Assembly (NCBI GenBank): GCA_949358305.1
Contig: OX442319.1
Span: 5,084,001-5,148,000, forward strand
Length of the DNA: 64,000 bases
Direction of reading: 5' to 3'
Source: Strigamia acuminata
Taxonomy: Eukaryota; Arthropoda; Chilopoda; Geophilomorpha; Linotaeniidae
Shown: positions 1 to 64,000 of the stretch, one piece after another
Numbering within the stretch: position 1 is the first letter of the stretch
Layout of the letters: every line of letters starts with the position of its first letter
Position numbers and translations under genes: made by a program
Notes under the pieces: generated by a model
The model's input: only the letters and a program-made list of their open reading frames with translations
What the model was told of the DNA's origin: nothing
Databases searched by the model: none

Positions 1-63
1 GTCAGGTAATAGGCCTAGGTAACATAAAACGTAATATTTTATTGATTTTTAATTTATTGATAG

Positions 64-231
64 GACGAAAAGTTGTTGGAAGCGCTGGAAAGTGGTAAAA
101 GACTCAGTTGTCCTGCGTCGGCTTCGATTGACATTTACAGTTACGTGATGAAGCGATGCTGGGACGCCGATCCGGAAGTGCGACCGAGTTTCACGGAACT
201 GGTGGCGGAATTTAAAAATATGCAACTTTGA
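64..231 (+). CDS. Protein tyrosine kinase, C-terminal exon (partial)
   Basis: This is the last exon of a gene that begins left of the window. An acceptor AG at 62-63 opens 55 codons ending in TGA at 229-231. The peptide is the end of a protein kinase C-lobe. A helix containing LESGKRLSCP is followed by the invariant CW...RPSF motif (CWDADPEVRPSFTEL) of helices H and I, and the protein stops 14 residues after the RP. CW plus RPSF is typical of tyrosine kinases. The GKRLSCP segment is closest, from memory, to Syk/ZAP-70/Shark and less so to JAK, but the exon is too short to assign a subfamily. A polyadenylation signal AATAAA lies near 472. The kinase C-lobe call is secure; the subfamily is not. 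Confidence 0.85.
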   Translation, partial: DEKLLEALESGKRLSCPASASIDIYSYVMKRCWDADPEVRPSFTELVAEFKNMQL

Positions 232-1856
232 AGTGATACCAAGAGCTGAAAATTTAAATTCATTTTTACTTATTTTAACAATCTTGTAGATGTGAATATT
301 AGTTTAATTTTGCAGTATTATCAAGTACAACCATTTGTGATATGTATATATTTTTTTACTTATAATTTCTCGGATTTTAACTAAAATGTGCATATGATTC
401 TATTGCGTCCCCATAATTTTTTTTTTAGCGATTAATTGTGTTATTTGTATATATAAAAGTGCATTTTACGGAATAAATATGTAATGCAAGTTGCACTGTC
501 GTTCGATTAATTGATTGGCATTATGCATAAAGTGGCTTTTAGTGCCATTTGTATGAGACTTTGTTCTGTTTGCAATGGTTTAAAATTGTTATTTCTGTAA
601 CTATAAAACTTGTTATCGCATTAAAATATAAAATTTAAGCTAGATTCTCGTTAATTGACAACCACATAACACCAGTTAGTCGCCAAATAGGTCCAGATAA
701 TATTGAAATGATAATATTCAGTCAAAACAAATCGTCATTTAAATCTTACAATAAATTCAGTCGATTCTGAATGAAATTTCGAGTAAAAATAAGTCATACA
801 CCATATTCAGTATAAAAATTAAATATATATAATAAACATACTTGTAGTTTATTATCAATATACAATTTAATTCACTCGTAAGCCTTAATTTCGACAAATT
901 GCACATCAACCGTAAATAAAATCAAATTTCTGCCCGCTGCTTGGTGCCTGAGCGGCAGTTAGGCCTATCCCGAATGAAATTTCGAGTAGAAAGATTGAAA
1001 AATTTGGTCTAATGGGTTCTGACGACAAAATGATTGGACTAAATGATGTTATGACCCCTTTCATTTATCATTGTGTTTGTGATTTACTGGGGTCAAAGGT
1101 TTTCAACTGATGTTACTACTTGTGATCAACTCAATTCAACAAATGAGGTTATTGTGATTGGATTTGATTTACGGTTGATGTGCAATTTGTCGAAATTAAG
1201 GCTTAAATTGTATATTGATAATAAACTACATGTATATTTATTGTTACAGTATTTCTGTACAATGTCAACTGTTTTTCCATGGGTCTTTGGTATATAACTA
1301 TAATAAAATCATAGAAATGCGTTATCTACTTTTATCTTTCTGTATTTAAAAGATTGAGCACGACCTCAGCCTGAAAAGGTCAAGTTCATTGAAAGAAAGG
1401 TCAAAAAGCAAATTAGCTTTCAATTCTTTGTCAACACAAACACAAACAAACAGAAGTAATAAATAATTTCACAAATTTAACTAAAATTTCAAAAATTAAT
1501 TTTATGCCTTATTTATTCATTTTTTATTTTTCATTAAAAATAAAATTTCTTCTAATATAAGAAATGACTCCTACAATTCTGCAAATTAAAATTTCTTTTT
1601 ATTAAATAATTCATTCAACCACCCACACATTCTTTAAACCTAAAACCAATGATAAAATTCCATTCTAACACGTTCACACCTGTTGAGCAAGACTTGTTCA
1701 CTCATCAACCACACGTCCAACTTTGATTGGTCCACGACTGACCCCAAAACTCCATTCCCCAATCAAATGACTCTTTCAACCCACCCCTCACTTTTCCACA
1801 TATAAATACCCTTTCTTTCCCTTCATTTCTACAACCTCACCAGCACCACCAAAACA
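232..1856. other. Intergenic stretch with a fold-back repeat
   Basis: It holds the 3' UTR of the kinase gene and the promoter of the glycine-rich gene. I see no convincing coding exon. The short open frame at 1073-1297 lies inside one arm of an inverted repeat and is not a gene. A TATA-like box (TATAAATA) sits at about 1801, some 55 bases before the glycine-rich start codon. Confidence 0.6.
842..1235. repeat. Fold-back (inverted repeat) element
   Basis: The left arm (about 842-930) reads TTGTAGTTTATTATCAATAT and later GCACATCAACCGTAAAT. The right arm (about 1158-1235) is its near-perfect reverse complement: ATTTACGGTTGATGTGC and later ATATTGATAATAAACTACA. The arms are about 80 bp and the spacer about 230 bp. 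This is the shape of a fold-back MITE or decayed DNA transposon. No protein-coding capacity is visible. Confidence 0.75.
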
Positions 1857-2863
1857 ATGAAGACCTTTATTGTAAGTACAACATTTCTTCAGAATTTCTT
1901 TCCTTATTCTCTCTTTTATTTAATTCAAATTCCCTATTTTTCCAAAAGCTTCTTGCAGTTTTCTGCATCTGTGCGCTCACCTACATCACCGCCTTCCCAC
2001 AAGGAGGCGGCGGCGGCGGTGGAGGTTACGGAGGTGGAGGCGGCGGTGGCGGCGGAAAACGTCGTCGTGATGTTGCAGCAGTCGAAGAAGAAATACAACA
2101 CGTCACTCCAATTAAAAACGCGACCGAACAAGACAATTTTACCGAAGCTGAGCGTGTGAAAAGGCAAGGAGGCGGCGGAGGCGGCGGAGGAGGTGGCGGA
2201 GGAGGCGGAGGTGGTGGCGGCGGTGGCGGCGGCGGCGGCGGCGGTGGCGGAAAACGTCGTCGTGATGTTGCAGCGGTTGAGGAAGAAATCACCGAGCAAG
2301 ACGATTCTAGCGAGGCGGAGCGTGTGAAAAGACAAGGCGGAGGAGGTGGCGGTGGAGGTTACGGAGGTGGAGGCGGCGGTGGCGGCGGAAAACGTCGTCG
2401 TGATGTTGCAGCGGTTGAGGAAGAAATCACCGAGCAAGACAATTCTAGCGAGGCTGAGCGTGTGAAAAGGCAAGGCGGTGGCGGAGGAGGCGGAGGTTAT
2501 GGCGGCGGCGGCGGCGGCGGAGGGGGTGGTAGAAAACGTCGAGATGCGTACGAAGAAGAAGATGAATATTATGACGATTCGCCGTGCACCGATGCTGAAT
2601 GTGAGCGCAGGAAACGACAAAATGAGGCGGCAATGGCGACACACGTTTCTGCGTCGAAAACTGAAGTTGTGAAATCGGATTCGCAAAAGGTCGAGGCTGG
2701 TCTTCACATAAACAGTGTGCCGTATAAAATTCGGACCTCTACGACTGCCAATCGTCAAAAGAGGGCTGGTGGAGGAGGTGGTGGTGGTGGAGGTGGTGGT
2801 GGTGGAGGAGGTGGTGGAGGAGGTGGTGGTGGTGGCGGAGGAGGAGGAGGTGGAGGTCGTTAA
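1857..2863 (+). CDS. Secreted glycine-rich multi-peptide precursor
   Basis: There are two exons, 1857-1871 and 1949-2863, giving 309 residues. The join encodes MKTFILLAVFCICALTYITA, a textbook signal peptide, so the protein enters the secretory pathway. The rest alternates long glycine runs (some broken by one Tyr) with acidic spacers such as DVAAVEEEI and TEQDNSSEAERV. Each block is bounded by dibasic or polybasic sites (KRRRD, VKRQ, RKRRD, RQKR), the pattern of a precursor cut by furin-like convertases. About five glycine-rich peptides would be released, several starting with Gln. A C-terminal linker has EEEDEYYDDSPCTDAEC. It could be a cuticle or silk-like protein, a glycine-rich antimicrobial precursor or a secretion component; I do not recognise the family. 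The GC-rich, GGN-repetitive codons suggest replication slippage. A TATA box lies upstream and AATAAA at about 2940. Confidence 0.85.
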
Positions 2864-3286
2864 ATGCCAGTTGTGTGAAGTTGTAAATTTTAAAAGAATT
2901 TTTTAAAAAATGCGCTGATGTAAAATTATGGGAAATACGAATAAATGAAAATTTTGATTGTTTTTCGGAAAAATGTTTTTTATTTTTTTAAATCAAATAT
3001 TGATTAAATAGTGGAAAAAAAGAGGAAATGCAGTTTTGCACACAATATAAGTTTTACAATTGATATTGAAGTTTTGTACTGAGTTAATTACAGTTTTGTA
3101 CGGTTAATTGCAGTTTTGAATGGTTAATTACAGTTTTGAACCGAATTAACTGCAGTTTTGCACGGAATACTGGAGTTTCTGCACTTAATATTGCATTTTT
3201 TTTATTTAATATTGCATTTTTCCACTTAACTTAATACTGCATTTTTTCACATAATATTGCATTTTCCTAATTAATATTGCATTACA
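2864..3286. other. 3' UTR and short A/T repeats, no gene seen
   Basis: It contains the 3' end of the glycine-rich gene and then an imperfect repeat of TGCAGTTTTG/CATTTT blocks (about 3027-3290). I see no open coding exon. Confidence 0.55.
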
Positions 3287-3975
3287 TTACGGAAAATATT
3301 GATAATCGTTATAATCGTCACCTGAAAGAAAAAAAATTAAATCTTTAATCATAAACTCCATATGTATAACCACATAAAATACTTGTAGGCATTGTATTGC
3401 TATTTCCCGATCCAGAATTATTTTTTCTACGCCGTCTACGTTCAATATCATCAAGCGATGCTGCTACCTCATCGTGATCTCTACTTACTGATTTACAAAA
3501 TAAAAAACAAACTTGCTACAGTGAAAAACATTACAATCCCTACAAACAAACCTGTCCAGCGATCACTGTAATACCACAAACACACAATCAACGTAATTAC
3601 AACTACAGTCAATAAAATACAAAGAGAAATTGCAATAATTCCAAACCATCTGTAAAAAAAACAAATTATTTTTTGTGATAATTTCAAGAATTAAACAATC
3701 CAAACCGATTTTTATCGTCTAATCTCCACGACTCATTTTTTGAAGGATTTTTAGCAGTTATCAGACTGCAATTGAGTGAACAATGACAAGTCTGACAATA
3801 CGGACAAGGCGCTGGAACTGGACGACCTAAATTTAATGATAACAACATTATTTAATAAACTTGTACGTACTTGTAGTAAATCATCGCACTCACCGCATCC
3901 TCCGCAATTATTCTTATATCTTTCAGGATCCAGATGTTGAATATGTCCTAACGGATAACTCATGCTGTTTTTCAT
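3287..3975 (-). CDS. Small cysteine-rich single-pass membrane protein
   Basis: Five short exons on the minus strand keep frame: 3894-3975, 3706-3826, 3552-3649, 3383-3487 and 3287-3321, for 146 residues. The protein starts MKNSMSYPLGHIQHLDPE. It has a cysteine-rich segment (CGGCGRPVPAPCPYCQTCHC), an NES glycosylation sequon, then one strong hydrophobic helix (FGIIAISLCILLTVVVITLI). The basic tail (RRRRRK) ends DDYNDYQYFP. There is no obvious signal peptide, so the Cys-rich part may be extracellular (type III) or cytosolic. If the last intron is retained, exon 4 instead runs to a stop at 3345-3347 and ends GYTYGVYD. I do not recognise the family. It is head-to-head with the second glycine-rich gene: the two start codons are 97 bp apart, so they may share a promoter. 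Confidence 0.65.
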
Positions 3976-4059
3976 TCACTGTTAAGGATACAATAACACA
4001 ACCGCGTGTCATTGTCACGTCACTTTAATTATTGAAGCACGTAAATACACCAACTGCAG

Positions 4060-4738
4060 AATCGGTTTAAAAATGTTCACCGATCAAGACAATTTTACCG
4101 AGACTGATAATGTGCAAAGGCAAGGCGGTGGCGGTGCTGGTAAAGCCGGCGCTGGTTATGGAAGTGGAGAAGGCGGTGGCGGCGGCGGTGGAAAAAGTCG
4201 AGATGCGTACGAAGACGATGATGAAAATTATGACGATTCGCCGTGCACCGATGCCGAATATGAGCTCAGGAAACGACAAAACGAGACGGCAATGCCAACA
4301 CACATTTCTGCGACGACGACGGCCAACGGTCAGAAGAGAGCTAGCGGAGGCGGCGGCGGTGGAGGCGGCGGAGGACGTGGAGAGGGAGGAGGACGTGCAC
4401 CTGGAGAAAAAAGCGGAGGAACACCTGGAGGTGGAGCGGCTGGAGAACGTGGCGGAGGAGCACGTGGAAGACGTGGAGGAGGAAGAGGAGCACGTGGAGG
4501 AGGAAGTCGTGGAGGAGGAGGACGTGGAGGCGAAGAAGCGGGAGCACGTGGAGGAGGTGGAGGTCGTGGAGGAGATGGAGGACGTGCGGGAGAAGGAGGA
4601 CGTGCGGGAGAAGAAGGACATGCGGAAGAAGGAGGACATGGAGGAGAAGGAGGAGTGGGAGGTGGTGGCGGTGGCGGCGGAGGTGGAGGTGGAGGTGGCG
4701 GTGGCGGTGGAGGTGTAGGTGGCGGTGGTGGTAGTTAA
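4060..4738 (+). CDS. Glycine-rich paralogue, apparently lacking its signal-peptide exon
   Basis: The open frame begins at ATG 4073 or just upstream, after a possible acceptor at 4058-4059, and ends at TAA 4736-4738. It matches the C-terminal half of the glycine-rich gene at 1857-2863: DQDNFTE, SRDAYEDDDENYDDSPCTDAE, KRQNETAMPTH and a NGQKRA site before the last glycine block. Their 3' UTRs are also alike (CCAGTTGTGT through AATAAA). The last block differs: it is built of GGRG, GGRAGE and GEEGH units and is Arg/Glu-rich. No signal peptide is visible in this frame and I found no upstream exon supplying one. It is either a 5'-truncated duplicate that decayed or a gene with a distant first exon. 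A cytosolic product cut at dibasic sites would make little sense, so I favour a pseudogene-like duplicate. Confidence 0.55.
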
Positions 4739-5404
4739 TTCCAGTTGTGTAAAGTTATATAAAATAATTTTGAGGAAAATGCTTTGATGTGAAATTATGT
4801 GCAATACGGATAAATAAAAGTTGTGATTGTTTTATCGAAAAAAAATTGTAGTATTTATTTATTTATTTATTTAAATTAAATTAAATTAAATTAAATTAAA
4901 TTGATAAATGAAAACTGCAATTCTGTTCAACTGACGCCGGCTTCCCTGCACTGCTGCAATGAAAACCACAACAAACATTCACAATAATTTTTTCGGACTA
5001 AAACCACAGACAAATATGCATAAATAACAACATTCCACGATTAATTACACAACAATCGACTATCCTTTTACTACTTTCGCTACATTGTATTCAACTATCC
5101 ATACAAAATCCTTACAACTATGTAAATATCGACATTAGATCAAACTTCAAACTCTCTTCCATTATTTATCTCCAGATTATCTCCGCAGATTAAAAGAAAA
5201 CATCAAGAAAAACCGCTCACCGCCTCAAACCAATCCCTCAGGCTCAACCCAGTCGCACCACCATTGGCCACTCACCAACTACTGACCCCTCACTACACGT
5301 GACCCTTGCACAGACCACACGACGCGACTTCCAGACGAACAGAGTTGAAAAACCACACAGCTGCACTCACCGACAAACTCCGCTCCAAAAACCAACAACA
5401 AAAA
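4739..5404. other. Intergenic, no gene seen
   Basis: It carries the 3' UTR of the glycine-rich paralogue (AATAAA at about 4811), an AATTA-type simple repeat near 4870-4900, and the 5' region of the CTRP-like gene. No further coding exon is apparent. Confidence 0.5.
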
Positions 5405-7085
5405 ATGACCACAACCAATTTCACGTCACCACTGACCACCACGCTCCTTCTCATATTCGCCATCGTCCGACTGACCACAACCGCGGCCCAAATGGACGAA
5501 ATCGACCAACAAGAAGTGTCCAAACCCCCAGTAAGTAAAAAAAACCTTCGAAAAACCCAAAAACCCAAAACCCAGCGCGACCAAACTCCATTAATAGAGT
5601 GAACAATTATTCCCAAGTTGACTTACACCTGTCCTTTTGTGACTGATCCGCTTCCCCGCAGCGACCCACCTTCCTCTTTCCCTCTCGTAATTACCCTTTC
5701 CCCCCACCAACATCTGCATGCACACAAAACCGGTGGGCAATTGACAAATTCCTGTCAAATCCGTGACTACACGTCAAATTCCACTCTCCGCGCGCACCTG
5801 TCCAGCGATACAGCGATTGCGACTAACTTTTTACGTGTCTTGTCAATAGGTGCAGAGGATTTTCGACCCCCACTCGAGCTGGTTGGCTTTTGTTCGCAAT
5901 TCAAACCGGGCCACTAATCGACACAGAATCAAGAGTGGGGGTGGTGGTGGTGGCGCGAAAAAACAAGGAACGCTGGTAGGTGTTACAACAGGTGTCGCAC
6001 TGTCGCCCTGCAGACATTTCATGATTTCACTTAAATTTTATACTTTTTCGGAGATTTTTTAAGTGCAATAACCGACATGTCGCGTCTTTCTGTCTAGCCT
6101 ATGCCGCCATCTGCGGGTCCGCGGGGTCCGCAGGGACCACCCGGCCCTCCTGGTCCTCCTGGCGCAAATATCACCAAAGAGGTTTTGCTGAATGAGTTCC
6201 GGGAATTGGTCAAAGGTGGGTTGTTGCATTCCGCGAGGTTTTTCGGGGTGATTCATTGTTTTTTGAGCAGAAGTGGCTGAGAAAAGGATGGAGGCGTTCT
6301 TGGAGCCGGCAGTGCGGGGTGATGCGACGGTTTTGGAGGATGTGGACAAGAAGAAGTCGTTTGGGGTTTACATGCCGCCGTTGTTCGATTTGGATAGTGC
6401 GGTTATATTGCCGAAAGTGACTGCGGGGTTTTTTGGGCGATTGGCCGAAGTGGTGACGGTGCAGAAGAAGAGTTTGTGCGAGTTGAAGGAGTTTCATGTG
6501 GTGAGGGTTTTTTTGGTGGTTTTGGTGGAGTTTTGTGGTAATTTTTTGTTTTTTTAGCCGTTTGGGGACGGTGCGTTTCAGAGGAGTGATGGAAATGGCG
6601 ATGTTTTGGCGGATGGGCAGTACACGATAAACAGAACGGGGATTTATCAAGTTTTTGTTAATTTGCATTTTCGACTGAAGAGGAAGAAGGTTGAGAGTAA
6701 GAAAGGCGCTTTGCACGTGCTTGTTTGTATCGATTCGTTGTGTCAGACTAATGTGTAAGTTTTTGTGGATAAAATTTGTGGTTTTTAAATTTTTTTAATT
6801 TTTGGAATTATTTTTTAGGGCTTTGGAGTCGGTTTTGGGGGCTGAGCAACTTGGTCAGCATTTCTCGCTTTCTGTGGCTGGTTTTCTGCATCTTCAAGTA
6901 AGGGAAAAAAATTATTTTTTGGAAAATATTTTTTTTTAATTTTTTTTTAGATTTTTTTGTTTAATGTTTTTATTTTTATTTTATAGAAAGGACAATTCAT
7001 TTCAGTGATGATTGACAATGATACGCGAAATTCACTCAGTGTTCAAGCTAATTCGTACTTTAGTGCTATTTTGAGTGGACTGTGA
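5405..7085 (+). CDS. Secreted C1q/TNF-related protein (CTRP12/adipolin-erythroferrone type)
   Basis: Seven exons join in frame to 324 residues: 5405-5530, 5850-5975, 6098-6215, 6271-6500, 6558-6754, 6819-6897 and 6987-7085. Order: a signal peptide ([15 protein letters not shown]), a segment [15 protein letters not shown], a Gly-rich basic linker, a short collagen-like run ([17 protein letters not shown]), a helix [13 protein letters not shown], then a C1q/TNF-like beta-sandwich. CTRP12 and erythroferrone share this layout, including the LL-EF-ELLK helix after the collagen repeat and a CIxSLCQ motif (here CIDSLCQTN). The strand [14 protein letters not shown] and the end [11 protein letters not shown] also match. 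In vertebrates these are secreted hormones acting on metabolism or on BMP signalling. That this protein is secreted is clear; a metabolic role in this animal is only inference. Cysteines are few, as in the family. Confidence 0.87.
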
Positions 7086-9823
7086 TCAACTTTTTGTTTT
7101 TTTCAATTTTTTTAAACTTTTTATTGATAGTTATTTAACAAAGTTTATATATATAATTTATTGTGATATACTCTAGTGTCCCTTGTATTTTTTCCTTGCC
7201 GGTATCGTCATGTAAAAATAAAAAAATAAAACGAAAAAAAATATTTTTGTTTAAATTTTTTAATTTCTCTTGGGAATCAGTGTCAAAATAAAATCAAAAA
7301 ATTAAATTCCCGACTCCCACCGAAACCGATGAACCCACTCTGAGCGCCGAAAGTTGAGTGACCCTCAAGTAAGTCACTCCGACGTCGCAAACAAGATGGC
7401 GCGCCGTAGTGAGCCAATTTGTGACGAGTTTTCTTGGGTTTCGGCGTTTTTACTCGACTTACCGAGCGGGGATGTCATGATAGTATTCAAGTAGCCTTGA
7501 TAGTTGATATTTATGTGAAATTCCGGCTCCCATTGGTTGGGAAATATGCGATTCAAACACTGCGCTTCATAGTCGTCGCCATTTCCTGTTCCTCTGATGT
7601 TTTTAGCGGGACTTTCCTGTTCCGCTCAGAAAAAAAATTACTAACTATTACAGATTAGATCAAAATTTTGATCAGAAATTTGAGAATTCCAGTCAAAATT
7701 ACGCCGTATTATGTCTTTCTTTTTATGTGTTTAATTAAATTGAAGAAAATAAAAATGTGTAGCTGATTTTGGGATTGAACTCGGTGTCTAATTGTCTATG
7801 TCGACTAAAAAGACAAATTATTTGTGTTCAAATGAAGATTTATTTCAGCATAAAATATTGTTTGGAATCAAAAGGTAAGACAATGCTTGTGGGTTAACCC
7901 AACAGAGTCGGAGAGTCAAAGTCAGAGTCAAAGTCAAAGGCAAAGGCAAAGTCAAAATCAAATTGAAGTCGAAGTACCCACATGGCTACGCTTACCAGGA
8001 ACTTTTTTTCACACAAACATCTTATATGGAAGATTTTATGTGCCATATTGTCGTTTTATAGTTATTTGTCGAGCGCAAGTCACTTGTAGCGCGTGGTAAG
8101 GAAATCGTGTATTGGCTTGTGTGGTTTGGTGCCATCTGATGGAAGCAATGAGTCAGTCTCCTTTGGGGTTATCCATAAATGATGTCATGATAATTGATAT
8201 TTATGTGAAATTCTGCCTCCCATTCTCCCATTGGCTGGGAAATATGCGATTCAAACATTGCGCTTCATAGTCGTCGCCATTTCCTATTCCTCTGATGTTT
8301 TTAGCGGGACTTTCCTAAAAAAAATCACTACAACTATTACAGATTAGATCAAAATTTTGATCAGAAATTTTAGAATTCCAGTCAAAATTATGTCTTTCTT
8401 TTTATATTTTTAAATTGAAGAAAATAAAAATATTTAGCTGCTTTTGGGATTGAACTCGGTGTCTATGTCTTCTCCTCACATTCGACTAAAAGGACAAATT
8501 GTTTGTTTTCAAGTGAAGATTTATTTTGTTTTTGTGGATATTGGAAGAAGAAAAAATATATATTTCAGTATAAAATATTGTTTGGAAGCAAAAGGCAAGA
8601 CAACGCCCGTGGGTTAACCCAACAGAGTAGGAAACAACAGAGCAGTAGTCGAAGTACCCACATGGCTACGCTCACCAGGACGTTTTTCTCACACAAACAT
8701 CTTATATAGAATATTTTATTTATGCGATATTGTCGTTTCGTAGTTATATAGTGAAAAATTAGCGATAAAATAGCTGAAATTAGCTATTTAATAGCTACGT
8801 AACGCTAGCTAGTGATTGAAACAAGTAAAATCCTTCAAACTGCTGTTTATTACGCCTAATATATCACCTAGCGCCATGTACGAACAATGTTTCAAACTTA
8901 TAATCAATACTGACATGTGACATCACATGTGATGTTTCTAGCGGGACTTTCCTGTCCTGCTCAGACAAAAATCACTAACTATTACAGATTAGATAAAAAT
9001 TTTGATGAGAAATTTCAGAATTCCAGTCAAAATTACGCCATATTAATGTGTTTATTTTTATTTGTTTAAATTGAAAAAAAAAAAATATTTTGCTGCTTTT
9101 GGGTTTGAACTCGTGTCTTCTCTCAACATTCGACAAATTATTTGTGTTCAAAGTTCAGGTGAAGATGAAATTTGTTTTTCTGGATATTGGAAGAAGAAGA
9201 AAATATATATTCAGCATAAAATATTGTTTGGAAGCTAAAAGGAAGACAACGCCTGTGGATTAACCCTACAGAGTAGGAAAGTCAATGTCAAATGCACATT
9301 CGAAGTACCCACATGGCTACGCTCACCAGGAACTTTTGCTCACACAAACATCTTATATACTGCAAAAATATTTTATACGTGCGATATTGTCATTTCATAG
9401 TTAAAATTAGCGATTTAATAGCTACCTGACGCTAGCTAGTGATTAAAACAAGTAAAATCCTTCAAACTGCTGTTTATTACGCCTAATATATCACCTAGCG
9501 CCATCTGTGAGCAATGATTCAAACTTATAATCAATACTGACATGTGACATCACAGCAAGTTTTTAGTTGTTTGCTAAATAGTTCACGGATCCGTCCTAGG
9601 AGGGTCTTGGTGTGTGTCAACTTTACAACTGTTTTTTTGATCAATTTAGAAACAAACGAAGCCATCCGTGATTAATTAGGAATATCCACCAAACTAATTC
9701 ACAACTAATTTTCTTTTGAAATCAAAGTGAACGACGCAATAAGCACTAAATGCAGTGCTAACTTTTAACAAGGGGAGCCAGTCTGTCTCTACCAGCGAGT
9801 AGCCATTACGAGCAGAAAACAAT
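7086..9823. other. Long non-coding interval with three tandem repeat units
   Basis: It holds the CTRP-like 3' UTR (AATAAA near 7217-7231) and then the threefold duplication described separately. Close to the AJUBA start (9560-9823) is ordinary sequence, probably its promoter and 5' UTR. No coding exon was found. The ORFs here are short and differ between the copies. Confidence 0.55.
7475..9550. repeat. Three diverged tandem copies of a ~0.6-0.7 kb non-coding unit
   Basis: Landmarks recur in order at about 7475-8100, 8180-8760 and 8930-9400. They are TTAGCGGGACTTTCCTG, CACTAACTATTACAGATTAGA, GTTTGGAA(T/G)CAAAAGG, GGGTTAACCCAACAGAG, TACCCACATGGCTACGC and CACACAAACATCTTATAT. A second block, AGTAAAATCCTTCAAACTGC followed by TATATCACCTAGCGCCAT, follows copies 2 and 3. 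The copies differ by small indels, so the duplication is not recent. No intact ORF is shared between them. Confidence 0.85.
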
Positions 9824-10390
9824 ATGGAATTTAAAAGAGGCCAGACACTCGATTTCGAAGATTTCGCCAACGACGCTTCGAGAATAATGGAGGATCTGAG
9901 TTTGTTCGAAGTACCGTCGAGAGAACACTTTTTAAATTCGGCTACACCCAAACGGTCGGACACTTCGGCCTGTGAGGATTTCGTGAAGAAACGAGATCTG
10001 TATCTAGCGCAACTCAACCCCAAGCAGCCGTACGGGATTTACCCAGCAAATGGGGTTGGCGGCGGCCAAATATCGATCGATTGTCAAGGGAGCCCGTTCG
10101 TCGCTAGACAGGCGAGTGCGGAGGCCGCAAATAGTCTGAAAAATACGTCGAAATCGCAGTTGAGCGATGGATCTTTAAGTCGGGCCGATAAGTTGGTGAA
10201 TAATATTCATCCAGGGTTTAGTTACGTGCATGGGGTCAGCTCTCGGACTCCGAGTCCGCGGTCGAGTGTGAGCGGCGGTTCTGGTAGGAAATGCCTTTTC
10301 GGTCGTTGGCAACCGCAGTGTGTGTTATGTTCAGTCCGTGTCAGAATTTGGTTTGGAGCGGAAATTTTTTAATTTTTAATTTTTTTGTGA

Positions 10391-10421
<31 letters not shown>

Positions 10422-13400
10422 TTTTTTTGTAGAATATCACGTTATTGGAGTTTTTTGTTGAGAAATGGAGCTTGTTTTATGTGTTAATGAATTTGTATGG
10501 TTACAAATATTTCTGGTAAAAAAATTATTTTGGACTTGCAGTAAAATTGATTTTTTTTATGAGAAAAATTAATTTTTATTCACAAATAGTGGTCCTTTTA
10601 AGGGGATAATGCAGTTTTTCAATCTAAACTTGCGATGTTTTAATCTAAAATTGCCTTTTTTCATTTAAAATTACATATTTTCATCTAAAATTGGTTTAAT
10701 TCATCTAAAATTGGTTTAATTCATCTAAAATTGCTTTATTTCATCTAAAATTTCATTTTTATGTTTTGCAAATATAATATTTCTGTATAAAAAATTTCAA
10801 TTTAATTATCAAAAAAATTTCAATTTTTTCGTGTTATAATTTCAATTTTTACACGTAAAAATTTGGATTTGTGACTAAAAATTGAAATTTTCAAACACAA
10901 ATCGTTTTTTTAAAAAAATTACATTTTCAATCATAAAACTAAATTTTTCAATCAAAAAACTAAATTTTTCAATCAAAAAACTAAATTTTTCAATAAAAAA
11001 ACTAAATTTTTCAATCAAAAAACTAAATTTTTCAATAAAAAAACTAAATTTTTCAATCAAAAAATAAATTTTTCAATCAAAAAATAAATTTTTCAATCAA
11101 AAAATAAATTTTTCAATCAAAAAATAAATTTTTCAATCAAAAAATAATTTTTTCAATCAAAAAACTCAATTTTTCAAACAAGAAACTACGCGTTTGTGCA
11201 TAAAATGCATTTTCTTTAGCAAACTAGCCAAAAATAATACCAAACGAACACAGACTGACCATTCCACATTAAGCCTTCAACGACCAAACTATCAATTAAA
11301 CAAAAAACTTCTGAACCATTTCTCCCACTAGTAAACCCCCAAATCCCATCCAATCTCATCCCAAACATTCCAACTCATTTCAGAACACCAAGCACACGCC
11401 CTGCGAGCGGTCGAACAACGTCCCACCATGACCAGTGTTAGTTCCAATCACTACGCGATCTCCCGCAGCCAAGTCCTGGCCACCGACGAAAACAATTACA
11501 TTCCAATGACCAAACAACAATACATCATTCCCACGAGTGCCACCTACGAGTACAAGAAATCGCCGGTCCCTACGCCGTCCGAATGCAAACCCTTCATAGC
11601 CACCTTGGACCGCACCTACTACGGGCCGAGCGAAATACAAGCGGCCGCCTGCTCGACCATGATCGCCGATTCCATCGATCTTCGGCGCCTGCATCTTGGA
11701 CAGGCCCAGTCGCCGCAACATTCCGTCGGGAAAGCGGCGTCGGTGAACGACGAAGATGGGGAAGACGATGAGGACGGGGCGGAGAATAAGTATAAGAATG
11801 GCGGCGCGCTGTATAGTAAAACGCTGTTGCCGTACAGCATTACGCCGCCGCGGAAGTGCGGGCCGAGCGAAGCCGAGAAGAAGATCGAGGCGCTTACTAA
11901 GCAGTTGGAGGAGGAGATGGAGAATCAGCCAGATGGCGATTATTTTGGTATTTTTTGATATTTACGTGTAAACCGTACTGTCTCGAATTACCATCGACGG
12001 GTTTAAGCAATCACCAATTTTTTCCCAAAACTCACTGACTTTTTCCAAAAATCACCAATTTTTTCTAAAAATCACCAATTTTTTCTAAAAATCACCAATT
12101 TTTTCTAAAAATCACCAATTTTTTCTAAAAATCACCAATTTTTTCTAAAAATTACCAATTTTTTCTAAAAATCACCAATTTTTTCTAAAAATCACCAATT
12201 TTTTCTAAAAATCACCAATTTTTTCTAAAAATCACCAATTTTTTTCCAAAAGTCACCAATTGTTTCCAAAAATCACCAATTTTTTACCAAAATCACCAAT
12301 TTTTTACCAAAATCACCAATTTTTTCCAAAACTCACCGACTTTTTCCAAAACTCACCGACTTTTTCCAAAAATCACCAATTTTTTCCAAAAATCACCAAT
12401 TTTTTCCAAAAATCACCAATTTTTTCCAAAAATCACCAATTTTTTCCAAAAATCACCAATTTTTTCCAAAAATCACCAATTTTTTCCAAAAATTACCAAT
12501 TTTTTCCAAAAATCACCAATTTTTTCCAAAAATCACCAATTTTTTCCAAAAATCACCAATTTTTTCAAAAAATCACCAATTTTTTCAAAAAATCACCAAT
12601 TTTTTCAAAAAATTACCAATTTTTTCAAAAAATTACCAATTTTTTAAAAAAATTACCAATTTTTTTAAAAAATTACCAATTTTTTCAAAAAATCACCAAT
12701 TTTTTCAAAAAATCACCAATTTTTTCAAAAAATCACCAATTTTTTCAAAAAATCACCAATTTTTTCAAAAAATCACCAATTTTTTCAAAAAATCACCAAT
12801 TTTTTCAAAAAATCACCAATTTTTTCAAAAAATCACCAATTTTTTCAAAAAATCACCAATTTTTTCAAAAAATCACCAATTTTTTCAAAAAATCACCAAT
12901 TTTTTCAAAAAATCACCAATTTTTTCCAAAAATCACCATTTTTTTTTTTAGAAAAGTTGGTGAATTTTCGGTTATGGACCGGACCCGAATAAACGCCGGG
13001 TTTCAAATAGGCGCTGAGGGCGAGGCCCAAGCCAAAAAAAATTATAAACGTCTTGTCGTTTATTTGAGGCAGTACCGTATATATTTATATACCATATATA
13101 TTTTTGCTAGAAAATGTAAAATTTGGATAAATTTTATTTTCTTTTAATTGAAGGTGTGTGTCACACGTGCAGCGAGAAAGTGACGGGCGCCGGTCAGGCG
13201 TGCCAGGCCATGGGGAACCTGTACCATACCAATTGCTTCATTTGTTGTTCGTGCGGAAGAGCGCTGAGGGGAAAGGCTTTTTATAACGTGCACGGGAAGG
13301 TGTACTGCGAAGAAGATTATTTGGTAAAAGGAAAATGGTGGACTTTGACCGATAGTGTTGTGATATCCGTGTTGCGTTATTTTTTTTGGCGTTAGTGCGT

Positions 13401-16301
13401 TGTTCAGCGTTGTTGTGTTGCGAAATAACGACTGCGTTGCGTTATTTTGTGCATAACGCAACGCCTCGCACGAAAAAAATAACGCTGATTGCTGTTATCC
13501 AATCAGTGCTCGGAACAACAAAACAATAAGAATAACACGGATACGTTTCCATGTTATCTTATTTGGTTCATGATAACGTTAACCTGGCAATGATTGGTAT
13601 CAGCATTTTGTTTATTGGTCAAGGTCTAATTTTTCTAATTGTTCCGTCGAATTTTGATCATATTTGTAGTCATTTTGATAGAATGTCGATTTTTTTATTC
13701 AATACTTTCAAACGTGTGAGATTTTTATAAATTTTAACTAAAAGCGATAAAAATTAAGTGAATTTCGGCAAAAAGAGATGAAAAATCGATGAATTTTGAC
13801 TAAATTCGATGAATTTCGACTAAATTCGATGAATTTCGACTAAAATCGATGAATTTCGACAAAATTCGAAGAATTTCGACTAAATTCGATGAATTTCGAC
13901 TAAATTCGATGAATTTCGACTAAATTCGACTAAATTTCGACTAAATTCGATGAATTTCGACTAAATTTGACAAATTTGGACAAAAATCTTTTAATTTTAT
14001 TTGACGAATCTTCACAACACAGCCGTTACACTCCACTTACTACATTTTTCAGTATTCCGGATTCCAACACACAGCCGAAAAATGTGCCATATGTGGCCAC
14101 TTAATCATGGAAATGGTAAACCAACCCTTTCCAACAACACCACACCCCCATCCCTCTAACATCACTTGGCTTACTTTCCATCCAGATCCTCCAAGCGATG
14201 GGAAAGTCCTACCACCCGGGTTGTTTCCGCTGCTTCATATGCAATGAATGCCTGGACGGTGTTCCATTCACCGTCGACGTCGACAACAAAATCTACTGCG
14301 TCAACGACTACCACAGGCAAGTTTCTCCGCCGGCCGTAGCCGCGGAAATGCTAATTCTCTTTTAGCAGCGCGAAATAAGCAACGGGTGCCGGGGGAATGA
14401 TTTCCCTAACTCTTCCTCCTTGCTCTTTGCAGAGTATATGCGCCCAAATGTGCTGCGTGTGGGAAAGCTATCACTCCGGTAGAGGTATCTGCACTTGTCT
14501 GACACTTTGTGTGCAACAATTACAAAGTTGTTTGTGGTAACAGTGACATTGGACACCAAAAAGTCGATTTTTTCTTTTTTAATGTTTGATTTGGTGTTTA
14601 GAAAAAAGGGAGATTCAGAAACTGTTTTGCACTTTCCATTTTAGTTAATAAATTTTCTCAGTAATGATGAAACAATGTGCGGAAGTGTAAAATGGTCAGT
14701 GGATACCTTTTGATTTTGGTGATGATGCAAATTGTAATTGTACTAATGGTGGTTGTACCGTGTACTAATGGTGGGGTTGGAGGTTAAGTGGGGAAGTAAT
14801 TGTTTCATGGTGTCATTGTTATTCTATTTTTTTTTTTTTTAACATTCTAACGCTATTTTCTATTTTAATATTTTCATTATTGTTATTTTTTTTTTTTTGG
14901 GATTTTGAAATTTATAATGTGAATTCTTTTTCCGATTTTTAGGGGACCGAAGAAACCGTTCGTGTAGTATCGATGGATAAAGATTTTCATGTCGATTGTT
15001 ACGTGTGTGAGGTAAATTGGGTTTGGATGAGAGCGAGGAAATGGGGTTTACGGACATGTAAATAACGAACTTTACGGGGGAAACCAAAATATTTCAGCTA
15101 AAGGTGGAAACACAAGGGAGCGAGTAAAATTCCAAAGCTTGCTTTTACAAGTTTAAAGAGGGAGTCATTTACAAGCTAACTAGAAATTCCCGCCAAAATC
15201 ACCTCCATGAATTTTCTCACGATTCTGATTGGATGTCAAAGTCACATGACCAAAACACTGGCAAGCTTGACGCTGGTAAATCAAACTCAGTTTGATCGGA
15301 GCGGGTGAGTACAAGCTCGCTTCAAAACAAAGCTTTGAATAAAAACGCAAGTTTGTGTTTGCTCAAGCGGGCGAGTTTTTAGCCGCTTTTTCAAGTAAAG
15401 CAAGATTTTAAATTTTACCACCTTTAGCCTACAGTGCTGGACTGGCCCGTGACATTGTGAAATTTTTTTTCATTTTCCGCGGCCCGAACTATCCAGATCT
15501 CCCGGTATAAATTTGTTCTCGTGGCCCGTCCAGGTTTCCTGGTACTAAATTTGTTCCCAGTCCAGGTTTGCTAGCCTAACATTTGAATCTAGTTCTGAAT
15601 ATTGGTGCAAACGCGTATAGCCCATAATTATCTAGTTTAAAAAATATTTAAACTAGATAGCGTGAAGGCAGTTTGTACGAACCAGATATCTGACATACTA
15701 TAGGTGGAAGCTGGGAATGTTATTCATTGTTATTCAATAGGAATGATGTCACGTACAGACACGAAACGAGTTTTGCATACGTTTTAGAGTTTTTGAAAGT
15801 AGCTACTCAAACAGTTTACACCGGCATGCCGGTAGAAAGTGAAACGTGCCGGTGTGAAGTGAAAAACCTATTTTTTTGTTTTTTAATTTAAAAGAGCCCA
15901 GATAAATAATTATGTTGGAATTTGGGGCTGAAATTTGAGTTTTCTGGATATTCTGAAGATTATTACTAAAATTTGGGAAAATTTATACAAGTTTTGGCCA
16001 ATTTCCTACATTTTGGACACTGGTCGTTTAGTGCAAATGACTTTTCGAACGTTAGGTCAGGTGAGATCAGGTTAAAGTTGCTTCCATCGCTAAAACGGTG
16101 TCACTATGGTGAACTTGGTTCCTAAAACAAATTTCCCGCTTACAGGACTGTGGTATGCAGCTAACAGACGAGCCTGACAAGCGCTGCTACCCCATGGAGA
16201 CTCATCTTTTGTGTCACACTTGCCATGTGGCTCGCTTAGATTCCGGTGAGGTTTTTCCACCACCGGTTCCACAACGCTCGCTACAGATCAGCGAAATGTA
16301 G
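9824..16301 (+). CDS. jub: AJUBA/LIMD1/WTIP-family LIM protein (Jub)
   Basis: Eight exons join to 554 residues: 9824-10283, 11384-11947, 13154-13323, 14053-14115, 14186-14316, 14433-14484, 14943-15011 and 16146-16301. The N-terminal 340 residues are low-complexity preLIM sequence with Ser/Pro stretches and an acidic patch. Three tandem LIM domains follow: [20 protein letters not shown], then [20 protein letters not shown], then [20 protein letters not shown], ending [20 protein letters not shown]. The spacing of zinc-binding Cys/His residues is complete in all three. The family scaffolds adherens-junction and Hippo-pathway complexes (it restrains Warts/LATS) and enters the nucleus. Intron 5 has a GC donor (AG|GCAAGT). 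Introns 2 and 7 hold a minisatellite and two small transposons. AATAAA lies at 16678. Only this family fits. Confidence 0.95.
10925..11175. repeat. 20-bp A/T-tract minisatellite in AJUBA intron 1
   Basis: About twelve copies of a unit like AAACTAAATTTTTCAATCAA run in tandem. The two flanking parts (10630-10760) carry a related TCATCTAAAATTG repeat. Each unit has one A-tract and one T-tract about 10 bp apart. Confidence 0.9.
12010..12950. repeat. Long 20-bp minisatellite (AATCACCAATTTTTTCCAAA) in AJUBA intron 2
   Basis: Some 45 almost identical 20-bp units fill about 0.94 kb, in exact register with the 60-base lines. Early units have TTTTCTAAA, later ones TTTTCCAAA and then TTTTCAAAA, so variants are clustered as expected for unequal exchange. 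The region is open in one frame only because 60 is divisible by 3; it is not a gene. Confidence 0.97.
13790..13975. repeat. Minisatellite TTCGACTAAATTCGATGAAT in AJUBA intron 3
   Basis: About nine near-identical 19-20 bp units are present. This intron also has a GC-richer segment (about 13360-13548) with partial inverted termini (TATCCGTGTTGCGTTATT against AATAACACGGATA), possibly a decayed MITE. Confidence 0.8.
14317..14432 (+). other. GC-AG intron of AJUBA
   Basis: The codon frame between the second and third LIM domains (NDYHR|VYAPKC) is restored only if the donor is AG|GCAAGT at 14315-14322 and the acceptor is TTTGCAG at 14426-14432. GC donors normally have this extended AG|GCAAGT match to U1. 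Confidence 0.9.
15101..15424. mobile_element. MITE with TA target duplication in AJUBA intron 7
   Basis: Termini are inverted: AAGGTGGAAAC on the left and, on the right, the reverse complement of AAGGTGGTAAAA. They are flanked by TA on both sides (15099-15100, 15425-15426). Length is about 324 bp with no ORF. A TA duplication points to the Tc1/mariner superfamily. Confidence 0.7.
15432..15570. mobile_element. 139-bp hAT-type MITE
   Basis: It begins CAGTGCTGGACTGGCCC and ends TCCCAGTCCAGGTTTG. It lies between near-identical 8-bp duplications TTAGCCTA (15424-15431) and CTAGCCTA (15571-15578). It is homologous to the 145-bp element at 33640-33784: both share CCCGG(C/T)A(A/T)TAAATTTGTTC near the right end. 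Confidence 0.8.
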
Positions 16302-16978
16302 AATAAGTAGCTTATACAAGAATCTTGGAAGTGCTTTTGTTTTGTACTTAATTTTTCTTAGAAAACTTTATACTAAGCACCTGCTTGACGAATTGCTAGT
16401 TTGAAACTATTTAAATGTTTTTAGATCTTTTTGCACTTTTTATAAAATCAAAAGATGGCTGCTGTATTTGCTATGCATTGGTTTTTTATTTTTATTTTTG
16501 TAAATATTTGGTATTTAATAAGATGTCTTTTTTTTTTTTAATGCAAGCTCAATAAGAATATTGATGGTGTTTAGATAGTGTTAATTGTTATAAGTGTAGA
16601 ATTTATTTTTAGATGTTAACATAAAAATTTGTGTAATATTGTTAGAAATTTCATCATAGTGTTTTCATTATGTGGAAAAATAAAGAAAAGTTATGAAATA
16701 ATCCTTGGATTTAGAAAATCACTACAGCAAAATCCATTTGGATGCACAACTACACCATCTAGTAGTGATTTTTAAAACTTCTTAAGATTAATCCTTGAAG
16801 CAGTTTTTGATGTCATGTGACCACTATAACGCTGAGATCAATCCTGGGCTGAGACTTGGAGGTAAAAATGGCGGCTTTGTTGACAACTGCATCCCATCCT
16901 CAACAAGAAAATGAAAAATTCACACAAACTATTGGTTATGACGCTTGATTAGTTGGTTTTACGGTTGATGGAAGCAAG

Positions 16979-19900
16979 ATGGAGTCAACAGTGTGTGAAG
17001 AAACTGTCTTAATTACAGGGAATATGACAGATGGTGATGCAGATGCTGCATCTGGTCAAAGTGCCATTTCTGCACATTCTTGTCAATATAAAAACACTGT
17101 GTCAATAGTGTGTTCTGCTAGTGAGTTTCTTGTTGAAGATTCAAGCCTTGCTTTTCAACCAGGTGCATTCTTTTTGCATTCATGTGTATTGATCATTTTT
17201 AAATTTAAATTCTATTTTGCTTTGCAGCTGCAAAAATATTAAATAAATACAGAAAAATTCAACCTCAACCAGGAATCAACAAAACAAATGCATCAACAAT
17301 TGTAATGCTAGATTCAGCCAGTAGTCAATCAATCCATGAATTGTCAAAGACGTCCAGTAATTCCAACTCCATATTGCATGTAGAGCAATTGCAAATTGCA
17401 GGATATTGTAAGAGCTGTTGTTGCAGTCTGTGAATTAGTCAAGTAATGAATTGATTTGTTTTTGTAGATTGTAATATTTGTAATTATTTCTACCAAGGAT
17501 CAACTAATTGTCCGGCGCATACTGAACCATCGCTTGTTATTTTGGACTCGTCAATACCAACACAAGCTAGATTGACATTACCAAAACAATTGTATCTCCA
17601 GAAATCAAATGTTGTCACTGAAGCAACAGGTATAGAAATGCAAGTAGATGGGTTCATGTGGCATTCAAATATTCAAAATACAGTTGAAAAACTATTCAAA
17701 ATGGAGGCGATTTTGCAATTTTGCAATTTTGCAATTTTAACAATTTGAACAATTTTGCAATTTTTGTAATTTTGCAATTTTGCAATTTTGCAATTTTTGC
17801 AATTTTGCAATTTTAACAATTTTGCAATTTTAACAATTTTGTAATTTTAACAATTTTGCAATTTTGCACTTTTAACAATTTTGTAATTTTAATAATTTTG
17901 TAATTTTGCAATTTTAACAATTTTGTAATTTTAACAATTTTGCACTTTTAACAATTTTGCAATTTTAACAATTTTGCACTTTTAACAATTTTGCAATTTT
18001 AACAATTTTGCAATTTTGCAATTTTAACAATTTTGTAATTTTAACAATTTTGCAATTTTAACAATTTTGCACTTTTAACAATTTTGCAATTTTAACAATT
18101 TTGTAATTTTAACAATTTTGCAATTTTAACAATTTTGCACTTTTAACAATTTTGCAATTTTAACAATTTTGCAATTTTAACAATTTTGCACTTATAACAA
18201 TTTTGCAATTTGAACAATTTTGCAATTTTAGCAATTTTGTAATTTTAACAATTTTATAATTTTAACAATTTTGTAATTTTAACAATTTTGTAATTTTGCA
18301 ATTTTAACAATTTTTTAATTTTACAATTTTAACAATTTTGTACTTTTGAATTTGTCACGTGATTTGTCAGATGACACTGCTTTAAGCGGCATGCCGCTAC
18401 AAGTGAAACTACCATCATTTGGAAACTTCACTTACAAATGCCGATATAAACGGAGTTTACCCGCAATCTGGTCAAACCTGCGCTATAGCGACATGCCGCT
18501 TAAAGCAGAGTAGAACGGTCGGTTCCACCAACCAACTGCATAATTGCAAAAACAAAAAAAAGTATTATATCATTTTTCTAGGTGTATGGACGCAAGTTAC
18601 ACTCGAGAAAAAATCGCAGTTTGGTCCTTTGGTTGGCAAAACTTTAGCTAAAGAGGAAATCGATGGAATCCACATAAGCGACAAAAATAACTTATGGAAA
18701 GTGTACAACGACAATGAATTAACTTACGGCTTGGAAGCCGACGACGAAAACCAATGCAATTGGATGATGTTTGTACAGCGTGCTCGCACCAGCGCCGAAC
18801 AGAACGTAGTGGCGTTCTTGCTCTCCTCGCAAGTCTATTTCATGACGATGAAAACAATATTACCGGATACGGAACTGCTCTACTGGTTTTCCACCGACTT
18901 TTGTGCCTTGCTGGGCATTCCGATTAAACCCGAGGACGGGTTTGCCTGTTCAGAGTGCTCGAAAAAGTTTCTCACTTTCAACGGATTAAACAGGCACACG
19001 AAATATCTGCATGCAAGTACTGCCGGAAGAAAGTTTCAGTGCTCCATGTGCCAAAAGTTCTTCACTTCTGCCAGTAAATTGAGTATTCATGCACTAGGCC
19101 ACATGGGAATTAAACCACATACGTGTAATATATGCAATAAACAGTTTAGCGACGCCAGTAATTTACGAGGACATTTAAGTATTCATACAGGTAAATGATG
19201 AACGGGGCTCGAAATGGAAAATTTCACAAAATTGCAAATTTTACGAAGATATGACGTAAAATACTAATTGTATGAATAACATTTAAATGATGTTATTTAT
19301 CCATAAATAACATCATTTATTTGTTGATGTTATACAATTCCACTTCAAAATTTAAAAAAATAATTCGTACAATTACAAAATTACGAGGAAAAAATTATCA
19401 CGAAGTGGAACAATATTTTATGTAATTTAGTGAACCAGAACGATAGGTGCGTTCAATCTTATATGGATTTCTTTGATTTTGCTGATTTTCTTTATTTCTG
19501 GAGACCGGAAATGATGTATTTTTACATCGTCGAATGGAAATCGGATTTCTGAAAATCCACATTTAGGGTCGATTTTCTTGATTTTTTTTTATTATCAGCC
19601 ATCTTGATTTTTCTGTCGTGGTTTTTTTGGCTGCATTTGAGCACTTAAATGCGACCGGTTGAGTTTAAATGTTCGGCCGTATTTTGCAAGGGAAAATTAC
19701 AACATTTTGGCCGCATTTGAGCCCTCAAAATCTGCCTTTGGATTTAAATGTTCTGGCGTGCTTTTTCCGTGTTGTTTGACACAGCAACGACGAATTTCAA
19801 AACAGAAAGTTGATCAAACATTTGATATTGCATAACAGGAAGTTGGTATAATGGTTCAAATTGCGCATGTGCAACAGTTGGATTTTGGGAAAATTTTCAT

Positions 19901-20429
19901 TCATTCAAAGTTGAATTCCGATTTACTCGATTTCTGAAAATCAAGGAAATCAGGATTTCAGAAATCCATTTAAGATTGAGCGCACCTAATTTTCTCTGGT
20001 ACATTTCCAGCCCTGACGATATACCAAAATGGCGGTGCAGGAATTACTAATTTTTTAAAATGATTTTTAGGTGAAAGACGGTTTAAATGCAACTCGTGCT
20101 TAAAGACTTTTAGACAGAAAGCTCATCTAGTGTCTCATATGCTTACACACACGGGCGAAAAGAAATACAAGTGTCATTTCTGCGATCGCTGGTTTGCTCG
20201 CACTTCAGATCTACGGCAGCACGAGATCACACATAATTGTGAACGGTTATATCCTTGTCCTATATGCAAGAAGACATTTTACAGACTTCAGACCCAAAAG
20301 AAACATTTGAAGGTTCACGGTGGGCAACGAGACTTTGAATGTACGCAGTGTGAAAAAAGGTTTTTTACCAAATATCATTTAGAAAGACATTGTAAATCAT
20401 GCAGAGGGAAAGACAGTGCTAAATTGTAA
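16979..20429 (+). CDS. PRDM-family transcription factor: PR/SET domain plus C2H2 zinc fingers
   Basis: Five exons join to 497 residues: 16979-17162, 17228-17407, 17468-17629, 18582-19190 and 20071-20429. A small Cys/His knuckle (YCNICNYFYQGSTNCPAH, about 120-140) precedes ARLTLPKQLYL. The PR/SET domain runs from GVWTQVTLEKKSQFGPLVGK to NWMMFVQRARTSAEQNVVAF and LLYWFSTDFCALLGIP. Eight or so C2H2 fingers follow. The order knuckle, LP(K/H)QL, GVW, FGPLVG and NWMMFV is that of the PRDM4/PRDM10/PRDM15 group rather than Blimp-1. Such proteins bind DNA and recruit chromatin regulators in the nucleus. Which orthologue it is would need a tree. Intron 3 carries a minisatellite and a small inverted-repeat element; intron 4 holds nested transposons. 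A YY1-like AAAATGGCGGC lies at about 16866, upstream of the ATG. Confidence 0.88.
17706..18345. repeat. 17-bp minisatellite (TTTTAACAATTTTGCAA) in PRDM intron 3
   Basis: About 36 tandem units alternate AACAATTTTG(C/T)AATTTT and AACAATTTTGCACTTTT. This is the one large A/T-tract array here with a unit clearly shorter than 20 bp. Confidence 0.95.
18377..18508. mobile_element. 132-bp inverted-repeat element in PRDM intron 3
   Basis: The left end CTGCTTTAAGCGGCATGCCG is matched on the right by the reverse complement of CTGCTTTAAGCGGCATGTCG. There is no coding capacity and no clear target duplication, so the superfamily is unknown. Confidence 0.65.
19203..20015. mobile_element. Possible hAT-type element in PRDM intron 4, carrying a nested MITE
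   Basis: The ends CGGGGCTCGAAATG and CATTTCCAGCCCTG are imperfect inverted repeats like hAT termini. The flanking 8-mers agree at only 5 of 8 bases, so this is a weak call. Confidence 0.4.
19446..19986. mobile_element. 541-bp MITE with ~28-bp inverted ends and TA duplication
   Basis: The left end GGTGCGTTCAATCTTATATG and the right end (reverse complement GGTGCGCTCAATCTTAAATG) extend to ATTTC. TA flanks both sides (19444-19445, 19987-19988). It is non-coding. Tc1/mariner-like insertion is likely. Confidence 0.78.
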
Positions 20430-21087
20430 GGATAATTTCACTAAGTTATATTATCTTGTTCAATCATTGTGCTAAAAATAATTATTGATAATTTTTTTTG
20501 CATTTGTGATAATTCCTTGTTCAATAAATAATACTAAAATAATCCATCCAGTGGCAGCGAAAAATTTATTCAAGACAGATTCTAAGTATAAGCTGCGAAA
20601 GAAACGCAGAATTCCAAAAATTTAAAATTTTATTAGAAAACAAGATATAATTTTATTTATGAAATTAATTCCATCTATTTTTATTTAATTTCCTATGGAT
20701 TTTAAAGGTTCCCAAAAGGGAATCCAGGTTTTCTGAACTGCTAACGTATTAGTTTATAATTTTACCACTGTGGCGCCATAATCAAGCAAAATGGCTGCAC
20801 CCGTGGAGTCGTGTGTAAGAAACAAGACGGTGACAGCATTGGTTTTCAATGTAAAAAATTGAAAAATACGCTGAGGATGCGAATGAATAAAAAGAAATGA
20901 CGGAGATTAAACTATTTATGTAGAGGAAAGAAAGCTTAAATATACCTATTTTGTTTGGTTTTATTTAGATTTATTATAAAATTCAGGTTAGTGACCTCGT
21001 TTCACTCCGGTGGTGTAATGACGTCATGACTTATCCCTTCCATGTTAAATGTGCACTTTTTAAGACGATGACAGTTGCGGGTTTAAG
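20430..21087. other. PRDM 3' UTR and MKRN2OS promoter region
   Basis: AATAAA occurs at about 20524. No further exon is evident. A perfect CRE palindrome TGACGTCA lies at 21019-21026. Confidence 0.6.
21019..21026. promoter_or_regulatory. CRE palindrome TGACGTCA upstream of the MKRN2OS-like gene
   Basis: The site is an exact match to the CREB/ATF consensus, 62 bases before the start codon. A YY1-like AAGATGGCGG overlaps the start codon itself (about 21085-21094). Confidence 0.55.
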
Positions 21088-22322
21088 ATGGCGGAAGAGG
21101 AGAGATCAATTCTGTGTTTCCAGCATTGCGAGTTAAAAAAACGCGTTTTTTGTTTTAAATTCCCATCTATATGCCCGATATGTGGTTGCGATCTACTGTC
21201 ATTGCACACAAGTATGTTAATGCCACCATTTAGAGTACCAATTCCATTTACTGACGCTTCAAAAACAAGTTGTTGTGTGGTAATAAAACCAACGACAGGA
21301 GATTTCTTACAGTGAGTTGTCAATTTTAAAAATTAATAATGTTTTTTTGATAATTATATTTGTTTATTTCTCCAGTACCTACCACAATTCGTGTAATTTG
21401 CACATTGGAGTAACTGATTCTCAAGGTTAATAAATAATACTACTAAAGAAGTCTATTGGGACCATTTAATGGATGACCCTAAATGAGGCGCCTCTTTGTG
21501 TGTGCAGTCTAGTTCCTTGAATAAAAATGCATTTTAGACCCAAAACAGCATTCTTTAGCAGCCAAAACGCATTTTAGGCATCACACGGCATTATTTAGCT
21601 GCAAAAATGCATTATTTAGCTGCAAAAATGCATTATTTAGCTGCAAAAATGCATTATTTAGCTGCAAAAATGCATTATTTAGTTGCAAAAATGCATTATT
21701 TAGTTGCAAAAATGCATTTTCAGCTGCAAAAATGCATTTTTAGCTGCAAAAATGTATTTTTAGCTGCAAAAATGTATTTTTAGCTGCAAAAATGCATCTT
21801 TTTAGGAAAAAATTTGTGAATGCTTTTTATACTTTTCCACGTAAAACATTGTTTCAGATGTTTAATTAATTTAATTTTTTTTTTAGGTGTTGTTTATGAA
21901 TACAAAAATGAAGGAATTGTTCACACTGAAACGCACTCGTGGGCACAATGCATAGCAATCGACGTGCTCTCAAAATACGACCATGAATGGAGGAGGATGT
22001 GGGACTTAAATTTAAGGAATTTATGTAGCCAATTGACGTGGTCACCACTTAAGTAAGACGTTATTAAACGTGTATAGAATTTTTTTTTTTAAAAAATTAT
22101 ATTACATTAAAAAATAGATACAATGAAGAAACTCACAACTGCTATTCGTTTGTGTTGGCGTTCTTAAGGTTGCTTCAACTGCCGAGTTTATTCCAATATT
22201 TAAGCGATAGAACACTTTTTTGTCAGAAATTCATTTTGCCGCAAACAATGGCGGCAGCAAAGTATATAACACTGTTCCGAAAAATATTGACCGAAAAAAT
22301 CGTTGTCCACATAAAAACATGA
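21088..22322 (+). CDS. MKRN2OS: MKRN2 opposite-strand protein-like (MKRN2OS)
   Basis: Four exons join to 214 residues: 21088-21311, 21376-21425, 21887-22052 and 22118-22322. Features shared with vertebrate MKRN2OS are an N-terminal FQHCELKKRVFCFKFPSICPICGCDL (CPxC), then VPIPFTDASKTSCCVVIKPT, HIGVTDSQGVVYEY, a mid-region ending WSPLKYNEETHNCYSF, and the end LPQTMAAAKYITLFRKI. The HNCYSF/Y-ALTF and (A/S)KxITL(F/Y)R blocks are the most diagnostic. The molecular role of this family is not established; it has no recognised catalytic motif. In vertebrates it overlaps MKRN2; here no MKRN2 is visible on the other strand. Intron 2 holds a 20-bp minisatellite. Confidence 0.85.
21530..21805. repeat. 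20-bp minisatellite (AAAAATGCATTATTTAGCTG) in MKRN2OS intron 2
   Basis: About twelve tandem units are present, drifting to TGCATTTTTAGCTGC at the right end. Confidence 0.92.
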
Positions 22323-22418
22323 GAGAAAGTAATAATTTCCACACAAATTAAACCATTATTACACTAATAAACAATAGCAATCAAACTGTAAATCATTGTT
22401 TACGTCCATTCAGCCGTA

Positions 22419-23778
22419 ATGGCCGACGAGGAAGAAGGAGAAGATTTAATAACTTCAATTGGAGTATGATAAATTTAAAATAAAATTAATTTCACGACAG
22501 TATTAAAAAACATTGCACAAACCCAACTTAGACTTACGTTGGTGACAGAAATTCCTATGGTCAAAGACATGGAAACGGAAGTGCACTGCTTCCTAATGGT
22601 GATTCCTACACGGGTCACTACAGCTGCGGACTAAGACATGGCCAAGGAACATACAGGTCGATATTAATCACAAATAATACACAATTTAATAGACGATTTG
22701 TTTTTAGGTTTAAAAATGGTTCTAGGTACAATGGAACTTGGCTTTATGGCAAAAAGCACGGATTTGGTACATTTGTTTATCCTGATGGATCAAGATATGA
22801 AGGTTACAGAGAAACTTTTTTGTGTATATTTTGAAATTATCCGTTTTTTGAAGGTTTTTGGAAAGGTAATATGAAAAATGGTTATGGAATTTACTTTTAC
22901 ATCAATGGAGACACCTACGACGGGACGTGGAAAGACAATCAGAAACACGGGATTGGGATATACGTGTTTAAAAATGTTGGAAGTGCGTACATCGGTGAAT
23001 GGGTCAAGGGAGATGAAAAGGGATTTGGACATCTTATTCACCAAGGCCATAGATATGTGGGAAACTTTCATGAGAACAAACCGTTTGGATGTGGTCGATA
23101 TATTTTTGATTACGGATGGGAGTTTAAGGGGAAATACGCAATTTTGCAAAACGTAAGCGGAGTTTTGTCCCGGGTAGCCCACATAAAACCGGCCCGAGGT
23201 CACGAAGTGCCATCAAACTTGGAAAATTCGGACAAAAATTGATGCAAAATGTAAATATCTTGAGAACGAAAGCTCGGATCGTCAAAAACTAAACACCAAA
23301 CGAAAGAGCGGAAAGAACTGCACTAGAAACGTTAATTAAACAACACTGCCCACAGTTAATGATTAATGTATATTTAATTTTGTGTGTGTATACATTTTTT
23401 GAGTCATCCTTCGTAACCCTCCTCGTATTGTCGGGCCGGTTTTATGTGGGCCACCCATTCACAAATGCATGTTTGATGCGCCTACTAATTCAAATTTTGA
23501 AATGACAATTGCATGTTCAGGAGAGTGAAGTTGTGGATGAGCAACCGATGGTTGATAAGGATAAAAAGAATGCCGTTTGGGTCGGTAGAGAAGGAATGAA
23601 TGCGATTTCCGAAATGCCAGTTCCACCCATGCCTCAAAGACATCCTTTTGGGAAATACTTACCGGAGGATGAGTTTGCTTTCCTTATGGAGATTGATTGC
23701 AAACCTCCAAAAATGGAAGCCGACGCTGAAGAAGATGATGTGAATGACGTAGAGGAAGGGGTTGAAGAAAAAAATTGA
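22419..23778 (+). CDS. RSPH1: Radial spoke head 1 homologue (MORN repeats)
   Basis: Five exons join to 273 residues: 22419-22463, 22532-22656, 22708-22802, 22854-23152 and 23521-23778. After an acidic start ([10 protein letters not shown]) come about six MORN repeats of the form YxGxWxxGxxHGxGxxxxxxGxxY: [56 protein letters not shown] and [16 protein letters not shown]. Then [16 protein letters not shown] and [20 protein letters not shown] follow, matching RSPH1 repeat by repeat. The C-terminus is acidic ([18 protein letters not shown]). In cilia and flagella RSPH1 is part of the radial spoke head, which transmits signals from the central pair to dynein arms. Expression in sperm or ciliated tissue is expected. 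Intron 4 is almost filled by a MITE. It is tail-to-tail with SUMF1. Confidence 0.95.
23172..23456. mobile_element. 285-bp MITE in RSPH1 intron 4
   Basis: The ends are 26-bp inverted repeats differing at one base: GGGTAGCCCACATAAAACCG on the left and its reverse complement (GGGTGGCCCAC...) on the right. The interior GGATCGTCAAAAACTAAACA with its flanks recurs at about 52267-52400. I see no clear target duplication. Confidence 0.82.
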
Positions 23779-24094
23779 TTTTTTTTATTTGAAATTGTAT
23801 TGTTTTGAAAAAAGTTAACGAGTAATTAAATTAATTAAAAAGTTAGTTGACCCGGCTTCTAATTTTGCTTTTGTTGACCCAGACAACGTGGTAATATTAG
23901 GTTACCGGTCCATCTTTACTTAATGCGTTAAATATAAATTTACACTTCATATTAACTTGAATTTAAATTTTGTAAATATGAAATTTCAAGCAGTGACACC
24001 GAGCGCTATGATGTATTTCGTTTAAAAATACTGCGATGGCTGCATTTAGTTTGCTTTTTATTTATTTTATGCATTTATACATTATTGCAATCAC

Positions 24095-26067
24095 TTAATC
24101 TATTGCTGTTTTTAAGTCAGCGGCACAGCGGAAGCCCAAATTACTGGCTGAACTATCTGGGGTGTTTTGGCTCCGAGCAGCACAGCGATATCGATAACAA
24201 AAATTCTACAAAGAAATTAAAAAGAATGTTAACTGTGCAAATACAATAATGATGATTGGTACTCCATACCTCATGGCACATGTAAGATCCTCCTTTTTTC
24301 ACTTTATCTGTACCAGAGGCTGGGCCCATCTATAAATATAAATCATGTTACTGGCGTAATTTTATGAGACATTATCCTGTTATATACGGGATTATGTTGC
24401 AACGAATTCACGTGCCGTGTTGTCCACCAATCATTTGTCCATTCCCAAACATTTCCAGCCATGTTTTTCAAACCAAATTTATTCGGCTCAAAGGCAGTAA
24501 CCTGCGAGTTTACGTAAACAGAAGTGCATAATTATACGGATGTTTATTACTTGTCCAAGGACTAAAAAACAAAACAAAACAAGGAAAACCTGAAGTTGGA
24601 TGCTAACTGACCTCTTACACGTGTGTAAGAGGTCACAGGCTTATAATTTTATGAAAAACAAATAAACTAGCAAAACATTTTGAACAAAAATAAAAGCTTA
24701 CTGGAGCTGTTCCAATATAACCATCTTCTGCAGTATTTTCATTTGGGAATTGTCCTTGCCAAATATTAGTCATGTGTTTCTTTTTCGGCATTAAATTATT
24801 GCCCCAAGGAAATAATCTGTTTAAAGATAAAACAAAAACTGTATGTAAACACGGACATTTTTAATTTTAATATCGGCGCAGGTATCGGTATCGGCCGATA
24901 TTCGGTTGCCGATTATCGGTATCGGCGATACTGCAAAATATCGATATTGGTCAAAGTCTAGTTCAGATATTTACATTTGAACATGTCTAGTGGGACAAGT
25001 GCATCAATGACATTAAATTTGCATTGCTGGAGTTGCGGCCTATTTACAACACCAAAGACGTGTTTTACAGAGACCGGTATAGTACAATTACGACCAAAAA
25101 AATTGTCGCCTTTTTGGCCAGAATTGTACATCTGAATAAAACTCATTTTGTTATTTAAAAAATATTGATACACACCTTCCTTTTAAATTTCCTCGACATG
25201 AATATTCCCATTCTGCTTCAGTAGGAAGTCGTTTTCCCCGCCACTTGCAATAGGCAATTGCATCATTCCAGGAAACGTGGATCACAGGATGATCCATTCT
25301 ATTTTTTTATAGTTGCAATTATAATTTTAAATATATTTTTGAGTAAATCAATACCTCGAGTGAATCGAAGTTGGCGGTCCTTCAGGATGTCTCCAATCAG
25401 CCTTCTTAACAGGCACCCACCATGGAGCTGCTGCTACCTAAATAAGAAAATAGCAAAATGAAGCTTCCAACTGTTAAAAATATGCAATATATTTCACTCA
25501 ACTGCTTGGGTTAAGGTCATCTTTACTTCATCAGAAAGTAGGATGGTTAGAACAAATGAATCTCCAAATTTCTCAGCCTAATGTTACAAAAATCTATAGA
25601 AATTATTACAAACTTTACTCAACTTATTTCTAATTTAATTGCTAATGTGTTTCAGAAACAAACATCCACAAAAAAATCTGAAATTTAAATATTAGGTTGT
25701 TTACCTCCGTCACATAACCTGTTGAATTAACAAACTGATCAAACTTCTCATTGCTGACTTCATATTTATCAATGTAAAATGGCTTTAAGTAAACACTTCT
25801 TGCTGGATGTTCCCCATCAGCCATAAATTTGGGTTCGTCAGTTCCCATTGTAAATTTGCCTCCATCCAGTCTCACCATATCACTTTTGGTGTACCTGTGC
25901 ATGGTGGCTGGCTTTGGTCCGCTAATGGTTGTGAATACTTCATTGATTGAGCAAAATCCATTTGATTGCCTGTTTAAGCTTGTGCCACATGGACATTCTG
26001 ACGCGTCATTCGGTGTAAAAACAAACAAAGTGAGTGCTAGTAAATGATGGATTAAAGGAGAGATCAT
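24095..26067 (-). CDS. SUMF1: Sulfatase-modifying factor 1 (formylglycine-generating enzyme)
   Basis: Eight minus-strand exons join to 347 residues: 25705-26067, 25503-25577, 25355-25437, 25176-25298, 24702-24816, 24388-24501, 24270-24329 and 24095-24205. The start chosen (26067) gives a signal peptide [20 protein letters not shown]; an upstream in-frame ATG at 26124 would bury it. The FGE-sulfatase domain is complete: [87 protein letters not shown]-type [20 protein letters not shown] and [20 protein letters not shown]. The two copper-binding/redox cysteines of CYRYRC are present. The enzyme converts a Cys in nascent sulfatases to formylglycine in the ER lumen, activating them. Intron 4 contains a TATCGGTATCGG-type repeat near 24880-24950. 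Confidence 0.96.
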
Positions 26068-26744
26068 GGTTATTGATTTGATGTAAAAATAAAGCCCGAT
26101 TGAAAGCACTGTGCGTCCACACACATTTCTCGCACTTCGGATTCTGGCGGAGATGATACATCAGCCTGGAACTACAACACGTACATTTTCTATCATACTT
26201 GTGAAAACCTGGCAAATGTACTCGAGATTAACGGTTTGCAAGTAAACTGGAAACAGATGTCACGTTTCGAGTAGATATGCCAAGCACATGGGTTTTGCTA
26301 AAAGGTGAGATGGTTTAACGACCTATAGCCGACAGATGGCGCGATAATAGACATACTGTGTGGATTTGGATCGAAAGGTACAGCAGGTTGAATTATCTGT
26401 GTGATTGATAAACAGATGGGTGGAAGTGAAAAATCATTTCTACAACAGACTTGGATTTTTTTTGTTAAATTTAAATCGATTGAACAATAATTTTCGAACT
26501 GATAATTATTATTTTTACAGTAAGTGCACAATTTCAAAATTGCAGTTGTTAAAATGGAAATGGTTAATTACTAAAACAATTATTTAACAGCAACCTATCT
26601 GTGAAATTGAGTCTAATTACCCAATTACCCAATTACTCAATTACGTGTTTTATTTTTTTAAGTTGTTATCAGAAAAAGTAAGTTTTATTTAAAAAGTAAT
26701 ATCCTTTTGTGCAATTAATTTTTGTGCACTGAACATGTGTCGAT

Positions 26745-27670
26745 TCAGCAAATGTTAGACTTGGAGTTGGTTGAAATTTGTAGTCTGGATGACATTGTAG
26801 TCTTGTTGAATCAGTTAAGAACAATGCAATCGACCCACAACAGATATTTGATATATCTGGAATATTTATTGGTTTTTATACCCTTTGAAACTGGCGCAGT
26901 TGGTATGCAGTTTTTAAATCAGGTTTTAGTGTTGCCTGCATTATAGTATGTGGTCATGGTCACGACTTGTTGTGGCTGGTCTGCCGTCAATGGAATGACC
27001 GATTTTGAAGAAAATATCTCTTACTCCCTTACTGGGACACCCTGTACAGTTAATAATTCATAAAAAAGAAAATATGAATCAAACTTCATTGATCAATGTT
27101 ACATTAAGCGAATTATTCAAACATTTGGTAATTCTAGGAATTAGATGAGAACTGAATATCGACCGATACCGATACCAGTGCGATATGATTTGGTTGCTCT
27201 TTATATTTCTAAGTAAAGAATGTGTTGTGTGCCATTCATAGAACTAAGGCAATGAATTAACGTTTTTTTTTAAATTAATTATTTAATTTTTTAGCAGGAT
27301 GCAAACTCGAGCAGCTGAAGCTGAATCAAATAGTACGAGATGGCGACTTTAATTGTTTTGGTTTTTTAGTAAACAAAATTGTTTTTATCATTTAAAGGAA
27401 AGAATTGCACAATCTGTCATTAGTTCGACTTGCACGAAAGACTGCGTCAATATTTTTTTTTAGAACATGTGTAGTCTGATGTCATGACACGATAACATTG
27501 GAATTTCCCATATAAAAATAACCTCAATTCATTTTATTTTTTAGAAAGAAGTCAAACACAAGTTGTTTCCTGAAACGATTACAATTAATCATAAAAAGAG
27601 TCGCATTCTGCTTGCTGATGAAATTGAACTGAGTAATTCCAATTTTTGCCACAAGAGTGAATGGATAGGT
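26745..27670 (+). pseudogene. Possible exons of an unrecognised gene or gene remnant
   Basis: Two stretches look protein-like. One, 26750-26900, reads MLDLELVEICSLDDIVVLLN and continues RTMQSTHNRYLIYLEYLLVF after a likely acceptor (ATTCAG). The other, 27546-27668, reads KEVKHKLFPETITINHKKSR and then LLADEIELSNSNFCHKSEW, bounded by TTTTTTAG and a GT. A third possible exon starts at 27297. I could not join them in one frame with confidence and recognise no family, so these may be remains of a lost gene. Confidence 0.25.
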
Positions 27671-28705
27671 TGGTGTCGTATTAGTAAACACCTTTGAAAA
27701 TTATAATATTTATTAGTTCAAATCAAAATGCATTAAATAAATGAGCATAAGATAAAACTTTTTGGAATGAAACAATTATTATCAGTAATTTTTATTGTTA
27801 CCAATGAAAATTAACATGGAAAAAGAAATTTGGAGTTTTCATTTGTTTTCATTTCTTGAGAATTTAGCTTTCACAACATTTCCAACTTCCACATCTACAA
27901 ACAATAATCCACGTGTGATATACTACCTACTTGCCTCACCTTTTAGTTATGTTTTTACTTCTTCACAGAAATCATCAATTAAAGTCATGTTGCTTCTAAG
28001 AATACAAAACTGCACAAAAGGTTGAACTTACATAAAAACATCATTTTATTTCTAGTATTGAGAGAGTTTAGGAAAAAGATGGTCACTAACCTTTCATGGA
28101 ATGGCCTCTGGTGTAAAAAAAGGTCTTCTGAGAAAATTTTAATCCATTTCAAGCTTCCTAATAGACATAACTAAGGTATAAATTGGGACCTCATTTCCTT
28201 TGATTTCTTAATTTTTTTTATTGCATTTCTTGGTATAACCTTAAAGTGTTTATAGATCAACTTCAAAAAAAAAAAATCCCAACTGGTGAAATGAGATAAA
28301 CTAATCAGGATAAAAAATTACATGGATATAAAATGGAATTTGAAAAATGGAATTCTTTCCTTCTTGGTATTGATGTGATTATGAAAATAATTACTTTGAT
28401 GTTGTAATTTTAGCAATTACTCTGTTAAAATCATAAAATCGTACAAAACTAATTTCAAAAATAAATAAAAATGTATTAATGAGTAAATACCTCAATTTAG
28501 CCAAGAGAAAATATTTGTAAAATTCATTCCAGCTTGCTTAAAATACAATATATTTTGTACGGTGAAAGTTCATGGCCGGCAAAAAAAACACATTCCAAAT
28601 TCAAATTCCAAGCCTTGCAAATTCCAAACTTTGTAAAATACCTGACAAATTTCCAGAATAAATGTCAACGCTTTTCAAATGTTGATCATTCCAACCGGCG
28701 CCCAC

Positions 28706-28713
28706 TGACGTCA
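28706..28713. promoter_or_regulatory. CRE palindrome TGACGTCA upstream of SOCS
   Basis: It is an exact CREB/ATF consensus, 218 bases before the SOCS start codon. Confidence 0.45.
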
Positions 28714-28930
28714 CAAAAAATGAGAACCAATGAGAGCCTGGTACACACAACTCTCGATTCGAGACAAGCGAGCGATTCTAAGTATTTCAGTTGGTAAACT
28801 GTGTTTCTCGGGAAACATTTTATCTTCTGGGAAACTGAATGCATTTGCCTGCTCTACTTTGCAACCTCACATTCACAAATTCTATCATCGTACAACGACC
28901 ACCCGCTAGTTCCCACACTGTCTGACTGCC

Positions 28931-29557
28931 ATGGCCTGTGCGAAACGTGCGCCTTCATTGCCGTACATCGCCGCCGCCAACCAACAGAATCCTTCCGCAG
29001 CGAAAATAACGCGCACCGTACTCAACTCTACGGACGACATTGTGCGTATTTGTAACACGTGCAAGCGCCTGCAGGTGTGCGGGTTCTACTACGAGGGCTT
29101 GTATCTACAGGATGCCGTGAAATTACTCGCGAAAAAGCCGGTCGGGACGTTTTTGGTGCGCGACAGCGCAGATTCACGATATCTGTTCGCGCTCTCCGTG
29201 CAGACTGAGTGCGGGCCGACCAGCATCCGGGTTCATTACGTGAACGGCCTCTTCCGACTCGACGCCGAAGCAAACTTATTGGACAACATGCCTCACTTCG
29301 AGTGCGTGCTCAAATTGGTCGAATTTTATCTGAAATTGAGTCAGAGCGACAAAGCACAGTCGCATATCTGGCTGGACCAGAACGGGCGCCGCGATTTAAA
29401 CATCAGGCTGCGTCGGCCGCTCTACTGTCGCGTGCAGTCGTTGCAGCATTTGTGCGGAACTCGAATATTAAAGAGTGTTGGGGAGAGGTCTGTGGAACAG
29501 CTTCCAGTACCAAAGGCCATTGAGACGTTTCTCAGAGATTATCCGTATCTTCTTTAA
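28931..29557 (+). CDS. Suppressor of cytokine signalling, type I (CIS/SOCS1-3 group)
   Basis: A single exon encodes 208 residues. After a short N-terminus comes an SH2 domain (about 50-150): GFYYEGLYLQDAVKLLAKKP, then VGTFLVRDSADSRYLFALSV with the phosphotyrosine-binding Arg of FLVR. A C-terminal SOCS box follows: SLQHLCGTRI is the Elongin-B/C box, LPVP is the Cullin-5 LPxP motif, and the protein ends FLRDYPYLL. Such proteins bind phosphorylated receptors or JAKs and recruit an ECS ubiquitin ligase to damp JAK-STAT signalling. The short N-terminus and the end D-YP-LL fit the vertebrate CIS/SOCS1-3 type, not the long SOCS4-7 type. Lack of introns is common in this group. Usually STAT-inducible; no clear STAT site was confirmed here. 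AATAAA is at about 29574. Confidence 0.93.
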   Translation: MACAKRAPSLPYIAAANQQNPSAAKITRTVLNSTDDIVRICNTCKRLQVCGFYYEGLYLQDAVKLLAKKPVGTFLVRDSADSRYLFALSVQTECGPTSIRVHYVNGLFRLDAEANLLDNMPHFECVLKLVEFYLKLSQSDKAQSHIWLDQNGRRDLNIRLRRPLYCRVQSLQHLCGTRILKSVGERSVEQLPVPKAIETFLRDYPYLL

Positions 29558-30059
29558 CTGTGATATTTGGGTTAAATAAAAAAGAAATGATCCCTGGCTG
29601 CCAAATTCTAGATGCATCGCATGATTTGATAATGGTTAACTTAATACTGCGTTTGATAGCAATACAAACATTACACTTGCGTGTAAACCTGCAGAAGAAA
29701 TGATGTATACCAATCAGACATATTTTACATTTTGATACTTGTTTTTTTTTATAAAAATGAATAAATAAAAGACAAATGTTGGAAGTCCCGTAAATACTCT
29801 AATAGAACGCGGATGTTTTTTTGACAAAATTTGGAGATGCCTTGCAACTTTTTTAGTCATTTTGGAGAAAATACGGACCCCTCAATTGGTAATCCAGCTG
29901 GGGAAAGAGGAAAATCACGAAGGAAAGAAGACAGGTGATAACGCGAACCATCGAAGGACGGAGAAAAAAATGGGACCAGCGAACAGATCGGGAATCGAAG
30001 AGACATCAGACCAGAAAAAGAGAAAGCGAAAGCGAAAAATTTAACTATGAGCAAATACT

Positions 30060-30530
30060 GGCGGTCCATGAAGTGGATTTGTTGTGCATGGTGCTTGCAC
30101 TACTACCAGTCTAGTCAGTTGTTGCTGGATTAGAAGCAATTCAGAGTTTTGTTGCTACTGCTAATATTAATGTGCCACCATTGAATAGATTTCTTTCATA
30201 GATTGGCCATTATTGGATTCGTAATGCCAAGCCGGAAATATTTTCAGTACATTCTTTGACTCGCCAGATCAATAATGACGTGGAATTTTCCACAGCACTT
30301 TGCGTAATAGAATGGGCTCGCATCAGAATATCTGGACGTTTTTGGAGAAGTTGCGTAATATCGAACTTACAACTCCACAGGAATACACTCGTGCGACTAA
30401 AGGTTTTGTTATCCACCACAATAGAAAAAAGAAGAAATTGCAATTTCACATGGATTCCTGAAGATCCAAAAACATATAGCAACAAAGCCATTCTTAGTAA
30501 ATAAGGATGGAATGCTACATACTGTACTAC
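30060..30530 (+). mobile_element. Decayed MULE-type transposon fragment, copy 1
   Basis: The stretch CATGGTGCTTGCACTACTAC through CCACCATTGAATAGATTTC (30088-30199) recurs with about 90 percent identity at 33041-33152. Downstream, broken frames read IGHYWIRNAKPEIFSVHSLT and RQINNDVEFSTALCVIEW. This resembles the C-terminal part of Mutator-like transposases, where an aromatic/Trp segment is followed by a TNN-E motif. Stops interrupt it, so it is inactive. Confidence 0.5.
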
Positions 30531-30692
30531 ACTAGCAATGGTACAGTGATGTAACAAGAACGATTAATTCAATAATTCAAAGCAGACAGTGTTTGTGGCC
30601 ACCACATTGAATTCTCAAATTCAACAAACGCATATTGAAGCAGTTCACTGTTTTTCGTATCGCGAACAACCTCGCAGCCCTCAATTGCCTCA

Positions 30693-30812
<120 letters not shown>

Positions 30813-32199
30813 TCAAATTGCTTCACCTATCAGATTGATGCCTCTGGACGACGTTCGAGCAATCTCCTCATTATCAGAAGCTTTGACACTTATGTGATAC
30901 AAATTCTTCCAAATTGTCTCTAAGTGCTGTGACTTTAAAACTAAATTGACAACTATTGTTTTCCAAGCGAAACTCTAAACACTCTAAAGCTGTCTACATT
31001 ATTGGAATTAGGAAGTTATTAGACGGCTTTTATCAGGATTGGTATGACTATACATTCAACAACCATACGGAAATGGCTGAATATTTTGACGATTGGTTCG
31101 CCTTCTCAAAGTCGAACTGGGACCACTTCTACAATCGCTTACGGGGTGTATTATCAATGAACGATGAATTATCACTGAACCTCAGCTTCACAACATCATG
31201 TATCACCTTATCTTTTTGATTGTGTCTGTTTGGGAAGGAAGATTCAGGCTTCGCTACAAAATTAAGTAATGCAAAATATTAGTTTTTACATGTATTATAA
31301 TTTATTATATTTCTTTAAAATTTCAGGTGTGTAAGTTGTGGCAGAGAAGTTTCTCATGAAGAAGTTTCGTTTAACAATTTCTATGTAAATCCAGAAGCTC
31401 ATTGATTTGTCCAGACTGCCACAGCATTATAAGATTCGTAAGTTTTAATTGATTAAATATTTTTTAATTTTAATGTATTTTAATTGTAATTTTTTGTTTA
31501 TGTTGCGTATCTGGTGAATGGATGCACTGAAATATACAAATACCATTACCAACAATATCCGGCACTTGCCGCACTTATCCAGAAACATGCGGCGTCAAAC
31601 ACCGTTAAACACTTGGCCCAAAGAGATGACATTAATCTACAGTTTATTGGCAGTTTGTCTAGAAATCAGTGACCTTAGAGTATTTCCCAATGCAACGACT
31701 GCTTGGCAGCCCTTCCTAGTGAAAATGACAACATGATGCCCATGGCCCAAATGGTTTATGAGGTTGGTTTGCCAAGCTTCTAAACAATGCCCAAAATGAA
31801 TGCTCAGGTCCCAGGTGAATGGAAAAGCCAAAGTGAGCCAGAGTGTTTCTCAATTGAGACTGTGTGCAGCCTGATGCAGTTGTTCATGCTACTGGGCCAG
31901 AACAACTAGTCAATCACTTACATAACTCAACATGGCACTTCCTGTTACTCGGATCCAACATGTGACTTTTGTGACTGCAGCTCCATAATAAAAATGCCAT
32001 AATTATATTACAGTAGTAAGAAAAAGTGCCTGCCACTAACTTTGTATTTGCATAAAAGTGTTTTCTTAAATGCCTGTAGTGTGATGTGGTCTCACCACAA
32101 CAGCCTGGTTTAAAACAGTATACATGGTGACGATTTCTGATCAACCCTTACGCACAATCCAATGCACGGTCAAGTCCTGAATTCAGATACAGAGAAAAC

Positions 32200-32720
32200 G
32201 ATGGAGGACATACGTGCAATTTTAGAACCAAGCATCGGTATTTCATTTTATTTTATTTTATTCGCTATTGTAAAATATGTTTCAAGTTTAAACATGTTCC
32301 TTTTTGTATTTATATTTGATTTGAAGAATAGTTTGTATTAGTATCCTTTTATATTTGATTTGAGGAATAGTTTGTATTAGACATTATTTTGTTAGTTGTC
32401 CGCCATTTGCAAACCATGCGCAAACTAACGTTATTTTGTGCCGTTTCGGTCGGATGGCGCTACGATCACAAGACAGAGTCCCAACAAAAATAAAACAACA
32501 ATGAAATGTTGCTAGCACCAGTATTTTATTTTATTTTATACACCATTGTAAAATATGTTTCAAGTTGAAACATGTTCCATTTTGTATTTAGCTGATTAGA
32601 ATAAACAGCCTTTTATATTTGATTTAAAGAATAGTTTGTATTAGTATCCTTTTATATTGGATTTGAGGAATAGTTTGTATAGTTTGTAGTTTGTTATAGT
32701 ATTTTATTTTATATAAGACT
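32200..32720. repeat. Duplicated ~170-bp block
   Basis: CATTGTAAAATATGTTTCAA (or the CTATTG variant) and CATGTTCC(T/A)TTTTGTATTTA occur at about 32269-32325 and again at 32552-32600. Each is followed by copies of TTTGATTTGAGGAATAGTTT. It may be part of the flanking transposon debris. Confidence 0.6.
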
Positions 32721-32739
32721 TGGCAGACGAGGAAACAAC

Positions 32740-33180
32740 AGAAAAAGCTTTATGGATACCAACGGAAAACAATTTATGCTTTGGCCTTCGATTATGTTTT
32801 TCCGATTGTTTATGCCCTACTGACCAACAAGAGTGAGGAGCCGTACCAGCTACTCTTCGATTATGTGAAACAAATGCAGCCAGCAATCAATCTGCATTTG
32901 ATTATGTCTAATTATGAACGCGCCATTCAGAATGGAGGCCGAGTCACCTTCCCAACTGCAATCTTTATGGCGAAAAGTTAAAACTCTCCACCCTAGCCGA
33001 TTTGGATGAAAAAGTTGAGGATGGAAAAAAGGCTATTAAAATGTGCATGGTGCTTGCACTACTACCAGTCTAGTCAGTTGTTGCTGCATTGGAAGTGATT
33101 TAGCGTTTTGTTGCTACTGCTAATATTAAAGTGCCACCATTGAATAGATTTCTTTCTTACATTGGACATTGGATTTGTAA
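32740..33180 (+). pseudogene. MULE transposase fragment, copy 2 (degenerate)
   Basis: One open segment (32781-32979) reads AFDYVFPIVYALLTNKSEEP followed by YQLLFDYVKQMQPAINLHLI and MSNYERAIQN. This is the core of a MULE transposase: a hydrophobic P-VYAL block, a Y-LL helix, and a (D/N)-E-A motif. The usual Asp of the DxE motif is Asn here. Downstream, IKMCMVLALLPV is followed by two in-frame stops. It shares its end with the fragment at 30060-30530. No terminal repeats were found. Confidence 0.6.
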
Positions 33181-33639
33181 AATTTGCATTTTATCATTTA
33201 TAATGTTTTATTTAACATTTGTTAGTCACAGTATCATAGTTTATGTTATCCGAACAGTGCTTATTTTTAGTTACAGTTTGTTATGCCATGTGTGTCATTT
33301 TTATGTGGCATAATATTGTTCTTTTGTTATATTAGTTTTCCTTTAAAATCTAAACATTATGTTTGTATCAGTTGCTGCTTGCTTTCAAAGGATAAACATT
33401 TATGCCCAAAAGAGACTACACCTTATTTCTCAGTTGGTTTTCATTAATTAACACGAACCCACACGTTTTCCGCCGTCACGTTTTCCGCCTGTCAAGCAAG
33501 GTCGCAACAAGATACTCCTGTTAGAAGGGACTGCTTTATTGTTTTTTTTGTGGCATTGTTGCAGGTGAATCACTTTGAACTGGGAGTTTTGCTCAAGGGA
33601 TGTGTTGCTTGAATAGTCAGGTTTTTTTTGCAAAACGAT

Positions 33640-33784
33640 CAGTGCTGGACTGGCCCGGTGGGCTACCGGGAGTTTTCCGGTGGCCCGTGGCCGCTGTGGC
33701 CTGTCGCGGCCTGTCCTGACTTCATTAATTGTGGCACGGACACCCAGATTTCCCGGCAATAAATTTGTTCCCAGTGCAGCCCTG
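33640..33784. mobile_element. 145-bp hAT-type MITE with 8-bp target duplication
   Basis: It begins CAGTGCTGGACTGGCCC and ends CCCAGTGCAGCCCTG, imperfect inverted repeats. Perfect 8-bp duplications AAAACGAT lie at 33632-33639 and 33785-33792. It belongs to the same family as the element in AJUBA intron 7. Confidence 0.93.
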
Positions 33785-34087
33785 AAAACGATTCATGTGT
33801 CTGCAGTTTCAAGGTTTAGTACAGATACAACTTGATAAATAAGATGGGTGGGGGATTCAGGTTGAATTGTGATCAGCAACTTTCCGTCAGCCTGTCGGCT
33901 GCGCCAACTAAGACTAACAAGTGAGAATTTTGGCCTGAAATGTGACAGGTTGGAATCGTGTTCCGTCGCTTCCAGAGGATCCACTGAATATCAACCTTGA
34001 TGTCACAATTGCAATTGGAATGAGCAAAGAAGGTGGTGTGAGCCCCTCTCATCAACGTACCAACCCGTGACCTGGATGCGTCTAGGC

Positions 34088-34515
34088 CAGGGGTCGGCAA
34101 CCTTTTGAGACAGAAGAGCCAAAAGTTAAAATTTACATAATTTCCCAGCCACCGTTTAAACGCCTGGGCGTTAAATTTTTTTTCAGCCGCTTTCCCGGCG
34201 CCAATTTGAAACCCGGCGCTAAATTCGCCGATTTTTCGCAAAAAATGGCGATTTATCGGCAAAAATCATCGACTTTTTACAAAAAAACGGTAATTTTTGG
34301 GGGCCCGCGCCAATTCATTGAGTCAGGTTAGGTTTAATTAGATTAAAAAATGGCGTCGCTAAAACGAGCGTCGCTAAAGTGAAGTACATTCTTCCAGCTA
34401 TATGGATGTACTTCTTTTTAGCGACGCACGTTTTACGACGCCGCATCTTGGAGAGCCGCAGCTTGGCATCGAAAGAGCCGCATGCGGCTCGCGAGCCGCA
34501 GGTTGCCGACCCCTG
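34088..34515. mobile_element. 428-bp hAT-type element with 8-bp target duplication
   Basis: It starts CAGGGGTCGGCAACCTTTTG and ends GGTTGCCGACCCCTG, a classic hAT terminus. Perfect duplications GTCTAGGC lie at 34080-34087 and 34516-34523. It has no transposase gene, so it is non-autonomous. The internal ends also pair: AGAGCC on the left and AGAGCCGCATGCGGCTC on the right. Confidence 0.96.
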
Positions 34516-35397
34516 GTCTAGGCATCACGTGGTCGAACCCTTTTACTCCTACTGTCACCAGACCAAGCACAGCCAACAGCAAATCAAAGACATGATTTGC
34601 CTACGCGGCGGACACCCAGATAAGCCACAGTCATTGCAGAACCACCGGCAGCAAACCAAACGGAACAGTGTGGCAGCTGCATATGATCATGGAAACAATT
34701 TTTTGTTTTTTCGTTTTTTAGATGGATTCCATCAAGGCAGTATTACTGAAATTACGGAATGCTTTGATTTCGGGCGAGGTAGGGTACCTAAAAGAACGAT
34801 CCATGAGGATTTGGAATCAATTTTGCGAGGATATCGACAATAAAGCAAAAAGCTTAAAGCGTAGAGGAATTTCGAAAACTACATTTCGAGTTTTGTTGAA
34901 CAATTTTTTAAAGGAATAAATTGGATCGAGTAAGTCATGTTATAATGTTATTTTAATTGTTATATTATTATTTTTAATATTGCAATAAAAAATCATTTTG
35001 TTGGTACAGCTAATTCTTTTTACTTGTGTTTTTTGACCCTGCGCAACAAGCGAGGCAACAAGTAATGAGAAAATGGTTTTCCAGATGGAATACATAAAAA
35101 ATATTTTACCGACATGCCCTTAAATGTGTAGCAATAAGTTAGTTTTTTTTAAGATTTTTTTATTAATGATTTTTCTCATTTTATCAGCACTTTGTTCCAT
35201 GCAGCGAATACTCCGTTAGTTCAGGAGTTATTTAGAGTTTCTGGACCCTAACTTGTAAGATGTGAGGTAAGTGAGTGAAAGTAAAGGAATTTTTAATCGC
35301 CATTTACCCGCAAGACAAAGATCACGACCCGTAAACTGCACTACAACCTGGCCCAAAAATTAATGAACCTCTATTGCAGGATTAAACTCTGTAGAGC

Positions 35398-35555
35398 CAG
35401 GGCCGTCTTTACACTTCTCAGCGCCCTGGGCTTATAAAACTCAGGCGTTCCTTGCCCAGCACTTTTCTGTGCCCAGCGAGCCCCTTGCCCGGCGCCCCCT
35501 GTGCCCGGCGCCCCTGGGCTGCAGCCCAGTTAGCCCAATGGTAAAGGTGGGCCTG
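35398..35555. mobile_element. 158-bp hAT-type MITE with 8-bp target duplication
   Basis: It begins CAGGGCCGTCTTTACAC and ends GGTAAAGGTGGGCCTG. Perfect duplications TGTAGAGC lie at 35390-35397 and 35556-35563. Its ends resemble those of the larger element at 61132-61801 (TCAGC(G/A)CCCTGGG; CCCAGTTAGCCCAATGGTA). Confidence 0.93.
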
Positions 35556-36831
35556 TGTAGAGCGCGTTTCCAAATCCAGACAGATCTAATGCAACGTCAA
35601 AAAATCCAAAAAATGTGCGATAACGCCCCATATAGGCAGTCGAAATCTCGAGGACCTTTACATAAATTAATAGTATTTTCTCTAGTCTCTAATGTAAAGT
35701 TTCTTTGAGTTGATCCATTTTTTTCTATCTTTGGAAACAATTTATACAAGAAAGCTTGATTGGAAATTTTCTTTCAATGTCAAATCAATATTATTTTGAT
35801 CCGTTCACAGGGCCCCTAAAAGACATTGGATCCAACTGTGAATCAAATTTTGTAAAAATAAATAAGAAAAATAAGTATTCGAAAAATCTTTTGAATCTTT
35901 TCGATATGGTACAAATAACCACTTCCCTTATAATTCTTTTGTTAAGGACACTTTTAAAACGTCACTCAAGTCGAGGAAAGCAGAAATGCCATGTCACAAT
36001 TTATATGCTCACTCAAATTACAAATAAAGCCTTGCAGTACCACTATTTATCAAACAACATAGTAATGGTACAGAGTATTTGGTAAATACCACATTCATAC
36101 ATTGGAATGTGGTTTTACAATACCAAAGAGGGAAAACAAAAAGAATAACTCCCAAAATTTCAAAATGGAGAACGAGCAGAAAAAAAATGTTTAAATATGG
36201 AAATTTGGAACTTGCTACCAAAAACAATAGACGACGAAATTTTGGACAGCAAGATTAAAAATTCAAAATGCATTTTTTGAACAGTCACGCACAATTCTAG
36301 TAGAAACCACACTCATTTTACGAATGCGGTATTACAATACAAGATGGGCGCCATTTTTAACTGAAACAAAGACAACATTCTGACCGTTGATACGACTCGA
36401 AAAAGTTCAATAAAATGAATACAACTGCTAAAGATCCTTTGCTAGATTACATGGGAGAAACCGACAGTAAAATTTGGCAGAGAAAAGTTAAATCGTGCTT
36501 CCGAGAGAGAGAGAGAGAGAGAAATGTGCGAGTACGACGCAGAGAATCAAAGCCAGCAAGTTGCAGTTAGTTCGCCGATAGAGGGTCAAGTCAAGGACGA
36601 AAAATGGAGATATCACCGCGCATGCGAAGTAATTGGCAAAAAATGCTGCCCCAGAAATTATGATTTTCACAAATAAAAACAAATTGTAAAACCGCTAAAT
36701 ATTTACAATAAAATTTTACATAATTTTATTGCTTTATTTGATCGATTTTATACGTCCAAAATATATAGAAAATTTACCGTAAGTCCGTTTTAATCTCAGA
36801 TCTCTTGATCCGAGTTGACTTACACATGTTA

Positions 36832-36839
36832 TGACGTCA
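36832..36839. promoter_or_regulatory. CRE palindrome TGACGTCA upstream of FBXO7
   Basis: An exact match 161 bases before the FBXO7 ATG. A second partial site TTACGTCACTACGTAA follows at about 36875-36890. Confidence 0.5.
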
Positions 36840-37000
36840 GAAATAACCAGTTTACACTACATTTGAGTACATGTTATTACGTCACTACGTAAGGATTTAA
36901 GTTCGTTACTCGAACAACATGGAAACCTGTTTGGATCAGTTTGAGGTTTCGCGAAGGAGATAAGGCAGGAGGCTATGTATATCAACTTCGAGTGTCTACA

Positions 37001-40000
37001 ATGAGATTTCGAATAAAATTACCAAACTGCACAACATGTGTGGTGGTAAACGTGGAGGAAACCGACAACCTGACGCTGGGGTCTCTAAAAAGCGCTACTG
37101 TCGACGCTCTTAAAAACCTTGGCATCGTAGGGTAGGCCATTTAAAAATGAACATTTTGGTCGCAATTTTCGATTAATTCACCTCAACTTTTATTTCTAAC
37201 GTTTCAGAACCCAATTCGAACTGAGTCTGAACGGCCAGGAACCAATTCTAGGCGAGGAATTAACGTTAAATGAGCTGGGACTGGTATCAGGTGACATTTT
37301 GCGAATTTTGACACCTACGCCAATACAAGATCACAGCAATCAGGTAGAAATGAAGTTGTTTGGTGGGATTTGTGGATTAATTTTGGTTTTTGTTGTTGTA
37401 GTTTGGTCAGTCGTCGTTTCATGTTGATGATGCAGTTGAGGTGGAGAGAGCGCCGTCTCCGGTGGCTTCTTCTTCTGGTTTGTCTTGTGAGGTGTCGGCT
37501 GATACGGAGACGTCGATGGCCGTGGACGGGGAGCAGCCTGTGGATAAAATTATAGTTAATAGGTAGTTTGGATTGGACGGGTTGATTGGGCTATTGAATG
37601 AAATGTTGAGAATTTTTGGGATGTTTTTGTTTGTTTTGATGAATTTTGTGGATAGTGGAGGAGTTTTTGATAAATTTTAAGATAATTTTGTGGATAGTGG
37701 AGGAGTTTTTGATAAAATTTAAGATAATTTTGTGGAGATTTGAGAAGAGTTGAGAAAATTTGATGAAATTTGATGAAATTTGAGGCATACTGAGAAAATT
37801 TGATGAGATTTGAGACGGCGAAAAAATCTGAGAAAATTTGAGAAAATTTGAGACAATCTGAGAAAACTTGAGAAAATTTTGTGGAAATTTTGAGAAAATT
37901 TTGTGGAAATTTTGAGAAATTTTTGTGGAAATTTTGATTAATTTTAAGGAAATTTTGATTAATTTTGAGGAAGTTTTGATTAATTTTGAGGAAATTTTGA
38001 TCATAGTTAATCTAGATTGTTTGAGGAAAATTTTTATAAATTTTGAGAGGAATTTTTGATCAATTTTGAGAGGAAATTTTGATCAATTTTGAGGGAAAAT
38101 TTTGATCAATTTTGAAAGAAAATATTTAATCAATTTTGAGAGGAAATTTTGATTAATTTTGAGTGAAAATTTTGATCAATTTTAATCAATTTTGAGAAAA
38201 TCTGAGAAATTTTGAGCAAATTTTCAGAAATTTACATAAAATCTGAGAAATTTTGAGCAAATTTTCAGAAATTTATACAAAATCTGAGAAATTTTGAGAT
38301 AACATTGAAGTAATATTCCATTTATATTCAGATGCCTTAATGAACCCATTTTATGTCGCGAATCTACACCGTATTCGGTACCTGAGGTACTCAAACAGTG
38401 CTATCAGTCATCCGCAGTCGAAACCGTTTACGATGCACTTGTCGTCGCCCTGCACGTCATGATGTTGGAAGCGGGATTTTTCCCCTCCGTAACTATCCAC
38501 ACACAAACACACAACACTCGACCATAACTCTTTATTTTTTTCAACAACAGATGGTACGAGATGATGGCAATCGAGTTCCAGCGTCGACAAAACTAGGCCA
38601 TGTTTACCGCATTCCTTACTGCCACACCTCGTGTCCAAACTCCACCGCTGTCCTTACTTGTGTTGTAATGGGTCCAATATTATCTGTAAATGGTAATTAC
38701 GCGATCATTTCCATCTCGACGGATAAATATGTCAAAATTCCATGTATTTTATTCGTTTTTAGGAAGTTGTGCCAGTGTAAATTTTCATTATACTCTTAAA
38801 CCATGTCATTTTGTACGAAACGATTATTTCAATGCTAGTGGTAAGAATTGTATTTGTTTGGGGTTTATTTAATTAATGGTTGATGGTGTTTTTGTTTGTT
38901 GTTACAGCCGTTCACAGCGTGTACCAAAATATGTCCAAACTTTCTCATCAGTTTAAAGATACTGTCGTCTACCCTTTGTTGACAGCAATGCAAGAAGGTA
39001 ACGGCGGGTGTGTTGAAATTGGTTTGGCAAATGCCGAACTTGGCAATAAATTAAATATTGTAAAGCTCCGAATTGTGGCTTGGTGTGTGTAGTGACGTGT
39101 GCCCATTTAGCGGCGAGGATTGGCTGCAGTTTATGTATTAAACGCAGGGTTCAGTTAAGCATTATTGGTTCTTCGCTTGACTTATTATAGTTGATGTTAC
39201 AAACGTAGCCTAGAAGTCTGAAAATGGCAAATATTTCTGACTAGAGTGCATGAAAAGTAGTTTTGTGCATAAAATTTAGGTTTGGTGCATAAAATTCCAG
39301 TTTTGTGCATAAAATTCCAGTTTTGTGCACAAAATTCCAGTTTTGTGCACAAAATTCAAGTTTTGTGCACAAAATTCAAGTTTTGTGCATAAAATTCCAG
39401 TTTTCTGCATAAAATTTAATTTTGTGCATAAAATTTTAGTTTTGTGCATAAAATTCCAGTTTTGTGCTTAAAATTCCAGTTTTGTGCACAAAATTCCAGT
39501 TTTGTGCACAAAATTCAAGTTTTGTGCACAAAATTCAAGTTTTGTGCATAAAATTCCAGTTTTCTGCATAAAATTTAATTTTGTGCATACAATTTTAGTT
39601 TTGTGCATAAAATTCCAGTTTTGTGCTTAAAATTCCAGTTTTGTGCATAAAATTCCATTTCGACCTGAAATGACATAAAAAAAATGGTTTGCTTTTAATT
39701 AATAAAATTAAACACCGGACTCAAATAATTGCCTCGGTCCAAATAGACGCTTGGAGAAGAGGTTGAATCTCAAACAAATGCGTTTATTCGGAGCTTTACA
39801 GTATTATTAGTTCGTATTGCTTTTCCAATTTGAATTCATCCATTGATTATTTTATTTACTCGGATTCAACGGTTAAACCAATTTTTCTTACAGAAGAGGG
39901 AATACCCTTCAGTTGCGGAATGATGAGTTTAGCCACCGAGATCAAGGTAAACAAAACCAAAAAAAAAAAATATTTTTAATGAAATTTCAATACTAATAAA

Positions 40001-40291
40001 AATTGTATTTTTGTTTTCTAAATTTTAGTTGCTCATTTTGAGTTATTTGAACGTGCGAAGTTTACTACACATGTCAGAAGTTTGCCGGGAATTCCGCACG
40101 CTCGCTGACGAATCGGCACTTTGGAAACGCCTCTGCTTTATTGATTTTCCAGCCAGTACGTATCCCAAAAATTAATTTATTTATTTATTTATTTTTACAA
40201 AAAAAAAATATTTTTTCGTTTATTTACACAGATATGTCACAGAGCTTTATAACCGAGACCTCTATAAGCTGGAAACACGTAAAATTATTGT

Positions 40292-40326
<35 letters not shown>

Positions 40327-41026
40327 TTGTTTATTTTTAGAAATATCGGATTCTGTATAAGAGTAGGAAATCCAATCCCAAGCACGTATGCAGTGTTTTT
40401 CCTTACCCGCCCCCCGCTTATCATATCCCGCCATTCCAAGGACTCTTTCCGCCGCGCGCTGGTTTTGGACCCCCTCTCATGCCTCCTGGCATTTTGGGAG
40501 GCGACTACGATCGAATTCCTTCATTTACAGGTGATACGAAATGGATTACGATTTTTTTACCCCTCAAAATTAACGGTATGTTCTTTTCTGACAGATCTCA
40601 GAAATTTATTTTTTTCCATTTTAGACATTGACAACTATTTTTGCTTGCGTTTTGTCGCCTTTTTAATCAATTTTGCTCTCTCTTCTTTGATTTGTAGTCA
40701 TTTCTTTTTTCTTTTTTCAGTGTTGTACTCTTTTAATTAAATAATCGTGTGAATTTACACATTTCGGCATGTTCGGCATGTTTTTGCGAATTTCTATAGC
40801 GTTGGAATTAACATTAATTAATGTATTTTAGTGTAAATAAAATGTATTTTAATTAATTTTGATTTTTAATTTTGTTTTAATTTCGTTTGTAGTTGTCGTC
40901 CCAGAGCGTGGACCGATGATGCCACCACCGGGTCCACGATTGTTCCATCCAGGACTTCCGCCTCCATTTCCCCCGACCCCTAGCATGCCTCTTTCGCATT
41001 GGCCTCGTTATCTATGGTTCCATTGA
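37001..41026 (+). CDS. FBXO7: F-box only protein 7
   Basis: Twelve exons join to 481 residues: 37001-37131, 37208-37343, 37402-37562, 38332-38488, 38551-38692, 38763-38840, 38908-38997, 39894-39946, 40029-40155, 40232-40278, 40341-40530 and 40893-41026. An N-terminal ubiquitin-like domain (1-78) is followed by an acidic linker. The FP domain shared with PI31 comes next (about 145-300; ALVVALHVMMLEAGFFPS, YRIPYCHTSC, VVYPLL). An F-box follows (about 312-360; ATEIKLLILSYLNVRSLLHM, WKRLCFIDFP), then a proline-rich tail (FPYPPP, PPGPRLFHPGLPPPFPP). FBXO7 is a substrate receptor of SCF ligases and binds PI31 and the proteasome; in mammals it also acts in mitophagy. The upstream in-frame TTG context is not a start; ATG 37001 fits the domain edge. 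A long 3' UTR reaches AATAAA at about 42624. Introns 3 and 7 hold minisatellites. Confidence 0.95.
37590..38310. repeat. A/T-tract minisatellite in FBXO7 intron 3
   Basis: Imperfect 19-22 bp units, such as TTTTGAGGAAATTTTGATTAA and TTTGAGAAAATTTGATGA, fill most of the intron. The homologous intron of the second copy has the same repeats in a different arrangement. Confidence 0.85.
39245..39665. repeat. 20-bp minisatellite (TTTTGTGCATAAAATTCCAG) in FBXO7 intron 7
   Basis: About 21 tandem units include CACAAAATTC and CATAAAATTT variants, with a higher-order repeat of roughly 180 bp (39325-39440 recurs at 39490-39590). The second FBXO7 copy has the same array with different variants. Confidence 0.95.
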
Positions 41027-42761
41027 AGAAGTATTCGGTTCTATACACACAAAAAAAAAAGAAATGCACAAAACAAATTATAATTGTGGTCTGCGCGAAG
41101 CTGCGATTCGTCATTCTCTGTTTAAATTTGGATGTTTCCCCACCGTTACTACAAATATCTCGGTTGTGTGGTTGGTGGAGTGGTTGCTGTCAAGTTTGGC
41201 TCGTTGGTTATGTCAAAATTGTTCTCAAATCGGGCCCGAGTACCCCTAGGGCTTCGCTATTTCTACTTATAATAATAATATTCCTCGGAACTTTTCTAGA
41301 AATTGCCTGTTTGTATTTTTTCACCGTTTTTTCGAATATTCAACTTTATACTCGATATGCTCACGTGAACATTTGCCTGTTGTCGGAATTGAGAAAAAAA
41401 AATCAGATTCTGAAAACGGTGTACTGCGTTATACAGTAGCTTCTTGGGTTGTGGGGAAACACGTGTGTTTTTTCGAATTTGTGCAAGTATTTTATTATTA
41501 ATTAATTATATCTCTTTTCGCATTGCGTATTTTTCGGGGTCGTCAATTCTAGAGAGTATTATAACGTTACGTCAAATCGTATAAATGTTTTCGAGTCTTG
41601 GAAAAAAAATTTTTGGATTTTTGTAGTGATTTTTATTGGTGGATTTATCATTTTATGTACGAGTTATTGTCGAGTTATTTTTTGTTTTTCTTTTTTGGGG
41701 TTTTTGAGTAGGCTTATTTGTTTAGGCCTATTTGTGTCTCGGTCGTTTACGCGGCGTGTCGATTTTTGGGTTTTTTCGTTTTAGTTTTTGATTTGTGGAT
41801 GAGAAATGATATTTTTTATTTTGTATAATATATTATTGATGAAAATTGTATTTTTTCTTTATTTTTTTTATTATTTTGTGTGGAATTTTTGAAATTATGC
41901 AGTTTACGGCTATTGTGGTATACGGCCATAGTTCGGTGTTAAATCGTTGGTTCATATAAATGTTTGTCAGTCGTGTGTGCTTCGGACTGCACAAATTTAA
42001 GATGAGAAAAATATTACAAATTTATTGGATGTAATTTTTAACAAAAACAAAAAACAAAAAAAAAACCCAGAGGCTACTGTAATGCATTATTTTTTTTCCA
42101 GGGTAGTTTGAAAACTGGCCATCTTAAAACACACAAAATATTGCACTTGGTGCTAGATTTTTGCTGCTCAAAATAGTTGCCGTGTAAAATAAATTATTCT
42201 AAATTATAATTTTTCCTTTTTTCTTTTTTTTTAAATTTTTTTTTCTTTTATTATTATTATTTTTTTAGGAGAAATATAAATAGAACTCAGGAAGATTTTT
42301 AAAAAATCTATAAAAAAAAAAGAATAATAATTAATAATAATAGCTTTTTTCCTTTGTAAATAATTTTTAAAAAATAGCAATTTTTTAATACTGTGTATAC
42401 ATATTTAATTATATAATAACTATGATTGATGAAACAAAGTGCATGGTTCAAACGACAAATGCAATTTAAAAGCAATACAAGATTTCATGGACTTTTTTTC
42501 CCTTATTTTCTTATTTTTTATTTTTTTTTCGGTTTATAAAATTTGAAGAAGATAAAAAAAAGGTTGAAAATTCATTTCCTTTTTTCTGCTAGTGTGATTT
42601 GTTGTAATTCGTGTGTGAGTTTAAATAAATGACTTTTTTGGGGTATTTGTCTCGAAATATGTTACGCACTAAACTCACCAGTTGGCGCTGAACCGGTGGC
42701 AAAAATCCTATTCCTAGATGGCGGACGATTCAATCAGTCTAGTGAGTCAATCAGTCTAGTT
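41027..42761 (+). other. FBXO7 3' UTR and duplicated PORCN-type promoter
   Basis: 41027 to about 42630 is the FBXO7 3' UTR; I see no coding exon in it. From about 42660 (GTTACGCACTAAACTCACCA) the sequence matches the PORCN upstream region at 46613 onward, including a GATGGCGGAC box at 42717-42726. It therefore probably acts as the promoter of the second FBXO7 copy. Confidence 0.65.
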
Positions 42762-45700
42762 ATGTCTTGTGAGTTGTCGGCTGATACGGAGACGTCGATG
42801 GCCGTGGACGGGGAGCAGCCTGTGGATAAAATTATAGTTAATAGGTAGTTTGGATTGGACGGGTTGATTGAGATAGTGAATGAAATTTTGAGAAAGTTTG
42901 GGATGTTTTTGTTTGTTTTGATTAATTTTGAGGGTATGGGAGTAGTTTTTGATAAATTTTAAGATAATTTTGTGGAGATTTGAGAAGAGTTGAGAAAATT
43001 TGATAAAATTTAATGAAATTTGAGACACTGAGAAAATTTGATGAAATTCGAGACCCTGAAAAAATTTGAGAAAATCTGAAAGAAGCTGAGAAAATTTGAG
43101 ACAATCTGAGAAAATTTGAGAAATCCTAATAAAATTTGAGAAATTCTAATAAAATTAGAGAAATCCTGATAAAATTTGAATAATTCTGATAAATTTGAGA
43201 AAATTTTGATCAATTTTGAGGAAATTTTGATCAATTTCAAGGAAATTTTGATCAATTTCAAGGAAATTTTAATCAATTTCATGGAAATTTTGATCAATTT
43301 CGAGGAAATTTTGAGGAAATTTTGATTAATTTTGAGAAATTTTTGATCAATTTTGAGAGAAAATTTTGATCAATTTAGAGAGGAAATTTTGATCAATTTT
43401 TAGGAAAACTTTGATCAATTTTGAGGAAAATTTTGATCAAATTTGAAGAAAATTTTGATCAAATTTGAAGAAAATTTTGATCAAATTTGAAGAAAATTTT
43501 GATCAAATTTGAAGAAAATTTTGATCAAATTTGAAGAAAATTTTGATCAAATTTGAAGAAAATTTTGATCAAATTTGAAGAAAATTTTGATCAAATTTGA
43601 AGAAAATTTTGATCAAATTTGAAGAAAATTTTGATCAAATTTGAAGAAAATTTTGATCAAATTTGAAGAAAATTTTGATCAAATTTGAAGAAAATTTTGA
43701 TCAAATTTGAAGAAAATTTTGATCAAATTTGAACAAAAATTTGATCAAATTTGAACAAAATTTTGATCAAATTTGAAGAAAATTTTGATCAAATTTGAAC
43801 AAAATTTTGATCAAATTTGAAGAAAATCTGATAAATTTTCAGATAACATTGAAGTAATATTTTATTTATATTCAGATGCCTTAATGAACCCATTTTATGT
43901 CGCGAATCTACACCGTATTCGGTACCTGAGGTACTCAAACAGTGCTATCAGTCATCCGCAGTCGAAACCGTTTACGATGCACTTGTCGTCGCCCTGCACG
44001 TCATGATGTTGGAAGCGGGATTTTTCCCCTCCGTAACTATCCACACACAAACACACCACACTCGACCATAACTCTTCTTTTTTTCCCAACAACAGATGGT
44101 ACGAGATGATGGCAATCGAGTTCCAGCGTCGACAAAACTAGGCCATGTTTACCGCATTCCTTACTGCCACACCTCGTGTCCAAACTCCACCGCTGTCCTT
44201 ACTTGTGTTGTAATGGGTCCAATATTATCTGTAAATGGTAATTACGCGATCATTTCCATCTGGACGGACAAATATGTCAAAATTCCATCTATTTTATTCG
44301 TTTTTAGGAAGTTGTGCCAGTGTAAATTTTCATTATGCTCTTAAACCATGTCATTTTGTACGAAACGATTATTTCAATGCTAGTGGTAAGAATTATATTT
44401 TAATACGGTTCATTTAATCAATGGGTAATGATGTTTTTGTTTGTTGTTACAGCCGTTCACAGCGTGTACCAAAATATGTCCAAACTTTCTCATCAGTTTA
44501 AAGATACTGTCGTCTACCCTTTGTTGACAGCAATGCAAGAAGGTAACGGCGCGTGTGTTGAAATTGGTTTGGCAATAACTGAAATATCGTATAGCTCCGA
44601 ATTGTGGTTTGGTGCGTGTAGTGACGTGTGTCCATTTAGCAGCGAAGATTGGCTGCAGTTTATGTATTAAACGCCGGGTTCAGTTAAGCATTATTGGTTC
44701 TACGCTTGACTTATTGTAGTTGATGTTACAAACGTAGCCTACAAGTCTGAAAACGTCAAATATTTCTGACTAGAGTGCATGAAAAGTTGTTTTGTGCATA
44801 AAATTCCGGTTTTGTGCATACAATTCCGGTTTTCTGCATAAAATTCCGGTTTTGTGCATAAAATTCCCGTTTTGTGCATAAAATTCCCGTTTTGTGCATA
44901 TAATTCCCGTTTTGTGCAAAAATTCCGGTTTTGTGCATAAAATTCCGGTTTTGTGCATAAAATTCCGGTTTTGTGCATAAATTTCCGGTTTTGTGCATAA
45001 ATTTCCGGTTTTGTGCATAAATATTTCGATTTTGTGCATAAAATTCCAGTTTTGTGCATAAACTTCCAGTTTTGTGCATAAAATTCCAGTTTTGCGCATA
45101 AAATTCCAGTTTTGCGCATAAAATTCCAGTTTTGTGCATAAAATTCTATTTCGACCTGAAATGCCAAAAAAGATTGGTTTGTTTTTAATTAATCAAATTA
45201 AACACCGGACTCAAATAATTGTCTCGGTCCAAATAGACGCTTGGAGAGGAGGGTGAGTCTCAAACAAATGCGTTTATTCGGAGCTTTACTGTATTATTGG
45301 TTCGTATTGCTCGGTGTTCTGTCGAATTTTGCCTTTCCAATTTGAATTCATCCATTGCTTGATTATTTTATTTACTCGGAATCGACGGTTAAACCAATTT
45401 TTCTTACAGAAGAAGGAATACCCTTCAGTTGCGGAGTGATGAGTTTAGCCACCGAGATCAAGGTAAACAAAAGCAAAAAAAAATATTTTTAATGAAATTT
45501 CAATACTAATAAAAATTCTATTTTTGTTTTCTAAATTTTAGTTGCTCATTTTGAGTTATTTGAACGTGCGAAGTTTACTACACATGTCAGAAGTTTGCCG
45601 GGAATTCCGCACGATCGCTGACGAATCGGCACTTTGGAAACGCCTCTGCTTTATTGATTTTCCTTCCAGTACGTATTCCAAAAATTAATTCATTAATTTA

Positions 45701-46076
45701 TTTATTTTTACAAAAAAAAAATATTCTCTCGTTTATTTGCACAGATATGTCACAGAACTTTATAACCGAGACCTCTATAAGCTGGAAACACGTAAAATTA
45801 ATTAATTTAATCGTTCGTACTTCGTACTCACATTTTTTTAACGAAATTGTTTATTTTTAGAAATATCGGATTCTATATAAGAGGAAATCCAATACCAAGC
45901 ACGTACCGGTATGCAGTGTTTTTCCTTACCCGCCCCCGCCATTCCCGCCATTCCAAGGGCTCTTTCCGCCACGTGCTGGTCGTGGACCTCCTCTCTTGCC
46001 TCCTGGAATTTTAGGAGGCGACCACGATAGATTTCCTTCATTATTTCCAGGGCAGTTTGAAAACTGGCCATCTTAA
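42762..46076 (+). CDS. Second FBXO7 copy lacking the ubiquitin-like domain, fully open
   Basis: Nine exons join without any stop or frameshift to 330 residues: 42762-42844, 43876-44032, 44096-44237, 44308-44385, 44453-44542, 45410-45462, 45542-45668, 45745-45791 and 45861-46076. All splice sites match those of FBXO7 exons 3-11. The start ATG replaces a TTG of FBXO7 exon 3 at the duplication junction, so the protein begins MSCELSADTETSMAVDGEQP. It keeps the FP domain and F-box but has no ubiquitin-like domain. The last exon ends differently: a ~1.57-kb deletion relative to copy 1 joins ...GGDHDRFPSL directly to FPGQFENWPS and a stop. It could be a working SCF adaptor with altered partners or a young pseudogene. 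The intact frame over nine exons favours function or very recent origin. Confidence 0.82.
42880..43830. repeat. Expanded 22-bp minisatellite in the first intron of the second FBXO7 copy
   Basis: After diverged units shared with FBXO7 intron 3, about 17 near-identical 22-bp units (AAATTTGAAG plus AAAATTTTGATC) run from 43437 to 43827. Copy 1 has no such block, so it expanded after the duplication. Confidence 0.95.
44775..45150. repeat. 20-bp minisatellite (TTTTGTGCATAAAATTCCGG) in the second FBXO7 copy
   Basis: About 19 units correspond to the array at 39245-39665, but most have CCGG or CCCG instead of CCAG. The variants have been homogenised separately since duplication. Confidence 0.95.
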
Positions 46077-46803
46077 AACACACAAAATATTGCACTTGGT
46101 GCTAGATTTTTGCTGCTCAAAATAGTTGCCGTGTAAAATAAATTATTCTAAATTATAATTTTTCCTTTTTTCTTTTTTTCTTTTCTTTTTTTTTTTCTTT
46201 TACTATTATTTTTTTAGGAGAAATATAAATAGAACTCAGGAAGATTTTTAAAAAATCTATAAAAAAAAAAGAATAATAATTAATAATAATAGCTTTTTTC
46301 CATTGTAAATAATTTTTAAAAAATAGCAATTTTTTAATACTGTGTATACATATTTAATTATATAATAACTATGATTGATGAAACAAAGTGCATGGTTCAA
46401 ACGACAAATGCAATTTAAAAGCAATACAAGATTTCATGGACTTTTTTTTCCCTTATTTTCTTATTTTTTATTTTTTTTTTCGGTTTATAAAATTTGAAGA
46501 AGATAAAAAAAAGGTTGAAAATTCATTTCCTTTTTTCTGCTAGTGTGATTTGTTGTAATTCGTGTGTGAGTTTAAATAAATGACTTTTTTGGGGTATTTG
46601 TCTCGAAATATGTTACGCACTAAACTCACCAGTTGGCGCTGAACCGGTGGCAAAAATTCTATGCCTTGATGGCGGACGTTTCAATCAATGTCTAGTTATG
46701 TCGCAGTCAACACCACAAAAAGAGAAGCCATATATACCATAACTTAAATGCTAAATGCAATTAGTTCTTAATTTATTTTATTTTATTTCCCTCGCAATAT
46801 AAT
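46077..46803 (+). other. 3' UTR of second FBXO7 copy, then PORCN promoter and leader
   Basis: From 46077 to about 46600 the sequence matches the FBXO7 3' UTR at 42104-42640, with AATAAA at about 46575. From about 46613 the PORCN promoter begins. A YY1-like GATGGCGGAC is at 46668-46677. Confidence 0.65.
46698..46742 (+). other. Upstream ORF in the PORCN leader
   Basis: A 14-codon frame (MSQSTPQKEKPYIP, stop) lies 61 bases before the PORCN ATG. Its start ATGTC is the same ATG that opens the second FBXO7 copy at 42762. Whether the leader is transcribed this far is inferred. Confidence 0.5.
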
Positions 46804-49050
46804 ATGTACGAAGATATCCCAACCTATGACGACATTGAATACGAATATGAAGACTTGTACGAAGATGATGATAATTTATATTGGGAAGGAGAAGAAAGTT
46901 ATTCACCCATACCACAGTCCATTGGCTTATCCCAGCTGACAACAGCATGCATTATACCAACTTTGATTGATTCTTTGAATCCAGTTGGAAAGCTCATAAT
47001 TTTTAATGTACTTTTAAGAGCAATCACATCATTTGGTGATGAAAATTTAATTTTTTATTCAATAATTTGTACTAATTTATATTTTTCTTTAAAATAGTGT
47101 CTTTTAAGCCTTTGTGGATCCACATACTGTCCAGCATTATGGGTCTTGTGGCATTGCATTTGTTTGCTGGATACAAAATGATTTATGTGATGGTTTTGTG
47201 TTGCTTGTCTTATCTGGTGTTTTTTGTTATTCAGAAAGCGAGTAATATAAAATATGGGCCGTTGAGTGCCACCATTACTGTGATGTTTATAGTTATTTGG
47301 TAAATATATTTAAAGTAAAAGTTGTATTAACTGGCATCGGAATAACCGGAAAGGTCTATTAATTAACCGGAATGTTTTCGAAAAACTACGTTAAAAATAT
47401 ATAACTGTGCGAAGTCCGATAATTTTAAATTAAATAGTGGAGAAAATATCATTTCTGAACATGATCAGTGGGACCGATGCATTAACGATATTAATTTTGC
47501 CTTGCGCGTCTAAATCTTACGTATAAAGCTCCGTTATCTGGAAAATTTTGATTTCCGGTCACGATCTTGCCAGATAAAGCAGCTTGTACTGTATTTTCAC
47601 GATTTTTTATTTAACTAGTGAAGTTTTTGTTGTCGAATCGAAGGAATGGCACATAATAAGAGGGATTCAAATGATAATTGTGATGAAGGTGATTTCTCTG
47701 GGCTTTGATTTGGATTCAGGGATCACGCCTCGGCTACCCACGCTCATCGAGTTCTTCGGCTACTGTCTTTGTCCTGGCTCTGTCATTTTTGGGCCTTGGC
47801 ACAGCTACAAACAATACTCAAATTTCTTCTCCAAATTGCATCTGGTAAATTATTAAACAAATTTAAATTTCCTCAAAAATTAAATTTTTATTTTTCTCAA
47901 ATTTAAGCCTCGCGTAGGAATTTTATTTCTTCGGATAATCATCGCTGGAGTTGTGAGCGTCGGTTTTTTATTACTTTCAACTTGTTTCCTGCAATGGATG
48001 GGCCAAGATGTCGAAAATAAGTACGGAATTTAGTAATGGATAGTTGTTTTTGCTGTAATTTAATTTATTCTTGCCGATTTAGATGGTTCGCGGCGTATCG
48101 CGACGCGTTATCGTTCCGGAGCAGTCATTATTTCATTAGTTTTATATCTGAATTTACATTACTCATTGTGGCAGTGGAGTCGTTTCAGATGAATGTTTGG
48201 TATAATGAATTTTTAAAAGAAATAAAATTTATTAAATAAAAATTATTTTTTTATTTTATTTCAGGAAATGTTTCGTATCTCAACCGCACAGAACTGAATT
48301 TCCCCGCTCACTAACCGACGTCGTGGTGGCGTGGAACATTCCCATGCATTATTGGCTTAAAACTTGTAATTTTCTCGTGTTTTAAAGATTATTTAACCTG
48401 TGTGAATACAACTCGAATTTCCTTCCAGATGTTTTCAAAGTTGTCAAACCGTTGAACTCGTTTGCGGGGATTTTAAGCACTTACGCTGCTAGTTCGTTGT
48501 TACATGTACGAAGAATAATAATAATAATAATAATAATAACTGTGACTTTTTAATGACGGTTTTTGTTGTTTGTTTAGGGCTTAAATTTCCAACTTGCAGC
48601 AGTTTTGTTATCGCTGGGATTTTATACGTATGTGGAATTCATATTTCGACACAAATTGGCGTTGATATTCAACGCGTGCATTTTGACCCGGAAATGTAAA
48701 AACGATTGCTCACATCACTACAAACAAGTACTAAAATTAAATCAATAAAAATTGAATAATAAATTAATTTTTTATTTTTTTTTAGTATCATCCATTAGTA
48801 GTTTTAACCAATTTAGGATTTCTGGTTTTGACAATTTTCCATTTAGCTTATTTAGGAGTGATGTTTGATGACAATTCGTCGCTCCAAGACGAGGTAGAAA
48901 TGATTTTGTGACAAAATTTTATAATTTCTTTAACTTTTCTTTATTTTTTAGGGTTACAATATGGATCACACACTTAGTAAATGGAGTAACCTAAATTACG
49001 CCAGTCATTCAATAGTTTTAGGAATGTATACAATTTACTTATTAATCTAA
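46804..49050 (+). CDS. PORCN: Porcupine, Wnt-specific protein-serine O-palmitoleoyltransferase
   Basis: Ten exons join to 474 residues: 46804-47035, 47098-47299, 47619-47844, 47908-48020, 48083-48199, 48265-48365, 48429-48505, 48578-48727, 48786-48893 and 48952-49050. An acidic Tyr-rich N-terminus (YDDIEYEYEDLYEDDDNLYW) precedes the multipass MBOAT core. Diagnostic blocks are RGIQMIIVMKVISLGFDLDS, GYCLCPGSVIFGPWHSY, VVAWNIPMHYWLKTYVFK with the conserved Asn, and STYAASSLLHGLNFQLAAVL with the catalytic His. NDCSHHY, IFHLAYLGVMFD and KWSNLNYASHS complete the family pattern. In the ER membrane it attaches palmitoleate to Wnts, which they need for secretion. The protein ends LGMYTIYLLI, near the vertebrate end point. 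Its promoter region was copied by the FBXO7 duplication upstream. Confidence 0.96.
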
Positions 49051-49439
49051 TTTTTTTTTTTTTTTTTTTTACATATTTTTTGAATACTTTTATGATATTA
49101 TATTTTTTATTTTTTAATTATTTGTCAAAGAAAAAAAATTCCGATCATGAAAGCAATAATGTGAATAAACGATTTTACAAACACAACAATTTGTCGAACT
49201 TGCATTATTAACTCGCCGCACACCAAACAATTTTAAAATGTTGAAATTGTATCCATGACAACAGATTATCTATCTGACAGGAATTGGAAGATTTTTAATT
49301 TTTCAGAAAAAACGCAACAGCTCTCTTTCAAAATTATCTCGGCAGAAGGTCTGTACGGAAAATTCTAGCTTTCCAAGCACAATTCATATAATTGTACTCG
49401 TCTTTCCCACCTAGGATCGTCTTGAACGACTAAATTAAT
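49051..49439. other. Intergenic between PORCN and the small-HSP-like cluster
   Basis: It has the PORCN 3' UTR (AATAAA at about 49163) and the 5' region of the first cluster gene. GGAAAATTCTAGCTTTCC (49359-49376) contains a GAAnnTTC pair, the core of a heat-shock element, but this short motif could be chance. Confidence 0.5.
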
Positions 49440-51119
49440 ATGTTTAACGTGTCCATCGAAGGACACGACCGAGCAGCCTTCAATATAAATGGTGCACATC
49501 GATTTAATTACTATATAGAAACCATGAAGCGGGAAATACGGCGGGAAAGGAATGGCATTAAGACACCGGTTTCACGTCCCCGGAAAAAGAAGAAAGAAAC
49601 CAAACTACCTTGTCGGATCCGACACGAGAAAAAAATTAAACCAGGGACGAAACTGGGGACGAAACTGAGGACGAAACCGGGGACGAAACTGGGGACGAAA
49701 CTGGGGACGAAACTGAGAACGAAACTGGGGACGAAACTAGGGACGAAACTGGGGACGAAACTGGGGACGAAACCGGGGACGAAACCGGGGACGAAACCGG
49801 GGACGAAACCGGGGACGAAACCGGGGACGAAACCGGGGACGAAGCCGGGGACGAAGCCGAGGACGAAACCGGGGACGAAACCGGGGACGAAACCAGGGAT
49901 GAAACCAAGGATGAAACCAGGGATGAAACCATGGATGAAACCGGGGACGAAACCGGGGACGAAACCGGGGATGAAACCAAGGATGAAACCAGGGATGAAA
50001 CCATGGATGAAACCGGGGACGAAACCGGGGACGAAACCGGGGATGAAACCAAGGATGAAACCAGGGACGAAACCAGGGATGAAACCATGGATGAAACCAG
50101 GGATGAAACCAGGGACGAAACCAGGGATGAAACCATGGATAAAACCAGGGACGAAACCAGGGACGAAACCAGGGACGAAACCATGGATGAAACCAGGGAC
50201 GAAACCAGGGACGAAACCAGGGACGAAACCAGGGACGAAACCAGGGACGAAACCAGGGACGAAACCAGGGACGAAACCAGGGATGAAACCATGGATGAAA
50301 CCAGGGACGAAACCAAGGATGAAACCAGGGACGAAACTAGGGACGAAACTAGGGACGAAACCAGGGACGAAACCAGGGACCAACAAGGGTAAAAAGGTGG
50401 TGGGCAAATCTCGTCAGACCGCCGTCGAACGGTACAAGAAATTTAAGAAGACTCTCCAGCGGATTAATCCGAAAATGAAAAAAAGAGCCCAAATGATTCT
50501 CGCGCAGCGTGGAAAGCACAAACTGAAAACCCGGAAAGTAGTAATACCTAAAAAGAAAATAATTGTGAAGGCTGTCAAAAAAACACGAGCCGTTGCTAAA
50601 AAATCGACAGCGAAAAAGGTGGTCGCGAAATATAATGTGAAAAATGCTCGCGAGCGGAGAACGGAAACACGGAATCAGATGAAGGCGGCCGCCATTTTTA
50701 AGGCACCGCTGAAGATGCCGCCGAAACCCCGCCCGATTCACGTTCCGGACAAACCGATTGGGGTGGTGACTTGCTCCAAAGAGAAGTGGGTTTTGAAACT
50801 CGATTTTAGCAACATGGCTGTGCGGAATGTCAAAGTATTTATAGCCGACAGGAAGGTGGAAGTCCGGGGACTATATCGCGCGCACAAGAACGTGTGGAAG
50901 AACATCAACGAAAACTACGTGGTTCCTGCCGGTTATCCGTGCGTCGTTCATAATAACAAAAACGGGATTTGGACTATTGTGGCGAGAGATTGTAAAGGGA
51001 AATGCACGTGGCATCGACCAGAGTGGCCGTTTTCCGACGGGTTCAAGTGGCCGTGGCAGGAAACGCCAACCTGGTCTTCGGGAGAGAAGAGACAGTTTAC
51101 TGAGTTTAATCTGCACTAG
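49440..51119 (+). CDS. Small-HSP-like cluster gene A: lysine-rich tetrapeptide repeats plus alpha-crystallin-like domain
   Basis: One exon encodes 559 residues; a shorter start at 49524 (MKREIRRERNG) is equally likely. Residues about 68-315 are some 60 copies of K-(P/L)-(G/R/W)-(T/M), from a 12-bp DNA repeat. A second basic part (KKVVGKSRQTAVERYKKFKK; KKSTAKKVVAKY) precedes the C-terminal domain at about 438-515: KWVLKLDFSNMAVRNVKVFI, VEVRGLYRAHKNVWKNINEN, YVVPAGYPC, GIWTIVARDC. The order of strands, the (N/E)NY-(I/V)P-GYP block and the final G-WTIVA strand fit an alpha-crystallin (HSP20) fold. The tail CKGKCTWHRPEWPFSDGFKW is shared with genes B and D. Its strongly basic repeats suggest binding to acidic partners (nucleic acid or microtubules), but that is inference. 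No intron, same strand as its paralogues. Confidence 0.8.
   Translation: MFNVSIEGHDRAAFNINGAHRFNYYIETMKREIRRERNGIKTPVSRPRKKKKETKLPCRIRHEKKIKPGTKLGTKLRTKPGTKLGTKLGTKLRTKLGTKLGTKLGTKLGTKPGTKPGTKPGTKPGTKPGTKPGTKPGTKPRTKPGTKPGTKPGMKPRMKPGMKPWMKPGTKPGTKPGMKPRMKPGMKPWMKPGTKPGTKPGMKPRMKPGTKPGMKPWMKPGMKPGTKPGMKPWIKPGTKPGTKPGTKPWMKPGTKPGTKPGTKPGTKPGTKPGTKPGTKPGMKPWMKPGTKPRMKPGTKLGTKLGTKPGTKPGTNKGKKVVGKSRQTAVERYKKFKKTLQRINPKMKKRAQMILAQRGKHKLKTRKVVIPKKKIIVKAVKKTRAVAKKSTAKKVVAKYNVKNARERRTETRNQMKAAAIFKAPLKMPPKPRPIHVPDKPIGVVTCSKEKWVLKLDFSNMAVRNVKVFIADRKVEVRGLYRAHKNVWKNINENYVVPAGYPCVVHNNKNGIWTIVARDCKGKCTWHRPEWPFSDGFKWPWQETPTWSSGEKRQFTEFNLH
49641..50385. repeat. Coding 12-bp minisatellite (ACGAAACCAGGG)
   Basis: About 62 units encode KPGT/KPGM and variants, giving long open frames on both strands and in all phases. 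Only the frame joined to the alpha-crystallin-like domain is supported as real. Repeat number is likely to vary between individuals. Confidence 0.95.
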
Positions 51120-51349
51120 TGTCAGCAAATGTCAAACAACTAATGAAACAAAAGAATTAAAAAATAGAAAATTTAAACGTTTTATTTTATTTCATTTCGT
51201 TTTATTCCATTTGACAAGGTTTCACGAACCGGAACACCATGGTCACTTATATCCGGGTGGCCCAAATCAAAAAAATGTACCGGTGCAGGTACACCTTGGA
51301 CCAAGGGGACACAGTACTTTTCAAAAAGTACTGCATCTCATGGTGGGAG

Positions 51350-51935
51350 GGAGGATTATTTTCGACCTGGATTTCTTTCGACCAGGAATATTATCGACTT
51401 TTGGCAAAACTGGACGCTGTTCGACCAGGATTGTAGTCGACCAGGATTCCTTTCGACCGGATTTTTTTCGACCAGGAATATTTTCGACCAGGAATATTTT
51501 CGACCAGGATTTTTTTCGATCAGGATTTCTCTCGACTAGGATTCCTTTCGACCGGGAAAATTTTCGACTTGGTTGAAATAAAATTTGCATTTTTTATTTT
51601 GTGTTTTTCATCATTTTTGTTTATTTTTCTCTTTCTTTATAGTCGATTTTATAATTTTTTGGTGTTTTCTCATCATTTTTTTTTCATTTTTGATGTTTAT
51701 TTTCTTATTTTCGACCAAGATCATTTGATCCAAGACGAAAGGAATCCTGGTCGAAAGGAATCCTGGTTGAAAGGAATCTTGGTCTAAAGGATTCCTAGTC
51801 GACAGAATTCCTGATCGAAAGAATTCCTGATCGAAAACATTAGCGGTCGAAAAATATCAGGTCGAAAATAATCCAGTCGAAATTTATCCAGTCGAAAATA
51901 GTACTGGTCGAAAGGAATCCAGTCTAAAAAATTCC
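51350..51935. repeat. Fold-back minisatellite: TTTCGACCAGGA on one arm, TCCTGGTCGAAA on the other
   Basis: The left arm (51350-51560) repeats TTCGACCAGGAATATTTTCG; the right arm (51710-51935) repeats the reverse complement, GGTCGAAAGGAATCCTGGTC. The spacer is T-rich. The transcript could fold into a long imperfect hairpin. Confidence 0.88.
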
Positions 51936-52499
51936 ACCGTGCCCTCGTGGTAGTGGCACTGGTACAGTACCACTTTTTTTAGTACCACACAACTTTACTT
52001 TAGGTAAAATCTAAAAAAAAATAGCAAAATCTTACAAAATCTAGCAAAATCTTGCAAAATCTAGCAAAATCTCACAAAATCTAGCAAAATCTCAAAAAAT
52101 CTAGCAAAATCTCACAAAATCTAGCAAAATCTCACAAAATCCTGCAAAATCTCGCATGATCTCTTACGGGTACATCTGAAAAATCCACAAAAATACCGCT
52201 GAAGAGATTCAAAAAGTACCACAATCAAACCTGGCGAATTGGAACAAAAATTGATCAAAATCGCAAATATCTCGAGAACGAAAACTCGGATCGTCAAAAA
52301 CTAAACACCAAACGAAAGAAGACCAAAAACTGCACCAAAAACTTTAATCAAACAACACTGCCCACAACTAATGATCAATACATATTTAATTGAACAATAT
52401 ACCCGCATATCCGCCATTACATACCGGTATTCCTACAACAATTTCCCCTGTCTCACGCTTCAACAATATCACACAGTTGCCAACTCAATGACGTTCCAT

Positions 52500-52512
52500 G
52501 TTCCTTAGCAAC
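52500..52512 (+). promoter_or_regulatory. X-box-like motif GTTCCTTAGCAAC upstream of gene B
   Basis: The identical 13-mer occurs upstream of gene C (54101-54113), about 95-105 bases before each hairpin. The right half TAGCAAC is a good RFX half-site; the left half is imperfect. GTTGCCAAC lies nearby at about 52477. Confidence 0.5.
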
Positions 52513-52605
52513 TTGAATCTTTCGGCCATAATAATGTCGTAAAAAAATTCGTAAAATTCGGATATATACTAAACAGTAAACACATTTAGTCCCGTCCGAA
52601 AAAAA

Positions 52606-52631
52606 GGGCTGAGTTCAACAGAACTCAGCCC
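52606..52631 (+). promoter_or_regulatory. Perfect hairpin GGGCTGAGTTC-AACA-GAACTCAGCCC in the gene B leader
   Basis: An 11-bp stem with a 4-base loop lies 52 bases before the ATG. Gene C has the same stem at 54199-54220. It may be a palindromic protein-binding site or an RNA hairpin in the 5' UTR; the TATA-like GATATATACT at 52561 suggests it is transcribed. Confidence 0.75.
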
Positions 52632-52683
52632 ACGCATCCTCGCTTCCACTGACAAACGAACAACTCTTTTCTCGTCTCCCGAA

Positions 52684-53208
52684 ATGGCGTCGAAGGGCGA
52701 AAACACAAACACCACAGCCGACAAACCCGAAAACGAAGATCCAGACTCATCCGCGGTCGCGGCCGTGCGGGCGAAAAAGACGGTCGCTGCGAGAAGGGCT
52801 TCGGAGCAGAAAAACGGGAAACGAGCCAGTCGGACGACGCCGGGACCGAAATCGCACGCGGATCCCGCCCAGGACCAACCAATAGGCAAAGTGACGGTCA
52901 ACGACGAGAAATGGGTGTTGACTTTCGATTTGAGCAACATGGATGTGCGTCAACTCAAAGTGAACACGGTGGACAGGGAGGTGCAAGTGCGGGGACTCTA
53001 TCGCGGCCACAAGAACGTGTGGAAGAACATCAACGAAAACTACACGATTCCCGACGGTTATCCGTGCGTGTCGCACAACAACAAGAACGGGAGTTGTTGC
53101 ATCGTGGCGAGAAATTGTCAGGGGAAATGCGAGTGGCATCAGCCGGGGTGGCCGTTTCCTGAAGGGTTCAAGTGGCCGTGGGAGGGACGCCCAAATTGGC
53201 CTTTTTGA
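52684..53208 (+). CDS. Small-HSP-like cluster gene B
   Basis: One exon encodes 174 residues. A short Ala/Lys/Arg-rich N-terminus (1-62) leads into the alpha-crystallin-like domain (about 64-140): KPIGKVTVNDEKWVLTFDLS, NMDVRQLKVNTVDREVQVRG, LYRGHKNVWKNINENYTIPD and GSCCIVARNC. The tail is CQGKCEWHQPGWPFPEGFKW, ending PWEGRPNWPF. Canonical small HSPs are ATP-independent chaperones, but this family lacks the usual A-x-x-x-n-GxL signature and the C-terminal IxI motif, so chaperone activity is not assured. I know no named family with the CxGxCxWHxPxWPF tail. The leader has a TATA-like box, a hairpin and an X-box-like site, all shared with gene C. It is the best-preserved member of the cluster. Confidence 0.85.
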   Translation: MASKGENTNTTADKPENEDPDSSAVAAVRAKKTVAARRASEQKNGKRASRTTPGPKSHADPAQDQPIGKVTVNDEKWVLTFDLSNMDVRQLKVNTVDREVQVRGLYRGHKNVWKNINENYTIPDGYPCVSHNNKNGSCCIVARNCQGKCEWHQPGWPFPEGFKWPWEGRPNWPF

Positions 53209-53386
53209 TTGAAAAGGCGGAAAGGAATTGTAAAAATTTTGCGTTTTAGTTAAATGTTTTGATTTTATAATTGTTTAAAAAAATTGACGCTGATATATCG
53301 AATGAAATAAATTTACACAATTTATCCAATAAAATCAAATAAAAAATCAGAAAAAATATTTTATTTGCCCAATAGGATTTTTAATA

Positions 53387-53961
53387 CAGTCGAAACTTCT
53401 TTATAACGAATCGTAACCCGAAAAAATCGATCCGTTATAACGAAAATTTGTTATAACGAAAATTCGTTACAACGAAAATTCGTTATTACGATAATTCGTT
53501 CTAACTAAAATTCGTCGTAACTAAAATTCATTTTCCGTAAATTCGTTTAAACTAAAATTCGTTATAACAAAAATTCGTTAAAACAAAAATTCGTAAAACA
53601 AAAATTCGTAAAAACAAAAATTCGCTGTCACAAAAATTCGTTATAACAATAATTCGTTATAACAAAAATTCGTTATAACAAAAATTCGTTATAACAAAAA
53701 TTCGTTATAACAAAAATTCGTTATAACAATAATTCGTTATAACAAAAATTCGTAAAACAAAAATTCGTAAAAACAAAAATTCGTTGTCACAAAAATTCGT
53801 TTTAACAATAATTCGTTATAATAAAAATTCGTTATAACGAAATTCGGTATATCAAAATTTTTTAACATGGTGTTCTATGGCCAGCCAACCAAACTAGCCA
53901 TTTTTAGGTATTCGTTATATCGATGATTCGTTATATCGCGATTTATAAAGACTTTCGACTA
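53387..53961. mobile_element. Tc1/mariner (pogo/Tigger-like) MITE with an internally amplified end
   Basis: The ends CAGTCGAAACTTCTTTATAA (left) and, reversed, TAGTCGAAAGTCTTTATAAA (right) are inverted repeats. TA duplications lie at 53385-53386 and 53962-53963. The interior is some 25 copies of a ~16-bp unit AACAAAAATTCGTTAT, apparently derived from the terminal TTATAACGAA sequence. There is no transposase. Confidence 0.85.
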
Positions 53962-54100
53962 TATTATTTCTCATCTTAAAATTGGGTTGTTTTCTCTGCC
54001 AAGCGTGTGTGTGTCTCCGTGCAGCTTCTCGTGTTTGTTTAGATTTCTATCTGCGATCGTCTCATGTGCTGCAACAATGCTGCGGAGTTTCCAAGACAAC

Positions 54101-54113
54101 GTTCCTTAGCAAC
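54101..54113 (+). promoter_or_regulatory. X-box-like motif GTTCCTTAGCAAC upstream of gene C
   Basis: Identical to the site at 52500-52512 and in the same relative place. It is followed in both by (T/C)TTTCGGC or TCATTCGGC and an A-rich stretch, so about 100 bp of promoter is shared. Confidence 0.5.
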
Positions 54114-54198
54114 CTAAGTCATTCGGCAATAACAAAATGGCAAAAAGACGTAAAAATGTAGAATGCTAAACATCACGTATATTCCTGAGTGAAAACAA

Positions 54199-54220
54199 GG
54201 GCTGAGTTCAAACTCAGCCC
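54199..54220 (+). promoter_or_regulatory. Hairpin GGGCTGAGTT-CA-AACTCAGCCC in the gene C leader
   Basis: It has the same stem as in gene B but a shorter loop, so the palindrome itself has been kept while the centre changed. It lies 42 bases before the ATG. Confidence 0.75.
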
Positions 54221-54262
54221 TAACACCCGCACTGACAAGCAAAGCTCTTCTCACTTTGTGAA

Positions 54263-54958
54263 ATGGCGCCCAGAAAAGCCACGACAAAACGACCCGTTCC
54301 TCGAAAACCGGCTGCAACCAGTGACGTGCGGGCGAAAAAAAAAGTCGTAAAACGAAACGTGAAAACGACCACCCCGAAAAAAAAGGAAAAACGAACAAAT
54401 CGCGCTCCGGCGGCCGCCAAACCGAAGAAATCGACGAAACCGACGAATAAACACAAATCGCCCGCGAATCGCAATAAGCATTACAAACCCCACAAGCCGC
54501 ACGCACCGCGGAAACCGCAGAGACCGCAGAGAGCCCCGCAGAAACCGCAGAGACCGCAGAAACCTCACAACCACTACCGGTACCAGAGACCGCAGAACCC
54601 GGCGAAACCGGCGCGACAGCACAAACCGTTAGGAACCGTGAGATTGAACAAAGACAAGTGGATGTTGACTGTTAATATTAGCAAGCTGGATGTTCGTCAA
54701 ATCAAAGTGAACACGGTGAACAGGGAGGTGAAGATCCGGGGGTGTTATAAGACGAGGAAGAACGAGTGGAAGGAAATCAACGAAAATTACGTCATTCCGG
54801 AAGGTTATCTGTGCATCGCGGAGACGCACAAGGACGGGAATTGGTCGATCGTGGCGAAAAATTGTCAAGGAAACTGTCCGTTTCATCAACCCGGGGTGGC
54901 CGCGCCCCGAAAGCTATTGGGGGGGACGTCCAAACTAAATAGATCGCTTAGAATTTAG
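54263..54958 (+). CDS. Small-HSP-like cluster gene C, tail frameshifted
   Basis: One exon encodes 231 residues. Residues 1-118 are very basic, with Lys/Pro/Arg repeats (KPQRPQRAPQKPQRPQKPHN). The alpha-crystallin-like domain follows (about 120-197): KWMLTVNISKLDVRQIKVNT, VKIRGCYKTRKNEWKEINEN, YVIPEGYLC, GNWSIVAKNC. After CQGNCPFHQPG the protein reads VAAPRKLLGG instead of the family WPFPEG. A run of four G at about 54893-54896, where gene D has three, shifts the frame. Without the extra G the end would read WPRPESYWGGRPN and stop, like gene B. So the present tail is probably a recent frameshift or a sequence error. The core domain is intact. The promoter is shared with B. Confidence 0.82.
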   Translation: MAPRKATTKRPVPRKPAATSDVRAKKKVVKRNVKTTTPKKKEKRTNRAPAAAKPKKSTKPTNKHKSPANRNKHYKPHKPHAPRKPQRPQRAPQKPQRPQKPHNHYRYQRPQNPAKPARQHKPLGTVRLNKDKWMLTVNISKLDVRQIKVNTVNREVKIRGCYKTRKNEWKEINENYVIPEGYLCIAETHKDGNWSIVAKNCQGNCPFHQPGVAAPRKLLGGTSKLNRSLRI

Positions 54959-55334
54959 ATGGTTTATTTATTTGCAGCTGTGTAGATTATGTAAAAACTT
55001 GTAAAAATGTGTAAAAGAAATGTAAAAAGGCGTAAAAGTAATGTAAAAAGCTCAATGTTTAGTATATTTGATAAATTTTTTTAATTAAAAATTTGCCGGC
55101 AACAAAATGAAATAATTTGCCAAAAAATGTGTACAATAAAAGGAAATAAATTTCAGTGTAACAATAGTCTATTAATGTGTAATTGTCTGATAATACAACA
55201 ATATTATTACGAACAATGTTGTAGTTGCTCGTTCGTTACTTCGTTGGCCATAATAAAATTAAAAAATCGTAAAAATTCAAAAATGAAGTAAAAAATAAAA
55301 ATTCTGATTTCTTGCCGATCTTTCTTTTCGTGAA
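54959..55334. other. Intergenic between genes C and D
   Basis: It holds the C 3' UTR and a short promoter for D. The leader CTTTCTTTTCGTGAAATGGC resembles the last bases of the B and C leaders, but the hairpin is absent. Confidence 0.55.
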
Positions 55335-55826
55335 ATGGCGTCAAAGACTGAGCTCACTTCCGGTTTGTTTATTTCAAAATCAACTGCGATCTTTGAGGCT
55401 CGGGGGAAATGGACGGTCGCTGCGAAGAACGACACACGAGCGAGTGGGAGTGCGGCGACTGCCAAGTCGAAGGGACCGAAGAAAGTGAAATGGCGGCCGA
55501 ATCTCACTTCGGATAAACCGATAGGCAAGGTGACGTGCAACGATCACAAGTGGACTTTGAATTTGGATTTCAGCAAGATGGATGTTCGTCGCGTCAAAGT
55601 TAGCACGGTTAATGGGGAGGTGGAAGTCCGGGGACTGTATCGCGGCTACAAGAACGCGTGGAAGAATATCGAGGAAAATTATGCCATTCCTGATGGTTAT
55701 CCGTGTGTGTGTCAGAGCTGTAAATGCGGGAATTGGTCGGTCGTGGCGAGAGATTGTAAAGGAACGTGTGATTGGCATCGACCCGGGTGGCCGTTTCCAG
55801 AAGGGTTCGAGTGGAACCTTGATTGA
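55335..55826 (+). CDS. Small-HSP-like cluster gene D
   Basis: One exon encodes 163 residues. A short N-terminus ends KGPKKVKWRPNLTSD. The alpha-crystallin-like domain (about 60-137) reads KPIGKVTCNDHKWTLNLDFS, KMDVRRVKVSTVNGEVEVRG, LYRGYKNAWKNIEENYAIPD, GNWSVVARDC. The tail CKGTCDWHRPGWPFPEGFEW stops two residues after the Trp (NLD), so it lacks the PWEGRPNWPF of gene B. It is closest to B in length. It is the last member of the head-to-tail array and lacks the shared hairpin, so its expression may differ. Confidence 0.85.
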   Translation: MASKTELTSGLFISKSTAIFEARGKWTVAAKNDTRASGSAATAKSKGPKKVKWRPNLTSDKPIGKVTCNDHKWTLNLDFSKMDVRRVKVSTVNGEVEVRGLYRGYKNAWKNIEENYAIPDGYPCVCQSCKCGNWSVVARDCKGTCDWHRPGWPFPEGFEWNLD

Positions 55827-57143
55827 AATTGAGATGGTTTATTATGCCGTTGTGTGAAGGTTGTAAAAATGAAAGTATAAAAAAAATGGAAAATAAATAA
55901 TAGAAAAAATGTGGAAAAAAAATGTAAAACATTTAATGTGTAGTTTTTTTTTTTTTTTAATGAAATTATTTTCTTAAATTATTTACATAATTCGAAGATC
56001 AAGTAATTACCGTATTTCCGCTTAATTCAATTCAATTTTTCAGCCAGAAATTCAATTTTTTAGCCAAAAAAATCAATTTTTTAGCCAAAAAAATCAATTT
56101 TTTAGCCAAAAAAATTAATTTTTCAGCCAAAAATCCAATTTTCCAGCCAAAAATCCAATTTTTCAGACAAAAATTCATTTTTCAGCCAAAAATCCAATTT
56201 TTCAGCAGAAAATTCAATTTTCCACCAAAAAATCCATTTCACCCAAAAATTAAATTTTTCACCCAAAAATTAAATTTTTCACCAAAAAATTAAATTTTTC
56301 ACCAAAAAATTAAATTTTTTACCAAAAAATTAAATTTTTCACCAAAAAATTAAATTTTTCACCAAAAAATTAAATTTTTTACCAAAAAATTAAATTTTTT
56401 ACCAAAAAATTAAATTTTTTACCAAAAAATTAAATTTTTTACCAAAAAATCCAATTTTCCAGCCAACAATCCAATTTTCCAGCCAAAAATCCAATTTTTC
56501 AGCCAAAAATCCATTTTTCAGCCAAAAATCCAATTTTTCACCCAAAAATCCAATTTTTCACCCAAAAATCAAATTTTTCACCCAAAAATCAAATTTTTCA
56601 CCCAAAAATCAAATTTTTCACCCAAAAATCAAATTTTTCACCCAAAAATCAAATTTTTCACCCAAAAATCCAATTTTTCACCCAAAAATCCAATTTTTCA
56701 CCCAAAAATCCAATTTTTCACCCAAAAATCCAATTTTTCACCCAAAAATCCAATTTTTCACCCAAAAATCCAATTTTTCACCCAAAAATCCAATTTTTCA
56801 CCCAAAAATCCAATTTTTCACCCAAAAATCCAATTTTTCACCCAAAAATCCAATTTTTCACCCAAAAATCCAATTTTTCACCCAAAAATCCAATTTTTCA
56901 CCCAAAAATCCAATTTTTCACCCAAAAATAAAACCCACACACTAATGACAAATTTAAAATTGTTCCCGCGTTGAAACAGAGGCCCGCGCACAATCATAGG
57001 AAACACAGTAATTAGAAAAAAGGAAGTGGTTTGCCTCCGACAAACTCATTAACAGGATGTGGACAGATTTCCTTTGATAAAATGTTTTCTTCCACGGCGC
57101 CACGCACTTCTCCGTCAATTCCCCCGCACAAACAACAACCGCG
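55827..57143. other. Intergenic, mostly a minisatellite
   Basis: It has the D 3' UTR (to about 55950), the array listed next, and about 200 bp of promoter for the LRR gene. No coding exon is seen. Confidence 0.6.
56030..56935. repeat. Long 20-bp minisatellite (CCAATTTTTCACCCAAAAAT)
   Basis: About 45 units are present. The left part has TTAGCCAAAAAA and ACCAAAAAATTAAATTTTT variants; from about 56660 rightward there are some 13 virtually identical units, so expansion was recent at that end. Confidence 0.97.
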
Positions 57144-58804
57144 ATGAACCTAATGGTAAGTAAAAAAAAAAAAAACCACTCAAAAAACTTCATCACCCCA
57201 CCCCATCTCGTTGACCCTAGATCCAAACACTCGCCGTCATCGTCCACTGCCTAATCCTCGCGAAAACCGACGACCGATGCCCCGACATCTGCTTGTGCAC
57301 CGACCCCGAAGGAAACCAAACCGGAATAAAATGGCTGACGTGCAACGGGTTCCCCCAACAAATCGCCGCCAGTGCCACCCACTTGACCGTCAACTCGAGA
57401 CCCCTCAAAGTCCTCACCGCCCACCACTTGCAGTCCTACACCAGACTCAAATACCTCGGCCTCAACGGACTCCAAATCGAGGAAATCGACGACAACGCGT
57501 TCGAAAAATTCGAAAAACTGCAGGAACTCAAGCTGACTAGCAACAGACTGGCACACATCGGCGAAGGAACCTTCGCGAACTGCTCGGAACTCGAAGGACT
57601 TTCGCTCAAGTCCAACGGCATTCGCACGCTCGCCGCCAACGCTTTCCGACGTCTCGACCGGCTGCAACGACTGGACTTGTCGCACAATTTCGTGACGGAG
57701 TTGCCGGACATTCTGCCCGCGTCCCTCGTCGAGCTGGACGCGAGTGACAACCTCATCGCGCAACTCCCGCACGTGCGCGTCCTGTTGCCGCGCCTTCACA
57801 AACTCAATTTGTGCGCCAATAAGTTCGAGCGCTTCGAAGCGGACAATTTCGTGGCGCCGCGGCTCGGTCACTTGTGTCTCGGCGACCGGGTGCGACACGT
57901 CAACGCGTCCGCATTCGACTGGGGGGACGCGAACGCCATGCGCTCGCTCGAGATCAGCAGCCAGGCGCTGTCCGTGGGCTCGTTGGTCGACGCGCTTCGA
58001 CAAATGACCGCTCTGGACTCGCTCACGCTCGACTGGGTGACCGTTCCGGCCGAAACGCGAGCGGATTTCCGTCTGGAGCAACTTCGGACGCTCCGATTGA
58101 AGAATGTGCGTTTTTCGGGCGAGGATTTCTTCGTTTTTCGTCTCGTTTCGCGCGTGCAGACGCTGTGGTTGGAGGGGTCGCCGGAAATAGCCGAAATTCT
58201 CTTCTCGCGCGACGAAAACCTGCGGAAATTCAACACGATAGTTAATTTAAAGCTGCACGACGTCAATATAAGTCGGATTACGCGTCGACAGTTCGGTTTC
58301 TTGGCGAATATTCGGACTCTGAGTTTGGCGGGGAATCCGCTGGTGTGCGACTGCGAACTCGAGTGGTTGGTGCAACGGGTGCTGAACAACTCGCTGCTCG
58401 TGTCGAACCCCGAACTGATTCTGTGCGATTCGCCCGAAAAGTGGCGCGGATTGCACGTGTTGTCGGACGAAGTGAGTGCGAATTTGTGCCGAAACGACGC
58501 CGATGTCGACGGTAGGGATGTCGGCACGCCCGTCTCGATTTACCACGTTGTGTACGCACTCGTCGCGCTCACAGGGCTGTTGATAATCGCTTTTGTAGTG
58601 GTTATAATTCTTTTGTGCAAGGCGAAATGCGGTCGCAAAGCGCACGAAAATCGCGTCGTGTATCGCAGTCGGTACTCGCTGGATCACGTGCCGGCGCAAA
58701 ATTCCGCCTTTTCCGTGCAGATTCCGACCGCCGTCGACGAAATCAAGGAAGATTCTCGACCCTGCTCGACTCTCACCTTCCATCCGCGTCGCGGAAACGT
58801 TTAA
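57144..58804 (+). CDS. Leucine-rich-repeat single-pass transmembrane protein
   Basis: Two exons, 57144-57155 and 57221-58804, give 531 residues. The tiny first exon supplies MNLM, completing the signal peptide MNLMIQTLAVIVHCLILAKT. Then come an LRR N-terminal cap (CPDICLCTD...LTC), about ten LRRs (LKYLGLNGLQIEEIDDNAFE; LQELKLTSNRLAHIGEGTFA; LQRLDLSHNFVTELPD) and an LRR C-terminal cap (NPLVCDCELEWLVQR ... CDSPEKWRG). A transmembrane helix (YALVALTGLLIIAFVVVIIL) and a cytoplasmic tail of about 55 residues with tyrosines follow. This is a cell-surface adhesion or receptor protein. Several subfamilies share this layout and I cannot name an orthologue. The exon is distinctly GC-rich, unlike its neighbourhood, as are other intronless genes here. 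Confidence 0.9.
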
Positions 58805-59343
58805 ATCTGGAAAAATAAAGAAAAATAAATTCGTTGTTGTTGTTTTTGAAAAGACTGGCAGCCATCATTAAAAACCCACCGACCAATAGCGAGCCGTGTT
58901 TGTTTTCAAGTCGAAGCTCTCATTGGCTGTTTCGTATTTATCTAAATCAAATTTCTCCCTAGAGTGCGCGATTTTCAATAATTTGATATTCTCATCTTTC
59001 CTCACCGCTCACAGCTGAGTAATGGCGTCAGCCGGTGATTACCTGAAATTAAAAACAAACAACAACAACACAAATATTCGCCCGGGTTTAATTTTTTTCC
59101 GCCCAAAAACGATGGTTTGAGCGCTGCTTTTTTTTTTAGACAGGCGGAGACCGAAGTTTTGAGTAATGTTGCACGTGTTTACATTATTGAGCAGCGTGTA
59201 CAGAATAGGTAGGTTTGGCCTTGGATAATTGATTGATCGGAGGAGAGAGCACACGGCGGCGAACCAACGCGACGGATGGTTGGGGGGAACTCAAGTGATT
59301 GGAAGAAAATACATATATAATTAATTTTGTAGTCGAGAAGAAA
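58805..59343. other. LRR gene 3' UTR and NAXD promoter
   Basis: AATAAA lies at about 58814. No gene is recognised. The NAXD start at 59344 is preceded by an in-frame stretch (VVEKK) which need not be coding. Confidence 0.5.
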
Positions 59344-62300
59344 ATGTCGGGCTCGGTCGACAGCATCATCACGTCGCAAAACTACGGGCGTTTGCAGGAA
59401 ATGATCAAATCTATCCTTCCGCCGCTCACGAACGAAGCGCACAAAGGACAAGCAGGTCGCATCGGTATCGTCGGAGGATGTCTCGAGTAAACACCATTAT
59501 CGATTTCATACCCCGGATAAATTAAGCATTTTTCGGGTCCTAGATGAAATTTTTTGGGCCCCTTGTAGTTTATTGAAATTTTTTGGTCTAATAATCAGTT
59601 TTTTGGCCTTCAGTTGAATTGTTTGGGGTAAAATTGAATTTTTTGGAGTAAAATTGAATTTTTTGGAGTAAAATTGAATTTTATGGAGTAAAATTGAATT
59701 TTATGGAGTAAAATTGAATTTTATGGAGTAAAATTGAATTTTATGGGGTAAAATTGAATTTTATGGGGTAAAATGGAATTTTTGGGCTTAAATTGAATTT
59801 TTTGGAGTAAAATTGAATTTTTTGGGATAAAATTGAATTTTTTGGGATAAAATTGAATTTTTTGGAGTAAAATTGAATTTTTTTGGAGTAGAATTGAATT
59901 TTATGGGGTAAAATTGAATTTTCGGGGGTAAAATTGAATTTTTCGGGATAAAATTGAATTTTTTGGGGTAAAATTGAATTTTTTGGGATAAAATTGAATT
60001 TTTTGGGATAAAATTGAATTTTTTGGGATGAAATTGAATTTTTTGGCCGAAAATTGGATTTTTTGGCCGAAAATTGAATTTGTTGGCCGAAAATTGAATT
60101 TGTTGGCCAAACATTGAATTTGTTGGCCAAAAATTGAATTTTTTGGCCGAAAATTGAATTTTTTGGCCGAAAATTGAATTTTTTGGCCGAAAATTGAATT
60201 TTTTGGCCGAAAATTGAATTTTTTGGCCGAAAATTGAATTTTTTGGCCGAAAATTGAATTTTTTGGCCGAAAATTGGATTTTTTTTTCTACGTAAAATTG
60301 TATTTCTTTTTGAATTTGTCTAAAATTAAATGTTTGTAATTTTATAAAGACATATTTTTTTTCCACCTGTAGGTACACGGGGGCGCCCTATTTCGCCGCG
60401 ATATCGGCACTCAAAGTGGTAAATCATAAAAAAGTCGATTTTATTTTTATCTTTTTTAAAACCAAATCTTTTTTAGGGTTGCGATTTGTCGCACGTTTTT
60501 TGTACGAGTGATGCTGGAAGTGTAATTAAGGCATACAGTCCGGAATTGATCGTACATCCGATTCTGTACGAGATTTGTAGATGTGAATGAAGTGGAAATG
60601 ATGTGTGCCTTTTTTGTTTGTCCTCGTGTTTTTAGCGATAAAAAAGATGGATTTAACGAGATTGCAGCCTGGATGCAACGGCTGCATGCGATGGTGATAG
60701 GGCCCGGGCTTGGACGTGATCCAAAAGTGTTGGGTGTCGTTCGGGTATGTAATTGAAATGAATGTGTTAATCACGCCATCTGATTATTTTTTTCTTTTTT
60801 TTTAATAAATATTTTTTTTTTTTTTTTTTTTTTTAAAGGATATTATTGGCAGGGCCAAATCCATGAACATTCCTATTGTGCTCGATGCTGTTAGTGTCGA
60901 AAATTGAATGAGAAATTTATTTGATTTTGTTGATTTATTACGGACACAACGCCCTGATTTTTGTTTTTTAATTTCTAGGATGGGTTGGCTCTTATAACGG
61001 AATATCCCGATATCATCAAGAGTTATAAAAAAGCGATTCTGACACCAAATGCCATTGAGTTTTCACGTCTTTATAAAGCTTTAGTATGTTTTTAGGTTTT
61101 TGAAGTGAAACTTCTTAAGCTGGGGTAGGAGCGGGGGTCTCTTAACACTTTTCAGCACCCTGGGATAATAAAAAAATCAGGCGCCTCTTGCACCTTGTCG
61201 TAATTAAAGAATAAAGTCATTTTAACATTTACAAGTTCAAAGGCCCGTTTCTAGGATATAGAGCGCCCGTGTTTTTCGGGCATGTTGGTTTCTCCCACAT
61301 TTTTGTGAAATTCAGACCAAAAATTGCATTTTGGGACCATAAAATGCAGTTATGTTGCATAAAAATGCAGTTTTGTTGCATAAAAATGCAGTTTTGTTGC
61401 ATAAAAATGCAGTTTTGTTGCATAAAAATGCAGTTTTGTTGCATAAAAATGCTGTTTCTTTCCATAAAAATGCAGTTTTGGACCAAAAAATGCATTTTTA
61501 AATCTTAAAAATGCACTTTTTAGACCATAAAAATGCATTTTTGGACCATAAAATGTAGTTATGTTGCATAAAAATGCATTTTTAAACCTTAAAAATGCAC
61601 TTTCAGACCATAAAAATGCATTTTCAGACCACAAAATACATTTTCAGACAATAAATGCATCTTCAGGCGCTCCCCTGACCTGTGTGTTTTACACACTATC
61701 AACAACAGGTAGAAACGGGCCTGCAAGTTCGGCTTATATTTGAACACTCACAAAGACTTCTCACCCAGCACCCAGTTAGCCCAATGGTATAGGTCACCCT
61801 GGGTAGGAGTGATTCCGATCAGAAGTGTTGCGAAAAGTGTTAGCGGATTAAATTGCCCATATCTTAGAAAATAATATCTAATTTTCGGGACATTATTTTC
61901 GATCAAGAAGTTTCACTTCTCCTTTGCAATCTTAAGCAAACACTTTTTTCTTTTTAATTTTTTTTCTTTTTAATTTTTTTTTTTTTGATAATTTTTAGAC
62001 CGACAATGCACTATCGACCGATAATTTGGTGTCAAACGTTACAGAAGTTGCATATCTCATGGGACACGTTACGGTAGTTCACAAAGGGAAGCGAGACATT
62101 ATTAGCGATGGATTGCGGGGTAAAAATTGCTTGCGATTTACCCACATCTGATGAGCATTAGAAACGAATGACGAACTAATTGTTTCGGTACAAAAAGGCA
62201 CAATTATAGGCACCGTTCACTTGTCTTATTTGAATTAAGATGTTTAAGTGTAGAAAATAATAATCGCAAAATTTTATATTACTGTTATTATAGTATTAAT

Positions 62301-63558
62301 TCCCATACATTAAGGTGAGAATTTACCACTACGCTAATTTTCCCTCAAACTTCTGAAAATGTGTCGTTGACGAAACGTTCATCAATTACCATGTTTACAT
62401 GTAACCAGTTATCTGGATAAGTGAAAATGCAAATCTTAATTTTCTGGAAAACTGATCACTTAAACGAAACAGTTTTCCAGAAAATACAGACTTATTCGGA
62501 AAACTAAATTCCAGTTGTACGAGGTAGATTTTGGGCGTTTTGCGCATTGAAAACTGCATGTAAACACCCATGCATGCGAAGATTGGAATATTGTCGAATC
62601 ATGGTAGTAGTGACACGTTAGACCGACGTACCAATGATGTGAAATGAGCTGAAAACACGATTTCAGGGTCAGAATTTTTGTTTAGGGGCTGAAATAGATC
62701 GACAACCATTTTGTTGTTCCAGATAATCAAAATGCATTATGGGTAATTCACATGTGACGTCACGTTTACCAGAAAACTAGGGACTCGTGTATTCAGATGT
62801 AAAAAAATCTGGGTTTTTTCTTTTCTGAAAAACTGAGTACATGTAAACATGGTAAATGATTTGTCCGAAGCCCAATCAATCCGCGGGCACATAACAAACC
62901 ACATTTAAGATCTGATTAATGTTTATACTGCGGCAATTTTCATCTTTGAAATGTTCGCTTGCGTATGGCGCCATCTGTTGGGGGTTAATGGCGTTACTTT
63001 CAAATTGGTATTGGTAAATTCTCTTATAAAACACACGTTGCGCTTGATTAATTTTGTGCAAAATTGCCTGAAACTTATCGATAATTTTTTTGCACTCGTC
63101 GTATTACTGGTGAAAAATATAATGATTTTCCATCCGAAGACGAAAATATTTTTTTGTTGTTTTTTTGTTTGTGGTTGAAAATGTTTGTTTTTGCATCTAG
63201 TTCTAGCCTGTGATGGAGAAGGAAGTCCACGCAGATGCGGTGGTCAAGGAGATTTGTTATCCGGCAGTATGGGTTCTTTCGCTTATTGGAGTTACGTTGC
63301 TTCAGAGTATTCCGATCGACAGTACGATTTTTGTATTTTAATATTTATTTGTTTATTTTTATTTTTAAATGTTTTTATTTTTATTTTGCATTCAGTCCCA
63401 TGTTAGACGAATTCAGTCCGACAATGTGCGCGGCCTACGCTGCCTGTCAGTTCACTAAAGAATGCAACCGACTGGCATTTCGAAAATTTCATCGTTCCAT
63501 GACAACTTCGGACATGATCGAACAAATACCCGTGGCTCTTTCAAACGTTTTTAACTGA
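59344..63558 (+). CDS. NAXD: ATP-dependent (S)-NAD(P)H-hydrate dehydratase
   Basis: Nine exons join to 315 residues: 59344-59486, 60373-60418, 60477-60565, 60636-60744, 60839-60889, 60979-61083, 61999-62119, 63201-63321 and 63396-63558. Motifs in order: [96 protein letters not shown] (the ribokinase-type GxGD active site) and a C-terminal helix with MIEQIPVAL. The enzyme uses ATP to reconvert damaged hydrated NADH/NADPH to normal cofactor, with the epimerase NAXE. The start gives a short cytosolic N-terminus; no mitochondrial presequence is seen from this ATG. Three introns hold minisatellites or transposons. Confidence 0.95.
59600..60290. repeat. 20-bp minisatellite (AAAATTGAATTTTTTGGAGT) in NAXD intron 1
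   Basis: About 34 units are present. The left two thirds have GG(A/G)(G/A)TAAAATTGAATTTT; the right third has GGCCGAAAATTGAATTTTTT, so two subfamilies occupy separate halves. Confidence 0.97.
61132..61801. mobile_element. 670-bp hAT-type element with nested insertion in NAXD intron 6
   Basis: It begins CGGGGGTCTCTTAACACTTT and ends AATGGTATAGGTCACCCTG. Perfect 8-bp duplications GGTAGGAG lie at 61124-61131 and 61802-61809. Its ends match the 158-bp element at 35398-35555. It has no transposase. Confidence 0.85.
61240..61723. mobile_element. 484-bp hAT-type element nested inside the 670-bp element
   Basis: Inverted ends AAGGCCCGTTTCTA and TAGAAACGGGCCTG are flanked by CAAGTTCA (61232-61239) and CAAGTTCG (61724-61731). 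Its interior is a minisatellite of ~21-bp units (ATAAAAATGCAGTTTTGTTGC shortened to 20 in places; about 61330-61640). Confidence 0.75.
62389..62852. mobile_element. 464-bp MITE with TA duplication in NAXD intron 7
   Basis: The ends CCATGTTTACATGTA and TACATGTAAACATGG are perfect inverted repeats, flanked by TA on each side (62387-62388; 62853-62854). There is no ORF. A Tc1/mariner origin is likely. Confidence 0.85.
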
Positions 63559-63755
63559 AAGCATCTTTATAATTGTTTTCATATCACTAATTTCAAACAA
63601 TTTGTAAAGATTAACAACAACAAAAAATATCAAATCACTATTTTGAGCTGATAGACAAATTTATATTTACAATTTACAGAAAATTTTGGCTAAATATAAA
63701 TAAAAATAGTTTGTTATTGTCATGATTGAACACCATGCTACAATTTTTATTTACT

Positions 63756-64000
63756 TTATTTGTTTCGGTTTCTAAATATATCGATCAATTTGTAACCAGC
63801 TGCCCCCGCAGGCTGATCACTCACCTGCGATACAAGGCACTTAGTACAGCTCTCGTGCACTTCGTGTTTCTCGTGCGCAACCAGGTGGAGCTGCGGGCCA
63901 TTGGTTCCACCAATTTGGACCCGGAAGTGGTAGGCCCCGCAGAGGCCAAGGAGTTCTCTTGTAGCCAGCAAGGCGAACGGTCGCTTCCACTTTCAGCGAC
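63756..64000 (-). CDS. Possible 3' exon of an unrecognised gene (partial)
   Basis: Read on the minus strand, the frame runs from the window edge as WKRPFALLATRELLGLCGAY, then HFRVQIGGTNGPQLHLVAHE and KHEVHESCTKCLVSQ, to a TAA that overlaps AATAAA at 63755-63760. The base composition is richer in GC than its surroundings, which supports coding. The opposite strand is also open here (LITHLRYKALSTALVHFVFL), so strand is uncertain. A good donor (CAG|GTGAGT) lies inside the minus frame after LVSQ, so the last 22 codons may be intronic. I do not recognise the family. Confidence 0.35.

Follow-up and report, generated by a model that had tools for sequence, protein, structure and literature searches.

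A tandem duplication in the centipede Strigamia acuminata has placed the leader of PORCN, together with one upstream ATG, in frame before a copy of the neighbouring gene FBXO7 that lacks the ubiquitin-like domain (Ubl). The locus lies in the window, i.e., the whole stretch of 64,000 nucleotides analysed here, to which positions refer unless a contig is named. We propose that a single microhomology-mediated tandem duplication, one of whose breaks lay in FBXO7 exon 3 and the other in the leader of PORCN, the gene that follows, would have joined the PORCN 5' end (leader, presumed promoter, and one upstream ATG) in frame to FBXO7 exons 3-11, yielding a chimera. A microhomology deletion at CATT, which we infer to have followed the duplication, would have deprived copy 2 of the last FBXO7 exon and given it 11 new terminal residues, and later gene conversion would have partly homogenised the 5' part of both copies, with exon 11 diverging. 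We consider this account, taken as a whole, very probable. The duplicated unit of 5,282 bp begins in mid-exon 3 of FBXO7 and ends in the PORCN 5' leader, with a right copy that stops at about 46702:

37481..42762, + strand, left unit copy, starting at TGTC within FBXO7 exon 3 and running past the FBXO7 3' end into the PORCN-derived leader (alignments)
42763..42766, + strand, TGTC microhomology at the joint of the PORCN leader to FBXO7 exon 3 (three sequences compared)
42763..46702, + strand, right unit copy, shortened by a deletion (alignments)

As a preliminary description of this DNA had proposed, FBXO7 is repeated from mid-exon 3 onward at 42763, in two collinear blocks: 37481-40525 aligns with 42763-46042, and 42095-42736 aligns with 46044-46687 (97.4% over 644 columns), the latter forming a 3' flank with 15 mismatches in 642 aligned bases. 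The left breakpoint falls inside FBXO7 exon 3 and the right one inside the PORCN leader, i.e., a head-to-tail duplication of two neighbouring genes. Comparison of the FBXO7 parent CTGGTTTGTCTTGTGAG and the PORCN-leader parent CTAGTTATGTCGCAG with the joint CTAGTTATGTCTTGTGAG also bears out the microhomology claimed there, the 4-bp TGTC being common to both parents, and TCTAGTTATGTC is found in the PORCN leader at 46691-46702, where it had been placed, with its ATG at 46698. The reported near-identity of about 100 bp to the PORCN leader is real but forms only the last part of a near-identical stretch of about 640 bp. The PORCN leader in front of copy 2 is where the left unit terminates on its right side and was therefore not gained separately; the idea of a separate capture event is superseded, since an ordinary tandem duplication whose breakpoints fall in two adjacent genes yields everything.

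With 15 mismatches in 642 aligned bases, chance similarity is ruled out. A dispersed promoter-like repeat was also rejected by searching the species' own genome (237,517,015 bases in 157 contigs, with the window on contig C8), in searches that pass over simple repeats and score no more than the best candidates. With 42100-42762 as the query, two of 15 scored places cover the leader part, both in the window, and the other 13 match only query positions 92-243, none of them the leader; with 42700-43000, two of four scored places lie outside the window and match the intron part only.

Both parents, FBXO7 copy 1 and PORCN, are intact as open reading frames:

37001..41026, + strand, FBXO7 copy 1, complete, 12 exons, 478 aa (gene model, Pfam, PDB match, S. 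maritima match)
37001-37131, 37208-37343, 37411-37562, 38332-38488, 38551-38692, 38763-38840, + strand, FBXO7 copy 1 exons 1-6 (gene model)
38908-38997, 39894-39946, 40029-40155, 40232-40278, 40341-40530, 40893-41026, + strand, FBXO7 copy 1 exons 7-12 (gene model)
42624..42629, + strand, AATAAA with a GT-rich stretch after it, possible poly(A) signal of copy 1 (motif scan only)
46610..46803, + strand, PORCN leader as scanned, with seven upstream ATGs (sequence scan)
46804..49050, + strand, PORCN (porcupine O-acyltransferase), 10 exons, 474 aa (gene model, S. maritima porcupine, MBOAT)

FBXO7 copy 1 carries the Pfam domains F-box-like and PI31_Prot_N, its best PDB match is F-box only protein 7 (4l9c, E 5.1e-22), and its best protein match is T1IWE7 of Strigamia maritima (91% identity). 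The Pfam scan gave no match for the Ubl of this copy, which we take to be present from its place in the protein and from FBXO7 orthologues. A form of copy 1 longer by 15 residues is possible, because the S. maritima FBXO7 model reads through the exon-11 donor used in copy 1. PORCN, a gene with a role in the Wnt pathway, has S. maritima porcupine as its best match (75% identity), and its MBOAT domain was found. The S. maritima orthologue also begins MYEDIPTYDD, which supports the start at 46804; the captured ATG (46698) is therefore an upstream ATG. The parent of the chimeric start codon is thus present in the PORCN leader, as had been suggested, but it is one of seven upstream ATGs, opening a 14-codon uORF, and not the start of PORCN.

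The second copy is a chimeric gene:

42660..42761, + strand, PORCN-derived leader, presumed promoter of copy 2 (promoter activity inferred from position only)
42762..46076, + strand, FBXO7 copy 2, the chimeric gene, 9 exons, 330 aa (gene model, Pfam)
42762-42844, 43876-44032, 44096-44237, 44308-44385, 44453-44542, + strand, first five exons of FBXO7 copy 2, corresponding to FBXO7 exons 3-7 (gene model)
45410-45462, 45542-45668, 45745-45791, 45861-46076, + strand, last four exons of FBXO7 copy 2, corresponding to FBXO7 exons 8-11 (gene model)
46039..46042, + strand, deletion joint at CATT, followed by 11 new C-terminal residues (sequence comparison)

Copy 2 consists of the PORCN leader and one upstream ATG in frame with FBXO7 exons 3-11. 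The open 330-residue protein and the in-frame fusion to exon 3 that had been described both hold in the nine-exon gene model: the ATG at 42762 is in frame with residue 114 of copy 1, the frame has no internal stop, and all eight introns are GT-AG. Since it begins at the equivalent of copy 1 residue 114 and exons 1-2 are absent, copy 2 lacks the N-terminal Ubl, and its PI31-like FP and F-box domains are retained (PI31_Prot_N, 4.3e-6; F-box-like, 1.1e-11). Its predicted product would be a Ubl-less FBXO7-like protein with FP and F-box.

The PORCN-derived leader could act as the promoter of copy 2. Relative to the PORCN leader, it carries a 15-bp insertion. Within it, ATGGCGGAC at 42718 opens a 13-codon uORF whose stop (42757-42759) lies two bases short of the captured ATG; the PORCN counterpart, from 46669, likewise terminates before the ATG at 46698. 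Two GTGAGT sites, at 42742 and 42769, might remove or truncate the captured start by splicing, though they score low (4.6 and 4.1, against 3.9-9.2 for the 20 modelled donors of FBXO7 copy 1 and PORCN). The AATAAA at 42624, with its counterpart at 46575, is only 138 bp upstream of the captured ATG, and copy 2 has an in-frame downstream ATG at residue 13, both of which would suit transcription of copy 2 by read-through from copy 1, or translation from the downstream ATG, in place of use of the PORCN leader. PORCN itself, however, follows copy 2 as copy 2 follows copy 1, and it presumably has its own start; by eye no clear trans-splice acceptor was seen; we consider such read-through or downstream initiation improbable. 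A second AATAAA at 42188, with its counterpart at 46137, was found by the same motif scan.

In addition to the features first described, copy 2 has undergone a 1.56-kb deletion and its C-terminus is changed. It lacks 1,563 bp of copy 1 (40526-42088, up to the CATT ambiguity), a stretch found at one place in the own-genome search; the lost DNA includes the last FBXO7 exon, and both deletion ends carry CATT. The frame continues into former 3'-flank sequence and ends in the 11 new residues. The conserved proline-rich C-terminus is absent with exon 12, and the diverged proline-rich part of exon 11 stays. Because the FBXO7 of S. maritima has the last exon, copy 2 is the copy that lost it, which rules out an ancestral short FBXO7 with the exon inserted later into copy 1.

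An assembly artefact, i.e., split haplotypes or a misjoin, might also create such a pair, and the published assembly (237.5 Mb in 158 scaffolds, QV 59.6) is described as one haplotype, not fully phased, from which curation removed 23 haplotypic duplications (PMC10556566). Against this, the copies differ by 0-28% depending on the region and have private indels and the private 1.56-kb deletion, and the breakpoints lie within two genes at a 4-bp microhomology. The HiFi data behind that assembly (98x, from fragments of 12-20 kb) could span the 9.2-kb pair (PMC10556566), 37001-49100 contains no N, and no further copy appears among the scored places. An artefact is therefore very unlikely. All ten scored PORCN matches in the own genome fall at one locus, and all 14 scored matches to FBXO7 exons 3-11 are the two copies only; exons 1-2 occur once among the scored matches, besides a 67-bp fragment at three places on contig C6. 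In S. maritima one FBXO7 protein was found, where assembly or annotation could have missed a copy. The three C6 fragments (L021:3689-3755, L022:3265-3331, and L023:3715-3781), which are about 40 kb apart, match exon 1 at 82-85% identity over the 67 bp; one of the three has a stop inside the match, and every frame closes at most about ten residues later. By eye, exon-5-like sequence follows the fragment in L021 and L023, and the set resembles an old FBXO7 pseudogene that has been multiplied along C6.

Protein change between the copies is one-sided. With the S. maritima FBXO7 protein as the outgroup, all 12 polarisable replacements before the deletion joint fall on copy 2 and none on copy 1 (sign test, p = 0.0005), a count that leaves out seven differences in the new tail of copy 2, residue 5 (V/L, a gap in S. 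maritima), and the one site that differs in all three; five further sites changed in S. maritima alone. Silent changes are unpolarised, the outgroup being the S. maritima protein and not DNA. Copy 2 also carries the three coding indels, all of them multiples of three, against 3 of 13 non-coding gaps (p = 0.036, one-sided), a set to which intron 7 contributes pieces that were cut by hand and may have artefactual end gaps. Without those pieces the proportion is 2/6 (p = 0.12, one-sided), and with every gap in the intron and flank alignments it is 4/30 (p = 0.006, one-sided).

Divergence along the copies is a mosaic. Exons 4, 5, and 7 are identical (389 bp), whereas the intervening introns 4-6 differ by 4-16%. 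Silent differences amount to 2 in 170.5 sites (1.2%) in exons 3-10 versus 11 in 43.2 (25%) in exon 11 (p = 4e-7), and the longest run of identity in the coding sequence, which spans 398 of the 948 sites (27 mismatched in all), was reached in none of 20,000 shuffles. The introns differ at 51 of 761 sites (excluding intron 3, the minisatellite part of intron 7, and all of intron 10, where 17/60 positions are mismatched), which is more than the 3' flank (15/642, 2.3%; p = 0.0001), the silent sites of exons 3-10 (p = 0.003), or the replacement sites of these exons (6/603.5; p = 3e-8). Silent sites of exons 3-10 and the 3' flank show no difference (p = 0.55), and replacements are not significantly fewer than changes in the 3' flank (p = 0.08 for exons 3-10 and 0.71 overall).

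The simplest account of this mosaic is gene conversion of the 5' part, with exon 11 spared. The low-divergence exons beside more divergent introns track the exon borders, a pattern that plain conversion tracts do not produce; constraint or faster change of the introns may add to conversion. A template of spliced copy, i.e., cDNA-templated conversion that homogenised the exons, would account for the identity of exons 4, 5, and 7 between divergent introns and for the gap between silent sites and introns noted above. Yet the non-coding 3' flank is as low as the silent sites, and the introns are of low complexity and may simply change faster, so that a cDNA template is less likely to have added to the exon/intron contrast than DNA conversion with faster intron change, and as the source of the homogenised exons it seems highly improbable. 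Given the mosaic, the copies may be older than they look, and the 2.3% divergence of the flank cannot by itself date the duplication. Where conversion has acted, the high identity of exons 3-10 is also unusable as proof of selection.

The preliminary description had proposed dN/dS between the two copies as a check. Measured pairwise, and hence unpolarised, it is 0.30 over all exons (dN 0.0193, dS 0.0635), combining 0.85 in exons 3-10 (dN 0.010, dS 0.012) with 0.20 in exon 11 (dN 0.0638, dS 0.3114). With dN close to dS, exons 3-10 show no sign of protein-level constraint across those exons. In exon 11, the comparison of replacement and silent change gives p = 0.001, or p = 0.11-0.31 if about half of the silent changes are copy 1's. 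Selection on copy 2 is thus ambiguous. The same structure could belong to a copy that is non-functional and has not yet decayed, its frame kept intact by youth and by conversion from copy 1. The similar dN and dS of exons 3-10, the confinement of all 12 polarisable replacements to copy 2, and the loss of the conserved C-terminus are consistent with this, as is the simulated probability that no stop would arise without selection (0.35 with 24 random substitutions and 0.25 with 32). The frame-keeping of all three coding indels (p from 0.006 to 0.12, depending on the choice of non-coding gaps) and the low ratio of exon 11, with the two ranges of p just given, argue the other way. We give a non-functional copy 2 a somewhat less than even chance; that copy 2 is expressed and makes a protein is, judged from the sequence, about an even bet.

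Comparable gene births are known from flies. Among 1,116 tandem duplications in Drosophila yakuba lines, 76 chimeric genes are described, 24 of them with raised expression (PMC5460883), and the assertion that births of this kind are rarely caught so clearly is accordingly too strong. As here, tandem duplications that ignore gene borders are reported there to join the 5' end of one neighbour to the 3' end of the other; unlike here, they are variants among population lines with RNA-seq (PMC5460883). The centipede chimera comes from one assembly and is known from DNA alone, with joints at base level, a later deletion, and apparent conversion. Sdic of Drosophila melanogaster goes back to a segmental duplication that spanned two adjacent genes (PMC7475035). 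It resembles our case in this origin, in a fusion accompanied by deletions, in gene conversion with the parent, and in having one copy type whose 3' end diverged once it had escaped conversion, but it was later amplified in tandem and affects sperm competition (PMC7475035), whereas copy 2 of the centipede is single. No paper in the literature collection searched names both Strigamia and FBXO7, and the centipede case appears to be new, although the kind of gene birth is known from the D. yakuba chimeras and Sdic.

In human FBXO7 isoform 2, use of an alternative 5' exon leaves out the Ubl (PMC3037939). Like copy 2, this isoform starts from another 5' exon, has no N-terminal Ubl, and has FP and F-box; unlike copy 2, it is an isoform of one gene and keeps the proline-rich region (PMC3037939), whereas copy 2 is a separate gene with its C-terminus replaced. 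By analogy, the copy 2 protein could perhaps work like isoform 2, under PORCN-type expression. Outside the well-studied flies, the locus is an example, resolved to the base at both joints and accompanied by an outgroup protein, of a truncated gene that has come to stand in frame behind the 5' end of its neighbour. If copy 2 is expressed, the FP/F-box core of FBXO7 would be parted from the Ubl and the C-terminus at gene level, a split that is only partial in humans, via isoforms, and it would become possible to test how fast the new end of a chimera diverges while conversion holds the rest. A fuller and more speculative reading, which we think unlikely, is a Sdic-like birth in a myriapod: copy 2 would be an expressed, Ubl-less FBXO7 with a new tail, under the promoter of a Wnt-pathway gene, in which conversion (possibly cDNA-templated) keeps the FP/F-box core alike and the tail evolves freely.

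Short-unit repeats, with units of 10-22 bp where measured, fill introns and intergenic DNA of the window (37563-38331, 42845-43875, 39240-39660, 44780-45150, and 49554-49997; a second set, from repetitive frames, at 12189-13147, 56394-56974, and 59741-60387). The arrays differ between the FBXO7 copies, e.g., an 11/22-bp array in intron 3 of copy 2. Downstream of PORCN, four neighbouring open frames within 49434-55826 (49434, 52573, 54236, and 55308) share by eye a W/C-rich C-terminal domain; of the two that were scanned neither had a Pfam match, and the four are perhaps a lineage-specific tandem family. At 1742-4738, two adjacent frames with glycine-rich repeats and KRRRD blocks may encode secreted or cuticular proteins with dibasic cleavage sites. 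The window further contains a SOCS-family exon with SH2 and SOCS box (28910-29557) and a leucine-rich-repeat protein in a single 527-residue open frame (57221-58804).
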